A DNA stretch of 64,000 nucleotides from the IMG/VR virus record IMGVR_UViG_3300028920_002946, positions 62,001 to 126,000 of that record. One strand, written 5' to 3'. The position numbers and the translations under genes were made by a program. Below, one piece after another: positions 1 through 64,000 of the stretch. Numbering within the stretch: the first letter of the stretch is position 1; every line of letters begins with the position of its first letter. Under the pieces are notes generated by a model. It worked only from the letters and a program-made list of their open reading frames with translations, did not search any database and was not told where the DNA came from. This DNA is from a virus.

Positions 1-30
1 GTCTATATGGGCGGAGGATCCCGCGGCCGC

Positions 31-753
31 CTACAGGTACTTCTTGGCGAGGTCGTCGATGTCTGCGCTCGCCTTCTTCGGGAACTCGAACTTCGGCGTC
101 TGATCCTTCGGGAGGCTCGGCTTGCCGTCGTCGGGCTTGTCCTTCTTCTTGGGCTTCTTCTTCGGTTCCTCAACCTCCCCTTCGGCCTCCTCCGAAACCT
201 CCTCCGAAACCTCCTCCGGGGCTTCCTCGTCCCCGTCGCCCGGCGCGGATTCGTCCTCCTCCCCGTCGCCCTCGTAATCGAGGTTGATCTCCTCCTCCTC
301 GTCCGGCTCGGCCATCTCCTCCTTCTGCTCGTCGACGGGCTTGAAGATTTCCCCCCCGGAGTCGTCCTCGTCGCCCTCAGGCTTCTTCTTCGGCGGCTTC
401 GGCACACCCTGCCCCTCGGGGGCCGGGACCGGTGTCTCCTCGACTGCCCCGGCCGGGACGGCCAGCGGGTCGTCGCCCTCGGCGGCCTCCACGTAGAACC
501 GCTCGCTCATTTCCGTCGGCACGTACCTCATGTCGCCCTGGCAGGCCGGGCAGCCGATGACCTCGTTCACCGTGACCGGCTCGACATCCGGGATGCCCTC
601 TGCCGCGGCGGCCTTGGCGCGCCTCGCGTTGATGGAGGCGAGGCTGGCGGTGTGGTTGCAGGACGCGCAAACGAAGTAGGAACTCTCGGCGGCTTCCTTG
701 TCGATGGCGTCCGCTATCTCAAGCAGCTTCTGCGCGGCGGTCTTGCGATCCAT
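31..753 (-). CDS. Acidic zinc-ribbon protein, probably virion-associated
   Basis: The 240-residue product has an N-terminal helix (about 1-22) that distantly resembles the LESKG module of the proteins near 10-13 kb. A two-CxxC zinc ribbon follows (CASC near 29, CPAC near 69). The rest, from about 100, is a very acidic Glu/Asp-rich tail with Pro-Lys clusters, probably disordered. The ATG has GGGAG seven bases upstream, and a TAATnnTCT-type motif lies about 48 bases upstream. The gene follows tail genes in the same direction. The exact function is unknown; a virion or assembly role is inferred from position and composition. Confidence 0.75.
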   Translation of the reverse strand: MDRKTAAQKLLEIADAIDKEAAESSYFVCASCNHTASLASINARRAKAAAAEGIPDVEPVTVNEVIGCPACQGDMRYVPTEMSERFYVEAAEGDDPLAVPAGAVEETPVPAPEGQGVPKPPKKKPEGDEDDSGGEIFKPVDEQKEEMAEPDEEEEINLDYEGDGEEDESAPGDGDEEAPEEVSEEVSEEAEGEVEEPKKKPKKKDKPDDGKPSLPKDQTPKFEFPKKASADIDDLAKKYL

Positions 754-800
754 TTGTCAACTCCCTTGAATCCGTGGGTATATGCCCTGCATATCGATGC

Positions 801-820
801 CTGCATGAATAGAAAATTAA
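801..820 (-). promoter_or_regulatory. Candidate late promoter motif, site 1
   Basis: The minus strand reads TAATTTTCTATTCAT here, matching TAATnnTCTnnTnAT. It lies about 48 bases upstream of the zinc-ribbon gene starting at 753, in the gap after the gene ending at 827. Confidence 0.6.
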
Positions 821-826
821 TAGACA

Positions 827-2209
827 TTAATAAACAATGTTCTCGAACGTTACCGTCCTGCCCTTCAGCTGGTACTGCTCCGGTATCTCCGGCTTGTCCG
901 GGATGGTCGGGCTGGCGTCGGTCGGCCTGCCCGTCCTGTAGGCGTTCCAGGCCGGCGGCACGCCGTCCTCGCCGCCCGTTATCGGCACCTTGTACCGGAC
1001 ATCGTTGTGGTCCAGCGGCGCCAGGTTGAAGTGCTGCTGGAAAATCGCCCCGCGCGCCCCCTGGGGGTTCACGTGGGCTATCGAGTAGCGGTCGTTGTTC
1101 TGGCGGACCACGAAGTCCCTGTCGTTGATGAGCGGGTACGGCCCCGTCCACGTGGTCCAGTCGTAGTTCACGTGCAGGCCGACGTCCATCAGCTCCACGA
1201 TCTTCTCCGTCTCCGGGGGCGCCACGAGGATGTCGTACGGGCCGTAGTAGCCGCCGACATAGCCCGTGCCGTAGCACCTCAGGCAGCTGGCCCTCCCCGT
1301 GCGGTACTCCTGGTCCCAGCAGGAGCACCTCTGGCCGGCCCAGCGCCGGATGAACAACCTCACCCGCTCGCCGCCCTGCTCGAGGATGAACCTGTTCCTG
1401 CGGATGGACTCGGCCCAAATCCAGTCGATCCGCTCCATGTCGTAGGGGTTCACGGGCACGGTCTCGGCGAGCGGGGTCTCCCTGCCCTCCCCCGTGTCGG
1501 GGTCAACGGCCACCGACGTGACCCGGTAGTAGATCTTGCGGTTGATGTCGGTCTGGATCCAATTGTTGATGTACGTGTACGTGACGCGTATCTCGCCCCC
1601 GCGCGCGAGGTCGGGCAGGATGGGGTCGTCCAATCGGTTCGTCGTGTGGTTGTAGACCTTGTTCTTGATGAGGAATATCTCGCCCGTCTCGCCCATGACC
1701 CTGAACGCCGGCACGACCTGCCAATCGGACGACGAGGTTTCCTTGATCCGGACAATGACGCTGTCGATGCCGTCGGCGACCTTGCCGTTCGTCCCCGGGA
1801 TGACGATGGGCTGGTGGTACGTCTTCACTATCCAGTCGCCCGTGGCGTTCGTCCCGGCGATGAAGCGGCCGCCGGCGACGGGGTCCTCGTCCACCACCTC
1901 GACCTCGCGCGTCTGGTCCCTGTAGAACATGACGCCGACGGGCGTCGCGTTCAGCTTCTCGTAGGGCGCGTCCGGGGCGTCGAACGCGCGGTACACGTTG
2001 ACCCCCTCGAAGTCCAGGCCGTTGTTCTCGGCGTATATGGACGGGTCGTCCCACCGCACGTCGAGCACGCCTATCATGTAGGGGCTCGTGACCATGAGGT
2101 TCTTGGGCGCGAGCGGCAGCGACAGGGGCGTGTCGTCGTTCGTGCGGTACGGCAGCCTGTAGTCCGGCGCGCCGTAGTTGTAGATGAAGTTGTGCGGGCC
2201 CTCTGCCAT
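827..2209 (-). CDS. Tail/neck structural protein with Fn3-like region and zinc knuckle
   Basis: The 460-residue protein looks like a virion structural component. The N-terminal half, about 40-250, is beta-rich and resembles fibronectin type III repeats. A four-cysteine cluster at C295, C297, C309 and C312 ends in a CYGTG pattern like the CxxCxGxG zinc knuckle of DnaJ, and probably binds one zinc. It lies 9 bases downstream of the beta-helix spike gene in a tail operon. Baseplate, neck or head-closure roles all fit; none is proven by the sequence. Confidence 0.7.
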   Translation of the reverse strand: MAEGPHNFIYNYGAPDYRLPYRTNDDTPLSLPLAPKNLMVTSPYMIGVLDVRWDDPSIYAENNGLDFEGVNVYRAFDAPDAPYEKLNATPVGVMFYRDQTREVEVVDEDPVAGGRFIAGTNATGDWIVKTYHQPIVIPGTNGKVADGIDSVIVRIKETSSSDWQVVPAFRVMGETGEIFLIKNKVYNHTTNRLDDPILPDLARGGEIRVTYTYINNWIQTDINRKIYYRVTSVAVDPDTGEGRETPLAETVPVNPYDMERIDWIWAESIRRNRFILEQGGERVRLFIRRWAGQRCSCWDQEYRTGRASCLRCYGTGYVGGYYGPYDILVAPPETEKIVELMDVGLHVNYDWTTWTGPYPLINDRDFVVRQNNDRYSIAHVNPQGARGAIFQQHFNLAPLDHNDVRYKVPITGGEDGVPPAWNAYRTGRPTDASPTIPDKPEIPEQYQLKGRTVTFENIVY

Positions 2210-2218
2210 GGCCTCCCC

Positions 2219-4636
2219 CTACTCTATCCCCGTCCACCCGGGCATCCCGGTGGCCCCTATCACGCCGTACCCGTGCCTCTCCGTGTGCGTGGACGACACC
2301 CCCGTGGCCCCCGACACCGCCCCGCCCGAGAACCACAGGTCCGACAGCACGGTCGTGCCCGTCTCCGTCGTCCGGGCGAAGAACCACCACGGGCCCGTCC
2401 ACAGGGAGGGCAGTTCCATGGCGACCGTCCGCCGCGGCACCGAGCCGCCCACCGTCACGCGGGCCAGATCGCCCTGCAGCGACACGTTGAGGTTCACCGC
2501 GCCGTACGTGCTGCCCGTCGTGCCGAACAGCCAGTCGTAGTCCGCGCCGCTCGTGCCGATGCGCAGCGTCACCGTGTCGTTGACCGTGTCCACGATGGCC
2601 CCGGCCCGGTTGTCGCCGTTGTCGGCGCCGAGGTACAGGGTGTCCGCCCCCACGTCGCCGCGCACCTTCAGGTCGAAGTCGGGCGTCACCTCGTACTCGC
2701 CGACGATGTCGATCTCGTTCGTGGCGGTCAGGCTCCTCGCGACCGTGTACGTCCCCGTCCCGGTGTAGCCCCCGTCCGAGAACCTCGCCACGGCCGGGCT
2801 GGCCAGCGCCTGCGTCGCCGACTGCGGCACCCCCACGAGGGTGGCCCCGCTCGCGCCCTGGAAGGACGGGTAGTACCCGGGCCTGACGGCGACGTACCGG
2901 GCGCCCGAGGCGAGGGCGGCCTGTATCGACCTGTACGGCCCGGTCTCCGAGCCGTCGTTCGAGTCGTCGCCGTCCGGGGACACGAAGACCGCCCCCGTCT
3001 CGTAGACGGAGAGGTCGGGGTGCACGATGATCGTGTCGACCGTCCGGCCGCCCTGCACCAGCAGGAGCCCGTCGGTCACGGTCATCCCCCGGCTTCTGTA
3101 CACCCCTCGCCTCGCCGCACCCGTGTACCCCGTCCAGGACCCTCCCCCCGTGGACCCCGACAGGGCCGGCACCTCGTGGGTGCCCGCGTCCAAGGGGCCG
3201 CCGTCGGAGTGGCTGTACGCGTAGTCCGGCGTCCAAAACGGCCCCGTCTCCGTGCCTTGGTAGATGACGTCGTAGCCCCGATCCGAGAACCAGCTGCCCG
3301 TCGACCCCTCGTTTGGGTTGCGCTCGTGGGCGCCGACGTCGCCGTAGCCGTCCAGCACGTACCTGTGGGCGCCCGCGATGTCGACATCCCTCCCGAAGGG
3401 GGTCACGTTGCCGCGCGTGTCCGGCCCGATGCTTGTCCACCCGCCCGCCGTGAGGCCCACCCCCATCTCGCCGAGTATGTCCGTCCACCGCCCCGGGTCG
3501 CCCGCGTCGATGTCCGGCGACCCGGACTCGAGCCTGTAGTCCCCCACCGAGGCGTCCGCGTACATGGGCGCCCCCGTGAAGTTGCCCGCATCATCTGTCG
3601 GGACGGCGCCGGTATAACCAACGTCGGCATGCCAGAAGTTGTTGTATCGGATGTTTATGGGCTGGTTGAAGTAGACGCCCAGGCTGATGTTGTCGACGTC
3701 GTTGCCCGTGATGTTGTTGGAGTCCACCCTGCTGTCGGGGGACACGGTGACCCCAAATATCTTCACCGTGTTTGAGGTGGCCGCGTAGCCCGCCTCGGAG
3801 TACATGACTCGCACGACATCCCCCACGGCGAACTCGTCCTCCAGCCGCAGGCCCTCCCACTTCACGATAGAACCGCTGCCGACGACTATGTAGTCCTCGC
3901 CGTACGCGAACGACGGCCCGTTCACCACGTTCATGGCCACGTCGTACTGCCCGTTCTGGTCGACGGAGGCCCAGCCGGGCAGCGCTATGACCATGTTCGT
4001 GATGTTCGCCGCGGTCAGGGTGCGGTAGATGACCCGCATGTCCTGGTCGAGCTGCGCGGGGGGCGGCGCCCCGTCCTTGGCGTATATGGTGTTGCGCCAC
4101 AGGTCTATCCAGTCGACGGTCTCGACATCCACGGCCTTGTATCCGTCGTCGAAGACATTCTGGGCGATGGACACCTCCTCGGCGTCCCTGAGGTAGATGC
4201 CGGAAAGGTGCCGCACCATCCTGTTTCGCAGGATGGACACATAGGCCGCGTTGTCGATGATGACCGGGTTGTCCACGTCCTCGAAGACGCAGTCGACGAC
4301 GGACACCCCGCCGATGTGGTCGCCGCCCATGGGGGGCTCGTTGTCGAGGGTGATGCCCGTGTCGAGGTTCTCGAAGTGGAGGTGCTCGAAGGTGCCCTGG
4401 CAGTCGTCGACGGTGAGCGTGCCGACCCGCGGCCTGGCGCCCGGGGTGCCGATGACGCTCACGCTCCTGGACACCGCGAGGTCGCCGTAGGACGCCCCGT
4501 CCCCCGGCTGCACGGACATGACGCCCCCGTCGGAAACAAGCGAGTACCCCTGCGCCAGCGTCCGCACCGGCTTGAGGAGGCTGCCCTCGCTCGAGTCGGA
4601 GCCGTTGAGGGAGTCAATGTAGACGACGGGACGCAT
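2219..4636 (-). CDS. Tailspike-like protein with two parallel beta-helix regions
   Basis: The 805-residue protein is a probable receptor-binding or polysaccharide-active tail spike. The N-terminal region (about 1-240) shows right-handed beta-helix features: short repeated strands rich in V, I, N and D, such as VSVVDCVFEDVDNPVIIDN. A second region near 550 restarts with the same opening motif (GSDSSEGSLLKPVRTL near 10; DDSNDGSETGPYRSIQ near 556), implying an internal duplication. The last 200 residues are a beta-rich C-terminal domain. No catalytic residues could be assigned. It sits 3 bases from the PKD/lectin gene. Confidence 0.75.
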   Translation of the reverse strand: MRPVVYIDSLNGSDSSEGSLLKPVRTLAQGYSLVSDGGVMSVQPGDGASYGDLAVSRSVSVIGTPGARPRVGTLTVDDCQGTFEHLHFENLDTGITLDNEPPMGGDHIGGVSVVDCVFEDVDNPVIIDNAAYVSILRNRMVRHLSGIYLRDAEEVSIAQNVFDDGYKAVDVETVDWIDLWRNTIYAKDGAPPPAQLDQDMRVIYRTLTAANITNMVIALPGWASVDQNGQYDVAMNVVNGPSFAYGEDYIVVGSGSIVKWEGLRLEDEFAVGDVVRVMYSEAGYAATSNTVKIFGVTVSPDSRVDSNNITGNDVDNISLGVYFNQPINIRYNNFWHADVGYTGAVPTDDAGNFTGAPMYADASVGDYRLESGSPDIDAGDPGRWTDILGEMGVGLTAGGWTSIGPDTRGNVTPFGRDVDIAGAHRYVLDGYGDVGAHERNPNEGSTGSWFSDRGYDVIYQGTETGPFWTPDYAYSHSDGGPLDAGTHEVPALSGSTGGGSWTGYTGAARRGVYRSRGMTVTDGLLLVQGGRTVDTIIVHPDLSVYETGAVFVSPDGDDSNDGSETGPYRSIQAALASGARYVAVRPGYYPSFQGASGATLVGVPQSATQALASPAVARFSDGGYTGTGTYTVARSLTATNEIDIVGEYEVTPDFDLKVRGDVGADTLYLGADNGDNRAGAIVDTVNDTVTLRIGTSGADYDWLFGTTGSTYGAVNLNVSLQGDLARVTVGGSVPRRTVAMELPSLWTGPWWFFARTTETGTTVLSDLWFSGGAVSGATGVSSTHTERHGYGVIGATGMPGWTGIE

Positions 4637-4639
4637 CCG

Positions 4640-5461
4640 CTACACCCCCAGGGCCGCCGCGTCCGCGGCCATCAGTTCGCGCACCCAGGCGGGGTGCAGG
4701 TACAGGTCGCTCGCGTAGCGCCAGTTGTACAGCCCGACCGCCTGCCCGGCCTTGTCGAGGTACGGCACCCACACGTAGCCCGAGCCGCTCCTCGTGGCGT
4801 AGGACCGGGGGCGCGAGTACAGGATGCCGTCGGAGTCCGCGCCGGACCTCGCCGGGCACTCGACGCCGTCCACGTAGAAGGTGATGCGCCCGTCGGTGCC
4901 GCACACCCAGCAGAGCATGTGCCAGCCCTCGTCCGCCAGGCTCACCCCTGTGGTCGCCTCGACGAGGTTGGACTGCGAACCCTTGAATCCGAGCCGGTGG
5001 TCGCCAGCCGCGGCGTCCCACTGCAGTTCGAAGCACACGGCCTGGTCGGCGCCGCGCACGTCGCCATCGGGGTCCGACACCGCAAGCGGGATGATCGAGT
5101 ACCCCTCCGGGCCGAAGATCGGGTTCCTGACCCACCCCATGCACGTCAGCGCCCCGCAGTACTTCACCGACGGCCCCGAGAGCGACACCGCCGGGGACTC
5201 CGAGTGCGACGCGGACACGTAGGTGTCCACCACGCCCGTGGCGACCCCGTCCCCGTCCCCGTTGGAGGCCGTGAGGACGACGTCGAAGCTGTCCACGCCC
5301 GTGTAGAGGTGCGACGGGCTCGCGTCGCCGCCGGTGGTCCCGTCCCCGAACTCCCACAGGTAGGATGTCGGGAGGCCCGTGCTCAGGTCCGTGAACTGGA
5401 CGGTGAGCGGGATCTCGCCGTAGTCGGGCGCCCCGGTGAATCCGGCAATGGGTGCCGCCAT
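4640..5461 (-). CDS. PKD plus LamG-like adhesin, tail-associated
   Basis: The 273-residue protein begins with a PKD domain (about 1-85) containing the hallmark WEFGDG motif. A concanavalin A/LamG-type fold follows (about 90-270), with WHMLCWV and ITFYVDG strands typical of lectin-like domains. Both domains bind carbohydrates or protein surfaces in extracellular proteins. In a phage tail operon, next to a beta-helix spike, the likely role is host-surface adhesion. There is no signal peptide, as expected for a virion component. Confidence 0.75.
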   Translation of the reverse strand: MAAPIAGFTGAPDYGEIPLTVQFTDLSTGLPTSYLWEFGDGTTGGDASPSHLYTGVDSFDVVLTASNGDGDGVATGVVDTYVSASHSESPAVSLSGPSVKYCGALTCMGWVRNPIFGPEGYSIIPLAVSDPDGDVRGADQAVCFELQWDAAAGDHRLGFKGSQSNLVEATTGVSLADEGWHMLCWVCGTDGRITFYVDGVECPARSGADSDGILYSRPRSYATRSGSGYVWVPYLDKAGQAVGLYNWRYASDLYLHPAWVRELMAADAAALGV

Positions 5462-5481
5462 CTCAGCCGCCTTTCAGCCTA

Positions 5482-5790
5482 TCAAGAGCCGGTTTCGCCA
5501 TAGTTGTACACCACGCGCAGCGTCAGCGGCCCGGTCACGCCGTGGGACGTGTCGTTCATGACATCCTTGACATCCGAGTTCGCCAGGTCGAGGGCGATGA
5601 GGCCCGTCCAGCCGTGGTGCGTGACGCCGAAGTCCACGCCGTTGCGCTGGGCCGGCCCGTCGGTGGGGTCGAGGGCGACGTCGTAGTTGCCGTCCGGCCC
5701 CGTGGTCGGTGGGTACTTCAGGACGAGGTAGTCGTTGCTGCCCGGGCCGACCTGCCCCGTGATGCTGTAGAATTCGACCTCGATCGCCAT
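5482..5790 (-). CDS. Small beta-rich tail-operon protein, unknown function
   Basis: The 102-residue product is beta-rich and has no recognised domain. Its 5' flank carries a TAATnnTCT-type motif, so it is probably the first gene of the tail transcript that continues through the PKD/lectin and spike genes. The ATG is preceded by GGGAGATAAC. A small virion protein is the most likely role. Confidence 0.6.
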   Translation of the reverse strand: MAIEVEFYSITGQVGPGSNDYLVLKYPPTTGPDGNYDVALDPTDGPAQRNGVDFGVTHHGWTGLIALDLANSDVKDVMNDTSHGVTGPLTLRVVYNYGETGS

Positions 5791-5828
5791 GTTATCTCCC
5801 TTTCAAGGGGCGCCATACATCATAGCGC

Positions 5829-5847
5829 GTCTATTAAGAGAGAATTA
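5829..5847 (-). promoter_or_regulatory. Candidate late promoter motif, site 2
   Basis: The minus strand reads TAATTCTCTCTTAAT, a full match to TAATnnTCTnnTnAT, 39 bases upstream of the gene starting at 5790 and just past the end of the endonuclease-methyltransferase gene. Confidence 0.6.
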
Positions 5848-5859
5848 TGGCATCCCCGG

Positions 5860-8115
5860 TTACTTCCGCCAAACGTAGAGGGGTTCCCCCTCCTTCTGCC
5901 TGCTGCGGGTGTTCCAATACCGGGTGGGCAGCCCCTCGAGGCGCGTGCGCGGAAGGGCGCAATGCAAATTGCGCGGGAGATTGAGGACCAGGTAGCCGCC
6001 CGGCTCCAAAGCCGATTCGGCATACTGGAAAATCAGCCCCATAAGATCCCTCCACTCCCCGCGGCCCATTTTCCTGCCGTACACCTCCAAATCGATGTAC
6101 GGGGGCGAGGTAAACACAAGATGGCACCTTTCGGGGGCGCCCTCCAATGAGAACCCGCCGTGAACGAGGTCGCACCGGGCCGCGGACACGAAATCCCTCA
6201 TGGCGCACAAACCCTTGTGGGTCTTGCCCCAAGGCTCGAACCCCACGTAGGACCTCCCGCTGGAAACGGCCCCCAGCATCCGGCCGCCCCATCCCGCGCA
6301 CGGGTCAACGACAACGCCCCCAGGGGGGCTGTAGCGCTCGACGACAGCCTTGGCCACCACGCTCGGAAACGCGGTGACGCCCCCGCTGTACTGTATCAAC
6401 GCGTTCCGGACGAATTTGGGAAGTATGCTTTTCTTGGACTTCAGGCAATACTGCAGGGTCGAATGAAGCGTGGAGTGCCCGGAGAAGGTGTCAGCCGGCG
6501 AAACCCCGCGATATGTGGCCTCGCTCATATGGGGCATGTAGTGCTTGAACAACTCATCACCCACGTTTGCATACCTCAAGACCGTATCGGACTTCCACAG
6601 GTATCTGCTCTGAAACGACTCTATCAACTTCCAGGATCGGCGAAGATACTCGTCCCCGTACCGGGGAGCCGGGAACCCCTTGGAATGATAGTAGGCAACC
6701 GCGTCGTGCAGCACCTCCGGATTCAAGTCAACCACGTACTTGTTTACAAAAGACAAATCCAGGTCGGTGTTGACGGCGGGCTTGAACAACTCCGGAAAAT
6801 AGGTTTCCCAATAGGAGCCCAAATAACCCTCATCGGACGACTTGTACCAAAAGCCGGGCAGTATATACTCACCGGGCACAGGCTCGATGCGCAACGTCCT
6901 TCTGGCGGCGTTCTTGAAGAAGAATCGATTCTCCAACGACCCTATAATGGACTTCCCGGCAGTGACTATGTCCCCTTGTGAACCGTCATCCATGAAATAG
7001 CACGCCCGGCCGAGGTCATTCAATTCGGCGGCGATCATCTCGAAATTCCTGGACCCATCCGGGTTCAGATACCTGCAGTATTCATCGAACCCCGGGCACG
7101 AGAGGCCTATCTGCTCCTCGGACACTATCACACAGTCCTCATAGGCCTGGCCCTTCCTCGGCACCGTAACCACATTGGACAGATGATCCCGCAGTATCTG
7201 CGCCTTCACGTAGAGGTAGCTCAGCTGCGCCAAGGAATGGTTGACCACAAAGCGGCCGTTGAAGTCCAAATGGCCGTCGCCCATCAGCCATCCAAGCAGC
7301 ATCTGATGCACATCCTCGTCGCGGGGGGGCGTCTCCATCGGGGGGCGCCCCACGAGAAGATCCCGTATGGCCTCCAAGTCGCCGCTCCAGGCGACCCTTC
7401 TTTCAGGCAGCGCTATGCCCGCCTGCGCGATCCTGCGATGAAGGACGGTTTCCGAAACCCCCCTCTCCCGGCTGAGGGCCGCAACGCTGCCGGCCTTTTT
7501 CAAGGACTCCTCAAACTCCTCGTCGCTTCCGGAGTTGGCGATGCCCCTGGCCCTGTGTATCCGGTGCCACCTCGGGCCATCGAGGCCGATGCTCTTGATG
7601 TGGATCAAGAGGTCATCATCGTTTACACGGACGCCGTGGATGCGCTCTATCTCACCCGCCATGTCGACAACGCGCATGTCGCGGGACAGCATATCCTCCA
7701 CATCGCTCTTCTTGACATGCCCCCTGAGCCATGTCCGGTTATCCAATGACTTGATGCCGAACCTCCGGAGCCACCACCCAGCCGTATGTCTCGTAAGGGC
7801 CAGCCCGAATTCCTCATTCAAGGCCAAGGCGACCTGTTCGTAGCCGAACTTCTTGGTCTCGCACAGATACCGGGCCCGGTCTTTCATCGCCGCCGTCCAC
7901 GACGACTCCCCGAGAACCTGGGAAGCGGCGGCGCGCTTGGGCTGGATAAGGCCCTTTTTCTTGAGGAGGGAGATCTGCCTCTTGACCCAACGAGGCGTCT
8001 GACCGAGACGCTCAGCCATCTCGGCATTCTTCATCGATGAGTAGTTTTCGACGATAAACTTGAGGTTCTCGGGGGTCTTGCGGTCGGCGGTGACGCCCCT
8101 CTTTGGCGTGCTCAT
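5860..8115 (-). CDS. HTH array - LAGLIDADG homing endonuclease - DNA methyltransferase fusion
   Basis: The 751-residue protein joins three functions. Residues 1-250 look like several winged or helix-turn-helix segments (for example MAERLGQTPRWVKRQISLL, 33-51). Residues 272-440 form a LAGLIDADG-type endonuclease with motifs LLGWLMGDG (273-281) and ACYFMDDGS (371-379). Residues 465-751 are a complete amino-methyltransferase with SAM motif VVDPCAGWGGR (602-612) and catalytic TSPPY (669-673). The ATG at 8115 was chosen because a host-type promoter ends six bases upstream; there is no Shine-Dalgarno. Distinct neighbouring operons suggest a mobile insertion. It shares architecture with the gene at 28352-30946. 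N4-cytosine or N6-adenine specificity cannot be told from the sequence. Confidence 0.85.
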   Translation of the reverse strand: MSTPKRGVTADRKTPENLKFIVENYSSMKNAEMAERLGQTPRWVKRQISLLKKKGLIQPKRAAASQVLGESSWTAAMKDRARYLCETKKFGYEQVALALNEEFGLALTRHTAGWWLRRFGIKSLDNRTWLRGHVKKSDVEDMLSRDMRVVDMAGEIERIHGVRVNDDDLLIHIKSIGLDGPRWHRIHRARGIANSGSDEEFEESLKKAGSVAALSRERGVSETVLHRRIAQAGIALPERRVAWSGDLEAIRDLLVGRPPMETPPRDEDVHQMLLGWLMGDGHLDFNGRFVVNHSLAQLSYLYVKAQILRDHLSNVVTVPRKGQAYEDCVIVSEEQIGLSCPGFDEYCRYLNPDGSRNFEMIAAELNDLGRACYFMDDGSQGDIVTAGKSIIGSLENRFFFKNAARRTLRIEPVPGEYILPGFWYKSSDEGYLGSYWETYFPELFKPAVNTDLDLSFVNKYVVDLNPEVLHDAVAYYHSKGFPAPRYGDEYLRRSWKLIESFQSRYLWKSDTVLRYANVGDELFKHYMPHMSEATYRGVSPADTFSGHSTLHSTLQYCLKSKKSILPKFVRNALIQYSGGVTAFPSVVAKAVVERYSPPGGVVVDPCAGWGGRMLGAVSSGRSYVGFEPWGKTHKGLCAMRDFVSAARCDLVHGGFSLEGAPERCHLVFTSPPYIDLEVYGRKMGRGEWRDLMGLIFQYAESALEPGGYLVLNLPRNLHCALPRTRLEGLPTRYWNTRSRQKEGEPLYVWRK

Positions 8116-8121
8116 GGCATA

Positions 8122-8150
8122 AATATACAGCGACCCAAGAGCCGTGTCAA
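8122..8150 (-). promoter_or_regulatory. Host-type sigma70-like promoter of first fusion gene
   Basis: On the minus strand TTGACA (8150-8145) is followed after exactly 17 bases by TATATT (8127-8122). The ATG at 8115 begins six bases past the -10 box, so the transcript would be leaderless or nearly so. Confidence 0.8.
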
Positions 8151-8171
8151 CTAGGGCCTTACATTTTTTCG

Positions 8172-9053
8172 TTACATGGAGCCAATCCAATTACGCCTCG
8201 ATTGAACTCCGGGTTTGGAATAAGGCCCCAAAGCCGAACTGATTCCTATACCGTAACGCGGCTGCTTCAGACCGCGGACGATTTTTATCGATTCCTTGGC
8301 CTGCTCCGCGGCCTCCTTGAACTCGGTCAGGAAGTTGTTCTTCATCGACTCGTACTTCGACGACTTCTCGAGATCCAGGGAGACCCCCGATATGCTGTAG
8401 CCGTATTCGTCGGCGATCCAGTTGAGGGCCACGGCCGCGCAGGCCATGGCGGCCGCGCGCATCAGCACGGTAGTTCTCCACCTGATGGGCATGTCCGTGA
8501 GGCTGACCCCCGTGACGGGCGGGTAGGAGTTGAACAGGTCCACCGCCATGAGGAGGTACTCGTAGAGCTCCTCGTCCTCCCATATGTACCCGAACACCTG
8601 CGTCTGCGCCTGCAGGAACTTCTCGTGGGACGGCGGCCGGAAGCGGTAGTTGCGGTCGGGGTTGTTGTCCCGCAGGATGATGCGCAGCCTGCGGACCATG
8701 AGGTCGGCCGTCTCGTCGCCGGTGACGCTGACCGTGACGCAGTCCTTCACCACGTTGAAGGCCTGGACGGCCTCCACGAGCGGAGAGGTCGGGGTCTCGC
8801 GGAAGTTCCAGCGCACGAGCCAGTCGCCGATGTTCGAGTCCAGGGGCAGCGTGGCATCCACGTAGTACTGCCCGGTGCCGGAGGTCGCCGGCACCCTGTC
8901 CGGCGCCCCTATGAGCACCTCCACGCCCGTGGTGTCGTCGAAGAGGGAGTACCGGATGTAGGCCGGGTCCGTCGGGACCCCGGAGCCGTTCCTTACGGTG
9001 ATTTTCAGGTCGTCCTGCGCGAGGGTCTGCCCCGGCTTGAAGGCAACTGACAT
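8172..9053 (-). CDS. Virion structural protein with Ig-like N-terminal domain
   Basis: The 293-residue protein has a beta-sandwich-like N-terminal domain (about 10-100) that parallels the upstream neighbour at 9110-9568. Both contain a YIRYSL/WIRYDV strand, a W-x-x-RW-x-F/Y strand and a closing hydrophobic strand. The C-terminal part is helical (about 120-260). A TAATnnTCT-type motif lies 41 bases upstream of the ATG. It is probably a tail, neck or fibre-attachment component; no specific family was recognised. Confidence 0.65.
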   Translation of the reverse strand: MSVAFKPGQTLAQDDLKITVRNGSGVPTDPAYIRYSLFDDTTGVEVLIGAPDRVPATSGTGQYYVDATLPLDSNIGDWLVRWNFRETPTSPLVEAVQAFNVVKDCVTVSVTGDETADLMVRRLRIILRDNNPDRNYRFRPPSHEKFLQAQTQVFGYIWEDEELYEYLLMAVDLFNSYPPVTGVSLTDMPIRWRTTVLMRAAAMACAAVALNWIADEYGYSISGVSLDLEKSSKYESMKNNFLTEFKEAAEQAKESIKIVRGLKQPRYGIGISSALGPYSKPGVQSRRNWIGSM

Positions 9054-9093
9054 CTCGAACTCCTTGCTGCTGGCGCCTCCTACGTTAACCCGA

Positions 9094-9112
9094 TGGTATC
9101 AAAAGGGTATTA
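9094..9112 (-). promoter_or_regulatory. Candidate late promoter motif, site 3
   Basis: The minus strand reads TAATACCCTTTTGAT, matching TAATnnTCTnnTnAT except at position 7, 41 bases upstream of the gene starting at 9053. It overlaps the last codon and stop of the preceding gene. Confidence 0.5.
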
Positions 9113-9568
9113 CGGGGTTACAATCAAGGAGGCCGCGAGATCGCGCCAGGGGTCGGTGACGGTGATGGTGCCGGACAGGCTGTGGTATGTCGCGGTGACA
9201 TCCAGGCTGCCCTCGTAAACGCCCGCGCATGCGACGGTGAACATCCTCTCGATGGCCTGGACGCCGGACGCGGCGGACACGCGGTATTTCCAGCGCAGGC
9301 GGTAAGTGCCGGTTGGCCAGTCGTCCGCTATGATGAAGTTGGCCCTGAACAGGCCCGTCCGGAGTTCCTCGGCGCGTCTGTTCAGGGATCCGATGCGCTG
9401 CGGGACGCCCGTGGATGGATCCACCCAGGCGACATCGTAGCGTATCCAGTAGGGCGAGTAGGCGTTGGAAATCCCGTCGGGGTGATAGACCGAGTTGGAC
9501 CAGAACGATACGTTGAGGTCGTCCCTCTCCAGCCTGTAGCCTTGGTAGTAAACGCCCGTCTCGCCCAT
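9110..9568 (-). CDS. Small Ig-like structural protein
   Basis: The 152-residue product is a beta-sandwich-like domain related in pattern to the first 100 residues of the next gene (8172-9053). The ATG at 9568 has GGGAG upstream; an ATG at 9589 is also in frame but lies right against a strong hairpin. The two neighbours probably arose by duplication of one Ig-like domain. A tail or fibre role is inferred from context. Confidence 0.6.
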   Translation of the reverse strand: MGETGVYYQGYRLERDDLNVSFWSNSVYHPDGISNAYSPYWIRYDVAWVDPSTGVPQRIGSLNRRAEELRTGLFRANFIIADDWPTGTYRLRWKYRVSAASGVQAIERMFTVACAGVYEGSLDVTATYHSLSGTITVTDPWRDLAASLIVTP

Positions 9569-9592
9569 GTCGCCGGCTCCCTCGTACATGAA

Positions 9593-9620
9593 GGGCCGGC
9601 GGCGTCACCGCCGTCGGCCC
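9593..9620 (-). terminator. Stem-loop between two structural genes
   Basis: A 12-bp GC-rich stem with one wobble pair and a 4-base loop lies between the stop of the 49-residue gene (9644) and the start of the next. There is no U-tract, so it may be a weak terminator or an RNA-stability or processing hairpin. Confidence 0.45.
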
Positions 9621-9643
9621 GAGTTCCCCTCTCAGGGCAACCC

Positions 9644-9793
9644 CTAGCTCTTGACGGAGCTCTTGACCTCGCCCGAAATCAGCCCGCTCTGGGTCACTGC
9701 GACCTTGGACGCATCCTTCTTGTCCTTGTTCTGCAGATGCGGGTATGCGTTGGGCTTGGCCTTGTTCTCATAGATTCCGGATCCGTTTGGCAT
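9644..9793 (-). CDS. 49-residue hydrophilic peptide
   Basis: This small reading frame starts MPNGSGIYENKAK and ends SGEVKSSVKS. It is Lys- and Ser-rich, without membrane segments. The start has GGAGG five bases upstream, the best ribosome-binding site in the interval. It fills what would otherwise be a 230-base gap in a tightly packed operon. The function is unknown. Confidence 0.6.
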   Translation of the reverse strand: MPNGSGIYENKAKPNAYPHLQNKDKKDASKVAVTQSGLISGEVKSSVKS

Positions 9794-9826
9794 AAGTGCC
9801 TCCTTTATTGCGTGCTGAATCGCGGC

Positions 9827-10228
9827 CTATTCCCCGGGGCCGCCCGGTTTTGGTACCTCGTACGGGTTGGCCAGCATAGAGAAGCTGTCCAGCGTGAACT
9901 CCATGCCGGGTGCGTCGAAGTGGCGCAGGTCGATTGTCTTGACCGGCTCGCCCTCGCCGAAGAAGACAAGACGGTGCTTGACAGGCTGCCCGTCCAGCCG
10001 GAGCAGCTGCACGTCGTTGACCTTCACCTTCAACTCGCGCGCGATGCGGCTGTAGTCCGGGTCGGAGATGAATTTCTTCTTCTGACCCGGCGTGAGGTAC
10101 ACTTTTCTCTCCGTACCGGAGACGGCCGCCTCGATGGCGTTGCTGACGGCGTCGATGTCCGCGGCCTCCTTGAGGAGGCCCTTGGACTCCAGATCCGACG
10201 CGATGCGGTCGAGTCTCTCGGTGATCAT
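9827..10228 (-). CDS. LESKG-module protein, head/tail region
   Basis: The 133-residue protein begins with the helical module found in three neighbours: DRIASDLESKGLLKEA (about 7-22) then DAVSNAIEA. The remaining 100 residues are a compact basic and beta-containing domain of no recognised family. The start codon overlaps the upstream gene's stop (ATGA), implying coupled translation. The shared N-terminus suggests a targeting or cleavable propeptide for virion assembly; this is inference. Confidence 0.65.
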   Translation of the reverse strand: MITERLDRIASDLESKGLLKEAADIDAVSNAIEAAVSGTERKVYLTPGQKKKFISDPDYSRIARELKVKVNDVQLLRLDGQPVKHRLVFFGEGEPVKTIDLRHFDAPGMEFTLDSFSMLANPYEVPKPGGPGE

Positions 10229-10686
10229 TCCCCGTCCTCCGGCTCGTCTATGTCGAGCACGAGTTCTATTTCGAAGTCGATGGTGCCTTTCCCCTCGTCG
10301 ACATCCGGCATGTAGTCCACCTGGTCCTCCCAGATGTAGTCGTCGAAGTCCTCGTCAAGGTCGCTGGTGTCGAGGTCGGAGTACGTCTTCTTGAGGTAGG
10401 GGATCAGCTTCGGGTTGATCTCCTTCTTGAGATCCCCCTCGTGCTCCTCCACCCAGTCCATGATGGCGGCGTTGAGGACGCGGTAGCTCTCGGGGATCGC
10501 CCCGTCGAACGACAGCCTCATCTTCGCCCACACGTCGACCTGGGCGAACATGTCCCGCTCGCCGTCCGCGACGGCCTCGACGGTCGTCTCGTCGACGCTC
10601 TCGAAGCCGAGGAACTCGACGTCCTTGAGCCGGAGGTTGCGCGAGGCCGCCACCTTCATGGCCTGTACAGCTGAAAGCCTGAGCAT
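10225..10686 (-). CDS. Acidic structural-operon protein, unknown
   Basis: The 153-residue product is acidic, with a DLDTSDLDEDFDD stretch near 108-120 and a Glu/Asp-rich C-terminus. The N-terminal 40 residues look like a helix followed by strands. No family was recognised. Its stop overlaps the next gene's start by four bases, so the two are probably made in fixed ratio. A role in tail or head assembly is inferred from position only. Confidence 0.6.
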   Translation of the reverse strand: MLRLSAVQAMKVAASRNLRLKDVEFLGFESVDETTVEAVADGERDMFAQVDVWAKMRLSFDGAIPESYRVLNAAIMDWVEEHEGDLKKEINPKLIPYLKKTYSDLDTSDLDEDFDDYIWEDQVDYMPDVDEGKGTIDFEIELVLDIDEPEDGE

Positions 10687-10694
10687 CGTCGAAC

Positions 10695-10922
10695 CTACCT
10701 GTAGGTTTTACCGAACTCGCCGTCGTCGGTGTTGGTGAAGTTGGCCCCGTCGATCCCCGTCACGCCCTGGTCCCAGTCGGTCGGCTGCAGGGGGGCCTCG
10801 TACACCTCACCCATGATGCCGGTGTACCCCACGGCGATGTCGATGTCGGTCGATATCTTGTACGGCCCCATGGCGGGGGAAACCGACCCTATGGTGCCCT
10901 GGTTCGTCTTTTCCGTTGCCAC
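10695..10922 (-). CDS. 75-residue protein, unknown
   Basis: The short product starts at GTG (MATEKTNQGTIGS) and is rich in Gly, Thr and Asp, with no membrane segment or motif. It lies 8 bases upstream of the 153-residue gene in the same operon. Repeated TG and DG turns resemble other structural proteins here, so a minor virion protein is possible. Confidence 0.5.
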   Translation of the reverse strand: MATEKTNQGTIGSVSPAMGPYKISTDIDIAVGYTGIMGEVYEAPLQPTDWDQGVTGIDGANFTNTDDGEFGKTYR

Positions 10923-10940
10923 TTTGCGGCCCCCGTCCGG

Positions 10941-11225
10941 TTATCCCCTGCGCACGTCGCTTCCCATGATGCTCGCGCAGAGGCTCTTGAGAGACTTGAT
11001 GTTGTCCGCGTGGGAGAGGGCGTCGATGGGCGCCTGCCTCATGAAGTACGCGTCCTTGAGCTTCTGGAGGATTTCGTTGTTCTCGAAATGGAAGAACACC
11101 TTCCTGGTATCCCTCGTCGTCCTCTTGATCTTGTTGCCCGCCGTGGTGAGGAAGGCGGCCAGGTACAGGTCGCAGGTCTTGTAGCCGTCCTCCGTGGCTA
11201 TCAGGTCGCCGTGGATGTTTCCCAT
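10941..11225 (-). CDS. Small protein resembling phage DUF5659 proteins
   Basis: The 94-residue protein carries a DLYLAAFLTTAGNKIKR segment followed by a VFFHFEN strand, a pattern like the small DUF5659 phage family, whose role is unknown. It is helical in its second half. It is the last gene but one before the 147-residue gene in transcription order, separated from it by a hairpin. The family resemblance is from memory and is tentative. Confidence 0.5.
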   Translation of the reverse strand: MGNIHGDLIATEDGYKTCDLYLAAFLTTAGNKIKRTTRDTRKVFFHFENNEILQKLKDAYFMRQAPIDALSHADNIKSLKSLCASIMGSDVRRG

Positions 11226-11280
11226 GCTGTTCCCCTATCGCTATCTTCGATTTGGCCCCGGAACGGCCCATTTAAGCGAA

Positions 11281-11311
11281 AGGTTGCCGAGGCTCCGAAC
11301 CCCGACAACCT
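11281..11311 (-). terminator. Hairpin downstream of the 147-residue gene
   Basis: On the minus strand a 12-bp stem (AGGTTGTCGGGG paired with CCTCGGCAACCT, two G-U pairs) has a 7-base loop and is followed by TTTCGCTT. It lies in the 116-base gap between the stop at 11342 and the start at 11225. Nothing else was seen in this gap. Confidence 0.55.
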
Positions 11312-11341
11312 CGCGATGTCACTCCTGATGTCGGACGACCA

Positions 11342-11785
11342 CTACAGGTCGCTGTTGCCGTAGTAGTAGCCGGTCTCGCCCGAGGCGGGCGCGCCCGTGA
11401 CGCCGGACTGGTCGTTGGCCAGATTCGCCATCACCGCATCGGTGAAGAGGCCGGAGCCGGTGTCGCCGATGTCCTGCCGCGGCCACTCGTCGGCCAAGGT
11501 GAACGTGCCCTCGGTGAGCACCAGCGGCGCGCCGTTGTGCCCGGTGAACACTGCCGAACTCGCGGCCGTCGAAAAGTACTTGAGGACCCCCTGCAGCATG
11601 CTGAACTGCACCTCGTCCGTGATCTCGAGCACGATCGTCTGTCCCCAGACGATGTATTGGTCCTGCCCGATGTTGTATCCGCCCTCCTGGCCGCCGCCGA
11701 GGCCGAGCCTCTTCGTGCAGTCCCTCAGGTAGATCTTGCCGACGTTCGTGCCGAAGTATTCGACCTTGAGCTGATTGTCTGCCAT
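11342..11785 (-). CDS. Virion protein of unknown function (147 aa)
   Basis: The protein is beta-rich and Gly/Thr-rich (VEYFGTNVGKIYLRD, TIVLEITDEVQFSML), reminiscent of tail-tube or decoration-type subunits, but no family was firmly recognised. It has its own upstream TAATnnTCT-type motif and a hairpin terminator after it, so it may be a separately controlled, abundantly made structural protein. Confidence 0.55.
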   Translation of the reverse strand: MADNQLKVEYFGTNVGKIYLRDCTKRLGLGGGQEGGYNIGQDQYIVWGQTIVLEITDEVQFSMLQGVLKYFSTAASSAVFTGHNGAPLVLTEGTFTLADEWPRQDIGDTGSGLFTDAVMANLANDQSGVTGAPASGETGYYYGNSDL

Positions 11786-11825
11786 CTCATCCTCCTTGGA
11801 TGTGCCTCTCTCTGTTGCTGTTGTT

Positions 11826-11841
11826 GGCCCCGTGCGGGGCC
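11826..11841 (-). other. Short GC hairpin in 5' leader
   Basis: A perfect 6-bp GGCCCC/GGGGCC stem with a 4-base loop lies between the candidate promoter at 11857-11875 and the ATG at 11785. There is no U-tract, so it is more likely a leader structure than a terminator. Confidence 0.35.
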
Positions 11842-11856
11842 TGACGTTATTTCAAT

Positions 11857-11875
11857 CCCTATTACTAGATAATTA
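11857..11875 (-). promoter_or_regulatory. Candidate late promoter motif, site 4
   Basis: The minus strand reads TAATTATCTAGTAAT, a full match to TAATnnTCTnnTnAT, 72 bases upstream of the ATG at 11785. Confidence 0.6.
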
Positions 11876-11877
11876 CA

Positions 11878-13173
11878 CTACATAATCATAGCGTGGCTGT
11901 TCCAGAAGGCCTCCGACTGCGACAGCTCCTCGGGGGTGTGCTGGTGGCCTGACCCGCCGCCCTTGATGCCCTTGATGTTTCTTCTGATGGTCTCCGGCGC
12001 CATGGGCGTGCCCGCCGGGGTCGGTTCCGCGTTGAAGGTGATGATGTCCCAGTCCGCCCCTGTCGGCCTGCCGTCCGGCTCCTTCTCGAGCTGTGCCTTG
12101 GAGTACAGCACGACATCGACGTGGTCGGAGGGGATGGGTTGGACGTCCTTGGCCTCGAAATACCTCTGCTCGTACTCCTCCTCGAAGTCGCGCCTCTTCG
12201 TCGTCCTGGTCTTGAGGAGGGGTTCGTTCTGGGGCGTTATCTTGGCGATGGGGCACTTGATGTTCGGATCCTTCACCCTTGCTATCCTCACGAAGTCCGC
12301 ATAGCCCAATTTGGCCTGCCCCGTGCGGATCTGCCTCTCGGCCTCCTTGCGGAGGCTCTCCATCTGCGCGCGCGAGAGTTTCGTGCCGACGAAGTCCGGC
12401 TTCGCCTGCCTGAGCGCGAACTTGTTGATGCCCACCGCCGCCTCCGCATCCTGCTGCGCGGCTGCTGCCTCTATGGTGTTCGAGACGATGTCCAGCTCCT
12501 CGGCCTCCCGGACCAGGCCCTTCGACTCCAACCTTCCAGCTATTTTGTCGATAGCCTCGGCGCATGCATATTTCAAGCCGCTGTATTTGTCCGCCAGGGA
12601 TTCCGAGCCGCCATACTTCTCCATCTGCTCGGTCTCCTCCTGTTTGTCCCATGCGGCGCGCTGCTGCTGCGCCCGCTGCACCATGGCCTTGACCTCGTTG
12701 GGGCCGAGCCTCTTGGCCGTCTGGAACATCTGCTCCACCTTCGCGGCGGGAAGACGACTTAAGATGTTCTGCGTCCAGCGGCCCATCCCGCCGGGCTGCT
12801 CGAAACCGGGCACCACCAGCCAATCGCGGAGTTGCTTACCCTTAAGGCCGACTGCGACCTCGTAGGCATCGTAATCCCCGGGATTGGGGAGATCCTTCTG
12901 TGGGATGCAGTTATGCTTCTGCGAAGCCTGTATCGAGAATGAAAGGCCGTTGGGAAGGTCTATCGGCTCGTTCATCTGAGGGTCGTCGGTTCTTCTTTTG
13001 AGTCTTCTGATGAACTCGTAGTTCGCCTTGCGCGCCTGCGGGGCGCGGGGGTCGATAGCATACGCTTCAACCGTATTGGACACGGTGTCCAGCTCCTCGG
13101 CTTCCTTAAGGAAACCCTTCGACTCGAGGGAGTTGGCGATCCCGTCAATCTTCGAAGCTATCCTGTCGTACAT
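11878..13173 (-). CDS. Protein with two LESKG modules, probable fusion
   Basis: The 431-residue protein holds two copies of the helical module: residues 3-37 (IANSLESKGFLKEAEELDTV) and 205-236 (IAGRLESKGLVREAEELDIV). Each copy is followed by its own domain, so the gene looks like a fusion of two module-bearing proteins. The first unit has a globular region about 75-160; the second is mixed alpha/beta. It follows the 239-residue module protein by 3 bases. Position and repetition suggest virion assembly; the biochemical role is unknown. Confidence 0.65.
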   Translation of the reverse strand: MYDRIASKIDGIANSLESKGFLKEAEELDTVSNTVEAYAIDPRAPQARKANYEFIRRLKRRTDDPQMNEPIDLPNGLSFSIQASQKHNCIPQKDLPNPGDYDAYEVAVGLKGKQLRDWLVVPGFEQPGGMGRWTQNILSRLPAAKVEQMFQTAKRLGPNEVKAMVQRAQQQRAAWDKQEETEQMEKYGGSESLADKYSGLKYACAEAIDKIAGRLESKGLVREAEELDIVSNTIEAAAAQQDAEAAVGINKFALRQAKPDFVGTKLSRAQMESLRKEAERQIRTGQAKLGYADFVRIARVKDPNIKCPIAKITPQNEPLLKTRTTKRRDFEEEYEQRYFEAKDVQPIPSDHVDVVLYSKAQLEKEPDGRPTGADWDIITFNAEPTPAGTPMAPETIRRNIKGIKGGGSGHQHTPEELSQSEAFWNSHAMIM

Positions 13174-13176
13174 CGG

Positions 13177-13896
13177 TCACCCCAAGTATGAGTTGGTTTC
13201 GTACTTGCCGGACGGCATCTTGAACCACGACACCACGAGCTTCGCGTTCTCGATCGGCGTGCGCATGCCGTCCCTCGGCACTTCCCCCAGAGACGCCACG
13301 TCCATGATCGCGCGCCCCTCCCTGCCGGTAAGGAACCCCTCCCACTTCGTGCCGTCCTCGGCTATCGCGACGAGGCCGTTGTCCTCGAGTGCCTTGAATA
13401 TCTCGTCCAACGGTATCTGCGGCCGGTATTCCTTCGACACCTGGCTCAGGATACTGTTGACGCGCTTGCGGCGCGGATCCGATGCCTTCAACATAGGCTT
13501 CGTCTCGCCGGCGTCGATGGTGTTCGCGACGATATCCACCTGCTCGGCCTCGGCGAGGAGCCCCTTGGACTCGAGGTCGTTCGCGATTCTGTCCAAGGCG
13601 CGAGCCACGGACGCTTGAACCGCTTGCGCGGGCCCGCCGATCATGTTCAGCATCTCCGGCGTGATCGGCTTATCGTAAAAGGTGTCAGCTTCATCCTTCG
13701 CGATCTCCCTCGCTTGGGCCACAGACGTTACCACGGAACTGCGTGACACACCGTATCTCGCGTATGTGGTGCCCTCGGCCTCGCGTATTTTGTCCAAGAC
13801 TTGGGCGACGCTGTCGGCAAGTTGTTTGCTGGCGAAGACACCAATAGTCCTAGAACCCTCGTAGTCTCGGGAGAGATAGACCTCATAGATATCCAT
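13177..13896 (-). CDS. Protein with internal LESKG module
   Basis: The 239-residue product starts MDIYEVYLSRDYEG and has an N-terminal alpha/beta domain (about 1-95). The shared module follows at 98-129 (DRIANDLESKGLLAEAEQVD), then a basic region resembling a winged helix (about 145-190). The module being internal here, rather than N-terminal, argues that it is a mobile domain and not just a leader. It lies 14 bases after the Fn3-like gene. The function is unknown. Confidence 0.6.
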   Translation of the reverse strand: MDIYEVYLSRDYEGSRTIGVFASKQLADSVAQVLDKIREAEGTTYARYGVSRSSVVTSVAQAREIAKDEADTFYDKPITPEMLNMIGGPAQAVQASVARALDRIANDLESKGLLAEAEQVDIVANTIDAGETKPMLKASDPRRKRVNSILSQVSKEYRPQIPLDEIFKALEDNGLVAIAEDGTKWEGFLTGREGRAIMDVASLGEVPRDGMRTPIENAKLVVSWFKMPSGKYETNSYLG

Positions 13897-13910
13897 GGTC
13901 GATCTCCGGC

Positions 13911-14345
13911 CTACGGCGTGACATCCAAGACGCCGGCGATGCTCGGGTCGGTATCCTTCTCGACCTTGATCGGGCGCCAGATGTCGGTGTCGGGGTCGAA
14001 CCCGTAGATCTTCTGGCGAAGGGTCGGATCGATCTCGTCGAGGCGCGGCACGATTATCACCGGGCCGGCCGCCCCCTCCGCTCCCGCCGGCGTGACACCC
14101 TTGAGCCAGAGATAGACGGGCGTGATGCTGTTGAAGGGCCTCGGGAAAGCCACAACCACGTGGTGCTTGCTGTAGTACGCGTCGGCCACGTTGGGGATGT
14201 CCCCGATCAGCAAGGCATCATCGATGCCGAAGTTGCTGGCCCTGTACAGGTTCCAACGCGCGTAGGAGCCATCGAGGTTGAGGTCCCAGAAGACCTCCGT
14301 CTTGTCCCCGTTGAATGCGATCTGGACGGTCGGGGCAACAGCCAT
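13911..14345 (-). CDS. Fn3/Ig-like virion protein
   Basis: The 144-residue protein has the strand pattern of a fibronectin type III domain (VEVFWDLNLDG-like start near 16, ARWNLYRAS near 29, VYLWLKGVTPAG near 77), as in many phage tail proteins. Its leader has a TAATnnTCT-type motif 56 bases upstream and AAAGGTGG near the ATG. It probably starts the transcript carrying the LESKG-module genes. Confidence 0.6.
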   Translation of the reverse strand: MAVAPTVQIAFNGDKTEVFWDLNLDGSYARWNLYRASNFGIDDALLIGDIPNVADAYYSKHHVVVAFPRPFNSITPVYLWLKGVTPAGAEGAAGPVIIVPRLDEIDPTLRQKIYGFDPDTDIWRPIKVEKDTDPSIAGVLDVTP

Positions 14346-14400
14346 GTGGGGCCACCTTTATTGTCTGTTCGAGGGGGCGAAGCGCCCTCCGCAAGGCATG

Positions 14401-14419
14401 CCGGATGAAAAGATTATTC
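14401..14419 (-). promoter_or_regulatory. Candidate late promoter motif, site 5
   Basis: The minus strand reads GAATAATCTTTTCAT, matching the consensus except the first base, 56 bases upstream of the ATG at 14345, just after the exonuclease gene stop. Confidence 0.6.
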
Positions 14420-14422
14420 GAG

Positions 14423-15301
14423 TCAGCGGCCCGGGTTGCCGCGGCGGTCGCCGCGCTTGAAGTCCCGCACCCTCTTGAAGGCGCGCCCGAGGTGCCTGCG
14501 GTACTCCTCCGTGTCCGCCACGTCGATGTGCTCGCGGACGTACCCCATGATGGCCCTGAAGGCCGTCACCGTGGACTCGACGTCCGACATCGCCGCGTGC
14601 CACCCCTCTATCTTCACCCCCAGGGCCTGCAGGACCCTCTCCAGCGTCGCCGAGGGCCTCCCCTCGGCGTTGCGTATGCCCGACAGCACCTTGGCCGCTG
14701 TGGCGTCCCCAGAGGCCTCCAGCGCCTCGAGCATGGGGTAGAAGAAGAACCTGGCGAACAGCATGGTGTCCCAGACGCCGCGGTTGGGGATCCTCCCCAC
14801 CTTCGTGGCGACCATGCGCAAATCGAACTCCGGGTTGTGGCCCACGAGCAGGGCGTTGTGCCTCGCGCAGAAGTCCTTGAACTCCCGCAGAACCTCCATC
14901 TCGGGCCGGGCCTCGAGGCCGCTCTCCTCGTACCTGGTCATCTTGAGCACGTCCTCGACCGTCATGTGCCGCTTGTCGGCGGGCGTATTCTCGCCAACCT
15001 TCTGCTGCTCGATCTGCCTCCGCGTCTGATCCGTGAGCGCTGCCCGGGCGTGCATCGAGTCGATCTTCTTAAGGTCGGGGCCGCGGACGGCGACGGCGGC
15101 CACCTCGGTCACTTGGTGCGTGTGCTGGTCGAGGCCGGTCGTCTCCGTGTCGAAGAAGATGAAGGTCTCACTCGACAGGCGGTCGAGAAGCTCCCTGAGA
15201 GGCCCAAGATACTTCGCCTTGCCCGTGCCCGCCATCCTCTCCAGATAGGCTTCCACGACCCTCAGGCGCCTGCTCCCCATCCTGTGCATGCTCATCGACA
15301 T
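14423..15301 (-). CDS. DnaQ-like 3'-5' exonuclease (DEDDh)
   Basis: The 292-residue protein is a DnaQ/RNase T-type exonuclease. Metal-binding residues are visible: FFDTETTGLD (D51, E53), HNPEFD (D160), and the DEDDh motif HAAMSD (H235, D240). Such enzymes remove 3' nucleotides from DNA or RNA, as in proofreading or degradation of host nucleic acid. A basic tail ends the protein. It sits among structural genes, away from the replication cluster, so a nucleic-acid processing role other than proofreading is possible. Several in-frame Met codons (1, 3, 5, 8) leave the exact start open. Confidence 0.88.
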   Translation of the reverse strand: MSMSMHRMGSRRLRVVEAYLERMAGTGKAKYLGPLRELLDRLSSETFIFFDTETTGLDQHTHQVTEVAAVAVRGPDLKKIDSMHARAALTDQTRRQIEQQKVGENTPADKRHMTVEDVLKMTRYEESGLEARPEMEVLREFKDFCARHNALLVGHNPEFDLRMVATKVGRIPNRGVWDTMLFARFFFYPMLEALEASGDATAAKVLSGIRNAEGRPSATLERVLQALGVKIEGWHAAMSDVESTVTAFRAIMGYVREHIDVADTEEYRRHLGRAFKRVRDFKRGDRRGNPGR

Positions 15302-15311
15302 ACACAGATAA

Positions 15312-15330
15312 GGGCATTAGTAGGAAATTA
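15312..15330 (-). promoter_or_regulatory. Candidate late promoter motif, site 6
   Basis: The minus strand reads TAATTTCCTACTAAT, matching the consensus except at position 7. It starts 11 bases before the first ATG of the exonuclease gene and 32 before its fourth Met. It overlaps the stop codon of the 52-residue gene. Confidence 0.5.
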
Positions 15331-15486
15331 CTTCCGGATGGGTTCGACGATTTTGCAGAGGTAGCACTCCGTCCAATTCACGGACATATCCTCGTAGAGA
15401 GCGCGGGCGTCGAGTTCGTCCCCGAACGGAATCACCTCGACGGGCGCGTCATCGCGCTTGCGGATCACGATCCACTTGGGTTCCAC
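15328..15486 (-). CDS. 52-residue protein, GTG start
   Basis: A short frame starting with GTG encodes MEPKWIVIRKRDD and ends KIVEPIRK. It includes a CYLC pair near 41-44 that could bind metal. It fills the interval between the exonuclease gene and the AT-rich repeats. No strong ribosome-binding site is visible, so confidence is moderate. The function is unknown. Confidence 0.5.
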   Translation of the reverse strand: MEPKWIVIRKRDDAPVEVIPFGDELDARALYEDMSVNWTECYLCKIVEPIRK

Positions 15487-15505
15487 GGGATCTCGAATGC
15501 GAAAT

Positions 15506-15525
15506 TAATATTAGTTAATATTAAA
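15506..15525. repeat. AT-rich 20-bp direct repeat, copy 1
   Basis: The sequence TAATATTAGTTAATATTAAA recurs exactly at 15558-15577. Each copy is nearly palindromic (TTAATATT-type half-sites) and stands out in a GC-rich genome. An operator or a relic of insertion of the adjacent methylase gene is plausible. Confidence 0.7.
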
Positions 15526-15557
15526 ACGGCTGCCATCGGCATCCGACGGTGCAAAAC

Positions 15558-15577
15558 TAATATTAGTTAATATTAAA
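15558..15577. repeat. AT-rich 20-bp direct repeat, copy 2
   Basis: This is an exact copy of the repeat at 15506-15525, offset by 52 bases, and overlaps the stop codon of the MT-A70 methylase gene. Confidence 0.7.
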
Positions 15578-16133
15578 TCAGAGACAGGTCCACATCACAG
15601 TCAATCTCGTCACCCCACACATCCCATCCGACAGACTTCTGCCTAGCGAACAGCTCTATTCGCGGAACATCGCCGCAAACATCAACAATCTTTCCCCGTA
15701 TGTCATCAGGCTTTTTAGAATGACCGCCTCTTTGATGCATAAACACATTAGGAATTCTACTCACGGTATCAACCGTAAACCTTCCTCGAGTACCAAACAG
15801 AATATGCTCAGTCGCACCCCTGAAATAAAATCCCATGCCATTGTTAATGACATTTCCTTGCTTATCAACCTTCACCCAGGTAAGAGTTGTTTTGTAACTG
15901 AATCCCCAAGCACTCATAACCTCAAAACCATACACTATCTTAGGATTCGTAACCCACAGAAAAAGGGCGCTGTTGTCGTCCGCTATCTCCGAAACAGGTA
16001 GCCGACAGATCTTCTCAACCGTCATCGTACCGTAATGGGCCTGCGGATTTCCCCCACGAGCGGCTTTTCTCCGCTTCTTCATCTTACCGTAATCCCAAGG
16101 GGGGTCGGCGTAAATAACGCTATACCTCTTCAC
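15573..16133 (-). CDS. MT-A70-family adenine methyltransferase
   Basis: The 186-residue protein is an MT-A70-type N6-adenine methyltransferase. It opens KRYSVIYADPPWDYG, with the catalytic DPPW at 10-13, and has the family's conserved later segments (ALFLWVTNP, GFEVMSAWGFSYKTTLTWVK, ATEHILFGTRG). The GTG start at 16133 overlaps the stop of the glycosyltransferase gene (GTGA), so translation is coupled. Its base composition is clearly more AT-rich than its neighbours, and exact AT-rich repeats flank its 3' end, suggesting recent acquisition. It probably modifies phage or host DNA; self-protection is inference. Confidence 0.88.
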   Translation of the reverse strand: MKRYSVIYADPPWDYGKMKKRRKAARGGNPQAHYGTMTVEKICRLPVSEIADDNSALFLWVTNPKIVYGFEVMSAWGFSYKTTLTWVKVDKQGNVINNGMGFYFRGATEHILFGTRGRFTVDTVSRIPNVFMHQRGGHSKKPDDIRGKIVDVCGDVPRIELFARQKSVGWDVWGDEIDCDVDLSLI

Positions 16134-19100
16134 CCCTTGAACTTCTCGATCCACCCGTCCGCGATCTTCTCCCACGAGTACTCCTTCATCTTCGCCTGCG
16201 CCTTGTCAGCCCACTCTCTTCGATAGTTGGCATCCGTGAGTAGCTTGATCGACTCCTCCACAAATCTATCCGTGTACTCCTTCGGATAGTCGGCGTCCAT
16301 GGGCAGGCCGTCGCCCGGAATGAGTATCCCGGACGGCCCAACGGTCGTCTTGAGGCCCGCGCGGTCGGTGGAGAGTATCGCATTGTGGGACAGGCCGTTC
16401 TCGACGGCGCCTATGCAAAATGTCTCGTCAAACCAACAGGGATAAAGCCAGACGTTGGCCCTCTTCTGATGCTCCGCCAATGTGGCCTTGTCGATGCGAT
16501 CAAGATACTCGACGCCCGGCTGCTCCATCGCCGCCTTGATCTTCTGGATGAAAGCCATGCCCCTCTGGTCGTTCCTGCGCTTCACGGCCGACTCCCAGTT
16601 GTAGAAGCCGTAGGCCACCTTCAGCTTGAAGTCCGGGACGGCCTTCCGTATCTCCGGCATCATCTGCAGCAGCTGATACAGGCCCCTGTCCGGACTCGAC
16701 GAATACACGGAGCAGTTCTCCTTCGCGGAGTCGTCGACGTCATTGTACAGATCCTGCACGACGCCGTTGGCGGTGAGGAACATCTTCTCGGGCGGCAGCT
16801 GCTTGTGGTGGCCGCAGAGGAACTCCTTGTGCCAATCGGAGAGGTAGGCGTACCCCTGCACCTTCCACGCCATCACATCGTAGTTGGGGTCGGGGTTCAG
16901 CCATATGTCGTGCACCATGACGTAGTTGCGCCCGCTGTGCAAACTCTGCCTCATGGGCTCGCAGCTACGGGACGATATGAAGTAGTCGATGTAAAGGTAC
17001 TGTATGTCCTCCATCATCTTCGTGTGATCCACGTACCGCACGGCGCCGTAATCGACGCCCCCCTCGACGACCGGGTCGAGGGCCACATCGTCCTTCGAGT
17101 CGGCGAGGAGGTCGTTGTAGACGGTGGCCTCGTAGCCCTTCCTCACGAACGCGCGCGCGAGGTACGCGGCCCACGTCTCCGACCCCGCCATCCCCTCGTC
17201 CACCCTCCGGCGGTTCCACGGCTCCCACGCGGGTCCCGTCCAGATGGCGATGCGCTTCCTCTCCCACTTCCGCTTGAGCATGACATGGTTCTCGCGGTCC
17301 TCGGCGTCGTAGCTCTCGCGGTCCTCGTCCTGGTAGGCGCCGCGGCTCACGCCCCCGAAGTGGAACACGAAGGAGCCGATCGACTGCCCGCACGCGAACC
17401 CGGCCTTCCCAAGCCGCATGCACAGGTCGAGATCCTCGCAGCCGTTCTTGAACCGGGTGTCGAACAGCCCAACCTCGTTGATGGCGCTGCGCGCGAATAT
17501 GGTGGCGTAGGCCGCGACCCACTCCTGCGGCTGGAAGATGTCCCTGTGCCTCCTGTTGGAGGCCTCCATGAACTCGTACAGCTCGTCGATGTGCGGGGTG
17601 ATCTCCTCCAGCTTCATGCCGGGGTGCAGCTCGACCCCCGCCCTCTCCAGGCGCATCGGGTAGGTCGGCTTCCCCGGGGCGCCGTGAAGCCATGACCTGT
17701 CGCAGTTCGACAGGACGCCGCAGGACGCCAGCCGGTGCACGGTTTCCATGTGCCTGACCATGTTGCCGAGCCAGCCCTTGGACACGACGACGTCGGAGTT
17801 CATGATGACGAAGAACTTGCTGCGCGAACTGCGTACCCCCGCGTTGCAGGCCTCCGAGAAGGTCTTTCGGGCCCCCTCCTCGCCGAGGACCGTTATCCCC
17901 TTCAGCGTCCTCAGATACTCCCACACCTCCGGCCCGCTCCCCGCGTCGCTGACGACGATGTGGAACGGGTGCACCGTGTTGAGGCGTATGGAACTGAGGC
18001 ACAGCTTGAGGTACTCGAGGTTGTTGTAGTTCGGGATCACGAGGTCGACGACATCCCGCGCCTTCTCCACGCTCGCGGGTGCCTCCGCGTGCTCCAGCCT
18101 GATGGTGCCATTCACGAGGCTGTCGAAGAGGTTGATGTAGTTCTGGACGTTGTTCTCGAGCCTGTAGGGGGCGACCGACCTCTTCGCGGCCTTGCCCACC
18201 CGGCGTCGCTCGCCCACGTCCCCCAGCTTGCGGAGGGCCTCGCCCCACTCCTCCTTCGTCTCGGCGATGAAGCCGTTCTCGCCGTGGGCGATGATCTCCT
18301 TGTAGGCCTGCAGCGGGCTCGCGATGACGGGCATCCCGAAGGCCATGGCGGTCGTCGCCTTCACGCTGCTCTTGCCGGGCTGCACGTCGACCCTCTGCGG
18401 GCAGAGGGCCACGTCGCAGGCGGCGAGGTCGTCCGGCCACGTGTCCGGGTCCCACTTGATGTCGGCGTTGTCCCACTCGGAGATCACCACCAGGTCGTAT
18501 CCGGCCGACTCGATGGTGTCCCGGAGGTGGTCGGTGACGAGGAAGGAGTTGCCGCCCATCCCCATGAACACGGCCTTCGGCCTCTCCCCCTTGATCTCCT
18601 TGTATTGGTGGGGCTTCCGCGGTTCGCGCTCCTCGACGCTGTCCTTGAGCACGACCGTGTGCAGGAACCCCCGCTCCCGCGTCATCTCCGCCAGCTTCGT
18701 CGAGCAGCAGAGGATGGCGTCGGCCTCGTGCATGCACTCGTCCTCGAGGGGGAACCCGAAGATGCCCTCGCAGTGGTCGAAGCATATCCTGCGGTTCTTG
18801 GCCTTCATGGCCCGCATCAAGTCCAGTTCGGCGGGGCCAAAGCTCGTGAACACGACGACGTTCGCCGTGCCGACGGCCTCCTCGACATCCTCCGCCGACA
18901 TGTTCTGGTACCCCACCACCCTGCGGCTCTCCACCCTCTTGCCCCGAAGCTTCTCGTCGATGATGAGTCGACGCAGTCTCGTGGAGGGGTTGGTGGCGTC
19001 GTCGTTGGGCAGCAGCCACACGACGGACGTCTTGCGGTGCTTGCGCAGTCGAAGGTCGGCGTGCAGTCCGTTGTTGGCGAGCACCTCCACCATGAGATCG

Positions 19101-20257
19101 CGGTTGCGCAGGAGGTTGCCGAGGGCGTCGAGATCCCCCTGCTCGATCGTCGACCCGCCGGTGCCCTTGCGGGTCTCCTCCTCGATGGCCGCCTTCAGCG
19201 CGCGGGCCTCCCTGCTCTCCGGCTTCTTCGATATCGCGTGGTCGACATGCTTGAGCGCCTCGCCCAAGCTCCTCCTCTTGAGCATGATCGTCGCCAGCTT
19301 CATCGAGGGGATGTACCCGTAATAGTCGACCAGCTGGGACATGCCCCCGGAGAGGGTCTTGGTGAGGGCCTCCCTGTAGTACGTGACGGCCTCGTCCTCG
19401 CGCCCCTCCTCCTCGGCTATGAGGCCCAGGACGACATGGTTCTCGGCGTATATGCCGTTGAACCGTATCCCGAGCATCGCGTAGTTGCGGGCCGCCTCCT
19501 TGTTGCCCTGCTTCATGTAGTAGTTGGCGAGCCGGATGCAGCCGACGGTGAGGTTGTCCACGAAGCCCTCGCCCCTCGCCACGAACTTCTCGAGGACGGG
19601 GACGGCCTCCTCCCACTTGCCGATGTCCGCCAGCTCCTTGCCGTAGTAGAAGGCGATCCTGGCGGACGCGGCGCCCGTGTCGTACTCCTGCTTGAGCAAG
19701 GTCAGGTTGCGCTTGGGGTCGTACGGCCGGTTGCGGTAGTGGTCGATCTTGATGTCGAGGCGGCTGATCCGCATCGACCCGTCCATGTTGAGGTACTCGT
19801 GGATGGGATCGTGCCAGCGTATCTTGGGCGTGTTGCGGACGAGCCGCTCCCTCGGGAGAATGAGGACGGGTCGGTCCTTGTCGTCGTGCGAGTAGACGTA
19901 GTCCATGAGGACCACGTCGATCTCCGGCAGCTTCTCGACGAGGGCGTTGATCTTGTCGTGTTCGGACTCCTTGACCACGTCGTCGGAGTCCAGCCAGAGG
20001 ATGTGCGCCGCCTCGCTCTGCTCGAACGAGTAGTTGCGGGCCTTCGAGAAGTCGTCGCACCACTCGAAGAAGGCGACCTTCGTGGCGTACTTCTCGGCGA
20101 CCTTCACGACCTCCTCGTCGCGCATCCTGGTGGCGTGCGTGATGACCACCTCGTCGAAGTTGATTCCCTGCACGCTCTTGAGGCACCGCTCGAGGATGTC
20201 GGCCTCGCCGGATCCCACTATCAGGTTCAGTCCCAGCTTCTTCGTGTGCTCCGCCAT
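16130..20257 (-). CDS. Giant multidomain glycosyltransferase
   Basis: The 1375-residue protein strings together four sugar-transfer units. Residues 8-170 are a GT-A (GT2-like) domain with WLDSDD (88-93). Residues 195-360 are TPR-like helical repeats. Residues 405-710 are a GT-B/GT4-like domain (CPQRVDVQPGKSS and FGMPVIASP near 620-648). Residues 738-985 are a second GT2-like domain (IPNYNNLEYL, MNSDVVV, GCEDLDLCMR). Residues 1005-1375 are a second GT4-like domain (WFDETFCIGAVE near the C-terminus). It could glycosylate virion proteins, host surface polymers or modified DNA bases; no acceptor can be read. The following MT-A70 gene is translationally coupled. Confidence 0.88.
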   Translation of the reverse strand: MAEHTKKLGLNLIVGSGEADILERCLKSVQGINFDEVVITHATRMRDEEVVKVAEKYATKVAFFEWCDDFSKARNYSFEQSEAAHILWLDSDDVVKESEHDKINALVEKLPEIDVVLMDYVYSHDDKDRPVLILPRERLVRNTPKIRWHDPIHEYLNMDGSMRISRLDIKIDHYRNRPYDPKRNLTLLKQEYDTGAASARIAFYYGKELADIGKWEEAVPVLEKFVARGEGFVDNLTVGCIRLANYYMKQGNKEAARNYAMLGIRFNGIYAENHVVLGLIAEEEGREDEAVTYYREALTKTLSGGMSQLVDYYGYIPSMKLATIMLKRRSLGEALKHVDHAISKKPESREARALKAAIEEETRKGTGGSTIEQGDLDALGNLLRNRDLMVEVLANNGLHADLRLRKHRKTSVVWLLPNDDATNPSTRLRRLIIDEKLRGKRVESRRVVGYQNMSAEDVEEAVGTANVVVFTSFGPAELDLMRAMKAKNRRICFDHCEGIFGFPLEDECMHEADAILCCSTKLAEMTRERGFLHTVVLKDSVEEREPRKPHQYKEIKGERPKAVFMGMGGNSFLVTDHLRDTIESAGYDLVVISEWDNADIKWDPDTWPDDLAACDVALCPQRVDVQPGKSSVKATTAMAFGMPVIASPLQAYKEIIAHGENGFIAETKEEWGEALRKLGDVGERRRVGKAAKRSVAPYRLENNVQNYINLFDSLVNGTIRLEHAEAPASVEKARDVVDLVIPNYNNLEYLKLCLSSIRLNTVHPFHIVVSDAGSGPEVWEYLRTLKGITVLGEEGARKTFSEACNAGVRSSRSKFFVIMNSDVVVSKGWLGNMVRHMETVHRLASCGVLSNCDRSWLHGAPGKPTYPMRLERAGVELHPGMKLEEITPHIDELYEFMEASNRRHRDIFQPQEWVAAYATIFARSAINEVGLFDTRFKNGCEDLDLCMRLGKAGFACGQSIGSFVFHFGGVSRGAYQDEDRESYDAEDRENHVMLKRKWERKRIAIWTGPAWEPWNRRRVDEGMAGSETWAAYLARAFVRKGYEATVYNDLLADSKDDVALDPVVEGGVDYGAVRYVDHTKMMEDIQYLYIDYFISSRSCEPMRQSLHSGRNYVMVHDIWLNPDPNYDVMAWKVQGYAYLSDWHKEFLCGHHKQLPPEKMFLTANGVVQDLYNDVDDSAKENCSVYSSSPDRGLYQLLQMMPEIRKAVPDFKLKVAYGFYNWESAVKRRNDQRGMAFIQKIKAAMEQPGVEYLDRIDKATLAEHQKRANVWLYPCWFDETFCIGAVENGLSHNAILSTDRAGLKTTVGPSGILIPGDGLPMDADYPKEYTDRFVEESIKLLTDANYRREWADKAQAKMKEYSWEKIADGWIEKFKG

Positions 20258-20287
20258 TCCTCTCTCTTCCTGTGCGGGTTCGGGGTG

Positions 20288-20608
20288 CTACAAGGTGTAT
20301 CCGACGACCGTCATGGTCTCATAGTCCGGGATGCCCTCGCCGTAGACCCTCGTCAGCTCCCCGAGGAGGCCACCCCGCGATCTGCAGACGGGGTCGTGCT
20401 CCATGTCCAGCAGCCACTGCGGGATGTCCTCCAGACTGCATCTGTGGATAAAGGACACCGTGGCCACCTTTATCGTGTTCCCCCCGAGCGCCCTGATCCC
20501 GACCTCCGTGCCGATTTGGAGATCCGACCATTTCGTCCCCCGGCGGATCGTGACCTGTGTCTTGCCCTCCTCGTGCACGTTGTTGCCGTCGAACAATAGC
20601 ACCCTCAT
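20288..20608 (-). CDS. Possible ASCH-domain small protein
   Basis: The 106-residue protein has a KTQVTIRRGTKWSDLQIG segment followed by alternating strands, a layout like the ASCH/PUA-like fold used for RNA or modified-base binding. The match is by pattern only. It lies just upstream of the giant glycosyltransferase gene in the same operon. Confidence 0.45.
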   Translation of the reverse strand: MRVLLFDGNNVHEEGKTQVTIRRGTKWSDLQIGTEVGIRALGGNTIKVATVSFIHRCSLEDIPQWLLDMEHDPVCRSRGGLLGELTRVYGEGIPDYETMTVVGYTL

Positions 20609-20617
20609 ACCACCTCC

Positions 20618-21061
20618 TCAAGCCTTGTCGGCCTTGTCCTTCGCGGCTTTCCACTTCTTGTCGTTCACGCCGCTTTCCTTCGATGTGTGCCTCTCCTCGT
20701 ACACCTTCCTGGCGTACGAAAGGCTGTCCTTGCCTTTCTCCTTCGCAAGCTTCGCGGCGTCCGACCAGCTCCCCGTGACCTCGCCGCCGACGTTCGGGAC
20801 GAGGGGCGTCCCCTCGGACCCGTAGCGCTCCATCTGCCTCAGCTCCAGCTTCGCGTTCCTCTTCATCCTCTGGCGCTTCTCGCGCCACCCCATGGTCTCC
20901 GTGGAGCCGAGGACGAAGCCCGCCCCGCCGGATATGAGGCGCACCATCTCCACCTCCTCGCCCTCGCAGGCGGGGCAGTACACGACGGGATCCGACTTGA
21001 TGCTGTGGACGACTTCCTGGATTGTGCCGCATTTCGGGCACTCGTACTCGTAGGTGGGCAT
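20618..21061 (-). CDS. FmdB-type zinc-ribbon protein
   Basis: The 147-residue protein begins MPTYEYECPKCG, the hallmark start of FmdB-family zinc ribbons, with the partner CPAC near 29. The rest is a Lys/Glu-rich helical region. These small proteins are often called putative regulators, but their role is poorly known. A TAATnnTCT-type motif lies 39 bases upstream of the ATG, making this the first gene of the transcript that carries the glycosyltransferase and MT-A70 genes. Confidence 0.75.
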   Translation of the reverse strand: MPTYEYECPKCGTIQEVVHSIKSDPVVYCPACEGEEVEMVRLISGGAGFVLGSTETMGWREKRQRMKRNAKLELRQMERYGSEGTPLVPNVGGEVTGSWSDAAKLAKEKGKDSLSYARKVYEERHTSKESGVNDKKWKAAKDKADKA

Positions 21062-21099
21062 ATGGTTCCCTATCTGGAATGTGTATCTACCTGATATGC

Positions 21100-21118
21100 C
21101 CCGATTAGGAGAATATCA
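21100..21118 (-). promoter_or_regulatory. Candidate late promoter motif, site 7
   Basis: The minus strand reads TGATATTCTCCTAAT, matching the consensus except at position 2, 39 bases upstream of the ATG at 21061. A weaker look-alike with CATCTAGTAAAT lies at 21135-21155. Confidence 0.55.
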
Positions 21119-21167
21119 GGCCCTTCCAGCCGTATACACTCTAATTTACTAGATGGAACCTGAAATC

Positions 21168-21470
21168 TTAAAGCTCCGGCGCGCGGATTCGCACGACCAT
21201 GTCGCCGTCGTGGCTGAGCAGGCGCATCTCGCGGTCGGTGGGGAGGTTGCGGTACTTGAGGTACACGGTGCGGAGCCTTCCGATGCCCTCGGGGATGTAG
21301 TCGAACTCGACCTCCTCCGGCATCGCCAGGACGATGGCCTTGACCATCTTGGGCGTCGCGTACAGGATGCCCGGTATGTGGTCCCTCGACTCCATCAAGT
21401 CGAAGGCGCCGAGTATCGCGGCTCTGACATCCGCGCCGTCCCATTCGAAGTCGACAACATCGAAGGCCAT
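21168..21470 (-). CDS. 100-residue protein, unknown
   Basis: The small alpha/beta protein starts MAFDVVDFEWDG and ends MVVRIRAPEL. Its ATG overlaps the stop of the SWIM-finger gene (TGATG), so it is coupled to it. It has no recognised motif and no membrane segment. Confidence 0.6.
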   Translation of the reverse strand: MAFDVVDFEWDGADVRAAILGAFDLMESRDHIPGILYATPKMVKAIVLAMPEEVEFDYIPEGIGRLRTVYLKYRNLPTDREMRLLSHDGDMVVRIRAPEL

Positions 21471-22930
21471 CAGAGGTTCTCGTTCTGGTTGGGCTCCGAG
21501 GACGGCCCGCCCCCCGGCTCCCCGTGCTCCGCGCCCTCGCCGGCGGACTCCTGGGTCTCCTCGGGGGGCTGGTTCGGGAGAACGGCCCGCGTGCCGGGCC
21601 TCTTGTAGGTCGGGCCCTCCGGCTCCCGCCCGTTTTCGGGCTGGACGACCTTGCTCATGAGCTCGTACGCCCTCTCCACCAGGCGCGGGCTCGGGGGCTT
21701 GCCCTCCATCGCGTCCTTGACCAGAAGGTAGAATATCTCCTCGGGATGCTCGACGAGCGTCTCGAGGACCCGGATCTTGGCCGCGTCGTCGCGGTCGGTG
21801 TATGTCTCGCGGAACCACTGGTCGAGCTGGACGTTCTGCTGGCGGTTCCTGAAGAAGTTCGTGTAGTAGAACCTCGGGAGCCTGGGCCTGCGCGAGGACA
21901 GCCTGCGCTTGATCTCGTCCAGGTCGAACGGGAACCCCATGAGGCGCTCCCACTCCCTGGCGTTCATGACCTTCGCCGGGGGCCCCACGCGGGGATACCG
22001 CCTGTAGTGCATCAGTATCCGAAGGTTCCGGGACTCCAGCCAGTTGTAGCACGCCAGGACATGCTTGCAGACCCTGAAGTTCAGACCCCTGCCCGGGTTC
22101 GCGCGGCCCCCCTTGAAGCTGGACACCATGTCCTGCGGCACCGGCGGGACGAGCGACGGCCTGAACCCCGGCATCCACATGTACTTGCCGTTCACGGCGT
22201 AGTACTGCGCGCCGAAGAAGAGGAAGGACGGGCAGGAGCAGCTCAGCTGGACCGGGTACTGCAGATAGCTCCGCGGCCTCGCCCGGCCCTTGGGGCGCAG
22301 GAACTGCATCGTCACCGTGCGGATGTCCGGGCTCGACTGCGACTGGCAGCGGAACCGGAACAGGCCCTTGAGCATCGAATCCTGCTCCGAGTCCATGAGC
22401 GTGACGCTGACCCTCCCGGCGCGCCGGATCTTCTGGTCGTTCTTGTAGTGGTAGTCGTGGTTCACGACCTCGTCGAGCGTGGCGGCCTCCCTCCCCATCG
22501 ACGCGAACTTGCGGTCGATGCTGATGGCGGGCCTCTGCTCGCTCGGGTCGGCCGTCCAATCCTTGTCCCTCGCCTTGAACCACTCCTCGAGCACGCCCTG
22601 CGGCCCGTACCTGTTCGGGCTGTTGAAGATGCCGTACTCGGCGTCCGGCTCGTAGGGCCAGTCGTTCGAGAAGGGCGGGGAGCCCCTCATGTCCTTGGGC
22701 TTGTCGCTGGGGTCGCGGTAGTCGTACGGGTTGTACGCCGTGAAGGTGGGCCGGGGGCGCTCGCCCCTGCGCCGCATGTCGCGCAGCATCTCGGAGACGA
22801 CCTCGGGCTCTTTCGCCTTGCTGCCCTCGTTCCTCTCCTCCATGTACTCCAGCCACGACAGGTCGTCCGTCGGCCCCTGGTCCTCCAGGTACCGGGAAAC
22901 GACCTCCATGGGTGCTGCGGCGAGCGCCAT
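21470..22930 (-). CDS. SWIM-type zinc-finger protein in virion region
   Basis: The 486-residue protein has a central CxC...CxH pattern (C231, C233, C288, H290), the signature of a SWIM zinc finger, here with a long insert. The N-terminal third is polar and disordered, and the C-terminal 60 residues are Pro/Gly/Glu-rich. SWIM domains bind DNA or proteins in recombination and transposase-like proteins. It sits between a low-complexity protein and a small coupled gene. A DNA-binding virion or assembly role is inferred. Confidence 0.65.
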   Translation of the reverse strand: MALAAAPMEVVSRYLEDQGPTDDLSWLEYMEERNEGSKAKEPEVVSEMLRDMRRRGERPRPTFTAYNPYDYRDPSDKPKDMRGSPPFSNDWPYEPDAEYGIFNSPNRYGPQGVLEEWFKARDKDWTADPSEQRPAISIDRKFASMGREAATLDEVVNHDYHYKNDQKIRRAGRVSVTLMDSEQDSMLKGLFRFRCQSQSSPDIRTVTMQFLRPKGRARPRSYLQYPVQLSCSCPSFLFFGAQYYAVNGKYMWMPGFRPSLVPPVPQDMVSSFKGGRANPGRGLNFRVCKHVLACYNWLESRNLRILMHYRRYPRVGPPAKVMNAREWERLMGFPFDLDEIKRRLSSRRPRLPRFYYTNFFRNRQQNVQLDQWFRETYTDRDDAAKIRVLETLVEHPEEIFYLLVKDAMEGKPPSPRLVERAYELMSKVVQPENGREPEGPTYKRPGTRAVLPNQPPEETQESAGEGAEHGEPGGGPSSEPNQNENL

Positions 22931-22939
22931 TGCGGCCCC

Positions 22940-23947
22940 CTACAGTATGTCGGAGACGTCCAAATCGTCCCCGAGGTCTATGCCCTCGTCCGCCGACCCG
23001 GACGTCAGCTTGCTCCTCATGGCCCCCTTGGACATATCCTCCTCGGGGCGCCTCGTCACCTTGGCGACCTCCCGGGCCTCCGGGTTGCCGACCACCTCCA
23101 CCTGCGGGCTGTTCGGGGCGGAAACCGTCCCCTTCTTGCTCGCGGGCGTGGAGGCCTTCTTCGCAACCGTGTTCTGCTGCACCACCTGGCGCTTTCGGGC
23201 CTCGGCGTTCTGCTTCGCGCGCGCCTTGGGGCCGCGGTCGGTGACCTTCGCCACCTCCACGCCGCCGGCCTCGCCCTCGACCACCAGGTGCTTGCGCCCC
23301 TTCTCGGCGGGCTCGGGCGGCGGGGCGGTCTCCTTGACCACCCTCTGGCCCTCCACCACCGGAAGGTGGCCCTCCTCGATGTCCTCGGCGAGGGTTATCG
23401 CCCCGTCGGACGACTCGGCAGCCTGCCGCGTGCTCTCGGAAACGGTAGCCGCCACGCGAGCGTCCCCGTTTTGGGCGCGGATTTCGCCGCGGATGTCGTC
23501 CATGTCGCTCTGGACCACGGTATCCTTGTCGGAGTAGCTCTGGCTCTCGTACTCGCGCACGATCTGCCCGAGGTCGTCCGTCTCGACGCGCGCCGCGCCG
23601 GCGCCGCGCCCCGTGCGGCCCTTGTAGAAGTTCTGCTCGATCGCGGGGTCGCTCTGCTCGACCTGCCTGCCGCCCATGGCGTTGTACGTCCTCGCCGGGT
23701 TCACGACAGGCCGATCGTGCATGTCGGGATCCTCCGCCTCCTCGTCGCCGTCGGCCTCCTGCAGCCACTCGCCCTCGCGGACGGCGACCTTGAGGGAGGA
23801 CGACGACCCGCGCACGTCGCCCACCTGGAAGTTGACCCCGTCGTAGTCGATCATGTCGCCGGGGCCGACCTCGAGATTCTGCTTGCCGCCCTCATAGCTG
23901 ATGCTGAACGGCTGCGTCACGATGTACCTCTTCATCCTGTTGGCCAC
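22940..23947 (-). CDS. Low-complexity structural protein
   Basis: The 335-residue product begins with a small beta domain (MKRYIVTQPFSISYEGG, then VGPGDMIDYDG). It continues as a long polar region rich in Ala, Glu, Lys and Gln, probably disordered or coiled. The GTG at 23947 was chosen because AAGGAGG lies six bases upstream; an in-frame GTG at 23998 would overlap the upstream stop. It may be a scaffold or connector; no family was recognised. Confidence 0.6.
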   Translation of the reverse strand: MANRMKRYIVTQPFSISYEGGKQNLEVGPGDMIDYDGVNFQVGDVRGSSSSLKVAVREGEWLQEADGDEEAEDPDMHDRPVVNPARTYNAMGGRQVEQSDPAIEQNFYKGRTGRGAGAARVETDDLGQIVREYESQSYSDKDTVVQSDMDDIRGEIRAQNGDARVAATVSESTRQAAESSDGAITLAEDIEEGHLPVVEGQRVVKETAPPPEPAEKGRKHLVVEGEAGGVEVAKVTDRGPKARAKQNAEARKRQVVQQNTVAKKASTPASKKGTVSAPNSPQVEVVGNPEAREVAKVTRRPEEDMSKGAMRSKLTSGSADEGIDLGDDLDVSDIL

Positions 23948-23994
23948 GTGGCCCTCCTTTTGGATAGGGATGTCCTTTGTTCTGTATATGGCGC

Positions 23995-25236
23995 TCACGC
24001 CGCGGATCCCCGCAGCGGTATCTCCTCCACGTCCTTGTCCGAGTTCTTGAAGACCACCTTGTCCACCTTGAACGTCCTGCCCCTGAAGGAGTCGTCGCCC
24101 AGCACCCTGTCGCCCCTGCCCTTCTTCACGTAGGCGATGGTGATGTGCGGGACGTACGTCGGGTAGGAGTTCTCGTTCGGGACCGCCTTCTCTATGGCGT
24201 AGTGCAGGTCCTGCAGCTCCGGGGACTCGGCGTCTATCTTCACCACGTCCTGCTTGTCCGAGTCCTTGAAGACGGTCACCAGGCCGAGCCTGACCTCGAA
24301 CGGCCCCACCTTCCCGACCTCCGACCGCAGCGTGTCCGTGACCCTCCTGGGCTTCAGCCCGTAAAGCAGGGTGATGTGCATCTCGTCCTCCCTGCCGGCC
24401 GTCCCGTCGTCGTCCTCCTTCAAGTCGGCGTCGGGGACGTTCTTTTTGCCCCAGGCGATGATCTGGTCGCCCAGATCCTTCGGGAGGTCCACCTGCGTGG
24501 TGGAGTGGTCGTACTCCCCCTCGCTGTTCGCCTTCTTGTTGCGCGGGAGCGCGGGCTTTCTCGGCCTCTTGCCGTCGCGCACGTCGCGCAGGAACTTGAA
24601 CAGCGCGTCAAGGCTGTCGAACTCCTCGTAGGAGCCGCCGGAGCCTATGTCGTCCAGGAACCTCTTCTCCCTCTCCGAACCCTTGCCCCCGCGGTAGAAC
24701 AGCACGTGGTCGACGTTCAGGACGCAGGCGAGCTCGTCGTATATGTTCTCCTCCGGCTCCCAGTCCTCGTCCGTGGGGTCGATGAAGGCGAAGTCGCCCC
24801 CGAACTCCTCGACGACGGCCCTGCGCCATTTGTCGCCGTCCGAACACCGGCCGCCCAGGAAGACGGACGGCTTGTCTGACTCGATGGCCTTGAACATCCT
24901 CCCGCGGAGATCCGACGCGAACTTGGCCACGACCGACTCGGGGGAGGCACCCTCGTGCATGGGCACGTACTCCCCGCCGACGTACCTGAACTTGGGGTTC
25001 AAGGACTCCATCCTATCCCAGGGATAGGCTTCCAAGACACCCTTGAAGTCCGGCCCCAGGTCGTTGATCGAGATGACGCGCGCCGGATCCCCGCGCATCG
25101 GGGGGAGCCTGACGCTCCTGCCGTCCCTCAAATCCTGGATGACCCGTTTGACATCGCCCCCGGGCAGACACTCGAAACAGAGATCCACGGTTTTCCCGCC
25201 GTGGGAGGCCCATGGGGCGGCGGTGCGGTCAGTCAT
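23995..25236 (-). CDS. Deoxyribosyltransferase-like plus 2H phosphoesterase fusion
   Basis: The 413-residue protein ends in a 2H phosphoesterase domain: two HxT motifs, HITLLYG (H287, T289) and PHITIAYV (H364, T366). This superfamily includes 2'-5' RNA ligase-like cyclic phosphodiesterases and phage Acb1, which destroys CBASS cyclic-nucleotide signals. Residues about 122-225 (SVFLGGRCSDGDKWRR, then FIDPTDEDW) resemble a nucleoside 2-deoxyribosyltransferase-like Rossmann domain. An N-terminal segment is unassigned. The start is the ATG after GGGGAGGGCTTG. A weak host-like promoter lies upstream. A counter-defence or nucleotide-metabolism role is inferred. Confidence 0.75.
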   Translation of the reverse strand: MTDRTAAPWASHGGKTVDLCFECLPGGDVKRVIQDLRDGRSVRLPPMRGDPARVISINDLGPDFKGVLEAYPWDRMESLNPKFRYVGGEYVPMHEGASPESVVAKFASDLRGRMFKAIESDKPSVFLGGRCSDGDKWRRAVVEEFGGDFAFIDPTDEDWEPEENIYDELACVLNVDHVLFYRGGKGSEREKRFLDDIGSGGSYEEFDSLDALFKFLRDVRDGKRPRKPALPRNKKANSEGEYDHSTTQVDLPKDLGDQIIAWGKKNVPDADLKEDDDGTAGREDEMHITLLYGLKPRRVTDTLRSEVGKVGPFEVRLGLVTVFKDSDKQDVVKIDAESPELQDLHYAIEKAVPNENSYPTYVPHITIAYVKKGRGDRVLGDDSFRGRTFKVDKVVFKNSDKDVEEIPLRGSAA

Positions 25237-25274
25237 CAAGCCCTCCCCTCTCCGGGGACTCCCGCTTTGTAGAC

Positions 25275-25303
25275 AATATAATGGCTCGGAGCCCCATTCT
25301 TAA
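25275..25303 (-). promoter_or_regulatory. Possible weak sigma70-like promoter
   Basis: The minus strand has TATATT (25280-25275) 17 bases after TTAAGA (25303-25298, 4 of 6 matches to TTGACA). It lies 39 bases upstream of the 2H phosphoesterase gene. The -10 is identical to that of the four stronger promoters. Confidence 0.35.
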
Positions 25304-25307
25304 CCCT

Positions 25308-25517
25308 TCAAAGTTCGATAAGGGCTTGGGCGGCGCACCTGACGGCCTCGGAGGCGCATTTCCTGGACTTCTTGCCCTTCTTCTTGTCCCTCCGGCGCCA
25401 CATGCTCAGGCAGATGGCGACCGACTGGTCCTGCGGCCTGTCCTCCTCCTTGCGCATGGTGTGCATGCACTCGTCCATGAAGGCCGGCTGGCTCTTGAAC
25501 CTCTTGGGGTCGGGCAT
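25308..25517 (-). CDS. Small phage protein with FMDxCM pattern
   Basis: The 69-residue product contains FMDECMHTM and QSVAICLSMW, a pattern common to short phage proteins (and C-terminal tails) found near head-maturation genes. It is followed by a Lys-rich stretch. The function is unknown. It lies 9 bases downstream of the holin-like gene. Confidence 0.55.
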   Translation of the reverse strand: MPDPKRFKSQPAFMDECMHTMRKEEDRPQDQSVAICLSMWRRRDKKKGKKSRKCASEAVRCAAQALIEL

Positions 25518-25526
25518 CTCGTCCTC

Positions 25527-25805
25527 CTACTGCGTCTTGTCCACGGGCACGTCGTCCGTCCTCGGCGCCGGCGCCCCCTTGCCGTTGCGCGTCTCGCCGA
25601 AGTGCTGGGCCGCCTTGGCGCCCAGAGTCAGGGCGACGAGCATCGCCTCCTCGGCGCCCATGCTCACAAACCCCCCGCCGTTCACCATCGCGACGACGTT
25701 GTGCGCCACAAAGACGCCCATGATGGACGTCACGACCATGGCCGTGGCGACCCTCATCATGCTGACCTTGCCGTTCGCATCGCCCTTCAACACGTGACCC
25801 ATCAT
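25527..25805 (-). CDS. Small membrane protein, holin-like
   Basis: The 92-residue protein has one clear transmembrane segment (about 17-42, MRVATAMVVTSIMGVFVAHN) and a second weaker hydrophobic stretch (about 50-66). A hydrophilic tail ends in charged residues. Small proteins of this layout in phages are often holins or lysis-associated membrane proteins. A peptidoglycan-degrading partner was not recognised nearby, so the lysis role is tentative. Its ATG overlaps the upstream stop. Confidence 0.5.
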   Translation of the reverse strand: MMGHVLKGDANGKVSMMRVATAMVVTSIMGVFVAHNVVAMVNGGGFVSMGAEEAMLVALTLGAKAAQHFGETRNGKGAPAPRTDDVPVDKTQ

Positions 25806-27247
25806 CTCTGGCCCCCCTTGATGACCTCCCCGACCTCCAGAAGCTTCTGCATCATCAGGCCGCTCGGTATCATGACCTCCCTCACGGCCTCCTCGAGGTC
25901 GGAGGGGTCCTGCATGTCAGCCTTCGCCTTCCTCAGCAGCGCCGCGGCGCCCTCGAACACCCTGATGTACTTGTCGTACATCTCGTCGAACAGGTTCTTG
26001 GTGTTCGTGACCTCGGCCTTGGAGTCCGCGATGTGCTCCGGCAGCGACTTGATGCGGACGCCGTCGCCCTGCCTGAAGATGCCGGCCGCCACCTTGCCCT
26101 CGAGGCGCGACGCCAGGGCCTCGTAGCCCCTCCCGCGTAGGTTGGCGGCGCACCTCCGCACGAGGGAGGAGGCCGAGGAGGCGACGATGCGCTTGTGGCC
26201 GCGCTCGTACTTGTCGATCAGCTCGTAGATGACATCCCTTTTCGCCGTGTCCCTCTCGGACATCGCCTGCGACTCCAGGAACCGCAGCGTCGGGTCAGCC
26301 CGCGCCGGGATCCCCTTCCGCAGGGCGCCGGCGGGGGACGGCTGCGAAAGCCAATGCTTCCCCTCCGCAGCCTGGCGGCCCGCCGGGGAAACCTCGCCGG
26401 CCTTGGCCGCGTCTATCAGCTCCCGGAACCACCGCTTGCGCTCGGGGTCGGTTTCCCTCTGCATCTCCCTCGTGAGGTAGTCCGACACGAGGACGCCGAC
26501 GACGCGCGGCGAATAGGTGGCAGGCGACTCCCGGCCCGTCCCCGGCTCGATTTCGGTGTACGGCTCGCCCCTCCGCAGCATGGGAGCGCCGTACGGCACC
26601 TCGCGGGGCTCCCTTCCCGGCGGCGCGCCCCGGCCCCTCGGCCTCCTCGCCGGCGGGGTCCACAGCGGGGGCAGCGAGGCGGCCACCTCCTTCACGAGGG
26701 AGGCGTATTTCTCAAGGCCCCTCTGTTCCAGATCGCCCATCAGATCCTCGAGCGAGGGCGCGGGCCCGGCCGCGCTGCGGTCCGCCCTCTCCTCCGTCCA
26801 ATTTCTCCTGTCCCCGAGGTAGTCTTCGATGTACCCCTTGGCGGCCTCGGAGAGCCACCCCTTGATTTCGGCGTCCGACTTGAACGCGCCCAGCTCGCGG
26901 AAGGTGACATTCCCCCCGCCGGCCTCGTCGACCGACAGGAGGGCCCTGTCAGGCGGGACCCCGGCCGCCTTGGCCTTTTCGGTCAGCGACGCGAGGCTCG
27001 GTGCGGGGATGTCCACCCTGTCCAGAACGTCGCCGGCGCCGGCGCCCCCGGCGCCCGCATAGAGCCTCATCCCCTTGTTTCCGAACCGACCGACGCCCGG
27101 GCCGATATTCCTGTCCCGCGCCGAGTCATAAAGGTTGGCCACGAGGGCGTTCTCCGGGAAATCCACCACATCGTAACGGCCCGTCGGCTTCGGCGTCGGC
27201 GGCTCCGGAACATCGTGGGGGGACCAGACGGCTGCGCGCTCGCTCAT
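25802..27247 (-). CDS. 481-residue structural protein with helical segments
   Basis: The protein has a Pro-rich N-terminus, a helical middle with DLEQRGLEKYASLVKEVA (about 168-186), and a later ANLRGRGYEALASRLEGK (about 373-391). Both segments loosely echo the LESKG module of the 10-13 kb proteins. The C-terminal 90 residues look coiled-coil. No enzyme motif was seen. It lies 13 bases after the metallopeptidase gene. A virion or injected-protein role is possible. Confidence 0.55.
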   Translation of the reverse strand: MSERAAVWSPHDVPEPPTPKPTGRYDVVDFPENALVANLYDSARDRNIGPGVGRFGNKGMRLYAGAGGAGAGDVLDRVDIPAPSLASLTEKAKAAGVPPDRALLSVDEAGGGNVTFRELGAFKSDAEIKGWLSEAAKGYIEDYLGDRRNWTEERADRSAAGPAPSLEDLMGDLEQRGLEKYASLVKEVAASLPPLWTPPARRPRGRGAPPGREPREVPYGAPMLRRGEPYTEIEPGTGRESPATYSPRVVGVLVSDYLTREMQRETDPERKRWFRELIDAAKAGEVSPAGRQAAEGKHWLSQPSPAGALRKGIPARADPTLRFLESQAMSERDTAKRDVIYELIDKYERGHKRIVASSASSLVRRCAANLRGRGYEALASRLEGKVAAGIFRQGDGVRIKSLPEHIADSKAEVTNTKNLFDEMYDKYIRVFEGAAALLRKAKADMQDPSDLEEAVREVMIPSGLMMQKLLEVGEVIKGGQR

Positions 27248-27260
27248 GAGTCTTCACCTT

Positions 27261-27980
27261 TCATGCGGGAAAGTATCCCCCGATCCTGTCGTCGAAATAC
27301 TTGACCTTCCGCGGCGGCAGAAACGACTTCAGCCCGCCCACGTAGTAGGAGAAGGAGTCCGCCCAGTCGTCCCACGGGTTGCGGCGGGCGTAGAACCTCG
27401 TGTACCCGGCGTCCGGGTCGTACCACCACTCGCCCGTCATCTCGGGGGCGCCTCGCTCCCTTATGCGGAGCCTCCTCAGCCCCGGCGCGGGCTTCTCGGA
27501 CCATTTCGAAAGCCCCGTCCAATCCGGCCGCTTGCTCAGTTCCAGCCCGCCGGCCCCCCGCGCCTCGTCCCAGCCGTGCCCCAGCTCGTGGAACAGCGTC
27601 TGGTCGAACTTGTCGAGGCTCGCGCCCGCGTCGGGATCCACCTCGAAGAGGCCGTCGTCCAGCAGCCTGCTGTTCAACACCAGGGCGCCGTTGCTGTAGA
27701 CACCGTGGTTGGGGAAGTACTCGCGCGACTCGCCCATGTCCTCGAAGCCGATCGACGTGACGCCGCAGTCCCGCACGAGCGTTGGCGGCAGCCTCGATAT
27801 GCTCTCCCCCAAATGGCGCAGGCAATCAATGCCGGGGTGGCCGGTAACGGTGATGCCGTACCTGCCCTTGAGCATGGACAGTATCTCGCCGCGGTCGACG
27901 GAGTCGTCGAGGTCCGCCGCGACGCGCCTCAGCTTCCTGGCGATTTTGACGGTAAGCAAATGTCCCTCCACAGACACCAT
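27261..27980 (-). CDS. Zinc metallopeptidase (HExxH)
   Basis: The 239-residue protein carries a zincin motif, FHELGHGWDE (H131, E132, H135), followed at about 203-213 by WDDWADSFSYY, whose acidic residues could supply the third zinc ligand. The N-terminus (VKIARKLRRVAADLDD) is helical. The chosen ATG at 27980 lacks a good ribosome-binding site; a TTG at 27959 is preceded by GGAGGG and is an alternative. It might act on virion proteins, the host envelope or host proteins after infection. Confidence 0.75.
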   Translation of the reverse strand: MVSVEGHLLTVKIARKLRRVAADLDDSVDRGEILSMLKGRYGITVTGHPGIDCLRHLGESISRLPPTLVRDCGVTSIGFEDMGESREYFPNHGVYSNGALVLNSRLLDDGLFEVDPDAGASLDKFDQTLFHELGHGWDEARGAGGLELSKRPDWTGLSKWSEKPAPGLRRLRIRERGAPEMTGEWWYDPDAGYTRFYARRNPWDDWADSFSYYVGGLKSFLPPRKVKYFDDRIGGYFPA

Positions 27981-28048
27981 ATGTGCTATGGACGGAACAT
28001 TAACAGAGTATTGGATTTAGGGCAGTAGGCGGCACCCCGCCGGCGCGG

Positions 28049-28276
28049 TCAGTACCCCTGTTGCTGGCTTCTGCCGTACGGGTAGAAAAACGTCGTGCCT
28101 GCGCCCTGCAGGTTGCGCTGGTGCTGGAAGTCTATGTCGCGGACAAGATTCCCCGAAACGTTGATGACGGCGTCGCCGTCGGCGCCGCCCATGTCGGAGT
28201 CGCGGAGGTTGTAGAGGCCCCCGGTCCCGCCCGTGCTCTGGTTCGCGCCCTCCTGCCCGACCCTTCTGTCTGACAT
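28049..28276 (-). CDS. 75-residue Gly/Gln-rich protein
   Basis: The short product is rich in Gly, Asn and Gln (ANQSTGGTGG, ending YGRSQQQGY) and probably disordered. The ATG at 28276 has AGGAG seven bases upstream. A TAATnnTCT-type motif lies 36 bases upstream. It may be a small virion protein. The function is unknown. Confidence 0.6.
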   Translation of the reverse strand: MSDRRVGQEGANQSTGGTGGLYNLRDSDMGGADGDAVINVSGNLVRDIDFQHQRNLQGAGTTFFYPYGRSQQQGY

Positions 28277-28311
28277 GTCGCCGACTCCTATGCTGTGTGG
28301 CACATAGGATC

Positions 28312-28330
28312 CGGCATGAGAAGAATATTA
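28312..28330 (-). promoter_or_regulatory. Candidate late promoter motif, site 8
   Basis: The minus strand reads TAATATTCTTCTCAT, a full consensus match, 36 bases upstream of the ATG at 28276 and just after the second fusion gene. Confidence 0.6.
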
Positions 28331-28351
28331 CCTGAAAGGAAGTCCGCGGGA

Positions 28352-30946
28352 CTACCGGAACATACCCAGGAACGAGTCCCTCAAGCCCTTGTCCCGGGCG
28401 GCCGCGAAGAGACTCGCCTTGAGGTGCGCGTACGGTTTGCCCGCGTTGAAGAGGCGCTTCATCCTCGATGCAGGATTGCCTGTCGCACTTTCATAGGCGC
28501 CGAACCCCAACGCATCGCCCGCCAAATCGCAAGCATCAAAATACTCCCGTATCCTGTCGACGGGCTTCTTCACGACCCGCCCCGGCTTAAACCCGCACGA
28601 TTCAACGAACTTGTTCCATGAGCCGAATCTGCGCTCCAACACGTGTGCGGGCACGCCGTTGATGCCGTGCCCCTCATAATTGCCCCGTGCAAGCCCGATG
28701 GACGGCGCATTTTCCTTGAACCAACAAACCGCGCCGTCCAAGTCATACCTTTCACGGAAGACACGACGTCCCCTTCTTCTCCTCACCCCTCGAGGCGGGC
28801 GCTGTGTGTGCCTGTCAGGGGGCTCCCAAGTGATAGGGGGGGCCTCGTCAACCGAACAGAAGGACAGAATATCCTCATGGGCCCCGCCATTGAAGTTTCT
28901 GACAGGAACGGCAAACTTCTCAAACAGATGAAACCCCACAGACTTGCAGAGTCGTATGGTGTCCTCTATCAAAGGCGCGCAGGAGCGCTCCGAAAGACAC
29001 ACGGAGAACACCCCGCCGGGCGCAAGCGACCCTATGCAGTTGCGGACGGTGGGATCCCAATAACCCTCTATCCACCGCCGATAGTCGGGGAACTTCGCCA
29101 CACTCTGGGTGCTCTCGTCGCTGTACCTTTCGTAATCGAAGTACGGGGGGCTCGAGAAGGCGACGCTAAAGGCCCCGGGTTTGGGGCCGAAACCCTCCGA
29201 TCCGGATTTGACCACATCAAACCTCCCCCCGACCACGGGACGAAGAAACGACCCGAAGCGCTCCAAGTTGGAGGCCGTCTCCGAACAGGGTTCGACGCAC
29301 ACATAGTCCATGCCCAGAGACATGGCCCCGAGCATGCGGGACCCGTACCCGCCGCTGTAGTCCAGCACCCGCCCGTTGGCGCCATACCTGTAGAACACAA
29401 ACCTCGCCACGGAGGGCTTGAAATTGCTCACGCATAGCCGCATGGCCTTGAATCCCCTGCGCATCGAAGCCTCGCCCACGCGGTCCGCATGCTCAAGGCG
29501 GTTTCTGACATAGCCCCGCATGAAGGACTCGTCCCGCCACAAATCAACAGGCGAGGCGTGGCCCTTGCGGCTCGCGGAGTACATGTTCGGAAAAAAGCCC
29601 TCGCACAGTATCATGCCCGCCGAACTATGAGCCAAAACGCCCCCCTCGTCCCTGATAATCGATGAACGCTTGAAAGACGAAGCCAGATACTCGGCCCTCT
29701 TCGCGCTGAGGGACATATAGGGAAACGGTTTGCCCCAATATCTTCTGAACAGGGTGTCCTCCATCGCCGACTTCACGGGATCCGGGGACAGCCGATAGAA
29801 TTTCGGGCGCGGGTCGCCGACGAGCGCGGACACCCGGGCGACCTCCTCCGCGGACAGGAAATCCTCGGGTATCTTGTAGTACATGTCGGGGGTGGCGACC
29901 CCAAGCACGATGCGGAAAAAATCGCGGTAGTGGCTTTTCGACACTGTCACGTTATGGCCCGAAAGGGAAAACCCCCATCCGTATCTGTCCTCCAACCAAC
30001 CGACGAAGCGCTCAATCTGCGAGCGGTCGCCGCAGAAGTTGGCTATGGACATCTGCCTCCTCTCGTCGTCGTAACTGCCGTCGTCCAGGAACCAATAGCC
30101 CAAAATGCGGTCATCCCAATTCTCCTCGATGAACTTAAGAGGGACTGCCTTGCCCGGCACACCATCGGTGTAGAAGGCTTCTCGAAACTCCGCGAAAGCG
30201 GGATGCGTGACCGTATTAATTCTGAACTCATTTCTATCGTGATCCTTCATAATTCTATTTGAGTAGGGCTCAAGGGCAACCATCTTGCTTCTTAAGTAGT
30301 CTTTTTGTTTTGCCGAGTGAGTTTCATAATATCTCGGTGACCTGTCGATGCCGCCGTCGCCGAGGAGGCCCCCTATGATGAGGAAACGCTGCTCTTTGGT
30401 AAGAGCGGGATATTGACCCTGTCGCCAATCCTCCTTTGGCCCTATGCCCCTCTGACGTAGAACAGGAAGCCAAACGGTCTTCGACAACCCCACCTTCTCC
30501 GAAAAAGCGTCGTTCGTCATGGAGTGGTACATGGATCGCAATTCATCGGTCGACATGGAAACCAGACGTTCGGACGCGTTCCGCGTCTTTGAAAATTTGT
30601 CCGTAGCGAGCAGACCTATCCTTTTTCGTCGGTATGCCACACCCGGGCCTGTCAAGCCGAAACGACGCCCAATTTCCTCGTCGGAAAGTCCCTGCTCGCA
30701 AAATCCCTTGAGGACATCATCCGTCAATAGCTTTCTCAGCCCCTTTTTCTTGCCCGTGTACGCAACACGGACATCAGAGCGACCAACGCTCTTGGGGTTT
30801 GTGGGAATGCCGTATTTCCTCAAGAGCTTAAAAACGGCGTCCTCAGTCACTCCGACCAACGAACCTATCTCCCGGCACCGAAGACCGTGTGTGGAGTACA
30901 GCTGCCTAAGACTCTCTTCATCGAGTTTGTCAAACGAATAGTTCAT
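28352..30946 (-). CDS. HTH - LAGLIDADG homing endonuclease - DNA methyltransferase fusion (second copy)
   Basis: The 864-residue protein has the same order of parts as the gene at 5860-8115. Residues 1-170 hold HTH-like segments (REIGSLVGVTEDAVFKLLRK, 25-44). Residues 185-345 are the LAGLIDADG endonuclease (IIGGLLGDGGID 190-201; ILGYWFLDDGSYDD 281-294). Residues 395-700 are the methyltransferase, with SAM motif VLDYSGGYGSRMLG (527-540) and SSPPY (598-602). A C-terminal extension (about 735-790) ends FGSWNKFVESCGF, like homing-endonuclease-associated repeats. The ATG at 30946 lies seven bases past a TATATT box. The proteins are diverged, so this is not a recent duplication. Confidence 0.85.
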   Translation of the reverse strand: MNYSFDKLDEESLRQLYSTHGLRCREIGSLVGVTEDAVFKLLRKYGIPTNPKSVGRSDVRVAYTGKKKGLRKLLTDDVLKGFCEQGLSDEEIGRRFGLTGPGVAYRRKRIGLLATDKFSKTRNASERLVSMSTDELRSMYHSMTNDAFSEKVGLSKTVWLPVLRQRGIGPKEDWRQGQYPALTKEQRFLIIGGLLGDGGIDRSPRYYETHSAKQKDYLRSKMVALEPYSNRIMKDHDRNEFRINTVTHPAFAEFREAFYTDGVPGKAVPLKFIEENWDDRILGYWFLDDGSYDDERRQMSIANFCGDRSQIERFVGWLEDRYGWGFSLSGHNVTVSKSHYRDFFRIVLGVATPDMYYKIPEDFLSAEEVARVSALVGDPRPKFYRLSPDPVKSAMEDTLFRRYWGKPFPYMSLSAKRAEYLASSFKRSSIIRDEGGVLAHSSAGMILCEGFFPNMYSASRKGHASPVDLWRDESFMRGYVRNRLEHADRVGEASMRRGFKAMRLCVSNFKPSVARFVFYRYGANGRVLDYSGGYGSRMLGAMSLGMDYVCVEPCSETASNLERFGSFLRPVVGGRFDVVKSGSEGFGPKPGAFSVAFSSPPYFDYERYSDESTQSVAKFPDYRRWIEGYWDPTVRNCIGSLAPGGVFSVCLSERSCAPLIEDTIRLCKSVGFHLFEKFAVPVRNFNGGAHEDILSFCSVDEAPPITWEPPDRHTQRPPRGVRRRRGRRVFRERYDLDGAVCWFKENAPSIGLARGNYEGHGINGVPAHVLERRFGSWNKFVESCGFKPGRVVKKPVDRIREYFDACDLAGDALGFGAYESATGNPASRMKRLFNAGKPYAHLKASLFAAARDKGLRDSFLGMFR

Positions 30947-30953
30947 GATAGGT

Positions 30954-30982
30954 AATATAGCATTTGGAGATGCTACTGTCAA
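30954..30982 (-). promoter_or_regulatory. Host-type sigma70-like promoter of second fusion gene
   Basis: On the minus strand TTGACA (30982-30977), 17 bases, TATATT (30959-30954), then seven bases to the ATG at 30946. The spacing and leaderless layout mirror the first fusion gene's promoter. Confidence 0.8.
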
Positions 30983-31041
30983 TAGTTCTTTTCCCTATTT
31001 CCCAAATGCATATGTTTGCGCTAACGACCCTATAAGTAGAC

Positions 31042-31072
31042 AAAAAAGAGTCGGGGACGAATCCCCGACTCT
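31042..31072 (-). terminator. Strong intrinsic terminator after the capsid gene
   Basis: On the minus strand an 11-bp perfect stem (AGAGTCGGGGA paired with TCCCCGACTCT) is closed by a TTCG tetraloop and followed by six T residues counting the stem end. It lies 22 bases after the stop of the capsid gene and ends the head operon before the second fusion gene. Confidence 0.92.
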
Positions 31073-31094
31073 CTAATCTGCAACTCGACTGCTA

Positions 31095-31976
31095 CTAGCG
31101 AGCAATCTTCACGCGGCACAGCGCCAGCGGGTTGTAGCAACCAATCCCAAGGTGTTCGAAAATGCTGAACCCTATCCTTCTTGCCCGGGGATCGTCTGCG
31201 CTCAGAACTGTGAGTTCTGTACGGACGGGAATACGCCCGAAGAACTCCGGCTCCGCGCACACGTAGGCGTACCCACGCGCGACCTTACGAGAGACGATGA
31301 CCTGCGCGCCCCAGAGGGTGGCGAGCATGCCGCTCTTCAGCAGCGTGGCCTGGCTCTCGAGGTCGAGGACATCGCGGCCCCACTTCCTCAGGTCGGCGAA
31401 GTCCAGCGCGTTCATGAACACGCGGGCGACCCTGAGGTCGTGCGTCTCGATGCGCGCGTAGGCGTCGATGAGGTTGGAGGGGGTGAGCGGCGCCACGGCG
31501 TTGACCTGGGCGTTGGTGTAGCTGCTGTCCAGGTTGTCGAAACCGTTCGCAGCGACGGCGTCCATGACGTCGAAGATGCGTCCGTCCTCAGCGGCCTGGA
31601 TCTGCGCCTTGCCGAGGTCCTGGGCGCGCTCGATGATGTCGAAGCGGCGCTCCTTGACCTGGGTCAGCGGGATCTCAGGGTTCGAGGCGAGCTCGAAGAG
31701 CGGGAAGGTCACCCTGCGGCCCTTGACCACGGCCAGGATGTTCTCGCCCTCTTCGCCGACCACGAATGCGGTGACGTTGGGGTCCTTGTCGTAGATGGGC
31801 AGTGCGCCATCCGGGAGCTGCTCGACCAGGAATGCCTTCCTGGCGACCGACGTGTAGTCTCTCCGCAGACGGAGAGGCTGGATCATCGACGCAGCGATCT
31901 TCGCACGGCCGGAGGCCGTCTTCAGATACTCGTTGATGATTTGCTGCTTGACCTCGTTGCTGATAGTGTCAGGCAT
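31095..31976 (-). CDS. Major capsid protein, HK97-fold-like
   Basis: The 293-residue protein has the layout of an HK97-type capsid subunit. An N-terminal helical arm is followed by a region with LVEQLPDGALPIYDKD and VTFPLFELAS. A long helix comes next (about 105-140), then an A-domain-like part (YARIETHDLRVARVFMN). The C-terminal strands include an APVIVSRKV-like turn (WGAQVIVSRK). Strong AGGAGG upstream of the ATG, a structured leader and a powerful terminator downstream all fit very high expression. It follows the decoration-like and scaffold-like genes. Confidence 0.8.
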   Translation of the reverse strand: MPDTISNEVKQQIINEYLKTASGRAKIAASMIQPLRLRRDYTSVARKAFLVEQLPDGALPIYDKDPNVTAFVVGEEGENILAVVKGRRVTFPLFELASNPEIPLTQVKERRFDIIERAQDLGKAQIQAAEDGRIFDVMDAVAANGFDNLDSSYTNAQVNAVAPLTPSNLIDAYARIETHDLRVARVFMNALDFADLRKWGRDVLDLESQATLLKSGMLATLWGAQVIVSRKVARGYAYVCAEPEFFGRIPVRTELTVLSADDPRARRIGFSIFEHLGIGCYNPLALCRVKIAR

Positions 31977-31989
31977 GTTCCTTCCTCCT

Positions 31990-32030
31990 GTGTGTCACCC
32001 GATCCCCACGAGGGGCGGGATAGTGGTCTT
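31990..32030 (-). promoter_or_regulatory. Structured 5' leader of the capsid gene
   Basis: The minus strand holds CCCGCCCC, a short loop, GGGGATCGGG, then TGACACACAGGAGG before the ATG. The same block, slightly changed, precedes the neighbouring decoration-like gene at 32590-32620. Confidence 0.5.
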
Positions 32031-32043
32031 TTCCTCTCCGCCC

Positions 32044-32580
32044 CTAGATGCGCATCTGGACGGCCATGAACGGATCCGACGTCGACGGGGCGATCAGGCA
32101 GATGCCCACGACGACGCTGCCGCCGGACTCCCTCGTCAGCAGGCCGTTCGGGGACACGTACAGCCGGTCGCCAGCCAGATATGTCTGCGCGGCGGCCGCC
32201 TCGGTGTGCGTCTCGTACAGGTCGGTCGTGAACACCGAACTCGCACCGTGCAGGTACGGGCACTTGCCGCTGGCCACGCCCGAGCTGGACTCGAACGGGT
32301 AGCCGACGGCGTTGTTCAGCACGACCCCGATCACGTCGTAGTCGGCTTTCGCCGCCTTGACGGCCACGCCGCTGTCGCCGACGGACACGACCGATCCCGC
32401 CAGCAGACCCTTCGGGGTGTCGGCGCTGAGGCGCGTGTTGGCCATCGCCTGGGCGTTGGTGGCGGGGCGGTTGTCCTGGGTGAGGTCATCCTCGTTCAGG
32501 TTCATCAGCGTGTTGAGGTTCCCGCGAGACAGGACGTTCATGCCTCTGTCAGGGACGATCCCACTTGCTTCTCCGATCAT
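32044..32580 (-). CDS. Capsid decoration-like protein
   Basis: The 178-residue protein lies immediately upstream of the capsid gene in transcription order. It is beta-rich in its C-terminal two thirds (SVVSVGDSGVAVKAAKADYDVIGVVL, YLAGDRLYVSPNGLL), resembling head decoration or DUF2190-like proteins. The ATG has AGGAGG six bases upstream. Position next to the capsid gene supports a head-stabilising role. Confidence 0.6.
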   Translation of the reverse strand: MIGEASGIVPDRGMNVLSRGNLNTLMNLNEDDLTQDNRPATNAQAMANTRLSADTPKGLLAGSVVSVGDSGVAVKAAKADYDVIGVVLNNAVGYPFESSSGVASGKCPYLHGASSVFTTDLYETHTEAAAAQTYLAGDRLYVSPNGLLTRESGGSVVVGICLIAPSTSDPFMAVQMRI

Positions 32581-32589
32581 GCGAAGCCT

Positions 32590-32620
32590 CCTGTTTTTTC
32601 ACCCAATCCCCAACCCGGGG
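32590..32620 (-). promoter_or_regulatory. Structured 5' leader of the decoration-like gene
   Basis: The minus strand has CCCGCCCCGGGTTGGGGATT, then GGGTGA, a run of A and ACAGGAGG before the ATG. It parallels the capsid gene leader. Confidence 0.5.
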
Positions 32621-32636
32621 CGGGTAGTCGTTCACA

Positions 32637-32660
32637 TGCGCCCCCTCGCGGGGGCGCGGA
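32637..32660 (-). other. GCGA-loop hairpin downstream of the scaffold-like gene
   Basis: A GCGCCCCC/GGGGGCGC stem with a GCGA (GNRA-type) loop lies just after the stop at 32668. There is no U-tract; it may stabilise the 3' end of an mRNA segment or partially terminate. Confidence 0.5.
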
Positions 32661-32667
32661 GTTCCCT

Positions 32668-33879
32668 CTACTGCTGGAAGAGGTGGTTGATGTCCGGCGG
32701 CGTCCCGGCCATCAGGACCGAGTCCAGGTCGGCCGCGGCGCCCTCGCTGGCCTGCTTCCTCACCAGGCCGCTGAGCTTCGACGCGCCCTTCTTGTCCGCC
32801 GAGGCGGTCACGTTCGAGAAGATCTGGCTGAGGATGTCGTCGCTGGCGTCCTTGCCCTCGTCCTCGTCCTCGCCGAAGGAGATGTCCATCTCGTCGTCGT
32901 CCTTCTTCTCCTCCTTCTTCTCTTCCTTCTCCTCCTTCTTCCCGTCGCCCTCGTCGTCCTTGCCGTCGTCGCCCGTCATCGGGCACTCGTCGGTGCCGCC
33001 GCGCGGGCCGGTGCCGTCGGGTATACCGGGACCCTTCTTCGATCCGGCGGTCTTCTCGGCAGTCTCCTCATCGGCGGCCTCGGACTCCTTCGGCTCCTCC
33101 TCCTCCGACGCGTTGCTGATGTTCATCTCCGGGTCGTTGGTGTTGATGGAGGACACGCCCTTCTTGGCGGCTTCCTTCACGATCTCCTGCGCCAGTTCCA
33201 TGGCCATCGAGGCGAGCTTCTTCTGCAGGAACGGGGGAAGTTCCTCCTTCTCCTTTTCCTCCTTCTTCGCCTCCTTGTCGTCGGACGCCTCCGCCTCGGC
33301 GGGGGCCTCGGCGGCTGCCTCGGCGGGGGCCTCGGCGGCTGCCTCGTCGGGGGCCTCGGCGGCCTCCTCCGCGTCATCGGCGGACTTCTCGGCGGCGGCG
33401 GCGATCTCGCGGGCCAGCTTCTCCTGGCGGGCGAGCGTGCCGTTCAGGCAGTCGTCGGGCATGTGCATGAACGCGGCCGACTGGGCCTCGATGTCCTTCT
33501 TCGAGGCGCCGGGGAGCGCGCGCTGTGACGCGACGATGGCCCGCACGGCCTTTTCCTCGAGCCTGCGGACGTTCGCGATCGCCTCGGCGGCGTCCTTCTC
33601 GGTGTCGCCGGCGTACTTGTGCTTGTCGATGAGGGGCGCGTGGCCGGTCTCCTCGCGCTTGCTGTCGTCCGCGGCCGGGTTCTTCGTGTTCGGGTCCTCG
33701 GCCCAGGCGGAGGGGTCGCCCTTGGCGTACTCCTCGCGGGACGGATCGTTCCTCTCGTGATCCGTGTCGTTCATGTCGTAGACATCGTTGTCGATGCCGG
33801 AGCCCTTGGACTCCTTGGTTGCGCCGCGGCCCTGCACCGTGAGATCCTCGGCGACGCGGGTAGTCAGTCGTTGCCTCAT
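32668..33879 (-). CDS. Acidic scaffold-like head protein
   Basis: The 403-residue protein is highly charged and rich in Ala, Glu, Lys and Asp, with Ala-Glu-Ala-Pro repeats (about 180-205) and helical segments. This is typical of prohead scaffold or core proteins degraded by the prohead protease. It contains GSKKGPGIPDGTGPRGGTDE (about 287-306), nearly identical to a segment in the protein at 37699-38847. It sits between the protease and decoration-like genes. The structured leader ends in ACACAGGAGGAAC. Confidence 0.7.
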   Translation of the reverse strand: MRQRLTTRVAEDLTVQGRGATKESKGSGIDNDVYDMNDTDHERNDPSREEYAKGDPSAWAEDPNTKNPAADDSKREETGHAPLIDKHKYAGDTEKDAAEAIANVRRLEEKAVRAIVASQRALPGASKKDIEAQSAAFMHMPDDCLNGTLARQEKLAREIAAAAEKSADDAEEAAEAPDEAAAEAPAEAAAEAPAEAEASDDKEAKKEEKEKEELPPFLQKKLASMAMELAQEIVKEAAKKGVSSINTNDPEMNISNASEEEEPKESEAADEETAEKTAGSKKGPGIPDGTGPRGGTDECPMTGDDGKDDEGDGKKEEKEEKKEEKKDDDEMDISFGEDEDEGKDASDDILSQIFSNVTASADKKGASKLSGLVRKQASEGAAADLDSVLMAGTPPDINHLFQQ

Positions 33880-33953
33880 GCTGTTCCTCCTGTGTCCTGT
33901 AGGAAGTCTCCCTCACGGGGGGACCGGACCATGTACATTCGACACTAATTTTC

Positions 33954-33972
33954 CTACATGAATAGATTATTA
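33954..33972 (-). promoter_or_regulatory. Candidate late promoter motif, site 9
   Basis: The minus strand reads TAATAATCTATTCAT, a full consensus match, 75 bases upstream of the scaffold-like gene start. This site could drive scaffold, decoration and capsid expression independently of the protease. Confidence 0.65.
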
Positions 33973-33990
33973 GAATTGCGCCGCCGGATT

Positions 33991-36885
33991 CTATCCGCCG
34001 GTCGACGGATTCCGCACCTTGTTCAGGATCCCCGCCCACTTCAGGAGCTTCCTCGACTCCGATTTGGATGGCCTCCTGCCCGTTTCCACTATGATTTCGG
34101 TGAAGAACCGCCGCGCGTCGCCGTCGGACGCCAGGCGCACCTTGCTGAGCGCCCTGACCGCGTCGGGCCCGACAGGCTCCCTTGAGAGCTTTCCGTCCAC
34201 GTACCACAGGATTCCGAGCACGTCGTCCCTCGAGTACCCGTAGCGGGCCATGCGCCCCCAGTCCCGCAGGTTGGACATGATGAGCATGGCGTTCGCGAGC
34301 CTCTCGCCTATCTCGCCCGACGCCTCCCTGAGCATCCTGGGGAACGAGGCCTCCTTGACGAGGTCGTCGTTCGAGGCGAGGTCGGACTCCGCCGGCCTCT
34401 GGTCGGGCCTCGTGGCCGACTGGGCGCCGCCCTCCATGAGGTCGTGCCTTATCTCGTTGAGGACCGTGCGCTTGAGCATGTCCTTCACTTCCTTGGCGGT
34501 CGCGTCCTGCGGGGGCTCCTCGACCTGCGGCTGCGGGGGCTGGTCGGGCGCCCCTCCCGGGGCCGCTCCGCCCAGTCCGGCGGCGTCCCCGCCGGGGGCC
34601 GCGCCCTCCGCGGGCGGCGGCGCGTCCTCGCCGAGCGGCTTCTCCGCGTCGGCGGGGGCCTCCGGGAAGCGCGTGTCGTCCGTCGGCGCGGGGGGCGCGT
34701 CGGCGGGCGGCGCCTCGGGCGCCGGGGCCGGGGCCGGATCCTGCGCCTCGATCTCGGTGACTATCTCGTTGGCCGCCTGCTCGGCGGCGGCCTTCACGTA
34801 CATGCCGTCCGTCTTCACGAACTCCGGCACGGCGAATGCCTTGGTGAACTTCTCGGACAGGTCGAAGTCCGGCTCCACGAGGTTGCGGAGCACGGCCCCG
34901 CCGAAGGCGGGCTTGCGGACCCAGCTCGCGTCGATGAACCTGCAGCTCTCGGGGTCCTCCACGCGCCCGCACAGCTCCGCGACGATGCGCCTGACACCGT
35001 TGGGGTCGTAGAAGAAGTTCCGCTTGAAGAAGCGCACGTGCTTGCAGGCCTTCGACTCGTCCTCGGCGATCTGCCCGCACTGGCTGCACTGCGAGTATTT
35101 TATCAGGCAGCCCATGCTGGTGGCGTTGTACTCGCCTGAGGTGATCTTGTTGATCAGATCCTCGTGCTTGCGGTTCGTGGCGATGAGGATGTCGACGTAG
35201 AGCGTAGTGAGGTCCTTGCCGTCCTTGTCCTTCACGAAGGGCACCTCACGCAAAGCGACGTCTATGACCTTGCCCTTAGCGAGCTCGGGTATCTGCACGT
35301 GTTCACAGTTATGCACCGCCACACCCTCGGCGATGTACGAATTATCGCCCTCGACCTCGATGTTATGCACGGTGAAGGAACCTTCGACAGGCCCCACTCC
35401 TTCGATTTTGGACAGAAGCCACGACCCGTCATCATTGGAGAATTTGTACGTGAACCTGTTGTCCCTCTTGCCGAACATCAACGAGGAAGAATCACCCGCG
35501 GCGGCATCCAGGGCCTTGGAATCGCGACAGGAGTACCTAATCATGTACCCGGGACGGGATTTCTTTCCTGTCTCCGGATCCGTATACACATCATACCCAT
35601 CGACAACATTGCACTCAGCGTATCGACCCAAGACACCCGTTTCCTTGTAGGTCGGCAACAGCCCCAAACGCCATGAAATCCACATGAATTGCTGCACAAG
35701 CTGGCGCGACTTCAACTCCATGATGTACCCGCGAGACTTGAGCACCCCGCACCCATCACCGGAAATGCAGGATCTCAAAATCCTCGTTTGCAAACCCTTC
35801 GGAAGCCACATGGCCTCCTCAGGTAGCTTTTTGGCCCACGCATACTCGCCGCACCATTTCTTGAAGAAATCAGCCACGACCTTATTGCTAACACACAACG
35901 TGTAACTTCCGCTGTGCGTCTCACGCACGCGAGGCGAACACCCGGTCCTGAAGCCCTCCCCGAACTCTTTTTCCAACAGATCCTTCAGCATCACGGCGAC
36001 GTCGTACTCGTCATTTCCAAGGGCAAAGCAAACCCCGGACTCCTCGTCGGAGGAGTTGTTCGTCCGCATGTAGAAACCCTCGGCGAGGAACCAACCTATT
36101 AGAGTCGCGCGATTCTCGTTGACCTCCTCGTTCGGCACCTCAAGATCTGAGACAGGATGCGTCAGAAAATCGCGATCAGGGTCAATGCAGCCCGCGTCCT
36201 TCCAAGATCCGGATATCCCACATGGAAAGCTTTCCCCAGCGGCTTTGTGCACGCCCACCGAAAAACCAAGCCACTTATCGAGGCGGCAGAAGTCCTTGTC
36301 CTTGTCAAAGCGGTTCGGCCGGCCTGTCTTGGGACACGTCTTCCGTGCGCTGTACACCCAAAATGGGTGGTTAGCAGTAACGAAAAGGCTCCTCGACATA
36401 ATCGCGCGCGACTTGATTTCCACCAAATCATTTGCCTCATGCACAAATGTTCTCAACACGGCTGCTGGCTTTCCAAGCCTGTTGATCACCTTGTCACCGA
36501 CTTGTATCTCATCTATTGGCTTGTACGTTCCATCGGACATTAGCACGCGCGTACCAGCCGTGAAACAGTAGTTGTTCGCGCCCAAGAAGGACTTGTAGCA
36601 GGCGCGGAGCATGTCGCGCTCCCACGAGTCCCCGTTGTTGTTCACGAAGACGGAGTACTCGGGCTTGATCAGGTAGTTGGACTTGGGATCCTCGGGGTCG
36701 GCGCGGTCGGTGTCGACGGAGGCGATGATGGTCACGTGGCTGAGCAGCCACTGCGACGGGTCATAGGTGGCGATGACATTCTTGGCCACCTTGATCCTTC
36801 CCGCCGGGACCACCTTGTCGACCCACTTGCCGGGGTCGACCATCGCCGTCGTGACGGCAGCGTGTCCGTATTTCAACATCGCCAT
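33991..36885 (-). CDS. Prohead protease precursor interrupted by an intein
   Basis: The 964-residue precursor splices to about 544 residues. The N-extein (1-106) and first C-extein part resemble phage prohead core proteases. EHVQIPELAKGKVIDV supplies the likely catalytic His just after the intein, and NATSMGC (about 592-598) the likely Ser. A CSQCG...CKH cluster follows, and a Pro/Ala-rich linker (about 720-780) leads to a helical C-terminal domain, perhaps scaffold-like. It lies between the neck-like gene and the scaffold-like gene. Activity would require protein splicing. Confidence 0.82.
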   Translation of the reverse strand: MAMLKYGHAAVTTAMVDPGKWVDKVVPAGRIKVAKNVIATYDPSQWLLSHVTIIASVDTDRADPEDPKSNYLIKPEYSVFVNNNGDSWERDMLRACYKSFLGANNYCFTAGTRVLMSDGTYKPIDEIQVGDKVINRLGKPAAVLRTFVHEANDLVEIKSRAIMSRSLFVTANHPFWVYSARKTCPKTGRPNRFDKDKDFCRLDKWLGFSVGVHKAAGESFPCGISGSWKDAGCIDPDRDFLTHPVSDLEVPNEEVNENRATLIGWFLAEGFYMRTNNSSDEESGVCFALGNDEYDVAVMLKDLLEKEFGEGFRTGCSPRVRETHSGSYTLCVSNKVVADFFKKWCGEYAWAKKLPEEAMWLPKGLQTRILRSCISGDGCGVLKSRGYIMELKSRQLVQQFMWISWRLGLLPTYKETGVLGRYAECNVVDGYDVYTDPETGKKSRPGYMIRYSCRDSKALDAAAGDSSSLMFGKRDNRFTYKFSNDDGSWLLSKIEGVGPVEGSFTVHNIEVEGDNSYIAEGVAVHNCEHVQIPELAKGKVIDVALREVPFVKDKDGKDLTTLYVDILIATNRKHEDLINKITSGEYNATSMGCLIKYSQCSQCGQIAEDESKACKHVRFFKRNFFYDPNGVRRIVAELCGRVEDPESCRFIDASWVRKPAFGGAVLRNLVEPDFDLSEKFTKAFAVPEFVKTDGMYVKAAAEQAANEIVTEIEAQDPAPAPAPEAPPADAPPAPTDDTRFPEAPADAEKPLGEDAPPPAEGAAPGGDAAGLGGAAPGGAPDQPPQPQVEEPPQDATAKEVKDMLKRTVLNEIRHDLMEGGAQSATRPDQRPAESDLASNDDLVKEASFPRMLREASGEIGERLANAMLIMSNLRDWGRMARYGYSRDDVLGILWYVDGKLSREPVGPDAVRALSKVRLASDGDARRFFTEIIVETGRRPSKSESRKLLKWAGILNKVRNPSTGG
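35308..36567 (-). mobile_element. LAGLIDADG intein in the prohead protease
   Basis: Residues 107-526 of the precursor (420 aa) form a canonical intein. It starts CFTAGTRVLMSDG, with a block-B TANHPF near intein residue 64. It has two endonuclease motifs (ATLIGWFLAEG near 154, LRSCISGDG near 264) and ends VAVHN followed by Cys. All splicing residues (Cys1, block-B His, penultimate His, terminal Asn, +1 Cys) are present, so splicing and homing both look intact. Base composition is more AT-rich than the exteins. Confidence 0.93.
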
Positions 36886-36888
36886 ACG

Positions 36889-37680
36889 CTACTTCCCCTT
36901 GCGCATCCTGTCCCATGCCGCCTGCGGCATGGCCTTGAGGCCATGGTCGTTGGCGTATTCGACGAGTTCCTCGTGCCATTTCCCCGGGTTTCGGCCGAGG
37001 AAGCCGCTCTCGGACATGTCGTCCACCTCGTCGTCCCACCACTGTATGATGGAGTTGCCGGTCTTCTTGTCGTCCAGCCCAACGAATTTGCGGTCGCGCT
37101 CGAACCACTTGTCGAAGGTGGTGTTGTAGGTGTCCCATTTCTGGGGGCCGGCGGCCGCGTACACCCTCCTCACGGCGCCGCGCAGGAACGCGTCGGAGCA
37201 GCGGGAGGCGTATTTGGGGTAGATCTCCTGGTAGGCGCGGGCGTCGTTCATCCCCTCGCCCATGCAGGAGAGGACGTCGGAGGCGAGGTCGCCCACGACA
37301 TCGGAGGCGAACTTCCTCGCTATGGCGGAGGCCATCCCCGCCAGTTCGTCTGACGCGCTCCTCATCGACAGGCCGCGCAGGTTCTGCTTGAGCGTGCCGT
37401 ACGAGTCGCCCGACCGCCCCTTGTCGTAGCTGTCGTACCCCGAGTCGCCCGTGAGCGCGGTCTGGCCCGTGAACCTCGTCACGAGTATGAGATCCTCCGG
37501 GGCCAGCCTCTGGTTGCCGCCCACCGGGAACTCGACATCGACCTTCTGTATGCCGGGGTGCACCTCGGTGACCACCCCCACGTAGGGGGACACGTGCGCC
37601 TCGCCTATGTACCAGCGCACCTGGTCGCCGGGCCTGAGGGCCTCGGGCGCCGCCGACGGGTTCGGGAAAAGTCCCGGCAT
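36889..37680 (-). CDS. Head-neck region protein, unknown
   Basis: The 263-residue protein has an N-terminal SH3/KOW-like beta barrel (about 15-70: GDQVRWYIGEAHVSPYVGVV, then DVEFPVGG). A long helical domain follows. It lies four bases from the protease gene and 18 from the second scaffold-like gene. No family was recognised; a head-assembly role is inferred. Confidence 0.6.
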   Translation of the reverse strand: MPGLFPNPSAAPEALRPGDQVRWYIGEAHVSPYVGVVTEVHPGIQKVDVEFPVGGNQRLAPEDLILVTRFTGQTALTGDSGYDSYDKGRSGDSYGTLKQNLRGLSMRSASDELAGMASAIARKFASDVVGDLASDVLSCMGEGMNDARAYQEIYPKYASRCSDAFLRGAVRRVYAAAGPQKWDTYNTTFDKWFERDRKFVGLDDKKTGNSIIQWWDDEVDDMSESGFLGRNPGKWHEELVEYANDHGLKAMPQAAWDRMRKGK

Positions 37681-37698
37681 CTTGAAACCCCCTATGGG

Positions 37699-38847
37699 CT
37701 AGTCCCTCTTGACGGGGTACGGCAGCGACGCGGCGGTCTTGCCGACCACCCCGGCCACCTGCGTGGTCAGGTCGGTGTCGTACTCCTTCATGTACGGCTC
37801 GTCGGCGTCCTTCTCCGGCGCGCCGGCGTGGAAGGCCTTGCGCATGAAGTCCTCGTCGGGATCCGACTGCAGGACGGCCGCGTCCTTCTCGCCGCTCAGG
37901 TAGTCGGACACGCAGTCCAGCTGGAAGGCGATGCGGAACAGGTCGAGATCCTCCTTGTCGCGCGCCTCCTTCTCGACCATCTCGGCGATCTCGTCGATGG
38001 CGCCGACGACCGAGGCCTCAGCCGTCTCCGGCTCTTCCTTGGACTTTTCGGACTCCTTTGACTCGTCCTCCCCGGGCTCCTCGGGCTCCTTCCCGGACTC
38101 CTTCTTCGACATCTGGCACTCGTCGGTGCCGCCGAACGGGCCGGTGCCGTCGGGGACCCCGGGACCCTTCTTGGATCCGGCGAACTTCTCGCAGGCCTCG
38201 ACGTCGTCCCCGTCGCCTTCGTCGTCGAGCAGTACCTTCAGAGCGTCCAGCTTCTTGCTGAGACTCGCTGCCTCCTTGCGGAGAGCTTCCTTGTCCATCA
38301 TGGCCTCCTTGGGGGGTGCCGCCTCCTGCGGCGCCTTGCCCTTGGGTTGACCGCCACCGGCGCCTCCGCTGGTGACGGGTATTGATTCGATAAGGGTGTC
38401 TATGTCGGCCGCCTCCGCATCGTCGGAGGCCTCCTTCGACTTTTTGCCGCCGCCCTTCATGACATCCAGGATGAGCGCCTGGGTGCTGGCGCCGACGCGG
38501 TTCTGGTACATGCCGTCGCCCATGGACCACACGGCCTTCATCATGGCGTCCTGCATCGCCGCGTCGCTGTCGTACTTCTCCAGCAGCGGGTCGATTCTGG
38601 ACTTGGCCTCCTTGGCGATCTTGCGGATGTCATCGTCCGTCAGGTCGGCCTCGGTGCGCGGCATGATGACGGCGTCCTGCGGAAGGTCGCCTCTCGGCAC
38701 CCTCTCCTGGACGATGGTCTTGCCGTTCTCGTTGCGGAAGTAGCCCCGCGCGTTGCTGCGCACGTCGGGGTGCCGCTCGAGCACGCCCTCCAGCTTCTTC
38801 TCGGCGGGCTTGACCTCTTTCTTTTTCTTGGCTTTCTTGTCGGCCAT
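37699..38847 (-). CDS. Acidic scaffold-like protein with KGPGxPDGTGP motif
   Basis: The 382-residue protein is Lys/Glu/Ala-rich and mostly helical, like a prohead core protein. It shares GSKKGPGVPDGTGPFGGTDE (about 222-241) with the scaffold-like protein at 32668-33879. A TAATnnTCT-type motif lies 52 bases upstream. The start MADKKAKKKKEV is strongly basic, then the chain turns acidic. A second scaffold or an internal head protein fits. Confidence 0.65.
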   Translation of the reverse strand: MADKKAKKKKEVKPAEKKLEGVLERHPDVRSNARGYFRNENGKTIVQERVPRGDLPQDAVIMPRTEADLTDDDIRKIAKEAKSRIDPLLEKYDSDAAMQDAMMKAVWSMGDGMYQNRVGASTQALILDVMKGGGKKSKEASDDAEAADIDTLIESIPVTSGGAGGGQPKGKAPQEAAPPKEAMMDKEALRKEAASLSKKLDALKVLLDDEGDGDDVEACEKFAGSKKGPGVPDGTGPFGGTDECQMSKKESGKEPEEPGEDESKESEKSKEEPETAEASVVGAIDEIAEMVEKEARDKEDLDLFRIAFQLDCVSDYLSGEKDAAVLQSDPDEDFMRKAFHAGAPEKDADEPYMKEYDTDLTTQVAGVVGKTAASLPYPVKRD

Positions 38848-38898
38848 AGTCGATCCTCGGCGCGCGGGGCGCGGCAGTCACGGTGTTCGACAACGCCA

Positions 38899-38917
38899 CC
38901 GTATTAACAGAAAATTA
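38899..38917 (-). promoter_or_regulatory. Candidate late promoter motif, site 10
   Basis: The minus strand reads TAATTTTCTGTTAAT, a full consensus match, 52 bases upstream of the gene starting at 38847, in the gap after the stop at 38930. Confidence 0.65.
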
Positions 38918-38929
38918 GAGTTTCCGGGA

Positions 38930-39226
38930 TCACTCGTCGTTCGGGCCGGCGAGAAAGCCGTCCAAAACCCTCTCGCGCGACGCGAACCTGGCGCTCTCGT
39001 AGAACTTGTACGTGGCGGCCTCCTCCATCTTGTTCTTGAAGACCTCCAGCCTCCCCCTGAGGGCCATCGCCTCCTTCTGCATCTCCACGAGCGGCTCGAG
39101 GAACTCCTCCCCGTAGTACTGCATCTGCACCTTGTCCGTGCTCGTGAAGTCGCTGAGGGACTTGATGACGTCCTCCATGATCGATATCTGCCTGGTGAGC
39201 TCGCGCGGCACTTTGTTTTTCGCCAT
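38930..39226 (-). CDS. Small helical protein near portal
   Basis: The 98-residue product is almost entirely helical, with heptad-like segments (TRQISIMEDVIKSLSDF, VEMQKEAMALRGRLEVFKNKM). It sits between the portal operon's 121-residue gene and the second scaffold-like gene. It may be a small head or connector chaperone. No family was recognised. Confidence 0.6.
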   Translation of the reverse strand: MAKNKVPRELTRQISIMEDVIKSLSDFTSTDKVQMQYYGEEFLEPLVEMQKEAMALRGRLEVFKNKMEEAATYKFYESARFASRERVLDGFLAGPNDE

Positions 39227-39230
39227 GTTG

Positions 39231-39596
39231 CTACGCCCCTCTCGTCTGCGGTTTCCGCTCGTTTATCCTGCCGGTGCCCCTGTATTCCTGCATATACCCG
39301 CGCATCAGCGGCTTGCGGGTGTCCGGGTTCCACTTCCGCCTGTGCGAGGGCTTGCGCCTCGGCGCCTTGATGTCGGGGGCGGCGGTCGTCCTGTGCTCCT
39401 CCGTCTGGCCCGTGGTTCGCGGGGCACCCGGCCCCCCGGGGGCCTCGACGGGGTCCCCGTCCCCCCGCGCCGGGTTTTCGGCATCAGGCTCCTCGATCGG
39501 ATCCCCGTTGATGTCCACCTTGTTCCGGAGGGCCTTCCTCCGGGGCTCCATCTCGGCGGCCGACCGCCTGAGGTAGTCGGAGACGCGGCTACGCAT
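39231..39596 (-). CDS. Basic disordered protein after portal
   Basis: The 121-residue protein is basic and rich in Pro, Arg, Glu and Gly, mainly disordered, with an N-terminal helix (RVSDYLRRSAAEMEPRRKAL). Its start overlaps the portal stop by eight bases. It might bind DNA or the portal; the function is unknown. Confidence 0.55.
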   Translation of the reverse strand: MRSRVSDYLRRSAAEMEPRRKALRNKVDINGDPIEEPDAENPARGDGDPVEAPGGPGAPRTTGQTEEHRTTAAPDIKAPRRKPSHRRKWNPDTRKPLMRGYMQEYRGTGRINERKPQTRGA

Positions 39597-41535
39597 TCCT
39601 CCTCCTGATCTTTCCGCCGGTTTTGGGGTTGGCCTTCATCTTGTCGATCACCATATCCAGCTTCGAGGGGTCGGCCGTGAGCGTCCGTATGACGCTGTTC
39701 AGGGCCGCCTGCCTCTTCGGCGTCAGCCCCGCCGACGAGAACCTCCCCATCGGGCCGCCGAGCCCGCCCATGCCGCCCATGCCGCCCTCCTGGCCCGGCT
39801 GCGGCGGCACCTCGCTGAGATCCAGGTACTGCGCGATCCTCTGGAGGACGTCGTACCTCTCGACGGCGGCGTTGCCCGCGGCCTGGTAGACGCCCACCAT
39901 GAACTGGTTGAAGGCGGGGTCGTTCGTGGTGAACAGGTCGGCCTCGACCTTGCGGCGGGTCGATATCGGGTCGATGTTCATCATCTCGAGGATGATGTCC
40001 ACGGACACGCTGCCCTTGTTGAACAGCTGCATGGCCTGGTCGAAGAAGCTGTCGTTGTCCCTGATGGCCAGCCGCGTGAAGCTGAGCCGCGGGTACAGCA
40101 GGCGCTCGCGGCCGTACTTGTCCTTCTCGACGAAGCCCTTCTTCTTGGCGACGGGCTTGAACAGGTAGTTCTCGACGTACTCCTGCAGGGTCTCCCGGAA
40201 GAGGAGGTACTGCGTGTTGAGGATCTCGAGGGTCAGCCTGTTGCCCTGGTAGGTGGACTCGCCGGTCATCAGCTCGCGCGTGACGCCGAGCCCCGCGAAC
40301 AGGGCGTTCTCGCACTGCTCGTACTCGGCCGTCAGGTTCATGAGCCTGCCGTCCGACCCCTGCTCCTCCCAATGTATCTCGTAGTTGGCGATGATCGAGT
40401 AGTCGGGGTCGACCAGCGCGAGGTCCACCTGCTCCCGGAGGTCGTTCACGTCGGCCTCGGAGAGGTTCGGGGACCACACGATCCGGAACGGGGTCATGTG
40501 GCGGCTGGCGATGGACGTCTGCGCCTGGCGCAGCTTGTCCCAGAACAGCAGGGTGTTGACGCAGCGCTCGAGGATGGACACGCCGTACGTCTGGTAGGGG
40601 CTCTTCTGGTTGCACATGTGGTACACGTGCGAGCCGCTGTAGGGGTCGGTGTCCAGCGGTATGGCGCCGTTGTCCTGCAGCTTGTCGAGGATCTCGGGGG
40701 GCACGTCCGGCTTCGGGCCGAGCGGCTGCCTGCCGTCCTGCGTGAAGACGAAGTCGCTCTCCTGGGAGCGCAGTATCGCCTTGCGCGTCTCGGTGTCGGG
40801 CACGAACTCGATGTACGGCTCGTCCGAGAGCACCACCCTCTTGACCGTCACCTGGTCGGGCGGGAGGACGTAGAGCCGCTTCCAGCCCCTGTAGTTGGGG
40901 TCGCGGTCGATGACCCCGAATTCCTTGAAGAGCCTCTCGGACTCGAGGCGCCCCTTCTCCTTCAGCTCCCCGATGACGTCCTCGTTGTCGCTCTCGTAGG
41001 GGTTGTCCTCCTCAGCATACACAAAACAATTCCCGAGGAGATTCTTCTCGTGGCTGATATCGAGCAGGCTCTTGAACAGCTTGACCTCCTCGCACATCTC
41101 CTCGAAGAAGTCGAACATGTAGTCGATCTGCTCCTGGTTGGAGCCCTTGGGCTTCTCCAGGCGGATCTTCGACATGGGCATCATCGTGTGGAGGTCGATG
41201 GCCCTGCCCACGTACTCGTTCTGCTCGTAGAAGTGGCGGTACCAGGCCCTGCGCTCGCGGAGGTTCTGGGGCTTCTCGAGGAAGTCGGTCGACAGCTGCG
41301 GCGAGTAGAAGTTGCCGTACTGCGACATCGCGGTGCCGCCGGTGCCGTAGGCGTCGAACGCGGCCCTGCTGTGGAACCCGAAGGTCGTCGTGGCGTACTT
41401 GCGCACGGCGCGGGCCTGCCTCTCGCGGGCCGTCAGCTTGGTCGAGGCCTCCACCGAATCCGTCTCGGTGACCTTAATGGCCTTGTTCGCGGCCGTCTTG
41501 ACCACCCTCGTGCGCGGTCGCTTCTTGTTAGCCAT
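39589..41535 (-). CDS. Portal protein
   Basis: The 648-residue protein is the likely head portal. After a basic N-terminus it has the portal-typical helical and beta regions: FYEQNEYVGRAIDLHTMMP near 85-103, a stem-like segment near 325-360, and GEQ-type loops. A wing-like domain includes GLGVTRELMTGESTYQ near 418-433. The C-terminal 90 residues carry a GGMGGMGGLGG run. It lies between small helical proteins and upstream of scaffold and protease genes, as expected in a head operon. Length and segment order match large-phage portals. Confidence 0.75.
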   Translation of the reverse strand: MANKKRPRTRVVKTAANKAIKVTETDSVEASTKLTARERQARAVRKYATTTFGFHSRAAFDAYGTGGTAMSQYGNFYSPQLSTDFLEKPQNLRERRAWYRHFYEQNEYVGRAIDLHTMMPMSKIRLEKPKGSNQEQIDYMFDFFEEMCEEVKLFKSLLDISHEKNLLGNCFVYAEEDNPYESDNEDVIGELKEKGRLESERLFKEFGVIDRDPNYRGWKRLYVLPPDQVTVKRVVLSDEPYIEFVPDTETRKAILRSQESDFVFTQDGRQPLGPKPDVPPEILDKLQDNGAIPLDTDPYSGSHVYHMCNQKSPYQTYGVSILERCVNTLLFWDKLRQAQTSIASRHMTPFRIVWSPNLSEADVNDLREQVDLALVDPDYSIIANYEIHWEEQGSDGRLMNLTAEYEQCENALFAGLGVTRELMTGESTYQGNRLTLEILNTQYLLFRETLQEYVENYLFKPVAKKKGFVEKDKYGRERLLYPRLSFTRLAIRDNDSFFDQAMQLFNKGSVSVDIILEMMNIDPISTRRKVEADLFTTNDPAFNQFMVGVYQAAGNAAVERYDVLQRIAQYLDLSEVPPQPGQEGGMGGMGGLGGPMGRFSSAGLTPKRQAALNSVIRTLTADPSKLDMVIDKMKANPKTGGKIRRRNA

Positions 41536-41538
41536 GGC

Positions 41539-41832
41539 TTAGTTGCCCTCCTCCGCCAGTTCCTCGAAGTCGTACCCGGCGGCGGCCGAAACCCGGTTGG
41601 CGATTATGGCGCGGGCCCCGTTCGCGGCCGCGGCATCCTTCATCAGCGACCGTGAAAGGGTCTGGTAGTCGTCCAGGCCGACCGTGTTGCCGTCGGCCCT
41701 CGCGACCTCCTCGTGGTAGAGCCTCTTCACCTCGTTGCTCATCTCGGAGCACATCCCGCCGAGCTTCTGGAGGTCAGCCGCGACCCTCTTCTGGAGGCTT
41801 TGTATCTCGTCGCGCTTCCTGGTCAGGTTCAT
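41539..41832 (-). CDS. Coiled-coil small protein next to portal
   Basis: The 97-residue product is helical and coiled-coil-like (LTRKRDEIQSLQKRVAADLQKL). The ATG at 41832 follows GGAGG; an ATG at 41853 is also in frame. It overlaps the end of the 90-residue gene by about 59 bases. The function is unknown; a portal-associated factor is possible. Confidence 0.55.
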   Translation of the reverse strand: MNLTRKRDEIQSLQKRVAADLQKLGGMCSEMSNEVKRLYHEEVARADGNTVGLDDYQTLSRSLMKDAAAANGARAIIANRVSAAAGYDFEELAEEGN

Positions 41833-42046
41833 TCTCGTCGCCCTCCGTGTCATCTCGATGTATATCCTTGAGGCGCCTCATGATGCGGCTGATCATGCCC
41901 CTGAGGGGCGACCTCTTCCGCCACTCCTTGAAGGCGCCCACGTTCCCGTAGTTGGCGGTCATCCACTCGCCGCCCGACTGGGGGTACCGCCGCTCGTAGT
42001 AGCCCACCCACGGCTGCAGTTCCTCGTTCCCAAGCTCTCCCGGCAT
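41774..42046 (-). CDS. 90-residue hydrophilic protein at head operon start
   Basis: The product starts MPGELGNEELQPWVGYYERR and ends in a charged tail. The ATG at 42046 has GGGGAG about five bases upstream; an upstream in-frame ATG at 42076 lacks this. A TAATnnTCT-type motif lies 37 bases upstream, so it begins the portal operon. The function is unknown. Confidence 0.55.
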   Translation of the reverse strand: MPGELGNEELQPWVGYYERRYPQSGGEWMTANYGNVGAFKEWRKRSPLRGMISRIMRRLKDIHRDDTEGDENEPDQEARRDTKPPEEGRG

Positions 42047-42082
42047 GGATCTCCCCCAAGGTGGTTCCGATGCCATGCTCGC

Positions 42083-42101
42083 GCTAATAGTAGTTTATTA
42101 G
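42083..42101 (-). promoter_or_regulatory. Candidate late promoter motif, site 11
   Basis: The minus strand reads TAATAAACTACTATT, matching the consensus except for an A at position 7 and T at position 14. It is 37 bases upstream of the portal-operon first gene and overlaps the 3' end of the regulator gene. Confidence 0.55.
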
Positions 42102-42286
42102 GTCCCGCCGGCTTCGCTCGCCTCGGACGCCGCCGACTCCCCCTGGCTCCAGGAGACTTGGATAGGGCCGAGGTGGTCGTCGAGCACCCTCCGTATCAGT
42201 TCCGAAACGGAGATTCCGATCTTCCTGGCCTCCTTGGTCAGTTCCTCTATCTGCCTCTCGGTCAGGTGCACCAGCTTCGCCTTCAT
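42098..42286 (-). CDS. Ribbon-helix-helix DNA-binding protein
   Basis: The 62-residue protein has a short beta strand (KAKLVHLT) followed by two helices (ERQIEELTKEARKIG, SVSELIRRVLDDHL), the ribbon-helix-helix (CopG/MetJ/Arc) fold used for operator binding as dimers. The ATG has AGGAGG upstream. It is divergent from the plus-strand unknown gene, and its own late-type motif abuts that gene's host-type promoter, so it may repress one or both. Confidence 0.75.
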   Translation of the reverse strand: MKAKLVHLTERQIEELTKEARKIGISVSELIRRVLDDHLGPIQVSWSQGESAASEASEAGGT

Positions 42287-42329
42287 GCCCCCTCCTATAT
42301 CATCTGCATATCCATCGGATATAGGAAAT

Positions 42330-42348
42330 TCACATGAAGAGATCATTC
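42330..42348 (-). promoter_or_regulatory. Candidate late promoter motif, site 12
   Basis: The minus strand reads GAATGATCTCTTCAT, a near-full match (first base differs), 44 bases upstream of the regulator gene. It ends six bases from the plus-strand -35 box at 42354, so the two promoters are back to back. Confidence 0.6.
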
Positions 42349-42353
42349 GAGGC

Positions 42354-42382
42354 TTGACGGCGGCGTTGTAAAAACGTATATT
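42354..42382 (+). promoter_or_regulatory. Host-type sigma70-like promoter of plus-strand gene
   Basis: TTGACG (42354-42359), 17 bases, TATATT (42377-42382). It drives the plus-strand gene whose ATG is at 42399, with a GGAGGG ribosome-binding site between. Confidence 0.75.
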
Positions 42383-42398
42383 ATGATTGGAGGGCGCC

Positions 42399-43103
42399 AT
42401 GATAGCTTTGGTGAAAGACGGATGGAACGCCCTGTGTCCAGCGCCGAACCGTTGGTATGTGGCAATGGAGTGCTACAAGCCACATTTCTGGTCGAAACCC
42501 GGCTGCTACGTGGTCTTGGCCACGGACTACGAGTTCGACATGCATCACTTCTCGGACGTGGACGGTGGCTGGGTCGTGCGCCTGGGGAGAGTGGTGGCGC
42601 CCTACGAGCGCCACTATCAGCATGGCGAACATGATCGGTTGAAAGCCCTGCTTGAGGCGATGCCGCCAGAGGACGTGGTCAAGGTGGCCCGGGACCACGA
42701 ATACGACGCGAGTCACATCAGGCAGTTCGCCGTGGAGGCCGCGGAGAGGCGCGGTTTCGGGGATCTCATGCGTGAGGCCGGCATATGGCCGCGCCGGGTC
42801 GAATGGGTCGTAGGCAGAGAGATATCGAGCATATTCCGGCGGAAGATCCCGTACATCGCGGACAAGAGGCTCGAATACTACGCGCGCCGCAGGATCGCGA
42901 TGAATCACGGGTCGATGTGGCTACCGCCTATCAACCAAGCGCTAAACGCGTCCAGGGGCCTCACGACAAGGGAAACGAGGCGGCGCGACAGCTGGACAGC
43001 GGACAACGTCGAACTCTACGAGCGCAAAGCCGTCAGGCGCGCCTTCCGATTGGGCCATTTCACCGGTTACAGGGCCTCGATCTCGGACGACTTGGGGTTC
43101 TGA
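42399..43103 (+). CDS. Plus-strand cargo gene, unknown function
   Basis: The 234-residue protein is soluble, with Trp- and His-rich segments (NRWYVAMECYKPHFW; HHFSDVDGGWVVRLG) and a basic C-terminal half (RKAVRRAFRLGHFTG). No domain was recognised. The ATG at 42399 was chosen over a TTG at 42387 because GGAGGG lies four bases upstream. Opposite orientation to the phage operons and its own host-type promoter mark it as a cargo (moron) gene. An anti-phage or exclusion role is possible but unproven. Confidence 0.75.
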   Translation: MIALVKDGWNALCPAPNRWYVAMECYKPHFWSKPGCYVVLATDYEFDMHHFSDVDGGWVVRLGRVVAPYERHYQHGEHDRLKALLEAMPPEDVVKVARDHEYDASHIRQFAVEAAERRGFGDLMREAGIWPRRVEWVVGREISSIFRRKIPYIADKRLEYYARRRIAMNHGSMWLPPINQALNASRGLTTRETRRRDSWTADNVELYERKAVRRAFRLGHFTGYRASISDDLGF

Positions 43104-43169
43104 AACGCGTTTGACAAGAGGATTCCACATACGCGCTCCAAGCCATAACCAACTTTTTTCAAAAAACTG

Positions 43170-43198
43170 TTGACAGAGGCTTTTGAAAAAAGTATATT
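43170..43198 (+). promoter_or_regulatory. Host-type sigma70-like promoter of LamG gene
   Basis: TTGACA (43170-43175), 17 bases, TATATT (43193-43198), about 50 bases before the ATG, with AAGGAGG at 43234-43240. This is the strongest host-type promoter in the window. Confidence 0.8.
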
Positions 43199-43247
43199 AG
43201 ACTGTGAGAGGAAGTGGGAGGCAATCAACCGAGAAGGAGGACTTCCC

Positions 43248-44111
43248 ATGAGAAAGACGGCACTCGCAGTCATCGCGCTGGTTGGCATGGCCCTGGCGCA
43301 GCCGAACCCGATGATCCCGACGGACGGGCTCCTTGCCCGGTACGACTTCACGAACGGGAGCCTCGAGGACGGTTCCGGCAACGGACGGACGCTCGAGAAC
43401 TTCGCGGGTACATCAAATCTGCCGGAACTCACGGCCGACCGCGACCTTTCCCCGAACAGCGCATATCATTGGAAGGGATCGATTTCGGATCCTTGGATGA
43501 CAGACGATGCGGGGATGCCCGCGGGCTCGGCGGATCGGTCAATCTGCGCGTGGGTATCACTCGTTTCCTGGGATTCGTGCCAATACATTGTTTCGTGGGG
43601 ACTCACCCGGTGGGGTGAGCCAAAGGATGGGTCGTTCAGCCTTGCGTTCCTCTACGACTCCATCGCAGTCCTGCAAGGCGACACGCGCCTCGGGGGCGTG
43701 AGGGTTGCCCATTCGGAGATACCCGCGGACGGATCATATGACGAGCCTTGGGCGCACGTCGCCGTGACCATCGAGGGCACCACGGCCAAGTTCTTCATCG
43801 GCGGGTCGTTGAAGGGGACGGTGACCATACCCGAACTGGCGACGGCCACGGACAACACCAAGCTGATGGTCGGGGGTTCCTTGGGGCACAACATCGACGC
43901 CAAAATGGACGAGATTCTAATCTACGACCGCGCCCTTACCGACAACGAGGTGCTGAACGTCTACGAGCCGCAGGTAGGCATATCGAAGTCTGCCTCAAGG
44001 ATCGTCCATATGACTCCGGCGCGATCAGTCGCCGGATACTACGACTTGAGCGGGCGTCGCATGGCACGTCGGCCGGACGGCGAATTCGCCGTGCGCTACT
44101 TGCGCAGATAG
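43248..44111 (+). CDS. Secreted LamG-domain protein, possible sorting tail
   Basis: The 287-residue protein starts with a signal peptide (MRKTALAVIALVGMALAQ). A concanavalin A/LamG-type domain follows (about 25-245: YDFTNGSLEDGSGNGRTL, HVAVTIEGTTAKFFIGG, KMDEILIYDRALTDNEV). The C-terminus (MTPARSVAGYYDLSGRRMA, then basic RYLRR) resembles the type 9 secretion or Fibrobacter-like tails of FCB-group secreted proteins. It has its own host promoter, so the lysogen or infected host probably secretes it. It could bind host-surface glycans; a role in exclusion or adhesion is inference. Confidence 0.8.
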   Translation: MRKTALAVIALVGMALAQPNPMIPTDGLLARYDFTNGSLEDGSGNGRTLENFAGTSNLPELTADRDLSPNSAYHWKGSISDPWMTDDAGMPAGSADRSICAWVSLVSWDSCQYIVSWGLTRWGEPKDGSFSLAFLYDSIAVLQGDTRLGGVRVAHSEIPADGSYDEPWAHVAVTIEGTTAKFFIGGSLKGTVTIPELATATDNTKLMVGGSLGHNIDAKMDEILIYDRALTDNEVLNVYEPQVGISKSASRIVHMTPARSVAGYYDLSGRRMARRPDGEFAVRYLRR

Positions 44112-44134
44112 TCGCCTTTGCCGCGCGGTGAACG

Positions 44135-44160
44135 GGGGTGGGCATCACTGCCCTCCCCCT
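44135..44160. terminator. Hairpin between convergent genes
   Basis: An 11-bp stem with one mismatch (GGGGGTGGGCA/TGCCCTCCCCC) and a 4-base loop lies between the plus-strand LamG gene and the minus-strand fibre-like gene, so it could terminate both. The U-tract is weak. Confidence 0.55.
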
Positions 44161-44163
44161 CTG

Positions 44164-47100
44164 TTATGCCTGGACGTAACTGATGTAGAGCCTGCCCGTC
44201 AAATTCGCCAATCTGCCGACAACCTCCGGGAAGAACACCACGTCGAGATCCCACTCGCCGTTGTACATGCGCTCAAGGTTGCTCCCCGCGCTCGTGTCGA
44301 ACGGCAGGCGTGTCTGCTTCACCAAGCGAGGATAGACCGCAGCCTTCCACGTCGCGGCGGAGATGTAGCCGCCACACAGCGTCTGCTGCGTGACGTTGAG
44401 GATGTTGAAGTTCTCCGTCACGTTCTCGTAGGGATACCACAGGACGAAGGAGCGGTAGTCTCCGGATTTCGGCCCGTACCCCCTCCAATTGACCTTCGGG
44501 ATATACACCGCCAGATTGCCCTCGACGCTGTATATCCTGGGGAAGTCGGGGTGCGTGTCGATGAGGTTGCCCTCCACGTGCACGATGAAGTTCTCGTCCC
44601 CGAAGCGCGATCCCGGCATCCAGTTGATGACCGACCCGCCGTCGCGGTTTCGGAAGTACGGGGACTCGAACGTGTACGACTGTATGACGTCATCCGCGTT
44701 GATGTGGATAGGGGTTGGGTCATAGGCATACCCCGTCCACTCGACCTTCAGCGTGCCGAGCGTGCACACGTTCACATGTTTGAAGGCGTACCGCTTCTTG
44801 GACTCCTCCGTGATCTCGTCGATGTAGAGGTCGTTCTCCGTGGACCCCACGAGGTCGGTGATCTCGTCCTCCCTGAACGTGAGGGTGTCGTGCCCGAACC
44901 AACCTTTTAGAGGCGGGGTGGTATCCGTCATCACCTCGTAATACTCTTTCGCCCCCGTGACCCCGGCATAGTCAAGCTTGTTCTCGTTGTTGAGGTACAC
45001 GCGCTCGGTGATTGTGAACTTCTTGTCACGGAGGATGACCTCGTTGTTGTGGAAGTTCAACTGGTCGTTGTCTACCACCACCACGTTCACCGGCGTGACG
45101 ATGTCCGTGTCCCCGGACGGCGCCTCCGCCCCCACGAATCGAAGCGACTCGACCGACAGCTCGCCGTTCACGTAGCCCCGGCCCTCGATGTACAGGGGGT
45201 AGTCTGTGTCGATGTTCGTCGTGTCGCCCGCGGCCAAATACGGCACGATGATGCCGCGCTGCGCCTTCACGTCCCCGCGAACGTCCAGCGTCGCCTGGCC
45301 CGTCGAGCCGATGCCGCCGCTGAAGTCGATCACGAATGTGCTCAGCGGAGTGTTCGTCGTCCTGCGGTCGTAGAGGTGTATGCCGACGGGGTCGCTGGAA
45401 CTTCCGGCGGTGCCTCCGAACCGCACATACATGGGTGCCCGCGCCGCCGCGTTCCTGAGGTACACGTCGCCGACCTTGTTGCCGTCCGACGCCTCGGACT
45501 CCGCCACCAGCGGGTTGCCCTGTATGCCGCCCCTCACGAAGCACTTGATCCTGGGGTCGCTGTTCGGGTTGCTGCCGGCCATCCCGTCCAGGGTCGTCCT
45601 GGCGTCCTGACCCACCGCCAACGTCTCGCCGAACGTGCCGTCGCGGTCGACTATGATGTCGTTGTCGACGAGCAGGCGCCCCACCCTGGCGAAGTTGAAC
45701 CTCAGCTGGTCCGCGAACAGCGTGCCGTAGATGTAGACGTCGTCACGGCAGATGACGTTCGGGGAGAACACGACCCGGTTGAGGTTGCCGCCGACGGAGT
45801 TGAAGAACACGTCCCCGTTGAACAGCCACGCGTCCGCGCCCTCGCCGAGGTCCAGCTTGGCGAAGCGGATGCCGCTGACGTCGCCGCCGTAGGTCCCCGA
45901 CCCGTAGTAGTGGTACTTCGTGAACGGTATGTCCAGCGTGGCCAGGAGGGCCCTGCTGACGCTCACGGACTCTATCGAGCGGATCTCCGCGTTCACGGGA
46001 TCCTCGGGCATCTCCTTGATGATGATGCTGCCGTGGCTGTCGTCGATGGCCCCCGTGTAGCCCGCACCGGTGAACCCGTAGACGTTCTCCACGACCTGGA
46101 CGCCGAAGGCCTCGCCGATGCCCGTGGACACCGTGTAGGGGTCCGTCAGCGAGCCGGTCGTCCCCCGGTAGTCCGTGTACACGAACTGCCTGTAGAGGCC
46201 CGTGGGGGCTCCCCAGCCCGTGTTGTATATGATGTCGTCCCTGACCTCCTCGGCGCCGTCCAGGGCGCTCTGCGTGACTGTCACGGCGCCCGTGACGTGT
46301 CCGCCGTCCTCCTTGAGGATGTCGTAGGAGACCGTGTCCCCGGCCTGCAGGTAGTCGTAGCCGCCCGGCAGGGCGAGGAAGCTGTAGTCGGAGTGGTACG
46401 CCTCGCGCAGGCCCGCGCCGTAGAGGGTCTTGATGATCCTGTCGAACTCCGGCCCGAGGTCGCCGATGGTGAACATGCGGCGCCCGAGAAGGTCGTAGCA
46501 CTCGTACTGCCCCGCCACGCCCGTGTAGCCGTAGCCGGAGATCCCCGACTCCCCGACGACCGCGACCCCGCGCTTCACAAGCACGGCCGACACGGCCCCG
46601 GTGACCCCGAAGGCGCCCGTCGCCCCGAAGACGGCGGGGTTGAGCTCGCTCAGCTCGGCGGGGACCACCCATGTGCGGCCCCCCACGCTCGCGTCGAACC
46701 TGGCGTCCCCTTCGGCGATGAAGTCGCCGCGCACGCGCGCGGAGTCGTTCACGTCGAGCACGATGTTGCTACCGCTGAGGCCGTACGAGTCCTTCGGCGG
46801 CTCCCACCCCGGCTCCATGGTGTTGAGGCCCACGCGGCCCATGTGGTCCACCGACACGTAGTTCCGGGGCAGGCCCGTCTCACGCGCCCTGACAAGCGCC
46901 GCGTAGGCGCCGGTCTCGCCGTCCTCCATGACCACCTCGACGCCGACGGTGCCGCTCTCGCCACGCGCGTAGACGCTGACGTTGTGGCGGTACTCCCTGG
47001 CGCCGGTCGAGCCGGCCATGCCGGTGTAGCCGCGGTCGTAGCCCACGTAGACGCTGCCGGCGGACAGCTCCGAGGAGACTATCTCGCCGTCGTGCAGCAT

Positions 47101-48192
47101 CTCCGGGCCCGTCTCGTAGGTGACGAGGCCCGTCGCGTGGCCCGCCATGAGCGAGCCGACCATGAACTTGCCGTCCTGGTCGACGACCCTGGGGGTCACC
47201 GACTCGGAGTTGAGGGCCTCGGTCCCGAGGCCCTGGTTCAGCCCGGTCGCGAAGGCGCCCTCGTCGACGACGGCCCCCGGGAACCTGCCGTCGAACCCGG
47301 TGAGGCCGAGCTGATCGACATCCCGCTGCGTGTAGCCGCCGTGCTCCGTCCTCCAGGACAGCTCGTCGACGCTCTTTACCCGCTTGTCGTAGGTCGAGAG
47401 CAGGTCGACGATGTCGGCGTCCGCGATGTTGTCGCTGAAGGCGTGCCTGTAGATGACCGCGATGGGCACCTTGTAATCGTTGTCGGTCGGGTCGGTGTCG
47501 TCGGGGGACACGCCGCCGAGGAACTCGGTGTGCGTGAATATGTTCCCGTTGATCGGGTCCGTCCAGCCCTCGCGGACCCGGATGTCGATGACCGCGCGGA
47601 GCCTGTTGGCCGTGTCCGTGCCGACCATCGGGCTCTTCATGCTCGTGTCCTTGTAGACATCGAGGTCGGTGCCCGACACCGAGGAGACCTCCTCGAAGTG
47701 GAGGTGCACGTAGACGATGTCGATGCGCTCGGCGTCCGGCGTGGTCAGCGCCGGTATGGGCGTGATCGTCTTGTACTTGTCCGTCTCGGTGGCGAGGTCG
47801 GGATCGGCGCCGTACATCTGCTGGTTGTACTCGACGTCCCCCGCCAAAAAGACGTAGAAGCCCTTCACGTAGAGCGCCGAGGCGTGGTCGAGGCTGCCCC
47901 CGCCCGCGTTGCCGCCCGTCACCGTGAAGTTGCGCACGGTGGTGACCCCGGACTCCTTGACCTTGAAGGCCTCGGCCGTCGACACCGCCGACGCGGCGTA
48001 CGGGTTGTACGGGGCCGCGACATCCCCCCAGGCGCGCTGGACGCCGCGCCGGGCCTGGTCGAGCAGGCCGATGCCCATGTCGCGCACCTCGTCGTCGAGG
48101 AGCGGCCTGTTCCGCTGGGGCCACATGTAGAAGTAGCGCCTGCGCTCGTCGTAGACTATCACGTTCGAATAGTTGCCGGACTTTCCTGCCAT
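44164..48192 (-). CDS. Very large fibre/baseplate-like protein (1342 aa)
   Basis: The protein has a helical N-terminus, then beta-rich domains. It carries repeated Gly-Thr-Gly/Thr-Gly turns (GATGAFGVTGA near 545, GYTGMAGSTGA) and a knob-like segment (VDHMGRVGLNTMEPGW) typical of phage tail-fibre or base-plate proteins. No enzymatic motif is visible. It follows the terminase by 14 bases and ends before the plus-strand island. The exact position in the virion cannot be told; a fibre or tail-tip protein is most likely. Confidence 0.7.
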   Translation of the reverse strand: MAGKSGNYSNVIVYDERRRYFYMWPQRNRPLLDDEVRDMGIGLLDQARRGVQRAWGDVAAPYNPYAASAVSTAEAFKVKESGVTTVRNFTVTGGNAGGGSLDHASALYVKGFYVFLAGDVEYNQQMYGADPDLATETDKYKTITPIPALTTPDAERIDIVYVHLHFEEVSSVSGTDLDVYKDTSMKSPMVGTDTANRLRAVIDIRVREGWTDPINGNIFTHTEFLGGVSPDDTDPTDNDYKVPIAVIYRHAFSDNIADADIVDLLSTYDKRVKSVDELSWRTEHGGYTQRDVDQLGLTGFDGRFPGAVVDEGAFATGLNQGLGTEALNSESVTPRVVDQDGKFMVGSLMAGHATGLVTYETGPEMLHDGEIVSSELSAGSVYVGYDRGYTGMAGSTGAREYRHNVSVYARGESGTVGVEVVMEDGETGAYAALVRARETGLPRNYVSVDHMGRVGLNTMEPGWEPPKDSYGLSGSNIVLDVNDSARVRGDFIAEGDARFDASVGGRTWVVPAELSELNPAVFGATGAFGVTGAVSAVLVKRGVAVVGESGISGYGYTGVAGQYECYDLLGRRMFTIGDLGPEFDRIIKTLYGAGLREAYHSDYSFLALPGGYDYLQAGDTVSYDILKEDGGHVTGAVTVTQSALDGAEEVRDDIIYNTGWGAPTGLYRQFVYTDYRGTTGSLTDPYTVSTGIGEAFGVQVVENVYGFTGAGYTGAIDDSHGSIIIKEMPEDPVNAEIRSIESVSVSRALLATLDIPFTKYHYYGSGTYGGDVSGIRFAKLDLGEGADAWLFNGDVFFNSVGGNLNRVVFSPNVICRDDVYIYGTLFADQLRFNFARVGRLLVDNDIIVDRDGTFGETLAVGQDARTTLDGMAGSNPNSDPRIKCFVRGGIQGNPLVAESEASDGNKVGDVYLRNAAARAPMYVRFGGTAGSSSDPVGIHLYDRRTTNTPLSTFVIDFSGGIGSTGQATLDVRGDVKAQRGIIVPYLAAGDTTNIDTDYPLYIEGRGYVNGELSVESLRFVGAEAPSGDTDIVTPVNVVVVDNDQLNFHNNEVILRDKKFTITERVYLNNENKLDYAGVTGAKEYYEVMTDTTPPLKGWFGHDTLTFREDEITDLVGSTENDLYIDEITEESKKRYAFKHVNVCTLGTLKVEWTGYAYDPTPIHINADDVIQSYTFESPYFRNRDGGSVINWMPGSRFGDENFIVHVEGNLIDTHPDFPRIYSVEGNLAVYIPKVNWRGYGPKSGDYRSFVLWYPYENVTENFNILNVTQQTLCGGYISAATWKAAVYPRLVKQTRLPFDTSAGSNLERMYNGEWDLDVVFFPEVVGRLANLTGRLYISYVQA

Positions 48193-48206
48193 TCACGTTC
48201 CCCGTT

Positions 48207-50192
48207 CTAGCGGTGTAACATCGCCCCGCGGCCCCCGAATCTGCTGCCGAACCTGACGCCCCTCTGCGCCCGGAACCTCCCGGACGGCCTGTTGAGCTCG
48301 GCCTTCACCCTCTCGGAGTGGCTCCGTATCCTCTGCGCCCGCATGGTCGCGACCCTGCCCGACGAGGCGGCCGTGCTGGTGCTGTATCCCTTGTTGCGGT
48401 ACTCCACGGCGAGCAGCGCCGCGCGGCCCAAGGAGTCGCTCAGGTCGTTGTGCATCCCCTTGCGTTCGGGTTCGTGGACGCGTATGATGTACTTCGACCT
48501 CTGCTCCGCCTGCAACGTCAGCAGCTCCCTCACGAGGACGCTGTCCTTCTCCACCCTGTCGCCGACCATGACGGGGTCGCCCTCCGGGAGGCGAAGCTCG
48601 GATCCGACGAAGAGGCTGAGCAGATTCTGGTAGACGTACGAGTTGAGGCCCTCGTGGAAGTTCCTGTACTCGATCTGCTTGATGCCCTTCTTTATGAGCA
48701 TGGGCTCTATGCTGAACCCGTAGTATTGGTCCATCAGCCCGTGCACGACGAAGAACCTCTTCGTGAACTCCTCGATCCAGTCGGCGATCTCCTGGGGGTC
48801 GAAGTACGACAGCTTGATCCTCTGCTCCGCCTCCCGGCCCTCCTCGCCGTCGACGTGGTCGATAACGGGCTCCTGCGCCTCCTCGCCGTCGGCGTCGTCG
48901 GATATGTCCTTGTACCGGACGTCCGACGCGTCCACCTCGAGCCTGTCGGTCTGCGCGCCGTGGACTGCCTCCTTCACCCAATGGGCCACGGTTATCGCGG
49001 TGCCGTCGTTCTTGAAGCCGACGTCGATGCCCATGAAGTGCGGCACGCGCAGCATGCTGGTGGACTTGTACTTGAGCCCCGGCACCACGCACTGCCTGAC
49101 GATCTCGGCGTCCTCTATCCACCCGAAGAGCCTGTCCGAGAACTGCGCCCCGAACTCGCCCCGGAACGATATGGGGTTCTGCTTGTACTTGTTGCGGAGG
49201 TAGCTGGACGACAGGCTCGGGTCCAGCTCCCAGGACGGGGCCTGGATGACCAAAAGGTCGTCGCAGTCGTCCTCGAACCCGCGCTCGAACTCCTCGTAGA
49301 ACTTGCCGGACTTCGGCCCCGGGGACGAGATGGCTATGATCTTCCCGTCCGGCTCCCCGGTGACGGGATCCTTGAACTTCGCCACCGACGGGGTGACGGC
49401 CTCGTACACCGCCTTGTCGTCGTGACCCGTGCCGGCGCCCTTCTTCTTGCCGCTGCTCTCGTCCGTGAAGAAGAAGGCCATCTCGTCGAGGCCGACGATC
49501 ATGTTGCCGGGGCCGCGGAGGCCCTTGGCGTTGCAGGGCGCGATGCGGACGTTGATGGACGGCCGCCCGCGCACGCCGTACCGGTCGATGTCCCTCTGCG
49601 TGCGGAACTTCAGCCATTGCGACGTGGGCTTGGTCCTGAACTTGCGGAAATACTCCGACCGCTCTATGTGGCCCACGACCATGTTGTAGAGGATGGAGGC
49701 AGTCTCGCGGCTGGTCGACAGGCACGTGAACCGGATCTCGTCCTCCGGCATGATGCCGTAGTGCTCCTGCGGGGAGAACTTGTTGAGCAACCTGTACGTC
49801 TCGTAGGCGATGATGCAGCTGGTGAGCATGGTCTTCCCGCCCCTCCGACCGACGACCATGATGATGTTCGGGAAGAACTTATCGATGCGGCGGTTGAGGC
49901 GCCCCTCGTTGTACAGGTAGTCGGCATACTCGACCTCGTTGAACCTGTACAGCTGCTTCTCGTTGAACTTGTCGTTGATGATGATGTCGCGGTTGGAGCC
50001 GCCATCGAGTTCGAGGCCGTAATAGACATTCAGAATGAAGCGCTGGACGGGATAGAGCGGGGGCACCTCGTTCACCCCGAGGGCGAGCCCCCAGGGGGCG
50101 GTGATGAACTCGAGCGCGTTCTTGTCAAGAAGCTTGGAGTGCTCGGAGTCCTTCTTCGTCACCATGTTGGCGCATATTTCCGAAAGGCTCAT
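48207..50192 (-). CDS. terL: Terminase large subunit
   Basis: The 661-residue protein is the packaging motor and nuclease. Its ATPase has a Walker A GRRGGKT (115-121) and a Walker B MIVGLDE (231-237). The nuclease domain starts MGIDVGFKND (D390), with further acidic residues at DQYYG (D488) and NDLSDS (D583, D586). An unusual acidic insert of roughly 35 residues (about 420-455) lies in the nuclease domain. The C-terminus is basic. The upstream 248-residue gene could encode the small subunit. Confidence 0.93.
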   Translation of the reverse strand: MSLSEICANMVTKKDSEHSKLLDKNALEFITAPWGLALGVNEVPPLYPVQRFILNVYYGLELDGGSNRDIIINDKFNEKQLYRFNEVEYADYLYNEGRLNRRIDKFFPNIIMVVGRRGGKTMLTSCIIAYETYRLLNKFSPQEHYGIMPEDEIRFTCLSTSRETASILYNMVVGHIERSEYFRKFRTKPTSQWLKFRTQRDIDRYGVRGRPSINVRIAPCNAKGLRGPGNMIVGLDEMAFFFTDESSGKKKGAGTGHDDKAVYEAVTPSVAKFKDPVTGEPDGKIIAISSPGPKSGKFYEEFERGFEDDCDDLLVIQAPSWELDPSLSSSYLRNKYKQNPISFRGEFGAQFSDRLFGWIEDAEIVRQCVVPGLKYKSTSMLRVPHFMGIDVGFKNDGTAITVAHWVKEAVHGAQTDRLEVDASDVRYKDISDDADGEEAQEPVIDHVDGEEGREAEQRIKLSYFDPQEIADWIEEFTKRFFVVHGLMDQYYGFSIEPMLIKKGIKQIEYRNFHEGLNSYVYQNLLSLFVGSELRLPEGDPVMVGDRVEKDSVLVRELLTLQAEQRSKYIIRVHEPERKGMHNDLSDSLGRAALLAVEYRNKGYSTSTAASSGRVATMRAQRIRSHSERVKAELNRPSGRFRAQRGVRFGSRFGGRGAMLHR

Positions 50193-50198
50193 GACCGC

Positions 50199-50945
50199 TC
50201 ATTTCTTGCCGTAGTAAATCTTCTCGGCCTTCTTCTCGAAGCCGTCGAAGTCCTTCGCGAGCTGCGTGAAGAAGATGTCCTCGTACTGCGGCGGTATCTT
50301 CACCTTGTTGAAGGTCTTGTTTATGACCTGCATGAAGAACTTCAGCACCTGCTGGAAGTTCTCGCTGTGGAAGTCGACCTTCCCAACCGCCTTCTCGCGC
50401 TTCATCTTCTCGCGCTCCACCAGCGTGTCGACGAGGTTCTTGAGCATCTTGATGCGCGACAGGGTCGAATCAGAGATGTCCGTCTCCCCGTTCCACACGG
50501 CGTTGCGCCACGCCTTAAGGTAAGCCGCCTCCTCGGCTATCTCCTCCATGACAACGTTGAGTATCCCGAGGGTCGAGTCGTCCCTCCGGACGGTTTCCAC
50601 CAGCTTGTCGTTCGCGGCCGGGTTGGCGAGGGCCTTCTTGATCTCGGAGGCCTCCGGCAGGTTCGCCGCCGCCTGCGCCTCCTCGTCACCCATGGCGTTC
50701 ACTATCACGGAGGTGGTCGGCATCGGGTTGCAGTTCCCGGAGTCGTGGAGGGTGGGCATCTCTATAATGGGGTCGCCCCCGCCAGCCTCGGCCTCGCGCC
50801 CCTCCGGCTCCGGCGCCGGCCCGGACTTCGCCCCGGGATCCCGTTTCCCTACGACGGGGGGCTTTTCCTCCCCGGGGCCTCCCCCGGCCGCGTCCGCGTC
50901 GTCGGCGGCGTACCCGTCCATGACCTCGTCAATCTCGTCTGCCAT
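50199..50945 (-). CDS. Possible small terminase subunit
   Basis: The 248-residue protein has an acidic, disordered N-terminal 85 residues and a helical C-terminal two thirds (RIKMLKNLVDTLVEREKMKRE; FQQVLKFFMQVINKTF). It sits 6 bases upstream of terL. The ATG at 50945 has GGAGAG upstream; an in-frame ATG at 50972 is an alternative. The adjacency supports a small terminase role, but no HTH is clear. Confidence 0.5.
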   Translation of the reverse strand: MADEIDEVMDGYAADDADAAGGGPGEEKPPVVGKRDPGAKSGPAPEPEGREAEAGGGDPIIEMPTLHDSGNCNPMPTTSVIVNAMGDEEAQAAANLPEASEIKKALANPAANDKLVETVRRDDSTLGILNVVMEEIAEEAAYLKAWRNAVWNGETDISDSTLSRIKMLKNLVDTLVEREKMKREKAVGKVDFHSENFQQVLKFFMQVINKTFNKVKIPPQYEDIFFTQLAKDFDGFEKKAEKIYYGKK

Positions 50946-50974
50946 GCTCTTCTCTCCATATGGATGTGCCACCG

Positions 50975-53212
50975 CTATTTGCCGCCGAACTCCCTCTTGA
51001 GGGACTCATACATCATCGACGCGACCTCCCCCTCGTCCTTCACGGACTTGTGCGCCGGACCCGGCTTGAACTTCGACGTGGACAGCGCGCTGTAGAGATC
51101 CGATGCCTGGCCCCCGTGGAAGTCGTTGGCGTACCAATAGATGGCGGCCTCGATATCGAAGTCGCCGCCCTCCTCGCCGGGATGCTCCTTCTTCAGGAAG
51201 GCGCGCATCTCCTGGGCGGATGGATCCTGCGAGGCGGTCTTCACCTTCTTTCCCCTCCCGCCCTTCTTCTCGCCCTTCTCCGCCGGCACGGCCTTGTCGG
51301 CCTCGCGCATGGCGTCGAGGGTCTTGTTGCCGCCGCTACCGTGCACGGTCGAGACATCGTAGGGCTGCTTCATGTCCTCCCGCTCGACATCGGGGTTCTC
51401 GTCCTGGAGGACGGCCTTCATGTGCGGCTCGATGTCCTTGCTCGGGTCGCTCTTGGGCTTATCGCCGCCCCCGGACTTCCCCTCGCCCTTCTTCGTTTCC
51501 TCATCCGCCCCGAGCTTGGACATGTCGAAGAACGCCTTGTCGAGGTCGACCTCGCCGGCGAACTTCGCGCCCTGCTTCATGCAGCCGCTGCCGACGTTGT
51601 TGACGCACCCGCCGCACTTGGACGCCTTCTTCAGCCTGGCGCCCTTCATGATCGGGTAGGTCTCGACGACGCACCGGTCGAGGCAGTTCGCGTCCACCTC
51701 GGGCATCTTGTAGAGCAGGCTCTGCACGATGCCGGCCGCCTCGCCGGCGGTCACGAAACTCGCGATCTTCGACTGCACCTTCTTGAGCGAGACGCCGCTT
51801 TCCAGCGCCTTCTGGGCCGCCTCGTGGATCTGCGTGCGATCCTCGTGTCCCTTGATATCGCCCGTGTGCCACGACCCCTGCACTCCACCGACCCTCTTCT
51901 CGGGACGATACTCGGACGCCGACTTGAACGCGTCCTGCAGGACAGCCAGCAGACTTTCGCCAGCCTGTATCCTCTTCATATACGCATCGGAGGCGTCCCG
52001 CGACAGCCTGTTGGCCACGCGGAGGTTGGTAATGTACTTGGCTGCGACCTTCTCGCTGAACTTTCCGTCCATGGGGAGTGGCACACAGCCGGTCGCCCTG
52101 GCGACCTTCTCCAGCCTCGTGTCATACTCGCCCTGTGGGTGAGAGTTAACAAGGAAGGACGGATCGGTAGAGGCGCCCTTGATAGCCTGGATGGCCTCTT
52201 CGGCTGTCTTGTAGTAGCCAACGTCGATGTAGACGTTGCCCAGGAGCCCCTGCAGGGAGGCAACCTTTCTGAGTTCGTCGCTGTGGGCCTTGATATCACT
52301 CGATGAAAACTTGCCCCCCAGGGACTCGACGATGTCCTTGCCCATGCGACCCTTGAGCGTCTCGCCCTGGACGTACGCCAGGATGGGGCGCGCCTTGGCA
52401 AACTTGAGATCGGACGCCGTGCGCTCGGCCTTCTCCGCAGCGTTGAGGAGCTGATCCCCCAAGGCCTCTGCGGTCGCCTGGACGTCGATGGGCTTGTCAG
52501 CCTCCTTCTCCGGCCCCTCGCCCTTGCTCGGGATGCGGAGAAGGGCATCCCTCAGCGTCTCCTTGTCGGTCACCGACTCGTCGGCGGCCAGCTTTCCCGC
52601 CACGCGGAGGTGCTTGGTGTACTCCGCGAAGAGCTCATCGCCGTAAGGCACTTCGGAGACGACCCTCTTGCCGAGTTCCTTGCAATACCCCTCGTGGTGG
52701 CTCGAGCAGACCTTGCGGCGCGGCTCGCCCACGACGTACTGCGCCAGGCGCACCCGATTCGGGCCAAGCTTCTCGGCGGCCTCGCGGCAACTGTCGAAGC
52801 ACGACAGATCCACGTAGACGTTGCCGAGGAGCCCCTGCTCCTCCGCCGCCTCCTTCAAGCGCGGCGCCGCCTCCCTGATGAGTGACGGCGGGTAGAGCGA
52901 CGCGAGCTTTTTTCCGAGCTCGTCGCCCCTGACGCCCATCATCATCTCCCTGCGGGCGCGCTCCACGACGCCGTCCACCTCGGCGGCGACGTCGAACGAC
53001 TTTTTGGAGACGGGGGCGGCGACTTGCCCGGACAGGCGGGTGCCCACCTCGGGCCTGTTGCTCCACTGCTCAACCAGCTGAGGGACCACCTCAACCGGGT
53101 TCTCCGTCGGTATGTTGTCGACATCCTTCGCTTCCAGGCTCGCCCAGTCGAGGTCGGGCACCTTCGCCTCGTATCCGTTGCCGAGCACCCTGTCCAGATC
53201 CTGCATGGCCAT
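50975..53212 (-). CDS. 745-residue virion-like protein with internal duplication
   Basis: The protein contains two related units, about 125-210 and 325-410. Each begins QGLLGNVYVDLSCF or QGLLGNVYIDVGYY and ends in a helical THLRVAGKL/TNLRVANRL segment. Cys-rich sites (CSSHHEGYC; NCLDRCV; CGGCVNNVGSGC) suggest metal binding. The last 80 residues form a helical domain (IEAAIYWYANDFHGG). It lies between the putative small terminase gene and a helical protein. A large internal or connector virion protein is likely; the function is unknown. Confidence 0.65.
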   Translation of the reverse strand: MAMQDLDRVLGNGYEAKVPDLDWASLEAKDVDNIPTENPVEVVPQLVEQWSNRPEVGTRLSGQVAAPVSKKSFDVAAEVDGVVERARREMMMGVRGDELGKKLASLYPPSLIREAAPRLKEAAEEQGLLGNVYVDLSCFDSCREAAEKLGPNRVRLAQYVVGEPRRKVCSSHHEGYCKELGKRVVSEVPYGDELFAEYTKHLRVAGKLAADESVTDKETLRDALLRIPSKGEGPEKEADKPIDVQATAEALGDQLLNAAEKAERTASDLKFAKARPILAYVQGETLKGRMGKDIVESLGGKFSSSDIKAHSDELRKVASLQGLLGNVYIDVGYYKTAEEAIQAIKGASTDPSFLVNSHPQGEYDTRLEKVARATGCVPLPMDGKFSEKVAAKYITNLRVANRLSRDASDAYMKRIQAGESLLAVLQDAFKSASEYRPEKRVGGVQGSWHTGDIKGHEDRTQIHEAAQKALESGVSLKKVQSKIASFVTAGEAAGIVQSLLYKMPEVDANCLDRCVVETYPIMKGARLKKASKCGGCVNNVGSGCMKQGAKFAGEVDLDKAFFDMSKLGADEETKKGEGKSGGGDKPKSDPSKDIEPHMKAVLQDENPDVEREDMKQPYDVSTVHGSGGNKTLDAMREADKAVPAEKGEKKGGRGKKVKTASQDPSAQEMRAFLKKEHPGEEGGDFDIEAAIYWYANDFHGGQASDLYSALSTSKFKPGPAHKSVKDEGEVASMMYESLKREFGGK

Positions 53213-53216
53213 ATGA

Positions 53217-53927
53217 CTACTCTCCCCTCAATAGGTTTGCCATAATGCTTTTGCCGAGGCCGGCCGCCACCTTGTCCGTGGCCCCGCCCCTGATGAGATC
53301 GCCGTAGCGGGCGAGGGCCAGCGCGTCGGTCGAGTCCACGACGTCCGACGGTTTGATCTCGTCGATCTCCGGGGGCACCTCGTCGCGCTGCTGCTCAAGG
53401 CGCTTGCGGACCTCGCTCTCCTTCTTCTCCTCGCCATCCCCGGTCGACTTATTCGGCTTGGCCTTCGCCTCGAGCCCCTCGGCGGTGTCCTCGACCTCGT
53501 CGACCCTCTCCTCTATCTGCGCCTTCTCCTTCTTCACGGATGCCCTCGCCTTGGTGCTGAGGCCCCATTTGGGGTTCGTCAGCTCGTCGGCGATGGTGTC
53601 CGTGATGTCGGAGAGGCTGCCGATGGACTCCGTGATGCGGGTCTTGATCTCCCTGAAGGGCATCACGAACCCGCGGCCGCCCAGCATCCCGTCCGGCGTG
53701 ACGTCGGATCCGCGCAGGAGCGCGAGATCCTTGACCGCCGCCAAAAGCGTCCCGAGCGACACGTTTATGTTGTGGAGGGCGCGCTTCAAGTGCTTGGCCT
53801 TGGACGGGTCGTACTCGAACCCAGACAGGTTCCTCGCCGGGGCCTCCTCCTTCGCCTTCGCCTTGGTCTTCCCGGCGGCCGCTGTCTTGGCCATGCCGAG
53901 CCGTGCGGTGATTCTCTGTCTCGCCAT
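53217..53927 (-). CDS. Helical, coiled-coil protein upstream of terminase genes
   Basis: The 236-residue protein has a basic N-terminus (ARQRITARLGMAKTAAAG), then long helices with heptad character (VSLGTLLAAVKDLALLRG, EEKKESEVRKRLEQQRDEV). The start at 53927 is the only ATG with reasonable upstream context. It is four bases from the 745-residue gene. The role is unknown. Confidence 0.6.
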   Translation of the reverse strand: MARQRITARLGMAKTAAAGKTKAKAKEEAPARNLSGFEYDPSKAKHLKRALHNINVSLGTLLAAVKDLALLRGSDVTPDGMLGGRGFVMPFREIKTRITESIGSLSDITDTIADELTNPKWGLSTKARASVKKEKAQIEERVDEVEDTAEGLEAKAKPNKSTGDGEEKKESEVRKRLEQQRDEVPPEIDEIKPSDVVDSTDALALARYGDLIRGGATDKVAAGLGKSIMANLLRGE

Positions 53928-53932
53928 GTGCG

Positions 53933-54583
53933 TTACCCCTTGATTGGTTCGCCGTTGCCGTCGAACAGCCTGGTTATGCGCACGCCGTCGCCGTCCGCCT
54001 CGATGGTCCACAAATCCTTCGTGGACTTGTGGATGAGGTGCTTGTCCCCGGCCCTGTGGAACGCAAACAGGTCGTCGATGCTCGCGACCTTCACGGTGTT
54101 CACGTTGAAGAACGGGTCGACCCCGCTCGTCACCGCCATGCCGGCCACTGACGACGCATTGGGCTTGCCCTGCAAATCCTCGTACAGCCTGTCGGACACC
54201 GCGCGGTCCCACTCACGCAGGGACGCGCATTTCCTGTTGACCCTCTCGACGGCTTCCTTGAAGTCCATATCCCTTCCCTTCTTGAAACCCGGACATCTGC
54301 TGTCGTACTTCATCGGATATTCCCTGCACTGCCTCGGCCGAGCCGCATAGACGCCGCACTCGTTGCCCCGCAGGAAGACGCAATCGCTGCCCCCGCCCCT
54401 GTTCCGAAGGACCGTGAAGCCGGCCTCCGGCCTCGTGTAGCCTTTCAGAAACCGGCCGACGCCGATTCCCAAATGAGCCGCGAGCGACTTGATGTCGCCC
54501 GGTTCCAGCCTCACGACGCCGCCCCACCGGCAGCACTCGCCGCATCTCACGCACTCGAAAGGGCGGCCGTCCACGACGCGCAC
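53933..54583 (-). CDS. YkgJ-like cysteine-cluster protein
   Basis: The 216-residue protein starts (GTG) with ECVRCGECCRWGG (C11, C14, C17, C18) and continues to CVFLRGNECGVYAARPRQC (C68, C76, C86), the YkgJ/CxxCxxCC cluster thought to bind zinc or iron-sulphur. It is followed by a helical C-terminal part. Such proteins are often uncharacterised metal-binding enzymes. Its presence in a packaging operon is unusual. Confidence 0.8.
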   Translation of the reverse strand: MRVVDGRPFECVRCGECCRWGGVVRLEPGDIKSLAAHLGIGVGRFLKGYTRPEAGFTVLRNRGGGSDCVFLRGNECGVYAARPRQCREYPMKYDSRCPGFKKGRDMDFKEAVERVNRKCASLREWDRAVSDRLYEDLQGKPNASSVAGMAVTSGVDPFFNVNTVKVASIDDLFAFHRAGDKHLIHKSTKDLWTIEADGDGVRITRLFDGNGEPIKG

Positions 54584-54586
54584 GGG

Positions 54587-55009
54587 TCACTCCACCAATT
54601 GCCCGCCCGGACCCTCCGAACGGTAGGTTTCCCGATTCAGCTGCTCCCAGTTCTCCCCGAGCCCGCGGGCCGGGACGTTATCCCTCGGCTCCCCCTGCGC
54701 GTCCGTCTTGCCATCGTCCTGGATGATCGTCACCTCGACGGGCAGTTGCTGCTGCTCGTCGAATATGTCCCTGTGCGGCCTCGGACCCTGCCTCCGTATG
54801 TCCTTGATGTTCTTGATCCTGTCCTTGCGCTCCAGGTCGTTGTACATGCTCGGGGGCCCCAGGCCCACCTCGCCGCCGGGGTCGGACGGATCCATTCTCG
54901 TCTGGTAAATCGGGATGTTCACGTAGGGTGACTCGCTGTAGCCCGCCAGGGCGTCCTTGTCGATGAGGGACGCGCACTTCCGTAGTCTGTCGGAGACTCT
55001 TGCCAGCAT
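54587..55009 (-). CDS. 140-residue protein, first gene of packaging operon
   Basis: The product starts MLARVSDRLRKCASLIDKDAL, then becomes polar and Pro/Asp/Gly-rich. No family was recognised. A TAATnnTCT-type motif lies 53 bases upstream, so it likely opens the transcript carrying the cysteine-cluster, coiled-coil, virion-like and terminase genes. Confidence 0.6.
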   Translation of the reverse strand: MLARVSDRLRKCASLIDKDALAGYSESPYVNIPIYQTRMDPSDPGGEVGLGPPSMYNDLERKDRIKNIKDIRRQGPRPHRDIFDEQQQLPVEVTIIQDDGKTDAQGEPRDNVPARGLGENWEQLNRETYRSEGPGGQLVE

Positions 55010-55061
55010 GCGGAATCCCGTGGCAAAGGTTACTGGGATAAATCCAAACTCATCGAAGGAT

Positions 55062-55080
55062 GTGTAATACTAGATCATTA
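55062..55080 (-). promoter_or_regulatory. Candidate late promoter motif, site 13
   Basis: The minus strand reads TAATGATCTAGTATT, matching the consensus except position 14, 53 bases upstream of the ATG at 55009. Confidence 0.6.
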
Positions 55081-55081
55081 T

Positions 55082-55101
55082 GCCCCCGCGCCGGCGGGGG
55101 C
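55082..55101 (-). terminator. GC hairpin after ADP-ribosylglycohydrolase gene
   Basis: A GCCCCCGC/GCGGGGGC stem with a 4-base loop lies between the stop at 55129 and the candidate promoter at 55062. There is no U-tract. Confidence 0.45.
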
Positions 55102-55128
55102 CTCGCAACCTAACGGCGCATAAGGGGA

Positions 55129-56037
55129 TTAAGCGCCGCGGAGCCAGCGGTCGAAGCGGAGGAGGATGCGCCTCAGATCCTTGGTGAGCATCCCGTAGGC
55201 CGTGTGGGCGATGTGAAGCGGCACGTAGTCGTAGTACGCCTGCGCTATGGCCCCGGCGAGGCACCCGAGGCTGTCGGCGTCGCCGCCGAGCGACACCGCC
55301 CGGCGCACGCAGTCCTCGTACGACGTGGAGCAGAGGAAGCATATGACGGCGTGGGGGACGGTGACCTGGCACGAGACGTCGAAACCGTTGGCGGGCCTTA
55401 TGTCGTCGTCGGTCTTGGACAGATCGTAGCCGTAGGACAGCTCCATGTAGCTTTTCAGGATGTCCTTGCTCGCCCCCATGCGGGCGAGGCTCACGGCCTG
55501 CACCGCCGCGTCGGCCCCCTTAAGGCCCTCGTCGTGGTTGTGGGTGACCTCCGCGGAAAGCCGGGACTGCCTGTGGAGCGAGTCGTGGTCCTTGTAGATC
55601 CAGCCAAGGGCGATGGCCCTGACCGCGCTCCCGTTGCCCCAGCTTTTGTACGGGCCGGCGACGCTCGACCCCACCCAGGACGAAAAGAGCCTCCCGTACC
55701 CCGCCCCCGGGTGGCGCTTGCAGACTTTCCTCAGATGCGAGGCGTAGTCCCCGTTCGACATGGCGGCCTCGGCGACCGCGAGGAGCATCACGGTGTCATC
55801 CGTGAACCGCGAGCCCTCCTTGAACAGGTCGAGTCCGTAATCCTTCTCCGGATGCCTCTCGCGCGTGGATCCTATGATATCCCCGGCGATGGCCCCTATG
55901 AGAGGGGTTTTGGACAGATCGACGCGCGTTTTGGGGGCGCGCCTATTCCCTGTATCTGCGGTAGATGATCGAGAGGACGCCGGTCGGGTTCCAATGCTGG
56001 CTTCCAGTATGCTTGCCGAGTTTGAGTTTTTGCGCAA
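55129..56037 (-). CDS. ADP-ribosylglycohydrolase (ARH/DraG-like)
   Basis: The protein has the family's conserved motifs: LIGAIAGDIIGS (about 46-57), RFTDDTVM (TDDT, 79-82), HNHDEGLKGADA, and the closing GGDADSLG. These place two metals for hydrolysis of ADP-ribose from proteins or nucleic acids. The only standard start in frame is a TTG at 56037, and the first 37 residues overlap the 65-residue gene in another frame, so the real N-terminus is uncertain. Entry by +1 frameshifting or a rare start is possible. It could reverse host ADP-ribosylation defences. Confidence 0.8.
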   Translation of the reverse strand: MRKNSNSASILEASIGTRPASSRSSTADTGNRRAPKTRVDLSKTPLIGAIAGDIIGSTRERHPEKDYGLDLFKEGSRFTDDTVMLLAVAEAAMSNGDYASHLRKVCKRHPGAGYGRLFSSWVGSSVAGPYKSWGNGSAVRAIALGWIYKDHDSLHRQSRLSAEVTHNHDEGLKGADAAVQAVSLARMGASKDILKSYMELSYGYDLSKTDDDIRPANGFDVSCQVTVPHAVICFLCSTSYEDCVRRAVSLGGDADSLGCLAGAIAQAYYDYVPLHIAHTAYGMLTKDLRRILLRFDRWLRGA

Positions 56038-56140
56038 CTACATCCACCTTCCCCTTGTTCTCCGCCATCCATTTGCCAGCGGCCTCCCGAATGTCGTTCG
56101 GAGTGCCGGAGAACACCTTGAGTTCCCTGGACCCTTCCAT
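55943..56140 (-). CDS. 65-residue protein overlapping ADP-ribosylglycohydrolase
   Basis: The product starts MEGSRELKVFSGTPNDIRE and ends GVLSIIYRRYRE. The ATG has AAAGGGGG upstream. It overlaps the ADP-ribosylglycohydrolase reading frame by about 95 bases. The function is unknown; it may be coupled to, or fused by frameshift with, the next gene. Confidence 0.55.
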   Translation of the reverse strand: MEGSRELKVFSGTPNDIREAAGKWMAENKGKVDVVAQKLKLGKHTGSQHWNPTGVLSIIYRRYRE

Positions 56141-56278
56141 GCCGTGCCCCCTTTCAAGAGGGCGCGGAGGTTAGCACTTACCTTTCGCCGCCGGCGAACG
56201 CCCTGCACCTAGCCGCGGGACGACTACTAGTGGCTTGACCGTATGTAGCAGGGATACAGCTCCTCCGCGCCTACCTTG

Positions 56279-56307
56279 AATATACTATCTAGCGCCCATT
56301 TTGTTGA
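56279..56307 (-). promoter_or_regulatory. Possible weak sigma70-like promoter
   Basis: The minus strand has TCAACA (56307-56302, 4 of 6 matches to TTGACA), 17 bases, TATATT (56284-56279), about 139 bases upstream of the 65-residue gene. The 186-base gap otherwise holds only a short TTCGCC/GGCGAA hairpin at 56184-56198. Confidence 0.4.
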
Positions 56308-56325
56308 GCAAAGGCCGGAGGATAG

Positions 56326-56952
56326 TCATGAAACCTCGTCGTATTTCACCCGCTTGCCGCGGTTGAAGTGCGGGAGGATGACCTCGTGCATCATGTAGAG
56401 GTTCCCCTTGACGTAGACGGCGAGGTCGTGGACGGTCGCAAGCTCCTTGTGGTCCTCCTTGAGGGAGGCCAGCTTGCCGATGGCCCGCTCGAAGCGGTGG
56501 CGGACCTTCACCTGCGTCATCCGCTTGTCGCCGCGGAGCCTGTGCCTCTTGTTGAGTATCGCGGCGGTGCGCGACTGGCACGTGGTCTCTATCATCGTCT
56601 GGATGACGTCTATGTCGAAGGGGTCGAAATGGCCGGCGAGGAGTTCGCCGAGGTCGCCCTCGACCTTGGGCATGTCCCTGAGGAACTCCAGCCTCCGGAT
56701 GGCCCTGCAGAGCCTGTGGCTGACGGCCCCCTGGGTGACGCCGAAGAACGCGGCGATCTCCTTCTGCTTCTTCCTGGCGCGGCAGTACATCTCGATGAGG
56801 TCCTGCTCGCGCTGCGGCAGCCGGCTGATGAACTCCTGGTAGTCCTCCAGCCTGAACTGGCTGCTCTGCAGCTTGTAGAAGGAGTACTTCTCGGAGGAGA
56901 AGCGGTTCTGTATCTCGAGCGGGTCCATGCTGCGATAGCGCCTTGATGACAT
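56326..56952 (-). CDS. Sigma-region-4-like HTH protein
   Basis: The 208-residue protein has a sigma-70 region-4-like segment (about 43-95): FISRLPQREQDLIEMYC, then the HTH KEIAAFFGVTQGAVSHRL, then RAIRRLEFL. The flanking regions are not typical sigma region 2, so it may be a divergent sigma factor or a promoter-binding co-factor. It is the last gene of the replication cluster. It is the best candidate in the window to recognise the TAATnnTCTnnTnAT motif. Confidence 0.75.
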   Translation of the reverse strand: MSSRRYRSMDPLEIQNRFSSEKYSFYKLQSSQFRLEDYQEFISRLPQREQDLIEMYCRARKKQKEIAAFFGVTQGAVSHRLCRAIRRLEFLRDMPKVEGDLGELLAGHFDPFDIDVIQTMIETTCQSRTAAILNKRHRLRGDKRMTQVKVRHRFERAIGKLASLKEDHKELATVHDLAVYVKGNLYMMHEVILPHFNRGKRVKYDEVS

Positions 56953-56965
56953 CAACCACCACCTT

Positions 56966-57892
56966 TCAGAACAGCGAGTACGTCTCCACCTTCTCGGCCG
57001 TGACGGATTCCCCGTATCTCACATTGAGGGACGAGGCGAACAGATCCCCCACGGCATCCGGATCCACTGACTTGACGCTGTAGGATTTCAGCACCTCGGC
57101 CATAACCCCCTTGTCCACGGACCCCGGCGTCTCGACGATGCCGCCGACGTCCTCCCTCAGCTTCATAAGCGCCATATTTCGGTAGGCCGCGTCCCTGAAT
57201 CCCTTGAAAGCCGCCCTCTCCCTCTCGGTAAGCGACGCAGCCCCCAACGCGGAGTAGAGCGCGTCAATCCCCTTGTGTTCGGAGATGAGCGACGCCACGA
57301 CCTTGCGCCTCACGCGGGGTATCCCGCCGAGGCCGTCGCTCTGGTCGCCGTCGAAGCTCCTGAACTGCGCCAGGAGAGCCGGCGGGACGCCGAACCGTTC
57401 GACCACGGCCGACTCGTCGTAGAACCTTTCGGGCTTCTGGCCGCTTTTGGGCCTGAACACGATTATCTTGCCGTCCTCGACCAACTGAAGGAAGTCTTTG
57501 TCGTTTGAATATACCACTATATGGCCGTCCTGGCAACGCCAACGCGAAACCAAGGTCGCGACGACATCGTCGGCCTCCTCGTCCGGGCATCTGTATTGGT
57601 CGACGCCGCAAGCGGTTAGGAACCTTTCCAGATCCCTGACCTCGTCCATCACAGGGTTCGGGAGGCGGGTGCGGTCGGCCTTGTAGTCAGGCTTGATCTC
57701 CAGCTTCCGCCTCGAGCGGCTGTCCCACACGACGGCAAACTTGTAGCCCCGGTATCGTTTCTTCAAAGAAACGATGGTGCGCACGAAGCCGAAGAACATG
57801 CCGGACGGCCTGCCATCCGCCGTCTTCAGTTCGAAGTTGGCGTTGTGCGACCTGTGGGCCAGGTTCATGCCGTCTATGACGAATCTGTTCAT
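56966..57892 (-). CDS. FEN-type 5'-3' exonuclease
   Basis: The 308-residue protein is a FEN/PolI-type 5' nuclease. Visible metal-site motifs include IDGMNLAHR near 6-14, IKPDYKADR near 73-81, PDEEADDVVATL near 108-119, YSNDKDFLQLV near 134-144, and FDGDQSDGLGGIP near 190-202 (helix-hairpin-helix region). It removes RNA primers or flap DNA at replication forks. The start at 57892 is supported by AGGGGCGGT. It sits in the replication cluster next to the NusG-like gene. Confidence 0.9.
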   Translation of the reverse strand: MNRFVIDGMNLAHRSHNANFELKTADGRPSGMFFGFVRTIVSLKKRYRGYKFAVVWDSRSRRKLEIKPDYKADRTRLPNPVMDEVRDLERFLTACGVDQYRCPDEEADDVVATLVSRWRCQDGHIVVYSNDKDFLQLVEDGKIIVFRPKSGQKPERFYDESAVVERFGVPPALLAQFRSFDGDQSDGLGGIPRVRRKVVASLISEHKGIDALYSALGAASLTERERAAFKGFRDAAYRNMALMKLREDVGGIVETPGSVDKGVMAEVLKSYSVKSVDPDAVGDLFASSLNVRYGESVTAEKVETYSLF

Positions 57893-57900
57893 ACCGCCCC

Positions 57901-58605
57901 TCACTGTTGCTGTATCTCCATGTTGAGGACGCTGATCGGGGCCTGCACGGTGCGCGAGGACCGCTTGAACACCACGCTCGCCGTTCTCCTGTCCCGCGCG
58001 ACCGACTTGACCTTCCCCTCGAGATTCTTGAACGTGCCGACCTTCGGGACGATGATATCGCCCCTCTTCGGGGCGAGATCCTTGATGGAGGAGACGATTT
58101 GCCTCTTGAACTTGTTGATCTCCCCGCCGGTGACGGTGTCCGGGCGGTTGCCCCGTATCTCGCCCCTCAGGTACGGGCTCTGCATCTTGGCGAGCATCGA
58201 CTCGGATTCCTCCGTCTTCTCGATGAAGACGTACCCCGCTATGAGGTCTATCCCGACGCACTTGTCCTTGACCCTCTCCACGTAGGCCGGTATGAAAAAG
58301 CCGGTGCGATCGCCGAATATGCGGACGATCTCGCACTCCAGGAGGTCGTACATCGTGTGCGTGTCGGACTCCTGATCGTGCAACTCGACGATCATCCACA
58401 CACCGTCGCGCCTGTGCTTGGAGGACAGGTCGCGCGAGGCCGCCACATTCGCCGGCACCGCCTTCGGCCTCGTCCTCGAGCCCTTCGGCCTGCCCCTCCT
58501 TCTCTTGGGGGGGCCCGCCCCGATCGCCCTGCGCCCCCTTTTTCTCGCCACCTTCTTGGCCGGCCTGCGGCCCCGCGCCGGAGCGCGGTCAGATTTTCTC
58601 CCCAT
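57901..58605 (-). CDS. NusG-like transcription elongation factor
   Basis: The 234-residue protein has a basic, disordered N-terminal 65 residues. An NGN-like domain follows (about 68-145: WMIVELHDQES, FFIPAYVERVKDK, LIAGYVFIEKTEE), then a KOW-like domain (about 180-232: PKRGDIIVPKVGTFKNLEGK ending AMPI-like ISVLNMEI). NusG binds RNA polymerase and affects pausing and termination. A phage-encoded paralogue would be suited to antitermination across long operons. Its start overlaps the clamp-loader stop. Confidence 0.75.
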   Translation of the reverse strand: MGRKSDRAPARGRRPAKKVARKRGRRAIGAGPPKRRRGRPKGSRTRPKAVPANVAASRDLSSKHRRDGVWMIVELHDQESDTHTMYDLLECEIVRIFGDRTGFFIPAYVERVKDKCVGIDLIAGYVFIEKTEESESMLAKMQSPYLRGEIRGNRPDTVTGGEINKFKRQIVSSIKDLAPKRGDIIVPKVGTFKNLEGKVKSVARDRRTASVVFKRSSRTVQAPISVLNMEIQQQ

Positions 58606-59950
58606 CTGTGCTTCCCTTGAGAACGCGTTCCACGTCATCCCTCGAAACCGGCCGCCTGTGCGGCAGCTCCTCGATTTTCTCTTTTTGCTCGGGTCCCCAA
58701 ATCTTGGACACCCTCTCCGGGACGCGTTCATCGACCCTCTGCCTTCTCCTGCCCTCCTTGTACCCTCTGACGACATCCTCCCTCTTGCCGCTCGGCAACT
58801 GCGCCAGTTCGCTTATGGACGGCGCGCGCGACACGCCAGCCTCCGGCCCCTCCTCCCGCCGGCCCTTGGCCTGCGGCCGCTCCTGCCGCGCCGGGACCTC
58901 CTGAGGCACGAACGAACCCCTTCTGAACCTGTAATGTATGATCAATAGGTCGCTCTGGAACATGGGGAGGTCGTTCAGCCTGTTCCTCGAAACTATGTAG
59001 TCCAGTACCTCGAACGCCATGGCCCCGTACTTGCGGTTCACGGCCTCGACGAGATCGCGGTACCGCCCGGGGGCGAAGGGGAGCCCGTTCGCCAGCTTCA
59101 CGGCGTCGATCAGTATCCTCACGGCGAGAGCGTATATGCGGTGCACCGACATCTTGGACACGAGATAGTTGGCAAAGGTGAGCGCCTTCGCGAGATCGTC
59201 CGGGATGGTCATCAGCATACCCGCCGTCTCGTCCGTGTACATCGCCACGGCCTTCTTGACGTTGTCGCGGGTGATGTCGCCGAGCATCGACACCTGCCGC
59301 AGCCTGTTCTCGGCGTCGCGGTAGTGCCTCCCGACTGCCCTGACGATCTCGTCGAGCGCGCCGTCCTCGTGCTCCAGGCCCTTCGCCACGCATATCATCT
59401 CCAGCTTCGACCGGATGTTCCCGTCGCTCGGCTCCTGGATGGAGAACTCCATGCACCTCGACCGCAGGGTCTGGTGCATCTTCTCCGGGGCCGTGGTGCA
59501 GAATATGATGATGACATTGGGGTCGCGTTTCTCCAAATGCGTCAGGAGCGCGTCCTTGCCCGCGTCCGATATGTCGTGCGCCTCGTCGAAGAGGATTATC
59601 TTGCGGCTGGACAGGGTTTCGTAGCGGAGGCTGTCCTTGATGTCCTGGATCCTCTCCTTGGTGCCCTGGTTGGCGGCGTCTATCTCGAGGTAGGCCGAGT
59701 TCCTGTCCTCCAAGAACTCCCGGCAGGATCGGCACTCGTTGCAGGGGGACATGTCCCCGCGCCGGTTCTCGCACAGCACGGCCCGCGCGAATATCCTCCC
59801 GAGCGTGGTCTTCCCCGTGGCGTGCGACCCGCCGAAGATGTAGCCCTGGTCGTAGTCCTGCCTGCGCAGGATGTTGCGCAGTATCTCCTTGACGTCCTCC
59901 AACCCGAGGACCTCGTCGAACACCAGCGGTCTGAACTCTACACCGAACAA
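58589..59950 (-). CDS. Clamp-loader subunit (DnaX-like AAA+)
   Basis: The 453-residue protein is a DNA polymerase III gamma/tau-type ATPase. It has Walker A GGSHATGKTT (40-49), a four-Cys zinc site (C60, C70, C73, C76), Walker B LFDEAHD (120-126) and the arginine-finger segment LRSRCMEF. Regions after 330 are basic and Pro-rich, perhaps a tau-like polymerase-binding tail. It loads the sliding clamp at phage forks. It overlaps the 194-residue gene by 13 bases. Confidence 0.9.
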   Translation of the reverse strand: MFGVEFRPLVFDEVLGLEDVKEILRNILRRQDYDQGYIFGGSHATGKTTLGRIFARAVLCENRRGDMSPCNECRSCREFLEDRNSAYLEIDAANQGTKERIQDIKDSLRYETLSSRKIILFDEAHDISDAGKDALLTHLEKRDPNVIIIFCTTAPEKMHQTLRSRCMEFSIQEPSDGNIRSKLEMICVAKGLEHEDGALDEIVRAVGRHYRDAENRLRQVSMLGDITRDNVKKAVAMYTDETAGMLMTIPDDLAKALTFANYLVSKMSVHRIYALAVRILIDAVKLANGLPFAPGRYRDLVEAVNRKYGAMAFEVLDYIVSRNRLNDLPMFQSDLLIIHYRFRRGSFVPQEVPARQERPQAKGRREEGPEAGVSRAPSISELAQLPSGKREDVVRGYKEGRRRQRVDERVPERVSKIWGPEQKEKIEELPHRRPVSRDDVERVLKGSTDGEKI

Positions 59951-60522
59951 GTGTCACCCCGTTTCTTCTTTTTTCGCACCATCTCGCATCGGCCCGTGCC
60001 CTCCCCGGGCAGCGAGCCGACCCCAACATACCCGCCCACGGTCTCCGAAGCCGGCCTGCTGAGCATCACGACCTTGTACTCCCGAAGCCGGTTGGACTTT
60101 ATCACGTCGGAGATGGAGGCTGCGAAATCCTTCGGCTTGACGTACATGTCGACAAGCACGGGCCTCAAGGTTTTCCATTCGCCGCCTTTGAAACTGATGG
60201 AGGGCTTCTTGACGCTTTCGCCCACGGTGTACGTTCTCCTGAACCACCTCGTGTAGAGGGGGATCTCCGCCCACCCGACGCGCTGCAGGTCAATCTTGCC
60301 CCGATCCACCCCGAACCCCGACACATAGTCGGCAATGGACTCGGCGTCCCAGCCGAACTTTGACACATAGTGGCCATAACTCGACCTATCGAGGGCTTTG
60401 AGCGCCGTCCGAAGGAGGCTCCTGCCGGGCCGAAAGGCGAAATCAATGCTCCATTCGCCCGACTTCGTGCACCTCAAGCCGGTGGATTCCATGATTTTGA
60501 CCACCTCGGACTGTGACTTCAT
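59938..60522 (-). CDS. 194-residue replication-cluster protein, unknown
   Basis: The product has alpha/beta character (VVMLSRPASETVGGYVGVG near 151-169) with a short basic C-terminus (RKKKKRG). It is translationally overlapped by both neighbours. No family was recognised; a DNA-replication accessory role is inferred from the operon. Confidence 0.6.
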   Translation of the reverse strand: MKSQSEVVKIMESTGLRCTKSGEWSIDFAFRPGRSLLRTALKALDRSSYGHYVSKFGWDAESIADYVSGFGVDRGKIDLQRVGWAEIPLYTRWFRRTYTVGESVKKPSISFKGGEWKTLRPVLVDMYVKPKDFAASISDVIKSNRLREYKVVMLSRPASETVGGYVGVGSLPGEGTGRCEMVRKKKKRGDTCSV

Positions 60523-61220
60523 GCGGCGTCCTCCTGCAGCACGCGGGGGACGCGCGACTTGACATGCCTCACGAACCTGTCCGGCCCCATCACCTTGAGA
60601 AGGTCGTTGGCGTCCGAGTCCCCCATGCTCACGAACTCCAGCCTCGACGTCCCGTACTCCTGGGCCAGCTTGTACCGCCCTATGTCTCCGGCCTTGTCCT
60701 GGTCGAACACGACGATGACGAGGTCCACCAGGAACGTGAGCAGTTCGTACTGGGCCTTCCCGAGGAAGGATGTCAGGCAGGCGACGGAGTTGGGGAACGC
60801 CTTGGAGAAGGCCATGCAGTTGAACGCGCCCTCGTGCACGAACACCCTCCTCGTCCTGCGGATTTCCGGCAGCGCCTCGCGCAGCCCGAAGAAGGCGCCG
60901 ATGGCCTTCGCCTCGGACAGCAGGAACTGCACGTACCTCTTCTCCGACAGCGCGCGCGTCTGCAGCCCGTTCACGTTGCCGAGGATGTTGCGCAGCGGGA
61001 TGAGGATGCGGTTCTCGAGCCCCTTGAACCCGTAGCTGGCCTCCTTGAGGTCCTCGTAGTCGGGCGACTTCGACTTGGGGGGCCGCGCCACACGGGTGTA
61101 CCCGATGCCCCACTTGGACATGTCCCCCGTGGAGAAGCCGCGCGACGCCATGTAGCGCACCGCCTCCTCGTGCTCCAGGGCGGACCGGGAGGCCCTATCG
61201 ACCAGACCGTCGAGATACAC
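60519..61220 (-). CDS. TOPRIM primase-like protein
   Basis: The 233-residue protein has the DnaG-type core: GLENRILIPLRN near 67-78, then a TOPRIM domain with catalytic E130 (VFVHEGAFN) and DxD (VVFDQDKAG, D173, D175). There is no N-terminal zinc finger, so template recognition may be supplied in trans. It makes RNA primers for lagging-strand synthesis. The GTG start lies four bases after GGGA and overlaps the upstream gene's end. Confidence 0.85.
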   Translation of the reverse strand: MYLDGLVDRASRSALEHEEAVRYMASRGFSTGDMSKWGIGYTRVARPPKSKSPDYEDLKEASYGFKGLENRILIPLRNILGNVNGLQTRALSEKRYVQFLLSEAKAIGAFFGLREALPEIRRTRRVFVHEGAFNCMAFSKAFPNSVACLTSFLGKAQYELLTFLVDLVIVVFDQDKAGDIGRYKLAQEYGTSRLEFVSMGDSDANDLLKVMGPDRFVRHVKSRVPRVLQEDAA

Positions 61221-61689
61221 GTCCCTTGCCTTTCTTCCCTGAGGGCTTCCCGGCGGCCCGCCTTGCGGGCTTTTTGGCCGTTTTCGCCCCCGGTTTCTCG
61301 AGCCTGAACAGAGCCTGCTTCCTCTCCTTGAGAATGTCGTCCAAAACCCATGCCGGCATGGGCGAGAAAAGTTCGAGCTCGGTCCCCGGGAACCTCCGCG
61401 GCATGACCTCCTCGATCACCATGCCACGCTGGCCGTCATTGACCAGCTCGGGGTAGAATATGGACAGGACGAACTTGAAGTCGCGCGGATCCAGCTTGCC
61501 CCACTTGCCCGACTTCTCCCGGGCCTCCAGAAGCATCCGGCCCTCCTCGGTGTCCCAATCGAACACCTTCGACACGCGGGCCAGCCTGTTGGCCATCGGG
61601 ATGTTGAAACGGGGGTTCGCGTCGCGGAGCCACCTGTCGGCGTGCGCCGTGATGAATACGACCCTGTTGAGAAGTTCGCTGTCCTCCAT
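61195..61689 (-). CDS. 164-residue replication-cluster protein, leaderless candidate
   Basis: The product is alpha/beta, with a basic, Lys/Ala/Gly-rich tail (KPARRAAGKPSGKKGKG). The ATG at 61689 follows a TATATT box by only five bases and lacks a ribosome-binding site, echoing the two fusion genes. It may open the replication transcript. No family was recognised. Confidence 0.55.
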   Translation of the reverse strand: MEDSELLNRVVFITAHADRWLRDANPRFNIPMANRLARVSKVFDWDTEEGRMLLEAREKSGKWGKLDPRDFKFVLSIFYPELVNDGQRGMVIEEVMPRRFPGTELELFSPMPAWVLDDILKERKQALFRLEKPGAKTAKKPARRAAGKPSGKKGKGRVSRRSGR

Positions 61690-61694
61690 GCCTA

Positions 61695-61723
61695 AATATA
61701 ACGGCATGGCAGGCGGAAATTAA
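61695..61723 (-). promoter_or_regulatory. Possible promoter of the replication operon
   Basis: The minus strand has TATATT (61700-61695) 17 bases after TTAATT (61723-61718; 3 of 6 matches to TTGACA). The -10 is five bases before the ATG at 61689. The weak -35 makes this tentative. Confidence 0.4.
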
Positions 61724-61754
61724 ACGGGATCCTCAGGTTCGGTCGCATTAACCG

Positions 61755-62084
61755 CTAAAGCGAGCGTATGATGTCGAGGACGTCGATATCCCTCTGAAGC
61801 AGATGGTGCAGCTCCTCCATGCTCCTCGTGCTCACGATATCCTTCGCCTCGGCGCTCAGCTTGGTGGCCGTGATGTTGCCGCACGGGCGCACCCTGTGCA
61901 GCCTCATCAGTTCCGTGACCGCGGAAACGGGCACCGTGAACAGCCTGTTCTGGTGCATGACGAGCACCCTGCCGCACCCGGCGCATATGATCATGACCGG
62001 GCTGGCCTCCTCGCACACCATCTTCGTCTGCGTCTGGCACGTGGGGCACTTCACCAGGTATTCGGACATTTCGACTTCATTCAT
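61755..62084 (-). CDS. Small zinc-ribbon protein
   Basis: The 109-residue protein carries two CxxC pairs (CPTCQT near 13, CAGCGR near 35) forming a zinc ribbon, then a helical region. The ATG has GGGGGA upstream. A role in regulation or nucleic-acid binding is possible; the family is unknown. Confidence 0.65.
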   Translation of the reverse strand: MNEVEMSEYLVKCPTCQTQTKMVCEEASPVMIICAGCGRVLVMHQNRLFTVPVSAVTELMRLHRVRPCGNITATKLSAEAKDIVSTRSMEELHHLLQRDIDVLDIIRSL

Positions 62085-62097
62085 GAGCCATCCCCCT

Positions 62098-62658
62098 TCA
62101 GCTGACCACGACCGACAGCGAATTCGCCAACAGGTTGACGCCGAGCGCGTGAAGGTACTCGTCGGAGGAGGATGTCAGCGCCTCCGGCACAACCACCTCG
62201 TAGTCCCTGTTCCTCAGCTCCTCCGCCGTGAAAAGCACGGCCATGTGCGTCTCGAGGCCGACGACGTGCACCCGCTCCGGCCTCGCCTTACCCAACTCCG
62301 AGTCGAGCATCGTCGCGAAGAAGGCGCTCGGCCTGGTGGCGTTCACGATGAGCTTCAAGTGGGGCTTGAACGCCTCCGGTATGTCCACGTCGTGCGACCC
62401 GACGACCGAGTGGCTCCTGCCCCTGCGGTAGAAGGTGTCGCTGGCGTGGTGCACCTCCCGCACCCCGAATATCAACCCCCCGCGCGCCCTCTGCTCGCGC
62501 AGGTAGGACTCCATCCTCACCTTCAGCACGTCCGCCCGGTCCCCGAGGTACATCGAGCCCTTCTTCGAGAACCACGCGTTCTGCAGCCCGCAGGCTATCA
62601 CCGCATCCACGACGACACCGCCCGGACGACCCCCGACCACCATATCCGGATCCGGCAC
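62098..62658 (-). CDS. Isochorismatase-fold protein lacking catalytic residues
   Basis: The 186-residue protein has the fold of nicotinamidase/isochorismatase hydrolases (CGLQNAWF; FGVREVHHASDTFY; RPSAFFATMLDSEL; VHVVGLETHMAVLFTAEEL). The three catalytic residues appear replaced: Asp by G24, Lys by R109 and Cys by A140. It is probably an inactive ligand- or nucleotide-binding relative. The start is uncertain (GTG at 62658 or ATG at 62643), and it overlaps a small gene. Confidence 0.65.
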   Translation of the reverse strand: MPDPDMVVGGRPGGVVVDAVIACGLQNAWFSKKGSMYLGDRADVLKVRMESYLREQRARGGLIFGVREVHHASDTFYRRGRSHSVVGSHDVDIPEAFKPHLKLIVNATRPSAFFATMLDSELGKARPERVHVVGLETHMAVLFTAEELRNRDYEVVVPEALTSSSDEYLHALGVNLLANSLSVVVS

Positions 62659-62750
62659 CAGAGCGAAAGCCTTATGACGGCCCGCCTGTCGGGTGGCGAC
62701 GCGACGAACGAAAAGTCCACGAGCCTGTAGCCCTCCGAAACTTCGGCCAT
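62598..62750 (-). CDS. 50-residue overlapping protein
   Basis: The frame starts MAEVSEGYRLVDFSF with GGAGGA upstream. Its ATG overlaps the stop of the 77-residue gene (TGATG), a layout seen at other junctions here. Its 3' part overlaps the isochorismatase-fold gene in another frame. A real small gene is plausible but not certain. Confidence 0.45.
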   Translation of the reverse strand: MAEVSEGYRLVDFSFVASPPDRRAVIRLSLWCRIRIWWSGVVRAVSSWMR

Positions 62751-62983
62751 CACCAGTCCTCCTCCGGATCCTCCCCGAGCACCTCTATGCACGCCTGGCG
62801 GAACGCCTGCTGGCGGACGTCGGCGAGGGCCTTCATCTCCTCATTGTACCGCCGCCTCTCCCTCCAGGTCAACCTCCCGAACTTGGGCTTCAGCATCCTG
62901 TCGCCATGCCCACCGAAACCGACCTCGCACGACACCTTGTCGATCACCTTCTTCAGCTTCCTCGGGACCTTCGGCCGCCTCAT
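62750..62983 (-). CDS. Small basic protein in DNA/zinc operon
   Basis: The 77-residue protein is basic and helical (RRPKVPRKLKKVIDKV; WRERRRYNEEMKALADV). The start at 62983 overlaps the upstream gene's stop by four bases (ATGA). A DNA-binding or accessory role is possible; the family is unknown. Confidence 0.6.
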   Translation of the reverse strand: MRRPKVPRKLKKVIDKVSCEVGFGGHGDRMLKPKFGRLTWRERRRYNEEMKALADVRQQAFRQACIEVLGEDPEEDW

Positions 62984-63468
62984 CTCGCCCCCGCCTGCTT
63001 GCAGTTGTCGGAGCAATACTTCGCGTACTTCCCCTTGTGGGAGAAAAACCTCTTGCACACGGGGCAGCGCTTCAACTCACGGATGCCGTACATCTTCAGG
63101 TAAAGGCACATGTTGTAGCACACCACGGCCTCCGGCCACGGGGCGTCGGCCGCCTTTATGGCCACATTCCTCTTCTCCCCCGCCCTGCCGCCCTGCAGCG
63201 GCTCCACGAACTCCTCCAGGGACGGCTTCATGTAGGAGTCGACGTAGTTGACGACCCGCCTGGACACGCCGTTCTCGACGAGGTCCACGAGCATCTTTTT
63301 GAAGTCGGCCCTGAACTGCGACATGTCCGGCAGGCTCTCGACCGCCCTCCCGGCCGTCTCCGCCGTGAACCCGTGGTCTGACTCGGACAGCGCGGAAACG
63401 ACGTCCTGCGCGCCCGCGTCGCCGTTGGCGAACCTCACGAAGAGTGGCTCGACCCTTCCCGCCGGCAT
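62980..63468 (-). CDS. Zinc-finger protein with CGNR-like C-terminus
   Basis: The 162-residue protein ends RCPVCKRFFSHKGKYAKYCS, then DNC (C135, C138, C152, C156), the pattern of CGNR-type zinc fingers. The N-terminal part is helical (FRADFKKMLVDLVENGVSRR). A DNA-binding regulatory role is likely. It is coupled to the following gene by an ATGA overlap. Confidence 0.7.
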   Translation of the reverse strand: MPAGRVEPLFVRFANGDAGAQDVVSALSESDHGFTAETAGRAVESLPDMSQFRADFKKMLVDLVENGVSRRVVNYVDSYMKPSLEEFVEPLQGGRAGEKRNVAIKAADAPWPEAVVCYNMCLYLKMYGIRELKRCPVCKRFFSHKGKYAKYCSDNCKQAGAR

Positions 63469-63472
63469 CGCG

Positions 63473-63793
63473 CTACCCCAGTATCCTCATGAACCTGTTC
63501 ATCCTCGCCGCCCTCTTCTTCTGCGCCGAGAGGAGATGGACCTTCCTGCGCTTCGGGTCAACCCTCAGCCGGAGATCCGGCACCTTTTCGCAGCCGATCG
63601 GTATCACGAACACGGCCGCCGTGATGCCCGCCGCAATCTGCCTCTCGAGGTGGCCCAGGACATCCCCCTTGCCGACGAGCATCCCGGATCCGACGTGCTC
63701 CTCGACCATGCGGTAGGCCTCGGACACCACCTCCCGGAGCCTGTCGACGTCGAGATCCAGCCTCGGCCTTGGAACTTCGGAACCCACGGGCAC
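63473..63793 (-). CDS. 106-residue protein, unknown
   Basis: The product is alpha/beta with a basic C-terminus (KKRAARMNRFMRILG). The GTG at 63793 has a nearby alternative GTG. A TAATnnTCT-type motif lies 18 bases upstream, so it is probably the first gene of a transcript. The function is unknown. Confidence 0.55.
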   Translation of the reverse strand: MPVGSEVPRPRLDLDVDRLREVVSEAYRMVEEHVGSGMLVGKGDVLGHLERQIAAGITAAVFVIPIGCEKVPDLRLRVDPKRRKVHLLSAQKKRAARMNRFMRILG

Positions 63794-63810
63794 CCCCTCA
63801 TGGGCGCAGA

Positions 63811-63829
63811 CTAAATCAACTCGTTATTA
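63811..63829 (-). promoter_or_regulatory. Candidate late promoter motif, site 14 (weakest)
   Basis: The minus strand reads TAATAACGAGTTGAT, matching the outer TAAT and T-AT positions but not the central TCT. It lies 18 bases upstream of the GTG at 63793. Confidence 0.4.
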
Positions 63830-63857
63830 CGTGTTTGACCTGCGCGACACGGCCCCG

Positions 63858-64000
63858 TCACGTAACACTTTGGTATCCCGCGGCCGCGAGGGCCCGGCGC
63901 ATGCCCGAAACCAGGAACCTGCTCCCCCCGAACACCACGAGCACGGACGGGAACGGGGCGCTGTTGCTCATGCCCCCGAACTTGAGCCGGCCCTTTATGT
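63858..64000 (-). CDS. Partial Dam-like N6-adenine methyltransferase, C-terminus
   Basis: The visible 47 residues end a gene that continues past the right edge: GRLKFGGMSNSAPFPSVLVV, then a Gly-rich basic tail ending YQSVT. The NSAPFPSVLVVF segment closely resembles the C-terminal end of phage Dam-type DNA N6-adenine methyltransferases. The catalytic motif lies outside the window, so the call rests on the tail only. Confidence 0.5.
   Translation of the reverse strand, partial: IKGRLKFGGMSNSAPFPSVLVVFGGSRFLVSGMRRALAAAGYQSVT

Follow-up and report, generated by a model that had tools for sequence, protein, structure and literature searches.

LAGLIDADG nuclease-methyltransferase fusion genes beside virion genes of large phages: candidates for homing restriction-modification units

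The fusion gene and its paralogue

The stretch of DNA analysed here, in the following called the window, comprises 64,000 nucleotides and corresponds to positions 62001-126000 of a viral contig of 182,677 bases from IMG/VR (IMGVR_UViG_3300028920_002946). On its minus strand, at 5863..8115, lies a gene coding for a protein of 751 amino acids (P0001), with an ATG at 8115 and the stop codon at 5860-5862; its reading frame is intact and open upstream as far as a TTG at 8190. An earlier, sequence-only reading had described a single chain of 751 residues with HTH segments, two LAGLIDADG motifs and a complete amino-methyltransferase, which is borne out by the frame and by Pfam, where the order of matches is HTH segments, LAGLIDADG_2 and N6_N4_Mtase. 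The N6_N4_Mtase model (PF01555) matches with E = 4e-6, above its cut-off, the HTH families with E values of about 1e-3, and LAGLIDADG_2 with E = 9e-5, which is just below the 25-bit cut-off by hmmscan and above it in a second Pfam run.

The entire HTH-rich N-terminal region (about residues 6-236; 7408..8100, minus strand) is helical in the structural model, with pLDDT values of about 75-90 for the HTH units. It begins with a module here called m1 (residues 6-61; 7933..8100, minus strand), which also occurs at the C-terminus of the nuclease-Mom proteins that other phages carry at this site. The LAGLIDADG nuclease domain follows at 6730..7329 (about residues 263-462, minus strand) and contains the two motifs with the catalytic aspartates, LLGWLMGDG (residues 273-281; 7273-7299) and ACYFMDDGS (residues 371-379; 6979-7005), and the amino-methyltransferase domain of the phrog_12517 family occupies 5863..6729 (about residues 463-751, minus strand), with motif I, VVDPCAGWGGR, at residues 602-612 (6280-6312) and motif IV, FTSPPY, at residues 668-673 (6097-6114). 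The positions of the two LAGLIDADG motifs had been given exactly in the earlier reading. The PF01555 match, the conserved SAM motif I and the SPPY-type motif IV identify the C-terminal part as an amino-methyltransferase fold. Its fold matches include Trm11 and a type I methyltransferase, and because Trm11 is the top match, RNA is possible as a substrate. The model of P0001 (mean pLDDT 71.5) is confident in the methyltransferase but weaker in the LAGLIDADG part, and the structural argument for the nuclease therefore rests on a paralogue.

This paralogue (P0002; 28355..30982, minus strand; 876 aa, with the frame open from a TTG onwards) was found 23 kb away by searching the virus record with the P0001 protein, and it has the same domain order: HTHs, LAGLIDADG_2, a methyltransferase of the family of P0001 (with SSPPY) and, in addition, a C-terminal homing-endonuclease-associated repeat. 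As LAGLIDADG_2 matches the paralogue with E = 1e-13 and the domain order is kept in 38 distinct proteins, the domain calls in P0001 are far beyond chance. Both catalytic domains of the paralogue are confident in its AlphaFold model (pLDDT mostly 85-97), and among PDB structures this model matches I-SceI, a homing endonuclease, best (E = 5e-7). The LAGLIDADG_2 matches and this structural match, together with the invariance of both catalytic aspartates described below, place the nuclease part in the LAGLIDADG homing endonuclease fold.

A promoter-like sequence, TTGACA-17-TATATT, is found at 8122..8150 (minus strand), 7-35 bases before the start codon and inside the intergenic insert; it agrees with the sigma-70 consensus at 11 of 12 positions, a consensus match of a kind of which about 1.6 are expected by chance in the 6 kb scanned. 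A similar promoter-like sequence is present at the same place in L146, and the site would fit an autonomous cassette.

Elsewhere in the window, on the minus strand, the head maturation protease gene (33991-36885; phrog_18299, 964 aa) appears to contain an intein, judging from NNYCFTAGTRVLMSDGT near residue 100 and from the protease match, which resumes at residue 528. Also on this strand are genes coding for a protein with a strong DUF3228 match (11878-13173; E = 1e-27) and for a 1375-aa protein with TPR repeats and several glycosyltransferase domains (16130-20257).

Two insertion sites beside virion genes

The gene for P0001 lies directly 3' of up293 (8172..9053, minus strand; 293 aa), a conserved gene of the virion gene region whose 3' end marks the insertion site, and is followed by the conserved downstream neighbour dn102 (5482..5790, minus strand). 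The junction of up293 and dn102 is empty in L147, L144 and L141, where the two genes are adjacent or overlapping, and is filled by a LAGLIDADG-methyltransferase gene in the window, in the 173-kb phage L143, which carries an orthologue at the same locus, and in L146, likewise with an orthologue. A further orthologue, retrieved by protein similarity alone, lies 3' of up293 in L317, which comes from cellular assemblies and is probably a mis-binned phage contig. In L138, L139, L140 and L142 the junction is filled on the opposite strand by another kind of fusion, a nuclease-Mom protein of about 690-830 aa with a REase-fold nuclease, and the same type of protein is encoded 3' of up293 in L145 and L202, where dn102 was not found. 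These opposite-strand occupants have homing-endonuclease-like and Mom domains according to Pfam and PHROGs (PF25680 above cut-off; phrog_3339 and phrog_1384). A search of the virus record itself for Mom gave no match, and the control genomes gave none either.

The second site is the 3' side of the major head protein gene (31095..31976, minus strand; phrog_2522, E = 4e-54), and the paralogue lies directly 3' of this gene. The fusions retrieved from L009-L020, L027-L031, L107, L297 and L298, for which protein similarity was the sole criterion, are all located 3' of the head gene, and the site is without a nuclease in L217. Occupants with a nuclease and no modifier were found in L021-L025 and L274; since some occupants of the head-gene site consist of a nuclease alone, the modifier is not always needed. 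In the sequences compared, the fusion genes occupy two fixed sites beside virion genes, with empty and occupied states. The sequence-only reading had raised the question of whether the same order recurs at empty and occupied insertion sites, and this was found to be so at both the up293|dn102 and the head-gene site.

An assembly error as the source of the join, a possibility considered in the same reading, is rejected because the domain order recurs in independent contigs, among them L143 with its syntenic orthologue, L146 and L317. Likewise, a group I or group II intron is rejected, as the neighbouring genes are uninterrupted and no Rfam intron match was obtained in the window at 4500-10500 or 27000-33500.

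Further features were noted at both sites and in their flanking genes. At the up293|dn102 junction, a gene of the uracil-DNA-glycosylase superfamily takes the place of the nuclease fusion in L137 (5943-6644), and the fusion gene of L317 is separated from dn102 by a serine-resolvase-like ORF and a TnpB-like ORF (5645-7667), corresponding to an IS607-like element. Gene up293 is intein-interrupted in L146 (3069-5448), L202 (5001-7377) and also L317 (1329-3156), with the halves in two overlapping ORFs; the C-terminal half of the intein combines a PD-(D/E)XK-like nuclease (EVDGCYWHGC) with the splicing domain PF14890 (7e-8 in L146), so that the insert resembles a nuclease-bearing split intein, and the gene it interrupts is the one bordering that for P0001. 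Homologues of up293 are split into two to three pieces in G003, G004, G008 and G009 (the records of L009, L012, L031 and L019), suggesting introns or further insertions in this gene. At the head-gene site, L267, L274, L276, L277, L278 and L285 code for zinc-finger proteins that have a Vsr-like or EDxHD-like nuclease motif but lack a modifier, and RRXRR/IscB-like ORFs were noticed by eye directly 3' of the head gene in L252 (5158-7083) and L268 (2129-3325). In L235, L240, L249 and L238 even the major head protein gene is interrupted (e.g., into pieces of 54 aa and 226 aa), and LAGLIDADG fragments occur near the interrupted gene in L235.

Conservation of the fusion and exchange of its modules

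Including the two proteins of the window, 38 distinct LAGLIDADG-methyltransferase fusions were counted, all with the same domain order. IMG/VR gave no relatives when searched with P0001 alone; its relatives were reached with the paralogue and LR745208 as queries. A plasmid search gave no match, and with PADLOC only separate MTase_II and HEase models matched and no curated restriction-modification fusion model. Both LAGLIDADG aspartates are kept in all 38 fusions and in one LAGLIDADG-Mom protein, a proportion (39/39) which may be biased upwards, as the LAGLIDADG profile used to find the fusions may miss degenerate copies. Every member that extends into the methyltransferase motif region has D..G.G.R and SPP[YF], bar one with ACPPY. 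Accordingly, neither active site is broken across relatives, the second circumstance that might have spoken against the fusion as originally read. For the close pair L237/L240, dN/dS values of 0.06-0.08 in the HTH, nuclease and methyltransferase regions indicate purifying selection on all domains.

Two sequences depart from this pattern. LR745208, a 485-kb phage record, codes for a 1229-aa version with two HTH-LAGLIDADG units and the methyltransferase, of which the first LAGLIDADG copy lacks both catalytic positions and is dead and the second is intact. In L219 (1578-3362) the methyltransferase is intact, and the N-terminal region resembles LAGLIDADG without both catalytic aspartates, probably representing a nuclease-dead example. 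With these two LAGLIDADG copies, one dead and one apparently dead, the parts of the fusion can act apart.

The methyltransferase family also occurs stand-alone in phages, with at least 506 matches, nearly all of the best 80 of which are stand-alone, and HTH-LAGLIDADG proteins without a methyltransferase exist as well (L021-L025). As each part exists alone, the fusion is a join of two complete proteins and not an insertion of one into the other. In the methyltransferase tree, the LAGLIDADG label needs about five changes, at least three of which are forced by well-supported branches; as it changes so rarely, most fusions must have been inherited together, and our reading of the tree is that of a history of few joins or losses with inheritance afterwards.

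Several contigs carry more than one such gene or domain 3' of the head gene: two LAGLIDADG-methyltransferase genes in tandem in L228, L246 and L297, a fusion and, after it, a nuclease or methyltransferase on its own in L248 and L282, and two methyltransferase domains in one chain in L247.

With respect to the HTH modules, m1 recurs at the C-terminus of the nuclease-Mom proteins, with 52% identity over 56 residues in L142, and the nuclease-Mom protein of L202 matches P0001 with E = 9e-24 over residues 6-179. A profile of m1 matches eight of the nine occupants of the up293 site and none of the 46 at the head-gene site, and a profile of the second HTH module, m2, matches 33 of these 46 but no occupant of the up293 site (p = 7e-9 and p = 8e-5 for m1 and m2, respectively, Fisher's exact test, with related proteins sharing sites). 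Because of this sharing, the informative cases are those across families, namely the nuclease-Mom proteins carrying m1 and, for m2, the Vsr-like proteins of L254, a methyltransferase fusion, and L274, a nuclease. From these comparisons, one HTH module tracks the insertion site and not the type of nuclease.

The catalytic parts are variable, too. At the head-gene site, L225 codes for a LAGLIDADG-Mom fusion, with both Pfam models above cut-off, and L254 and L263 code for Vsr-like nuclease-methyltransferase fusions, assigned by motif only; at another locus, LR756508 is a Vsr-methyltransferase fusion by the Vsr and NUMOD3 models. As LAGLIDADG-methyltransferase, LAGLIDADG-Mom, Vsr-methyltransferase and nuclease-Mom combinations all occur, nuclease and modifier have been exchanged independently.

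Relation to known systems and possible function

The architecture of P0001, which is real, conserved and site-specific, joins two known kinds of enzyme. With LAGLIDADG homing endonucleases (I-SceI; PF03161; phrog_11023) it shares the fold, both aspartates and the site-specific placement by conserved genes, but in contrast to these it stands without an intron or intein and has several HTH modules and a full-length methyltransferase. Type IIG, IIL and IIB enzymes (BpuSI, MmeI, TstI) likewise unite a nuclease and an amino-methyltransferase in one chain, whereas P0001 has a LAGLIDADG nuclease and the order nuclease-methyltransferase with HTH modules, and is phage-borne at fixed sites. The stand-alone phrog_12517 methyltransferases of Vibrio phage 2.058.O, Twortvirinae and Bacteroides phages have a homologous domain with motif I followed by motif IV but, unlike P0001, no HTH or nuclease part. 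A homing endonuclease and a methylase also come together in one phage ORF where a LAGLIDADG endonuclease is inserted inside an actinophage methylase gene (PMC9957025) and in the hidden HNH insertion in a methylase of ShiLan (PMC11855218); there, however, the methylase is the interrupted host gene, while in the present case the fusion in its entirety forms the insert, with an uninterrupted methyltransferase.

The Mom domains of jumbo phages are, according to Iyer, Anantharaman, Aravind and colleagues, typically joined to REase-fold nucleases, a pairing that these authors interpret as restriction-modification-like (PMC7824862). These fusions, like P0001, unite a nuclease and a DNA modifier in one phage protein, but with another nuclease fold and another modifier; P0001 falls outside their class, carrying LAGLIDADG and a methyltransferase instead. 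The passages of that paper on Mom and DNA modification make no mention of homing sites, site-linked HTH modules or LAGLIDADG-methyltransferase fusions. The sequence-only reading had regarded the architecture as unfamiliar from established systems, and this holds for the LAGLIDADG-methyltransferase fusion, which, like the module exchange and the site logic, was not found described in the open-access literature searched, but not for REase-Mom fusions, which had already been published.

We consider it moderately probable that P0001 is a free-standing homing endonuclease with a built-in DNA modifier protecting its undisrupted target, i.e., a homing restriction-modification unit. The idea of such a unit had already been put forward from the sequence, and it fits well with the conserved active sites, the fixed site with empty and occupied states and the swapped nucleases and modifiers. 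The fusion gene would then be a free-standing homing element of large phages, outside any intron or intein, whose HTH modules would guide the protein to a single site, located where a conserved phage gene has its 3' end. In co-infecting or recombining phage genomes without the element, this site would be cut by the LAGLIDADG domain, and repair off the element-bearing genome would copy the element in. Because the element is placed beside and not within the conserved gene, the target is likely to persist in the carrier genome, and a persisting target would in turn give the modifier a purpose: the C-terminal methyltransferase, or Mom in sister elements, may modify this target or the DNA around it, so that the carrier stays uncut and cleavage is directed at sites lacking the protein's own mark. 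Overall, this would amount to a one-protein restriction-modification unit spreading by homing. Counting against this reading are the nuclease-only occupants of the head-gene site, the dead or apparently dead LAGLIDADG copies of LR745208 and L219, and the few changes of the LAGLIDADG label in the methyltransferase tree.

The strongest alternative, though an unlikely one, is that the modifier serves as anti-restriction cargo that shields the whole phage genome from the host, the homing nuclease merely spreading the gene. The frequency of the methyltransferase family as a stand-alone phage enzyme would be expected from such cargo, as would the nuclease-only relatives at the same site, and phages are known to modify DNA by means of Mom (PMC7824862). 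However, the fusion in one chain, with two types of nuclease and two types of modifier and with a site-specific HTH, favours a target shared by both activities.

It is improbable that the protein acts chiefly as a weapon against co-infecting phages in the manner of type IIG enzymes, cutting many short sites in rivals that are marked in the carrier, with little homing. Nuclease-Mom fusions are read in this way by Iyer and colleagues (PMC7824862), and the interference competition between jumbo phages caused by an intron endonuclease of PhiPA3 (PMC11620839) shows that rivals can be attacked by nucleases of this sort. A single long target is, however, indicated by the strictness of the insertion sites and by the HTH module linked to the site. 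The LAGLIDADG fold, moreover, typically reads long sites, which also counts against a weapon of this kind.

Very improbable is a role of LAGLIDADG in DNA recognition only, on behalf of a site-specific methyltransferase that regulates expression of the head gene or of neighbouring genes: the apparently dead LAGLIDADG beside the intact methyltransferase of L219 and the one dead copy of LR745208 would suit it, but the catalytic aspartates are invariant in 39 proteins, and the Vsr-type fusions replace LAGLIDADG by a different nuclease fold. Finally, the possibility that P0001 is an intein, or that a homing endonuclease has invaded a methyltransferase gene, including the missed N-extein that had been considered from the sequence, can practically be discounted. 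Phage methylase genes that harbour LAGLIDADG endonucleases or inteins are known (PMC9957025), but here the methyltransferase part can be aligned over its full length with stand-alone enzymes of 330-390 aa, HTH-LAGLIDADG proteins exist alone, no Hint, intein or splicing domain was found in P0001 by Pfam, which does recognise the true intein half of L146, no group I intron was found by Rfam, and the gene upstream is up293 and not a methyltransferase.

Beyond the single protein, we tentatively suggest that the homing restriction-modification units may form a modular class, in which HTH modules, nuclease (LAGLIDADG or Vsr/REase fold) and modifier (methyltransferase or Mom) are interchangeable within one polypeptide and confer epigenetic immunity on an undisrupted target. 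A homing endonuclease usually spares its own genome because its site is lost on insertion or has diverged. If the modular class is real, its elements can reside next to essential virion genes and go on cleaving the unmarked alleles of these genes, and the built-in modifier would be a third solution to the problem of self-sparing, uniting homing endonucleases and restriction-modification in one mechanism. The origin and the selfish behaviour of restriction-modification would become directly testable, and the occurrence of nuclease-modifier fusions in large phages would be explained. Such elements would also constitute a natural set of swappable modules for targeting, cutting and marking.

Follow-up and report, generated by a model that had tools for sequence, protein, structure and literature searches.

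Module copies and head genes of the window phage

The window, that is, the whole stretch of 64,000 nucleotides analysed here (positions 62,001 to 126,000 of IMG/VR record IMGVR_UViG_3300028920_002946), comes from a phage record of 182.7 kb that has six copies of a short protein module, four in three adjacent window genes and two outside the window (Table 1). A first-pass annotation had described a shared segment in the 133-aa protein, twice in the 431-aa protein and in the 239-aa protein, and this holds. In the 10 in-register pairs among five of the six copies (the five p431i pairs were left out as out of register) 12 to 20 of the 34 residues are identical, whereas 300,000 random pairs of 34-aa windows, each pair taken from different window genes, reached 11 identities at most. 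When a model of the six copies was run against the record's 2,919 reading frames, the five carrier proteins were found at E <= 7.6e-19 and the next frame at 0.038. A model made from IMG/VR modules without any window sequence, and with four pattern matches removed before it was built, placed the same five proteins on top among the 2,919 frames (E 5e-6, 1.4e-3, 0.025, 0.04 and 0.97). The weak echoes that had also been reported are at chance level: the one at 31-753 has E 8.4-10 with the IMG/VR-only model, and the one at 25802-27247 has E 18 with the six-copy model and is absent from the list of the IMG/VR-only model. The DNA of the copies is similar, as had been said, with 55-63 of 102 nucleotides identical in the same registered pairs, but this is what codon usage predicts given the protein identity (z -1.2 to +0.6). 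A recent duplication argued from the DNA likeness was rejected because the likeness is no higher than that.

Table 1. Modules, domains and head genes of the window phage (window coordinates, except where the record, G000, is named)
Feature	Position	Strand	Details
Module copy 1	10127..10228	-	residues 1-34 of 133-aa protein
Module copy 2	13063..13164	-	residues 4-37 of 431-aa protein
Module copy 3	12466..12567	-	residues 203-236 of 431-aa protein
Module copy 4	13510..13611	-	residues 96-129 of 239-aa protein
Two further module copies	G000 167748-167849 and 175061-175162	+	beyond the window, same record
133-aa carrier	9827..10228	-	residues about 40-110 modelled as separate strands and helices, lower confidence
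DUF3228 domain (PF11539)	11884..12429	-	residues 249-430 of 431-aa protein
Divergent module	37891..38010	-	residues 280-319 of 382-aa protein; E 0.045
382-aa head-locus protein	37699..38847	-	encoded between portal and prohead protease
Major head protein, phage-G type	31095..31976	-	phrog_2522 E 3.6e-54
Head maturation protease with probable intein	33991..36885	-	phrog_18299 E 1.2e-9
Portal protein	39589..41535	-	phrog_16240 E 1.1e-29
Large terminase	48207..50192	-	phrog_2 E 5.8e-20

The module is predicted to be a single amphipathic helix-turn-helix hairpin of about 33-34 residues; in the model of copy 1, helix 2-15 is followed by a turn and helix 19-37, with pLDDT 96-98 across residues 1-30. 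Sequence conservation ends at the hairpin edge. Residues D14, G17, E21, A22 and D26 are strongly conserved among the modules found, but since the search pattern required those residues, this was not counted as evidence. Beyond the module, no Pfam family could be assigned to the 133-aa carrier. In the 431-aa protein a DUF3228 domain starts 12 residues past copy 3 (Pfam E 1.2e-27; PDB 2pd0 E 9.2e-18 and 4fbd E 6e-12); no mention of DUF3228 was found in the literature searched, most subscription journals being outside its scope. The 239-aa protein has a relative, L173 of record G051 (28% identity across residues 92-238), with the same module and C-terminal domain, in which the module is at the N-terminus.

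The major head protein is 72% identical to that of LR745208 and 39% to that of phage G, and the head maturation protease contains an insert of about 410 aa that is missing from its homologue. The head gene order portal-P121-P98-P382-P263-protease-P403-P178-MCP is retained in G040, and also in G051 except that P263 has no match there and two other frames separate P178 from MCP; P382 is split into two frames in both. The 382-aa protein carries a divergent module with a longer turn that the first-pass annotation had overlooked. The window copy matches the module model with its first helix alone (model positions 2-17), while in two relatives the match covers nearly the whole model (E 1.3e-4 and 1.2e-3).

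The module family and its carriers

A degenerate DNA pattern scan of IMG/VR recovered the module family elsewhere. The 46 virus records that were followed up have between 1 and 22 copies each; 21 of them have the head-protein type of the window phage and 26 its portal type. Four IMG/VR loci from the six-module homologue search were dropped as one podovirus-like connector-type protein with what is, by eye, a chance look-alike helix. No match to consensus modules was obtained by tblastn in 50,697 phage records, which yielded no cultivated carrier phage, nor in plasmids, and in profile searches no Pfam, PHROG or PDB profile or chain spans the module. LR745208, Tunturi_5, phage G and MoMoMixon, four named phages whose head protein is of the same type, have no copy, and thus the tag is dispensable for such a head. 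No report of the module was found in the literature searched, which left most subscription journals out of its scope.

Since the segment is short, rich in helix and low in information, one has to ask if these are unrelated TPR/PPR-like hairpins that are alike by chance or convergence and share no role. A PDB profile search did give two weak matches, one being to a PPR protein (E 1.2), and Foldseek gave weak TPR-like fold matches only, with no match at E <= 0.001 for either the 133-aa model or the tandem-module model. Against this, a model trained on IMG/VR matches found modules in 103 of 117 IMG/VR stretches from the pattern scan but in 5 of 116 bacterial ones, and two modules per stretch in 44 of 117 and 0 of 116, respectively; with a window-only model instead, the counts were 31 of 117 and 5 of 116. 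The six window-genome modules score from 10.2 to -9.3 on the 23 columns free of the search pattern, and three of the six are above the 99.9th percentile of random sequence. All six are ahead of the 15 matches to the pattern that occur by chance in bacterial genomes, the best of which reached -17.3. A 16th bacterial match, L233, scored 38.5 and was counted as a true module. Resemblance by chance is therefore already disfavoured, and we regard it as improbable.

Most modules are at protein ends. The 176 carrier frames whose modules are distinct, the window genome being left out, have 190 modules, of which 118 are N-terminal (no more than 12 residues from the first Met or, where no Met comes before them, from the frame start), 28 are C-terminal (no more than 12 residues from the end) and 44 are internal, whereas uniform placement would give about 44 terminal modules. 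In the first carrier set of 165 modules, from which six carriers taken for chance matches had been left out (L087, L138, L050:11354, L094:1335, L042:2-577 and L128:2416), 101 were N-terminal and 26 C-terminal against 40 expected. Masking of the module left 164 distinct carriers with 60 or more other residues; these fell into 121 clusters, 107 of them singletons, and a laxer cut-off gave 112 clusters. As judged from this sequence clustering, the fusion partners of the module make up about 110-120 unrelated clusters, and any single Pfam or PHROG family accounts for at most two of 149 carriers (from 154 non-redundant ones).

Recognisable enzymes are a minority of the carriers, most of which have no recognisable function. 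An Fe/Mn SOD has the module at its N-terminus and a CCA-adding enzyme has it at its C-terminus; other carriers have LysM with a cell-wall hydrolase, GH108, PG_binding with a GDSL esterase, an AAA_33 kinase, DnaJ, PilZ or DUF5591 domains, and the window adds DUF3228. Since several of these carriers, namely, the CCA-adding enzyme, DnaJ and the kinase, usually work in the cytoplasm, the module may not always mark virion proteins. Carrier genes tend to be adjacent to each other, with 41 adjacent pairs against 20.3 expected and a maximum of 32 in 2,000 permutations (part of G014 entered this count twice).

Cleavage, self-pairing or docking

The first-pass annotation had offered a prohead-protease propeptide, a segment removed during head maturation, as one function. 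N-terminal placement does prevail, the window phage has a head maturation protease, and the head proteins of phage SPN3US have N-terminal propeptides of 20-254 residues that are cut after A-X-E (PMC10052503). However, in the 30 residues past the module no excess of A.E, L.E, I.E or A.E[AS] was found: A-x-E occurs at 6.5 against 6.3 per 1000, L-x-E at 9.7 against 9.2 and [AS].E at 15.2 against 13.5, these being motifs of T4-like and phiKZ-like proteases that may not be those of the window phage protease. With conservation ending at the hairpin edge and no protease motif after it, the data do not support a cleaved propeptide, and the C-terminal and internal modules speak against it too. We consider this explanation very improbable.

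The other suggestion, a head-targeting or oligomerisation tag, remains the best class in so far as the module is a portable terminal hairpin and one carrier family, RY, has a constant place upstream of the portal; the destination we infer. A plain oligomerisation domain, with which the hairpin would pair with itself to make carrier dimers or tetramers without any common address, would suit an amphipathic hairpin, and the predicted structure of a tandem pair of modules has four helices (mean pLDDT 82.9, pTM 0.62). Self-pairing tags on some 20 proteins of one phage would, however, mix the carriers. Moreover, modules on non-homologous cargo are 49% identical within a genome and 37% between genomes, the maximum with shuffled labels being 42%. 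Identity was higher within the genome in 15 of 18 sets and not higher in three; records with fewer than three modules were dropped, and a single record supplies 190 of the 345 within-genome pairs. This likeness on unrelated cargo suggests a shared partner or a shared origin, although recent copying alone could also cause it. For these reasons self-pairing alone appears unlikely.

RY is the most often tagged family. In 33 matches the module comes after the RY domain in 22 and before it in 7 (18 and 7 of the 29 left without near-duplicates), and one upstream gene family is common to all 30 matches that have an upstream gene in the stretch. RY module and portal could both be located in eight records (G013, G018, G028, G029, G032, G034, G037 and G043; probably also in G039). 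There the module is upstream of the portal by 7.5-11.7 kb, on the same strand, and in G013 terL and portal were confirmed. Our guess that the neighbours of the RY gene, of about 520 aa and about 235 aa, were annotated packaging genes failed, as none had a PHROG match (10 of 10 and 2 of 2, respectively). No counterpart of RY was found in the window genome. Overall, 28 of 65 modules are less than 15 kb from the portal against 13.8 under rotation (p 0.003), and 15 of 22 records have such a module against 8.3 (p 0.001), while at less than 5 kb there is no enrichment (6 against 4.8). Head genes do not stand out as close neighbours of carriers in the surrounding stretches: a carrier is at most two genes away for 4 of 22 portals, 2 of 12 proteases and 1 of 5 head proteins, compared with 458 of 1,210 of all non-carrier genes. 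Large-terminase matches made up 7 of 114 carrier neighbour genes, and a local profile from the window terminase found no terminase in those carrier stretches; the count was set aside because no background could be set.

These distances bear on whether the module docks proteins at a place other than the virion, such as a replication, assembly or membrane site in the infected cell. The CCA-adding enzyme, DnaJ, kinase, PilZ and DUF5591 carriers would fit such a site, as would the lack of head-gene enrichment within two genes of carriers and the clustering of carriers with each other, many copies being distant from portal or terminase (G032 and G036). That the RY carrier keeps a constant place upstream of the portal argues against it, the cell-wall hydrolases and the esterase suit particles or lysis better, and the analysis identified no partner protein at such a site. 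We think that a destination of this kind is unlikely, though it keeps some weight.

Because the module is shared, mostly terminal, attached to unrelated cargo, found across phages and predicted to be a hairpin, and because modules are alike within a genome and the RY carrier has its constant place, we propose that the segment is a portable docking tag, which probably loads cargo into the prohead core. That a portable tag exists is well supported; to the proposal with its destination we give somewhat less than an even chance. An autonomous two-helix hairpin of about 33 residues, fused usually to the extreme N-terminus and sometimes to the C-terminus of unrelated proteins, would be recognised by a common, presumably single, phage partner that collects the tagged proteins, most likely in the prohead core or the packaging region. 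The candidate partners bear the hairpin themselves, namely, RY in many phages and the 382-aa protein, possibly a core- or scaffold-type protein, in the window phage, so that tag and partner may pair module to module. Tagged proteins would then enter the head together with the DNA, as T4 internal proteins do, and might be ejected into the host. Counting against head loading are the lack of enrichment at less than 5 kb from the portal and of head genes as close neighbours, several typical cytoplasmic enzymes as carriers, the four named phages without a copy, the weakness of the divergent copy in the window phage and the lack of an RY counterpart there. In its fullest form, which we put forward only tentatively, a whole lineage of uncultivated huge phages would load an enzyme payload into its heads through a hairpin-bearing core protein and a two-ended address label. 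The payload in that form would comprise antioxidant, cell-wall, lipid, RNA and kinase enzymes.

Significance and comparison with known systems

Most genes of huge phages are without known function, and the tag could sort many of them into one functional class by sequence. If head loading is true, dozens of function-less proteins would be recognisable from sequence as particle cargo. A destination in the particle would also predict which enzymes are delivered into the cell ahead of any gene expression, and would provide a short and structurally simple label with which foreign proteins could be loaded into very large capsids. Shuffling of the tag is visible in the RY domain, labelled before in some phages and after in others, and again in the 239-aa protein, with its internal module, and its relative L173.

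TPR/PPR repeats are helix-turn-helix units of some 34 residues in which small residues are conserved, and they form solenoid arrays. The module resembles them as a two-helix hairpin of about 34 residues, also with small residues conserved, but is mostly single (213 of 226 carriers) and at protein ends, with no solenoid array. Encapsulin cargo-loading peptides and bacterial-microcompartment encapsulation peptides are terminal tags by which enzymes are loaded into a protein shell; the module is likewise a terminal tag on enzymes (SOD, endolysins, esterase, kinase and CCA enzyme), although it is a hairpin and occurs in phage genomes. The propeptides of SPN3US and phiKZ-like giant phages are likewise N-terminal segments, on several head proteins of large phages (PMC10052503), but they vary in length and are removed after A-X-E, and here the hairpin is uniform and without that motif. 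The capsid targeting sequence (CTS) of T4 is a short conserved segment on otherwise diverse internal proteins that encapsidates them into the scaffolding core (PMC3012670). Unlike the CTS, the tag here is a predicted hairpin at either end or internal, has no recognisable cleavage site past it, and is carried by presumed cargo that includes housekeeping-type enzymes. Like the CTS in its arrangement, it is one short segment that is the sole thing common to its carriers.

The hairpin module and its distribution

The four copies of the module in the window follow the pattern hDxIAxxLESKGLxxEAxxhDxVSNTIEA (positions in the table), and only five carrier proteins among the 2,919 frames of the record gave convincing module scores. 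The weaker echoes claimed in the first-pass annotation gave none in profile searches of the same frames. For the 133-aa protein, AlphaFold2 predicts the module to be a helix (2-15), a turn and a second helix (19-37), with pLDDT of 96-98 over residues 1-30, and the protein beyond it folds separately at lower confidence. No significant fold or sequence match to the module was found when the PDB was searched with models and sequences. P382, a 382-aa protein encoded between the portal and protease genes, bears a divergent module with a longer turn near its C-terminus, at the matching place in relatives; by custom scripts with set database sizes, which produced our E-values, it is weak in the window phage (E 0.045) and significant in both relatives (1.3e-4 and 1.2e-3).

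Scanning IMG/VR with a degenerate DNA pattern of hA..h(D/E)..G...EA..hD..h matched at least 117 stretches, whose translations conserve residues outside the pattern, namely, L at position 6, N/D after the first A, L/F after G, K before EA, and I/L and K near the end. When a model built from these matches alone was run against the 2,919 frames, the window's five carriers took the top five places, and over 23 pattern-free columns all six modules of the window genome scored above the 15 bacterial-genome sequences that fit the pattern by chance. When 84,980 prokaryotic genomes were scanned with a slightly stricter pattern, the module was found, among the matches listed, in 5 of 116 stretches as against 103 of 117 from IMG/VR by a model trained on IMG/VR matches, which placed two modules in 0/116 and 44/117, respectively, and in 5 of 116 as against 31 of 117 by a window-only model. 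The two convincing cellular matches, L233 (JAIOYD010000055.1) and L274 (WJJK01000076.1), are short contigs in metagenome bins assigned to Rickettsiaceae and Altiarchaeales, and both are probably misbinned phage DNA; L233 has three further module-like N-termini by eye. The module was absent from all four named relatives searched (LR745208, Tunturi_5, phage G and MoMoMixon), and tblastn searches of 50,697 phage and 72,556 plasmid records gave no match.

The 46 IMG/VR records followed up (7-379 kb, mostly fragments) gave 226 profile matches, 1 to 22 per record, where at least one each is expected because the records were picked from scan matches, and G014 and G026 have copies in common. A phage-G-type head protein is present in 21 of them and the matching portal in 26. 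The window subtype was matched in three IMG/VR records by a strict pattern and in five by a looser one. Two of these, G040 and G051, have the window's head gene order, except that in G051 no homologue of P263, a frame of the head block, was matched and P178 is separated from the head protein by two other frames.

Carriers and placement of the module

The module is mostly added at protein ends. In 176 carriers with distinct modules there are 190 copies, of which 118 sit at the N-terminus, 28 at the C-terminus and 44 internally, whereas only about 44 would be expected at either end, with starts taken as the first Met in frame and genes as simple longest-frame picks. Masking the modules left 164 distinct carriers with 60 or more other residues, which fell into 121 clusters, or 112 at a laxer cut-off; an earlier unfiltered clustering, with duplicates and some overlapping stretches, gave 136 clusters from 226 carriers. 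Of those 226, 31 are in the RY cluster, a single family that weighs heavily in some counts. Carriers include an Fe/Mn superoxide dismutase (L091), a LysM and cell-wall hydrolase (L030), a GH108 lysozyme (L074), PG_binding with GDSL esterase and DUF5591 (both L098), an AAA_33 kinase of the window subtype (L129), DnaJ (L042), PilZ (L067), a ferritin-like protein (L034; E 6.6e-4, below Pfam's cut-off), a C-terminally tagged CCA-adding enzyme (L135) and, in the window, DUF3228, with solved relatives 2pd0 and 4fbd. HExxH-type carriers in L151 and L156 were recognised by eye only; neither matched Pfam and L151 did not match the PDB.

Movement of the module is evident in two cases. The 239-aa carrier of the window equals a 164-aa G051 relative with about 95 extra residues in front, and on the simplest reading of the sequences a fusion turned an N-terminal module internal. 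In 33 matches to the RY domain (STRYSPDRxGVQARR...DPYTNKIYDYNEGF) the module lies after the domain in 22, before it in 7, and is not found at E < 0.01 in 4 (18, 7 and 4 for the 29 without near-duplicates).

Modules that sit on unrelated cargo share 49% identity when they come from one genome and 37% when they come from different genomes, and 1,000 label shuffles reached at most 42% within genomes. Within-genome identity was the higher in 15 of 18 sets, and the window phage is conspicuous, at 51% within its own genome and 29% to others. This would be explained by copying of the tag within each lineage, by a lineage-specific partner that it follows, or by both.

Portal and head genes

The RY family comprises L155 10066-11172 and 32 other matches (29 distinct members). 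A gene of a ~520-aa family precedes RY in all 30 upstream genes seen, a 230-256-aa gene follows it in 24 of 33, and none of 12 neighbour genes scanned matched PHROG. RY and its neighbours make up a gene block of large phages that is conserved but unnamed and lies upstream of the portal. In eight records that allowed both to be placed, and probably in a ninth, the RY module and the portal are on one strand, with the module 7.5-11.7 kb upstream; in G013 PHROG confirms the large terminase and portal of this block.

Among the matches listed, with four distances tried, 28 of 65 modules lie within 15 kb of a portal against 13.8 expected from random rotation (22 records of at least 40 kb, p 0.003), an excess of about twofold, and 18 of 51 against 7.4 in the 15 records of at least 100 kb (p 0.009). 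Within 5 kb there was no excess, and in stretches around carriers portal, protease and head-protein genes showed no over-representation at up to two genes from a carrier.

The window spans bases 62001-126000 of a virus record 182,677 bases long, and most of its large genes are on the minus strand. It encodes a head maturation protease, portal, large terminase and a major head protein of the phage-G type. The last has 72% identity to its counterpart in LR745208 (485-kb uncultured phage), 48% to the one in Tunturi_5 and 39% to the one in Bacillus phage G; this resemblance makes it probable that the record is a huge-phage fragment. The protease insert is probably an intein because it begins CFTAGTRVLM.

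Features of the window phage (window positions unless stated)
Feature	Position	Residues	Remarks
133-aa carrier		1-34	Module
431-aa carrier		4-37, 203-236	Two modules
239-aa carrier		96-129	Module
Two further modules	167.7 and 175.1 kb of record		Opposite strand
TTG-started frame	5860-8190		Resembles mobile endonuclease gene (by eye); C-terminal end resembles DNA methylase (by eye); matches LR745208 stretch beside head-protein gene
1375-aa protein	16130-20257		Four separate glycosyltransferase matches
239-aa protein	27261-27980		HExxH-like stretch (HELGH); N-terminal stretch like first helix of module (by eye); not among IMG/VR-only-model matches listed
TTG-started frame	28352-30982		As 5860-8190, for endonuclease and LR745208
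Acidic protein flanking protease	32668-33879	280-299	Second shared segment, SKKGPG(I/V)PDGTGP.GGTDEC
109-nt direct repeat	32974-33082, 38107-38215		81% identical; encodes second shared segment
Prohead protease	33991-36885	~106 to ~520	~410 extra residues, absent from LR745208 homologue
P382, acidic, flanking protease	37699-38847	225-244	Second shared segment

Proposed role

These results support the module being a portable docking hairpin. A tandem pair from L078 is predicted as four helices (pTM 0.62). Two rival readings are each less likely, in our view: that the tagged proteins are brought to some other place in the infected cell, and that the module simply pairs with itself. As a docking hairpin it would have as its hub a hairpin-bearing core or packaging-block protein.

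The T4 internal proteins are diverse and have in common only a capsid targeting sequence, which directs them to the scaffolding core (PMC3012670). The cleavage step of that scheme does not carry over, because the known protease motifs tested are not enriched downstream of the module. The T4 proteins otherwise serve as our working model: like them, the carriers are diverse and have a common segment, and by analogy the module would bring them into the scaffolding core as in T4.
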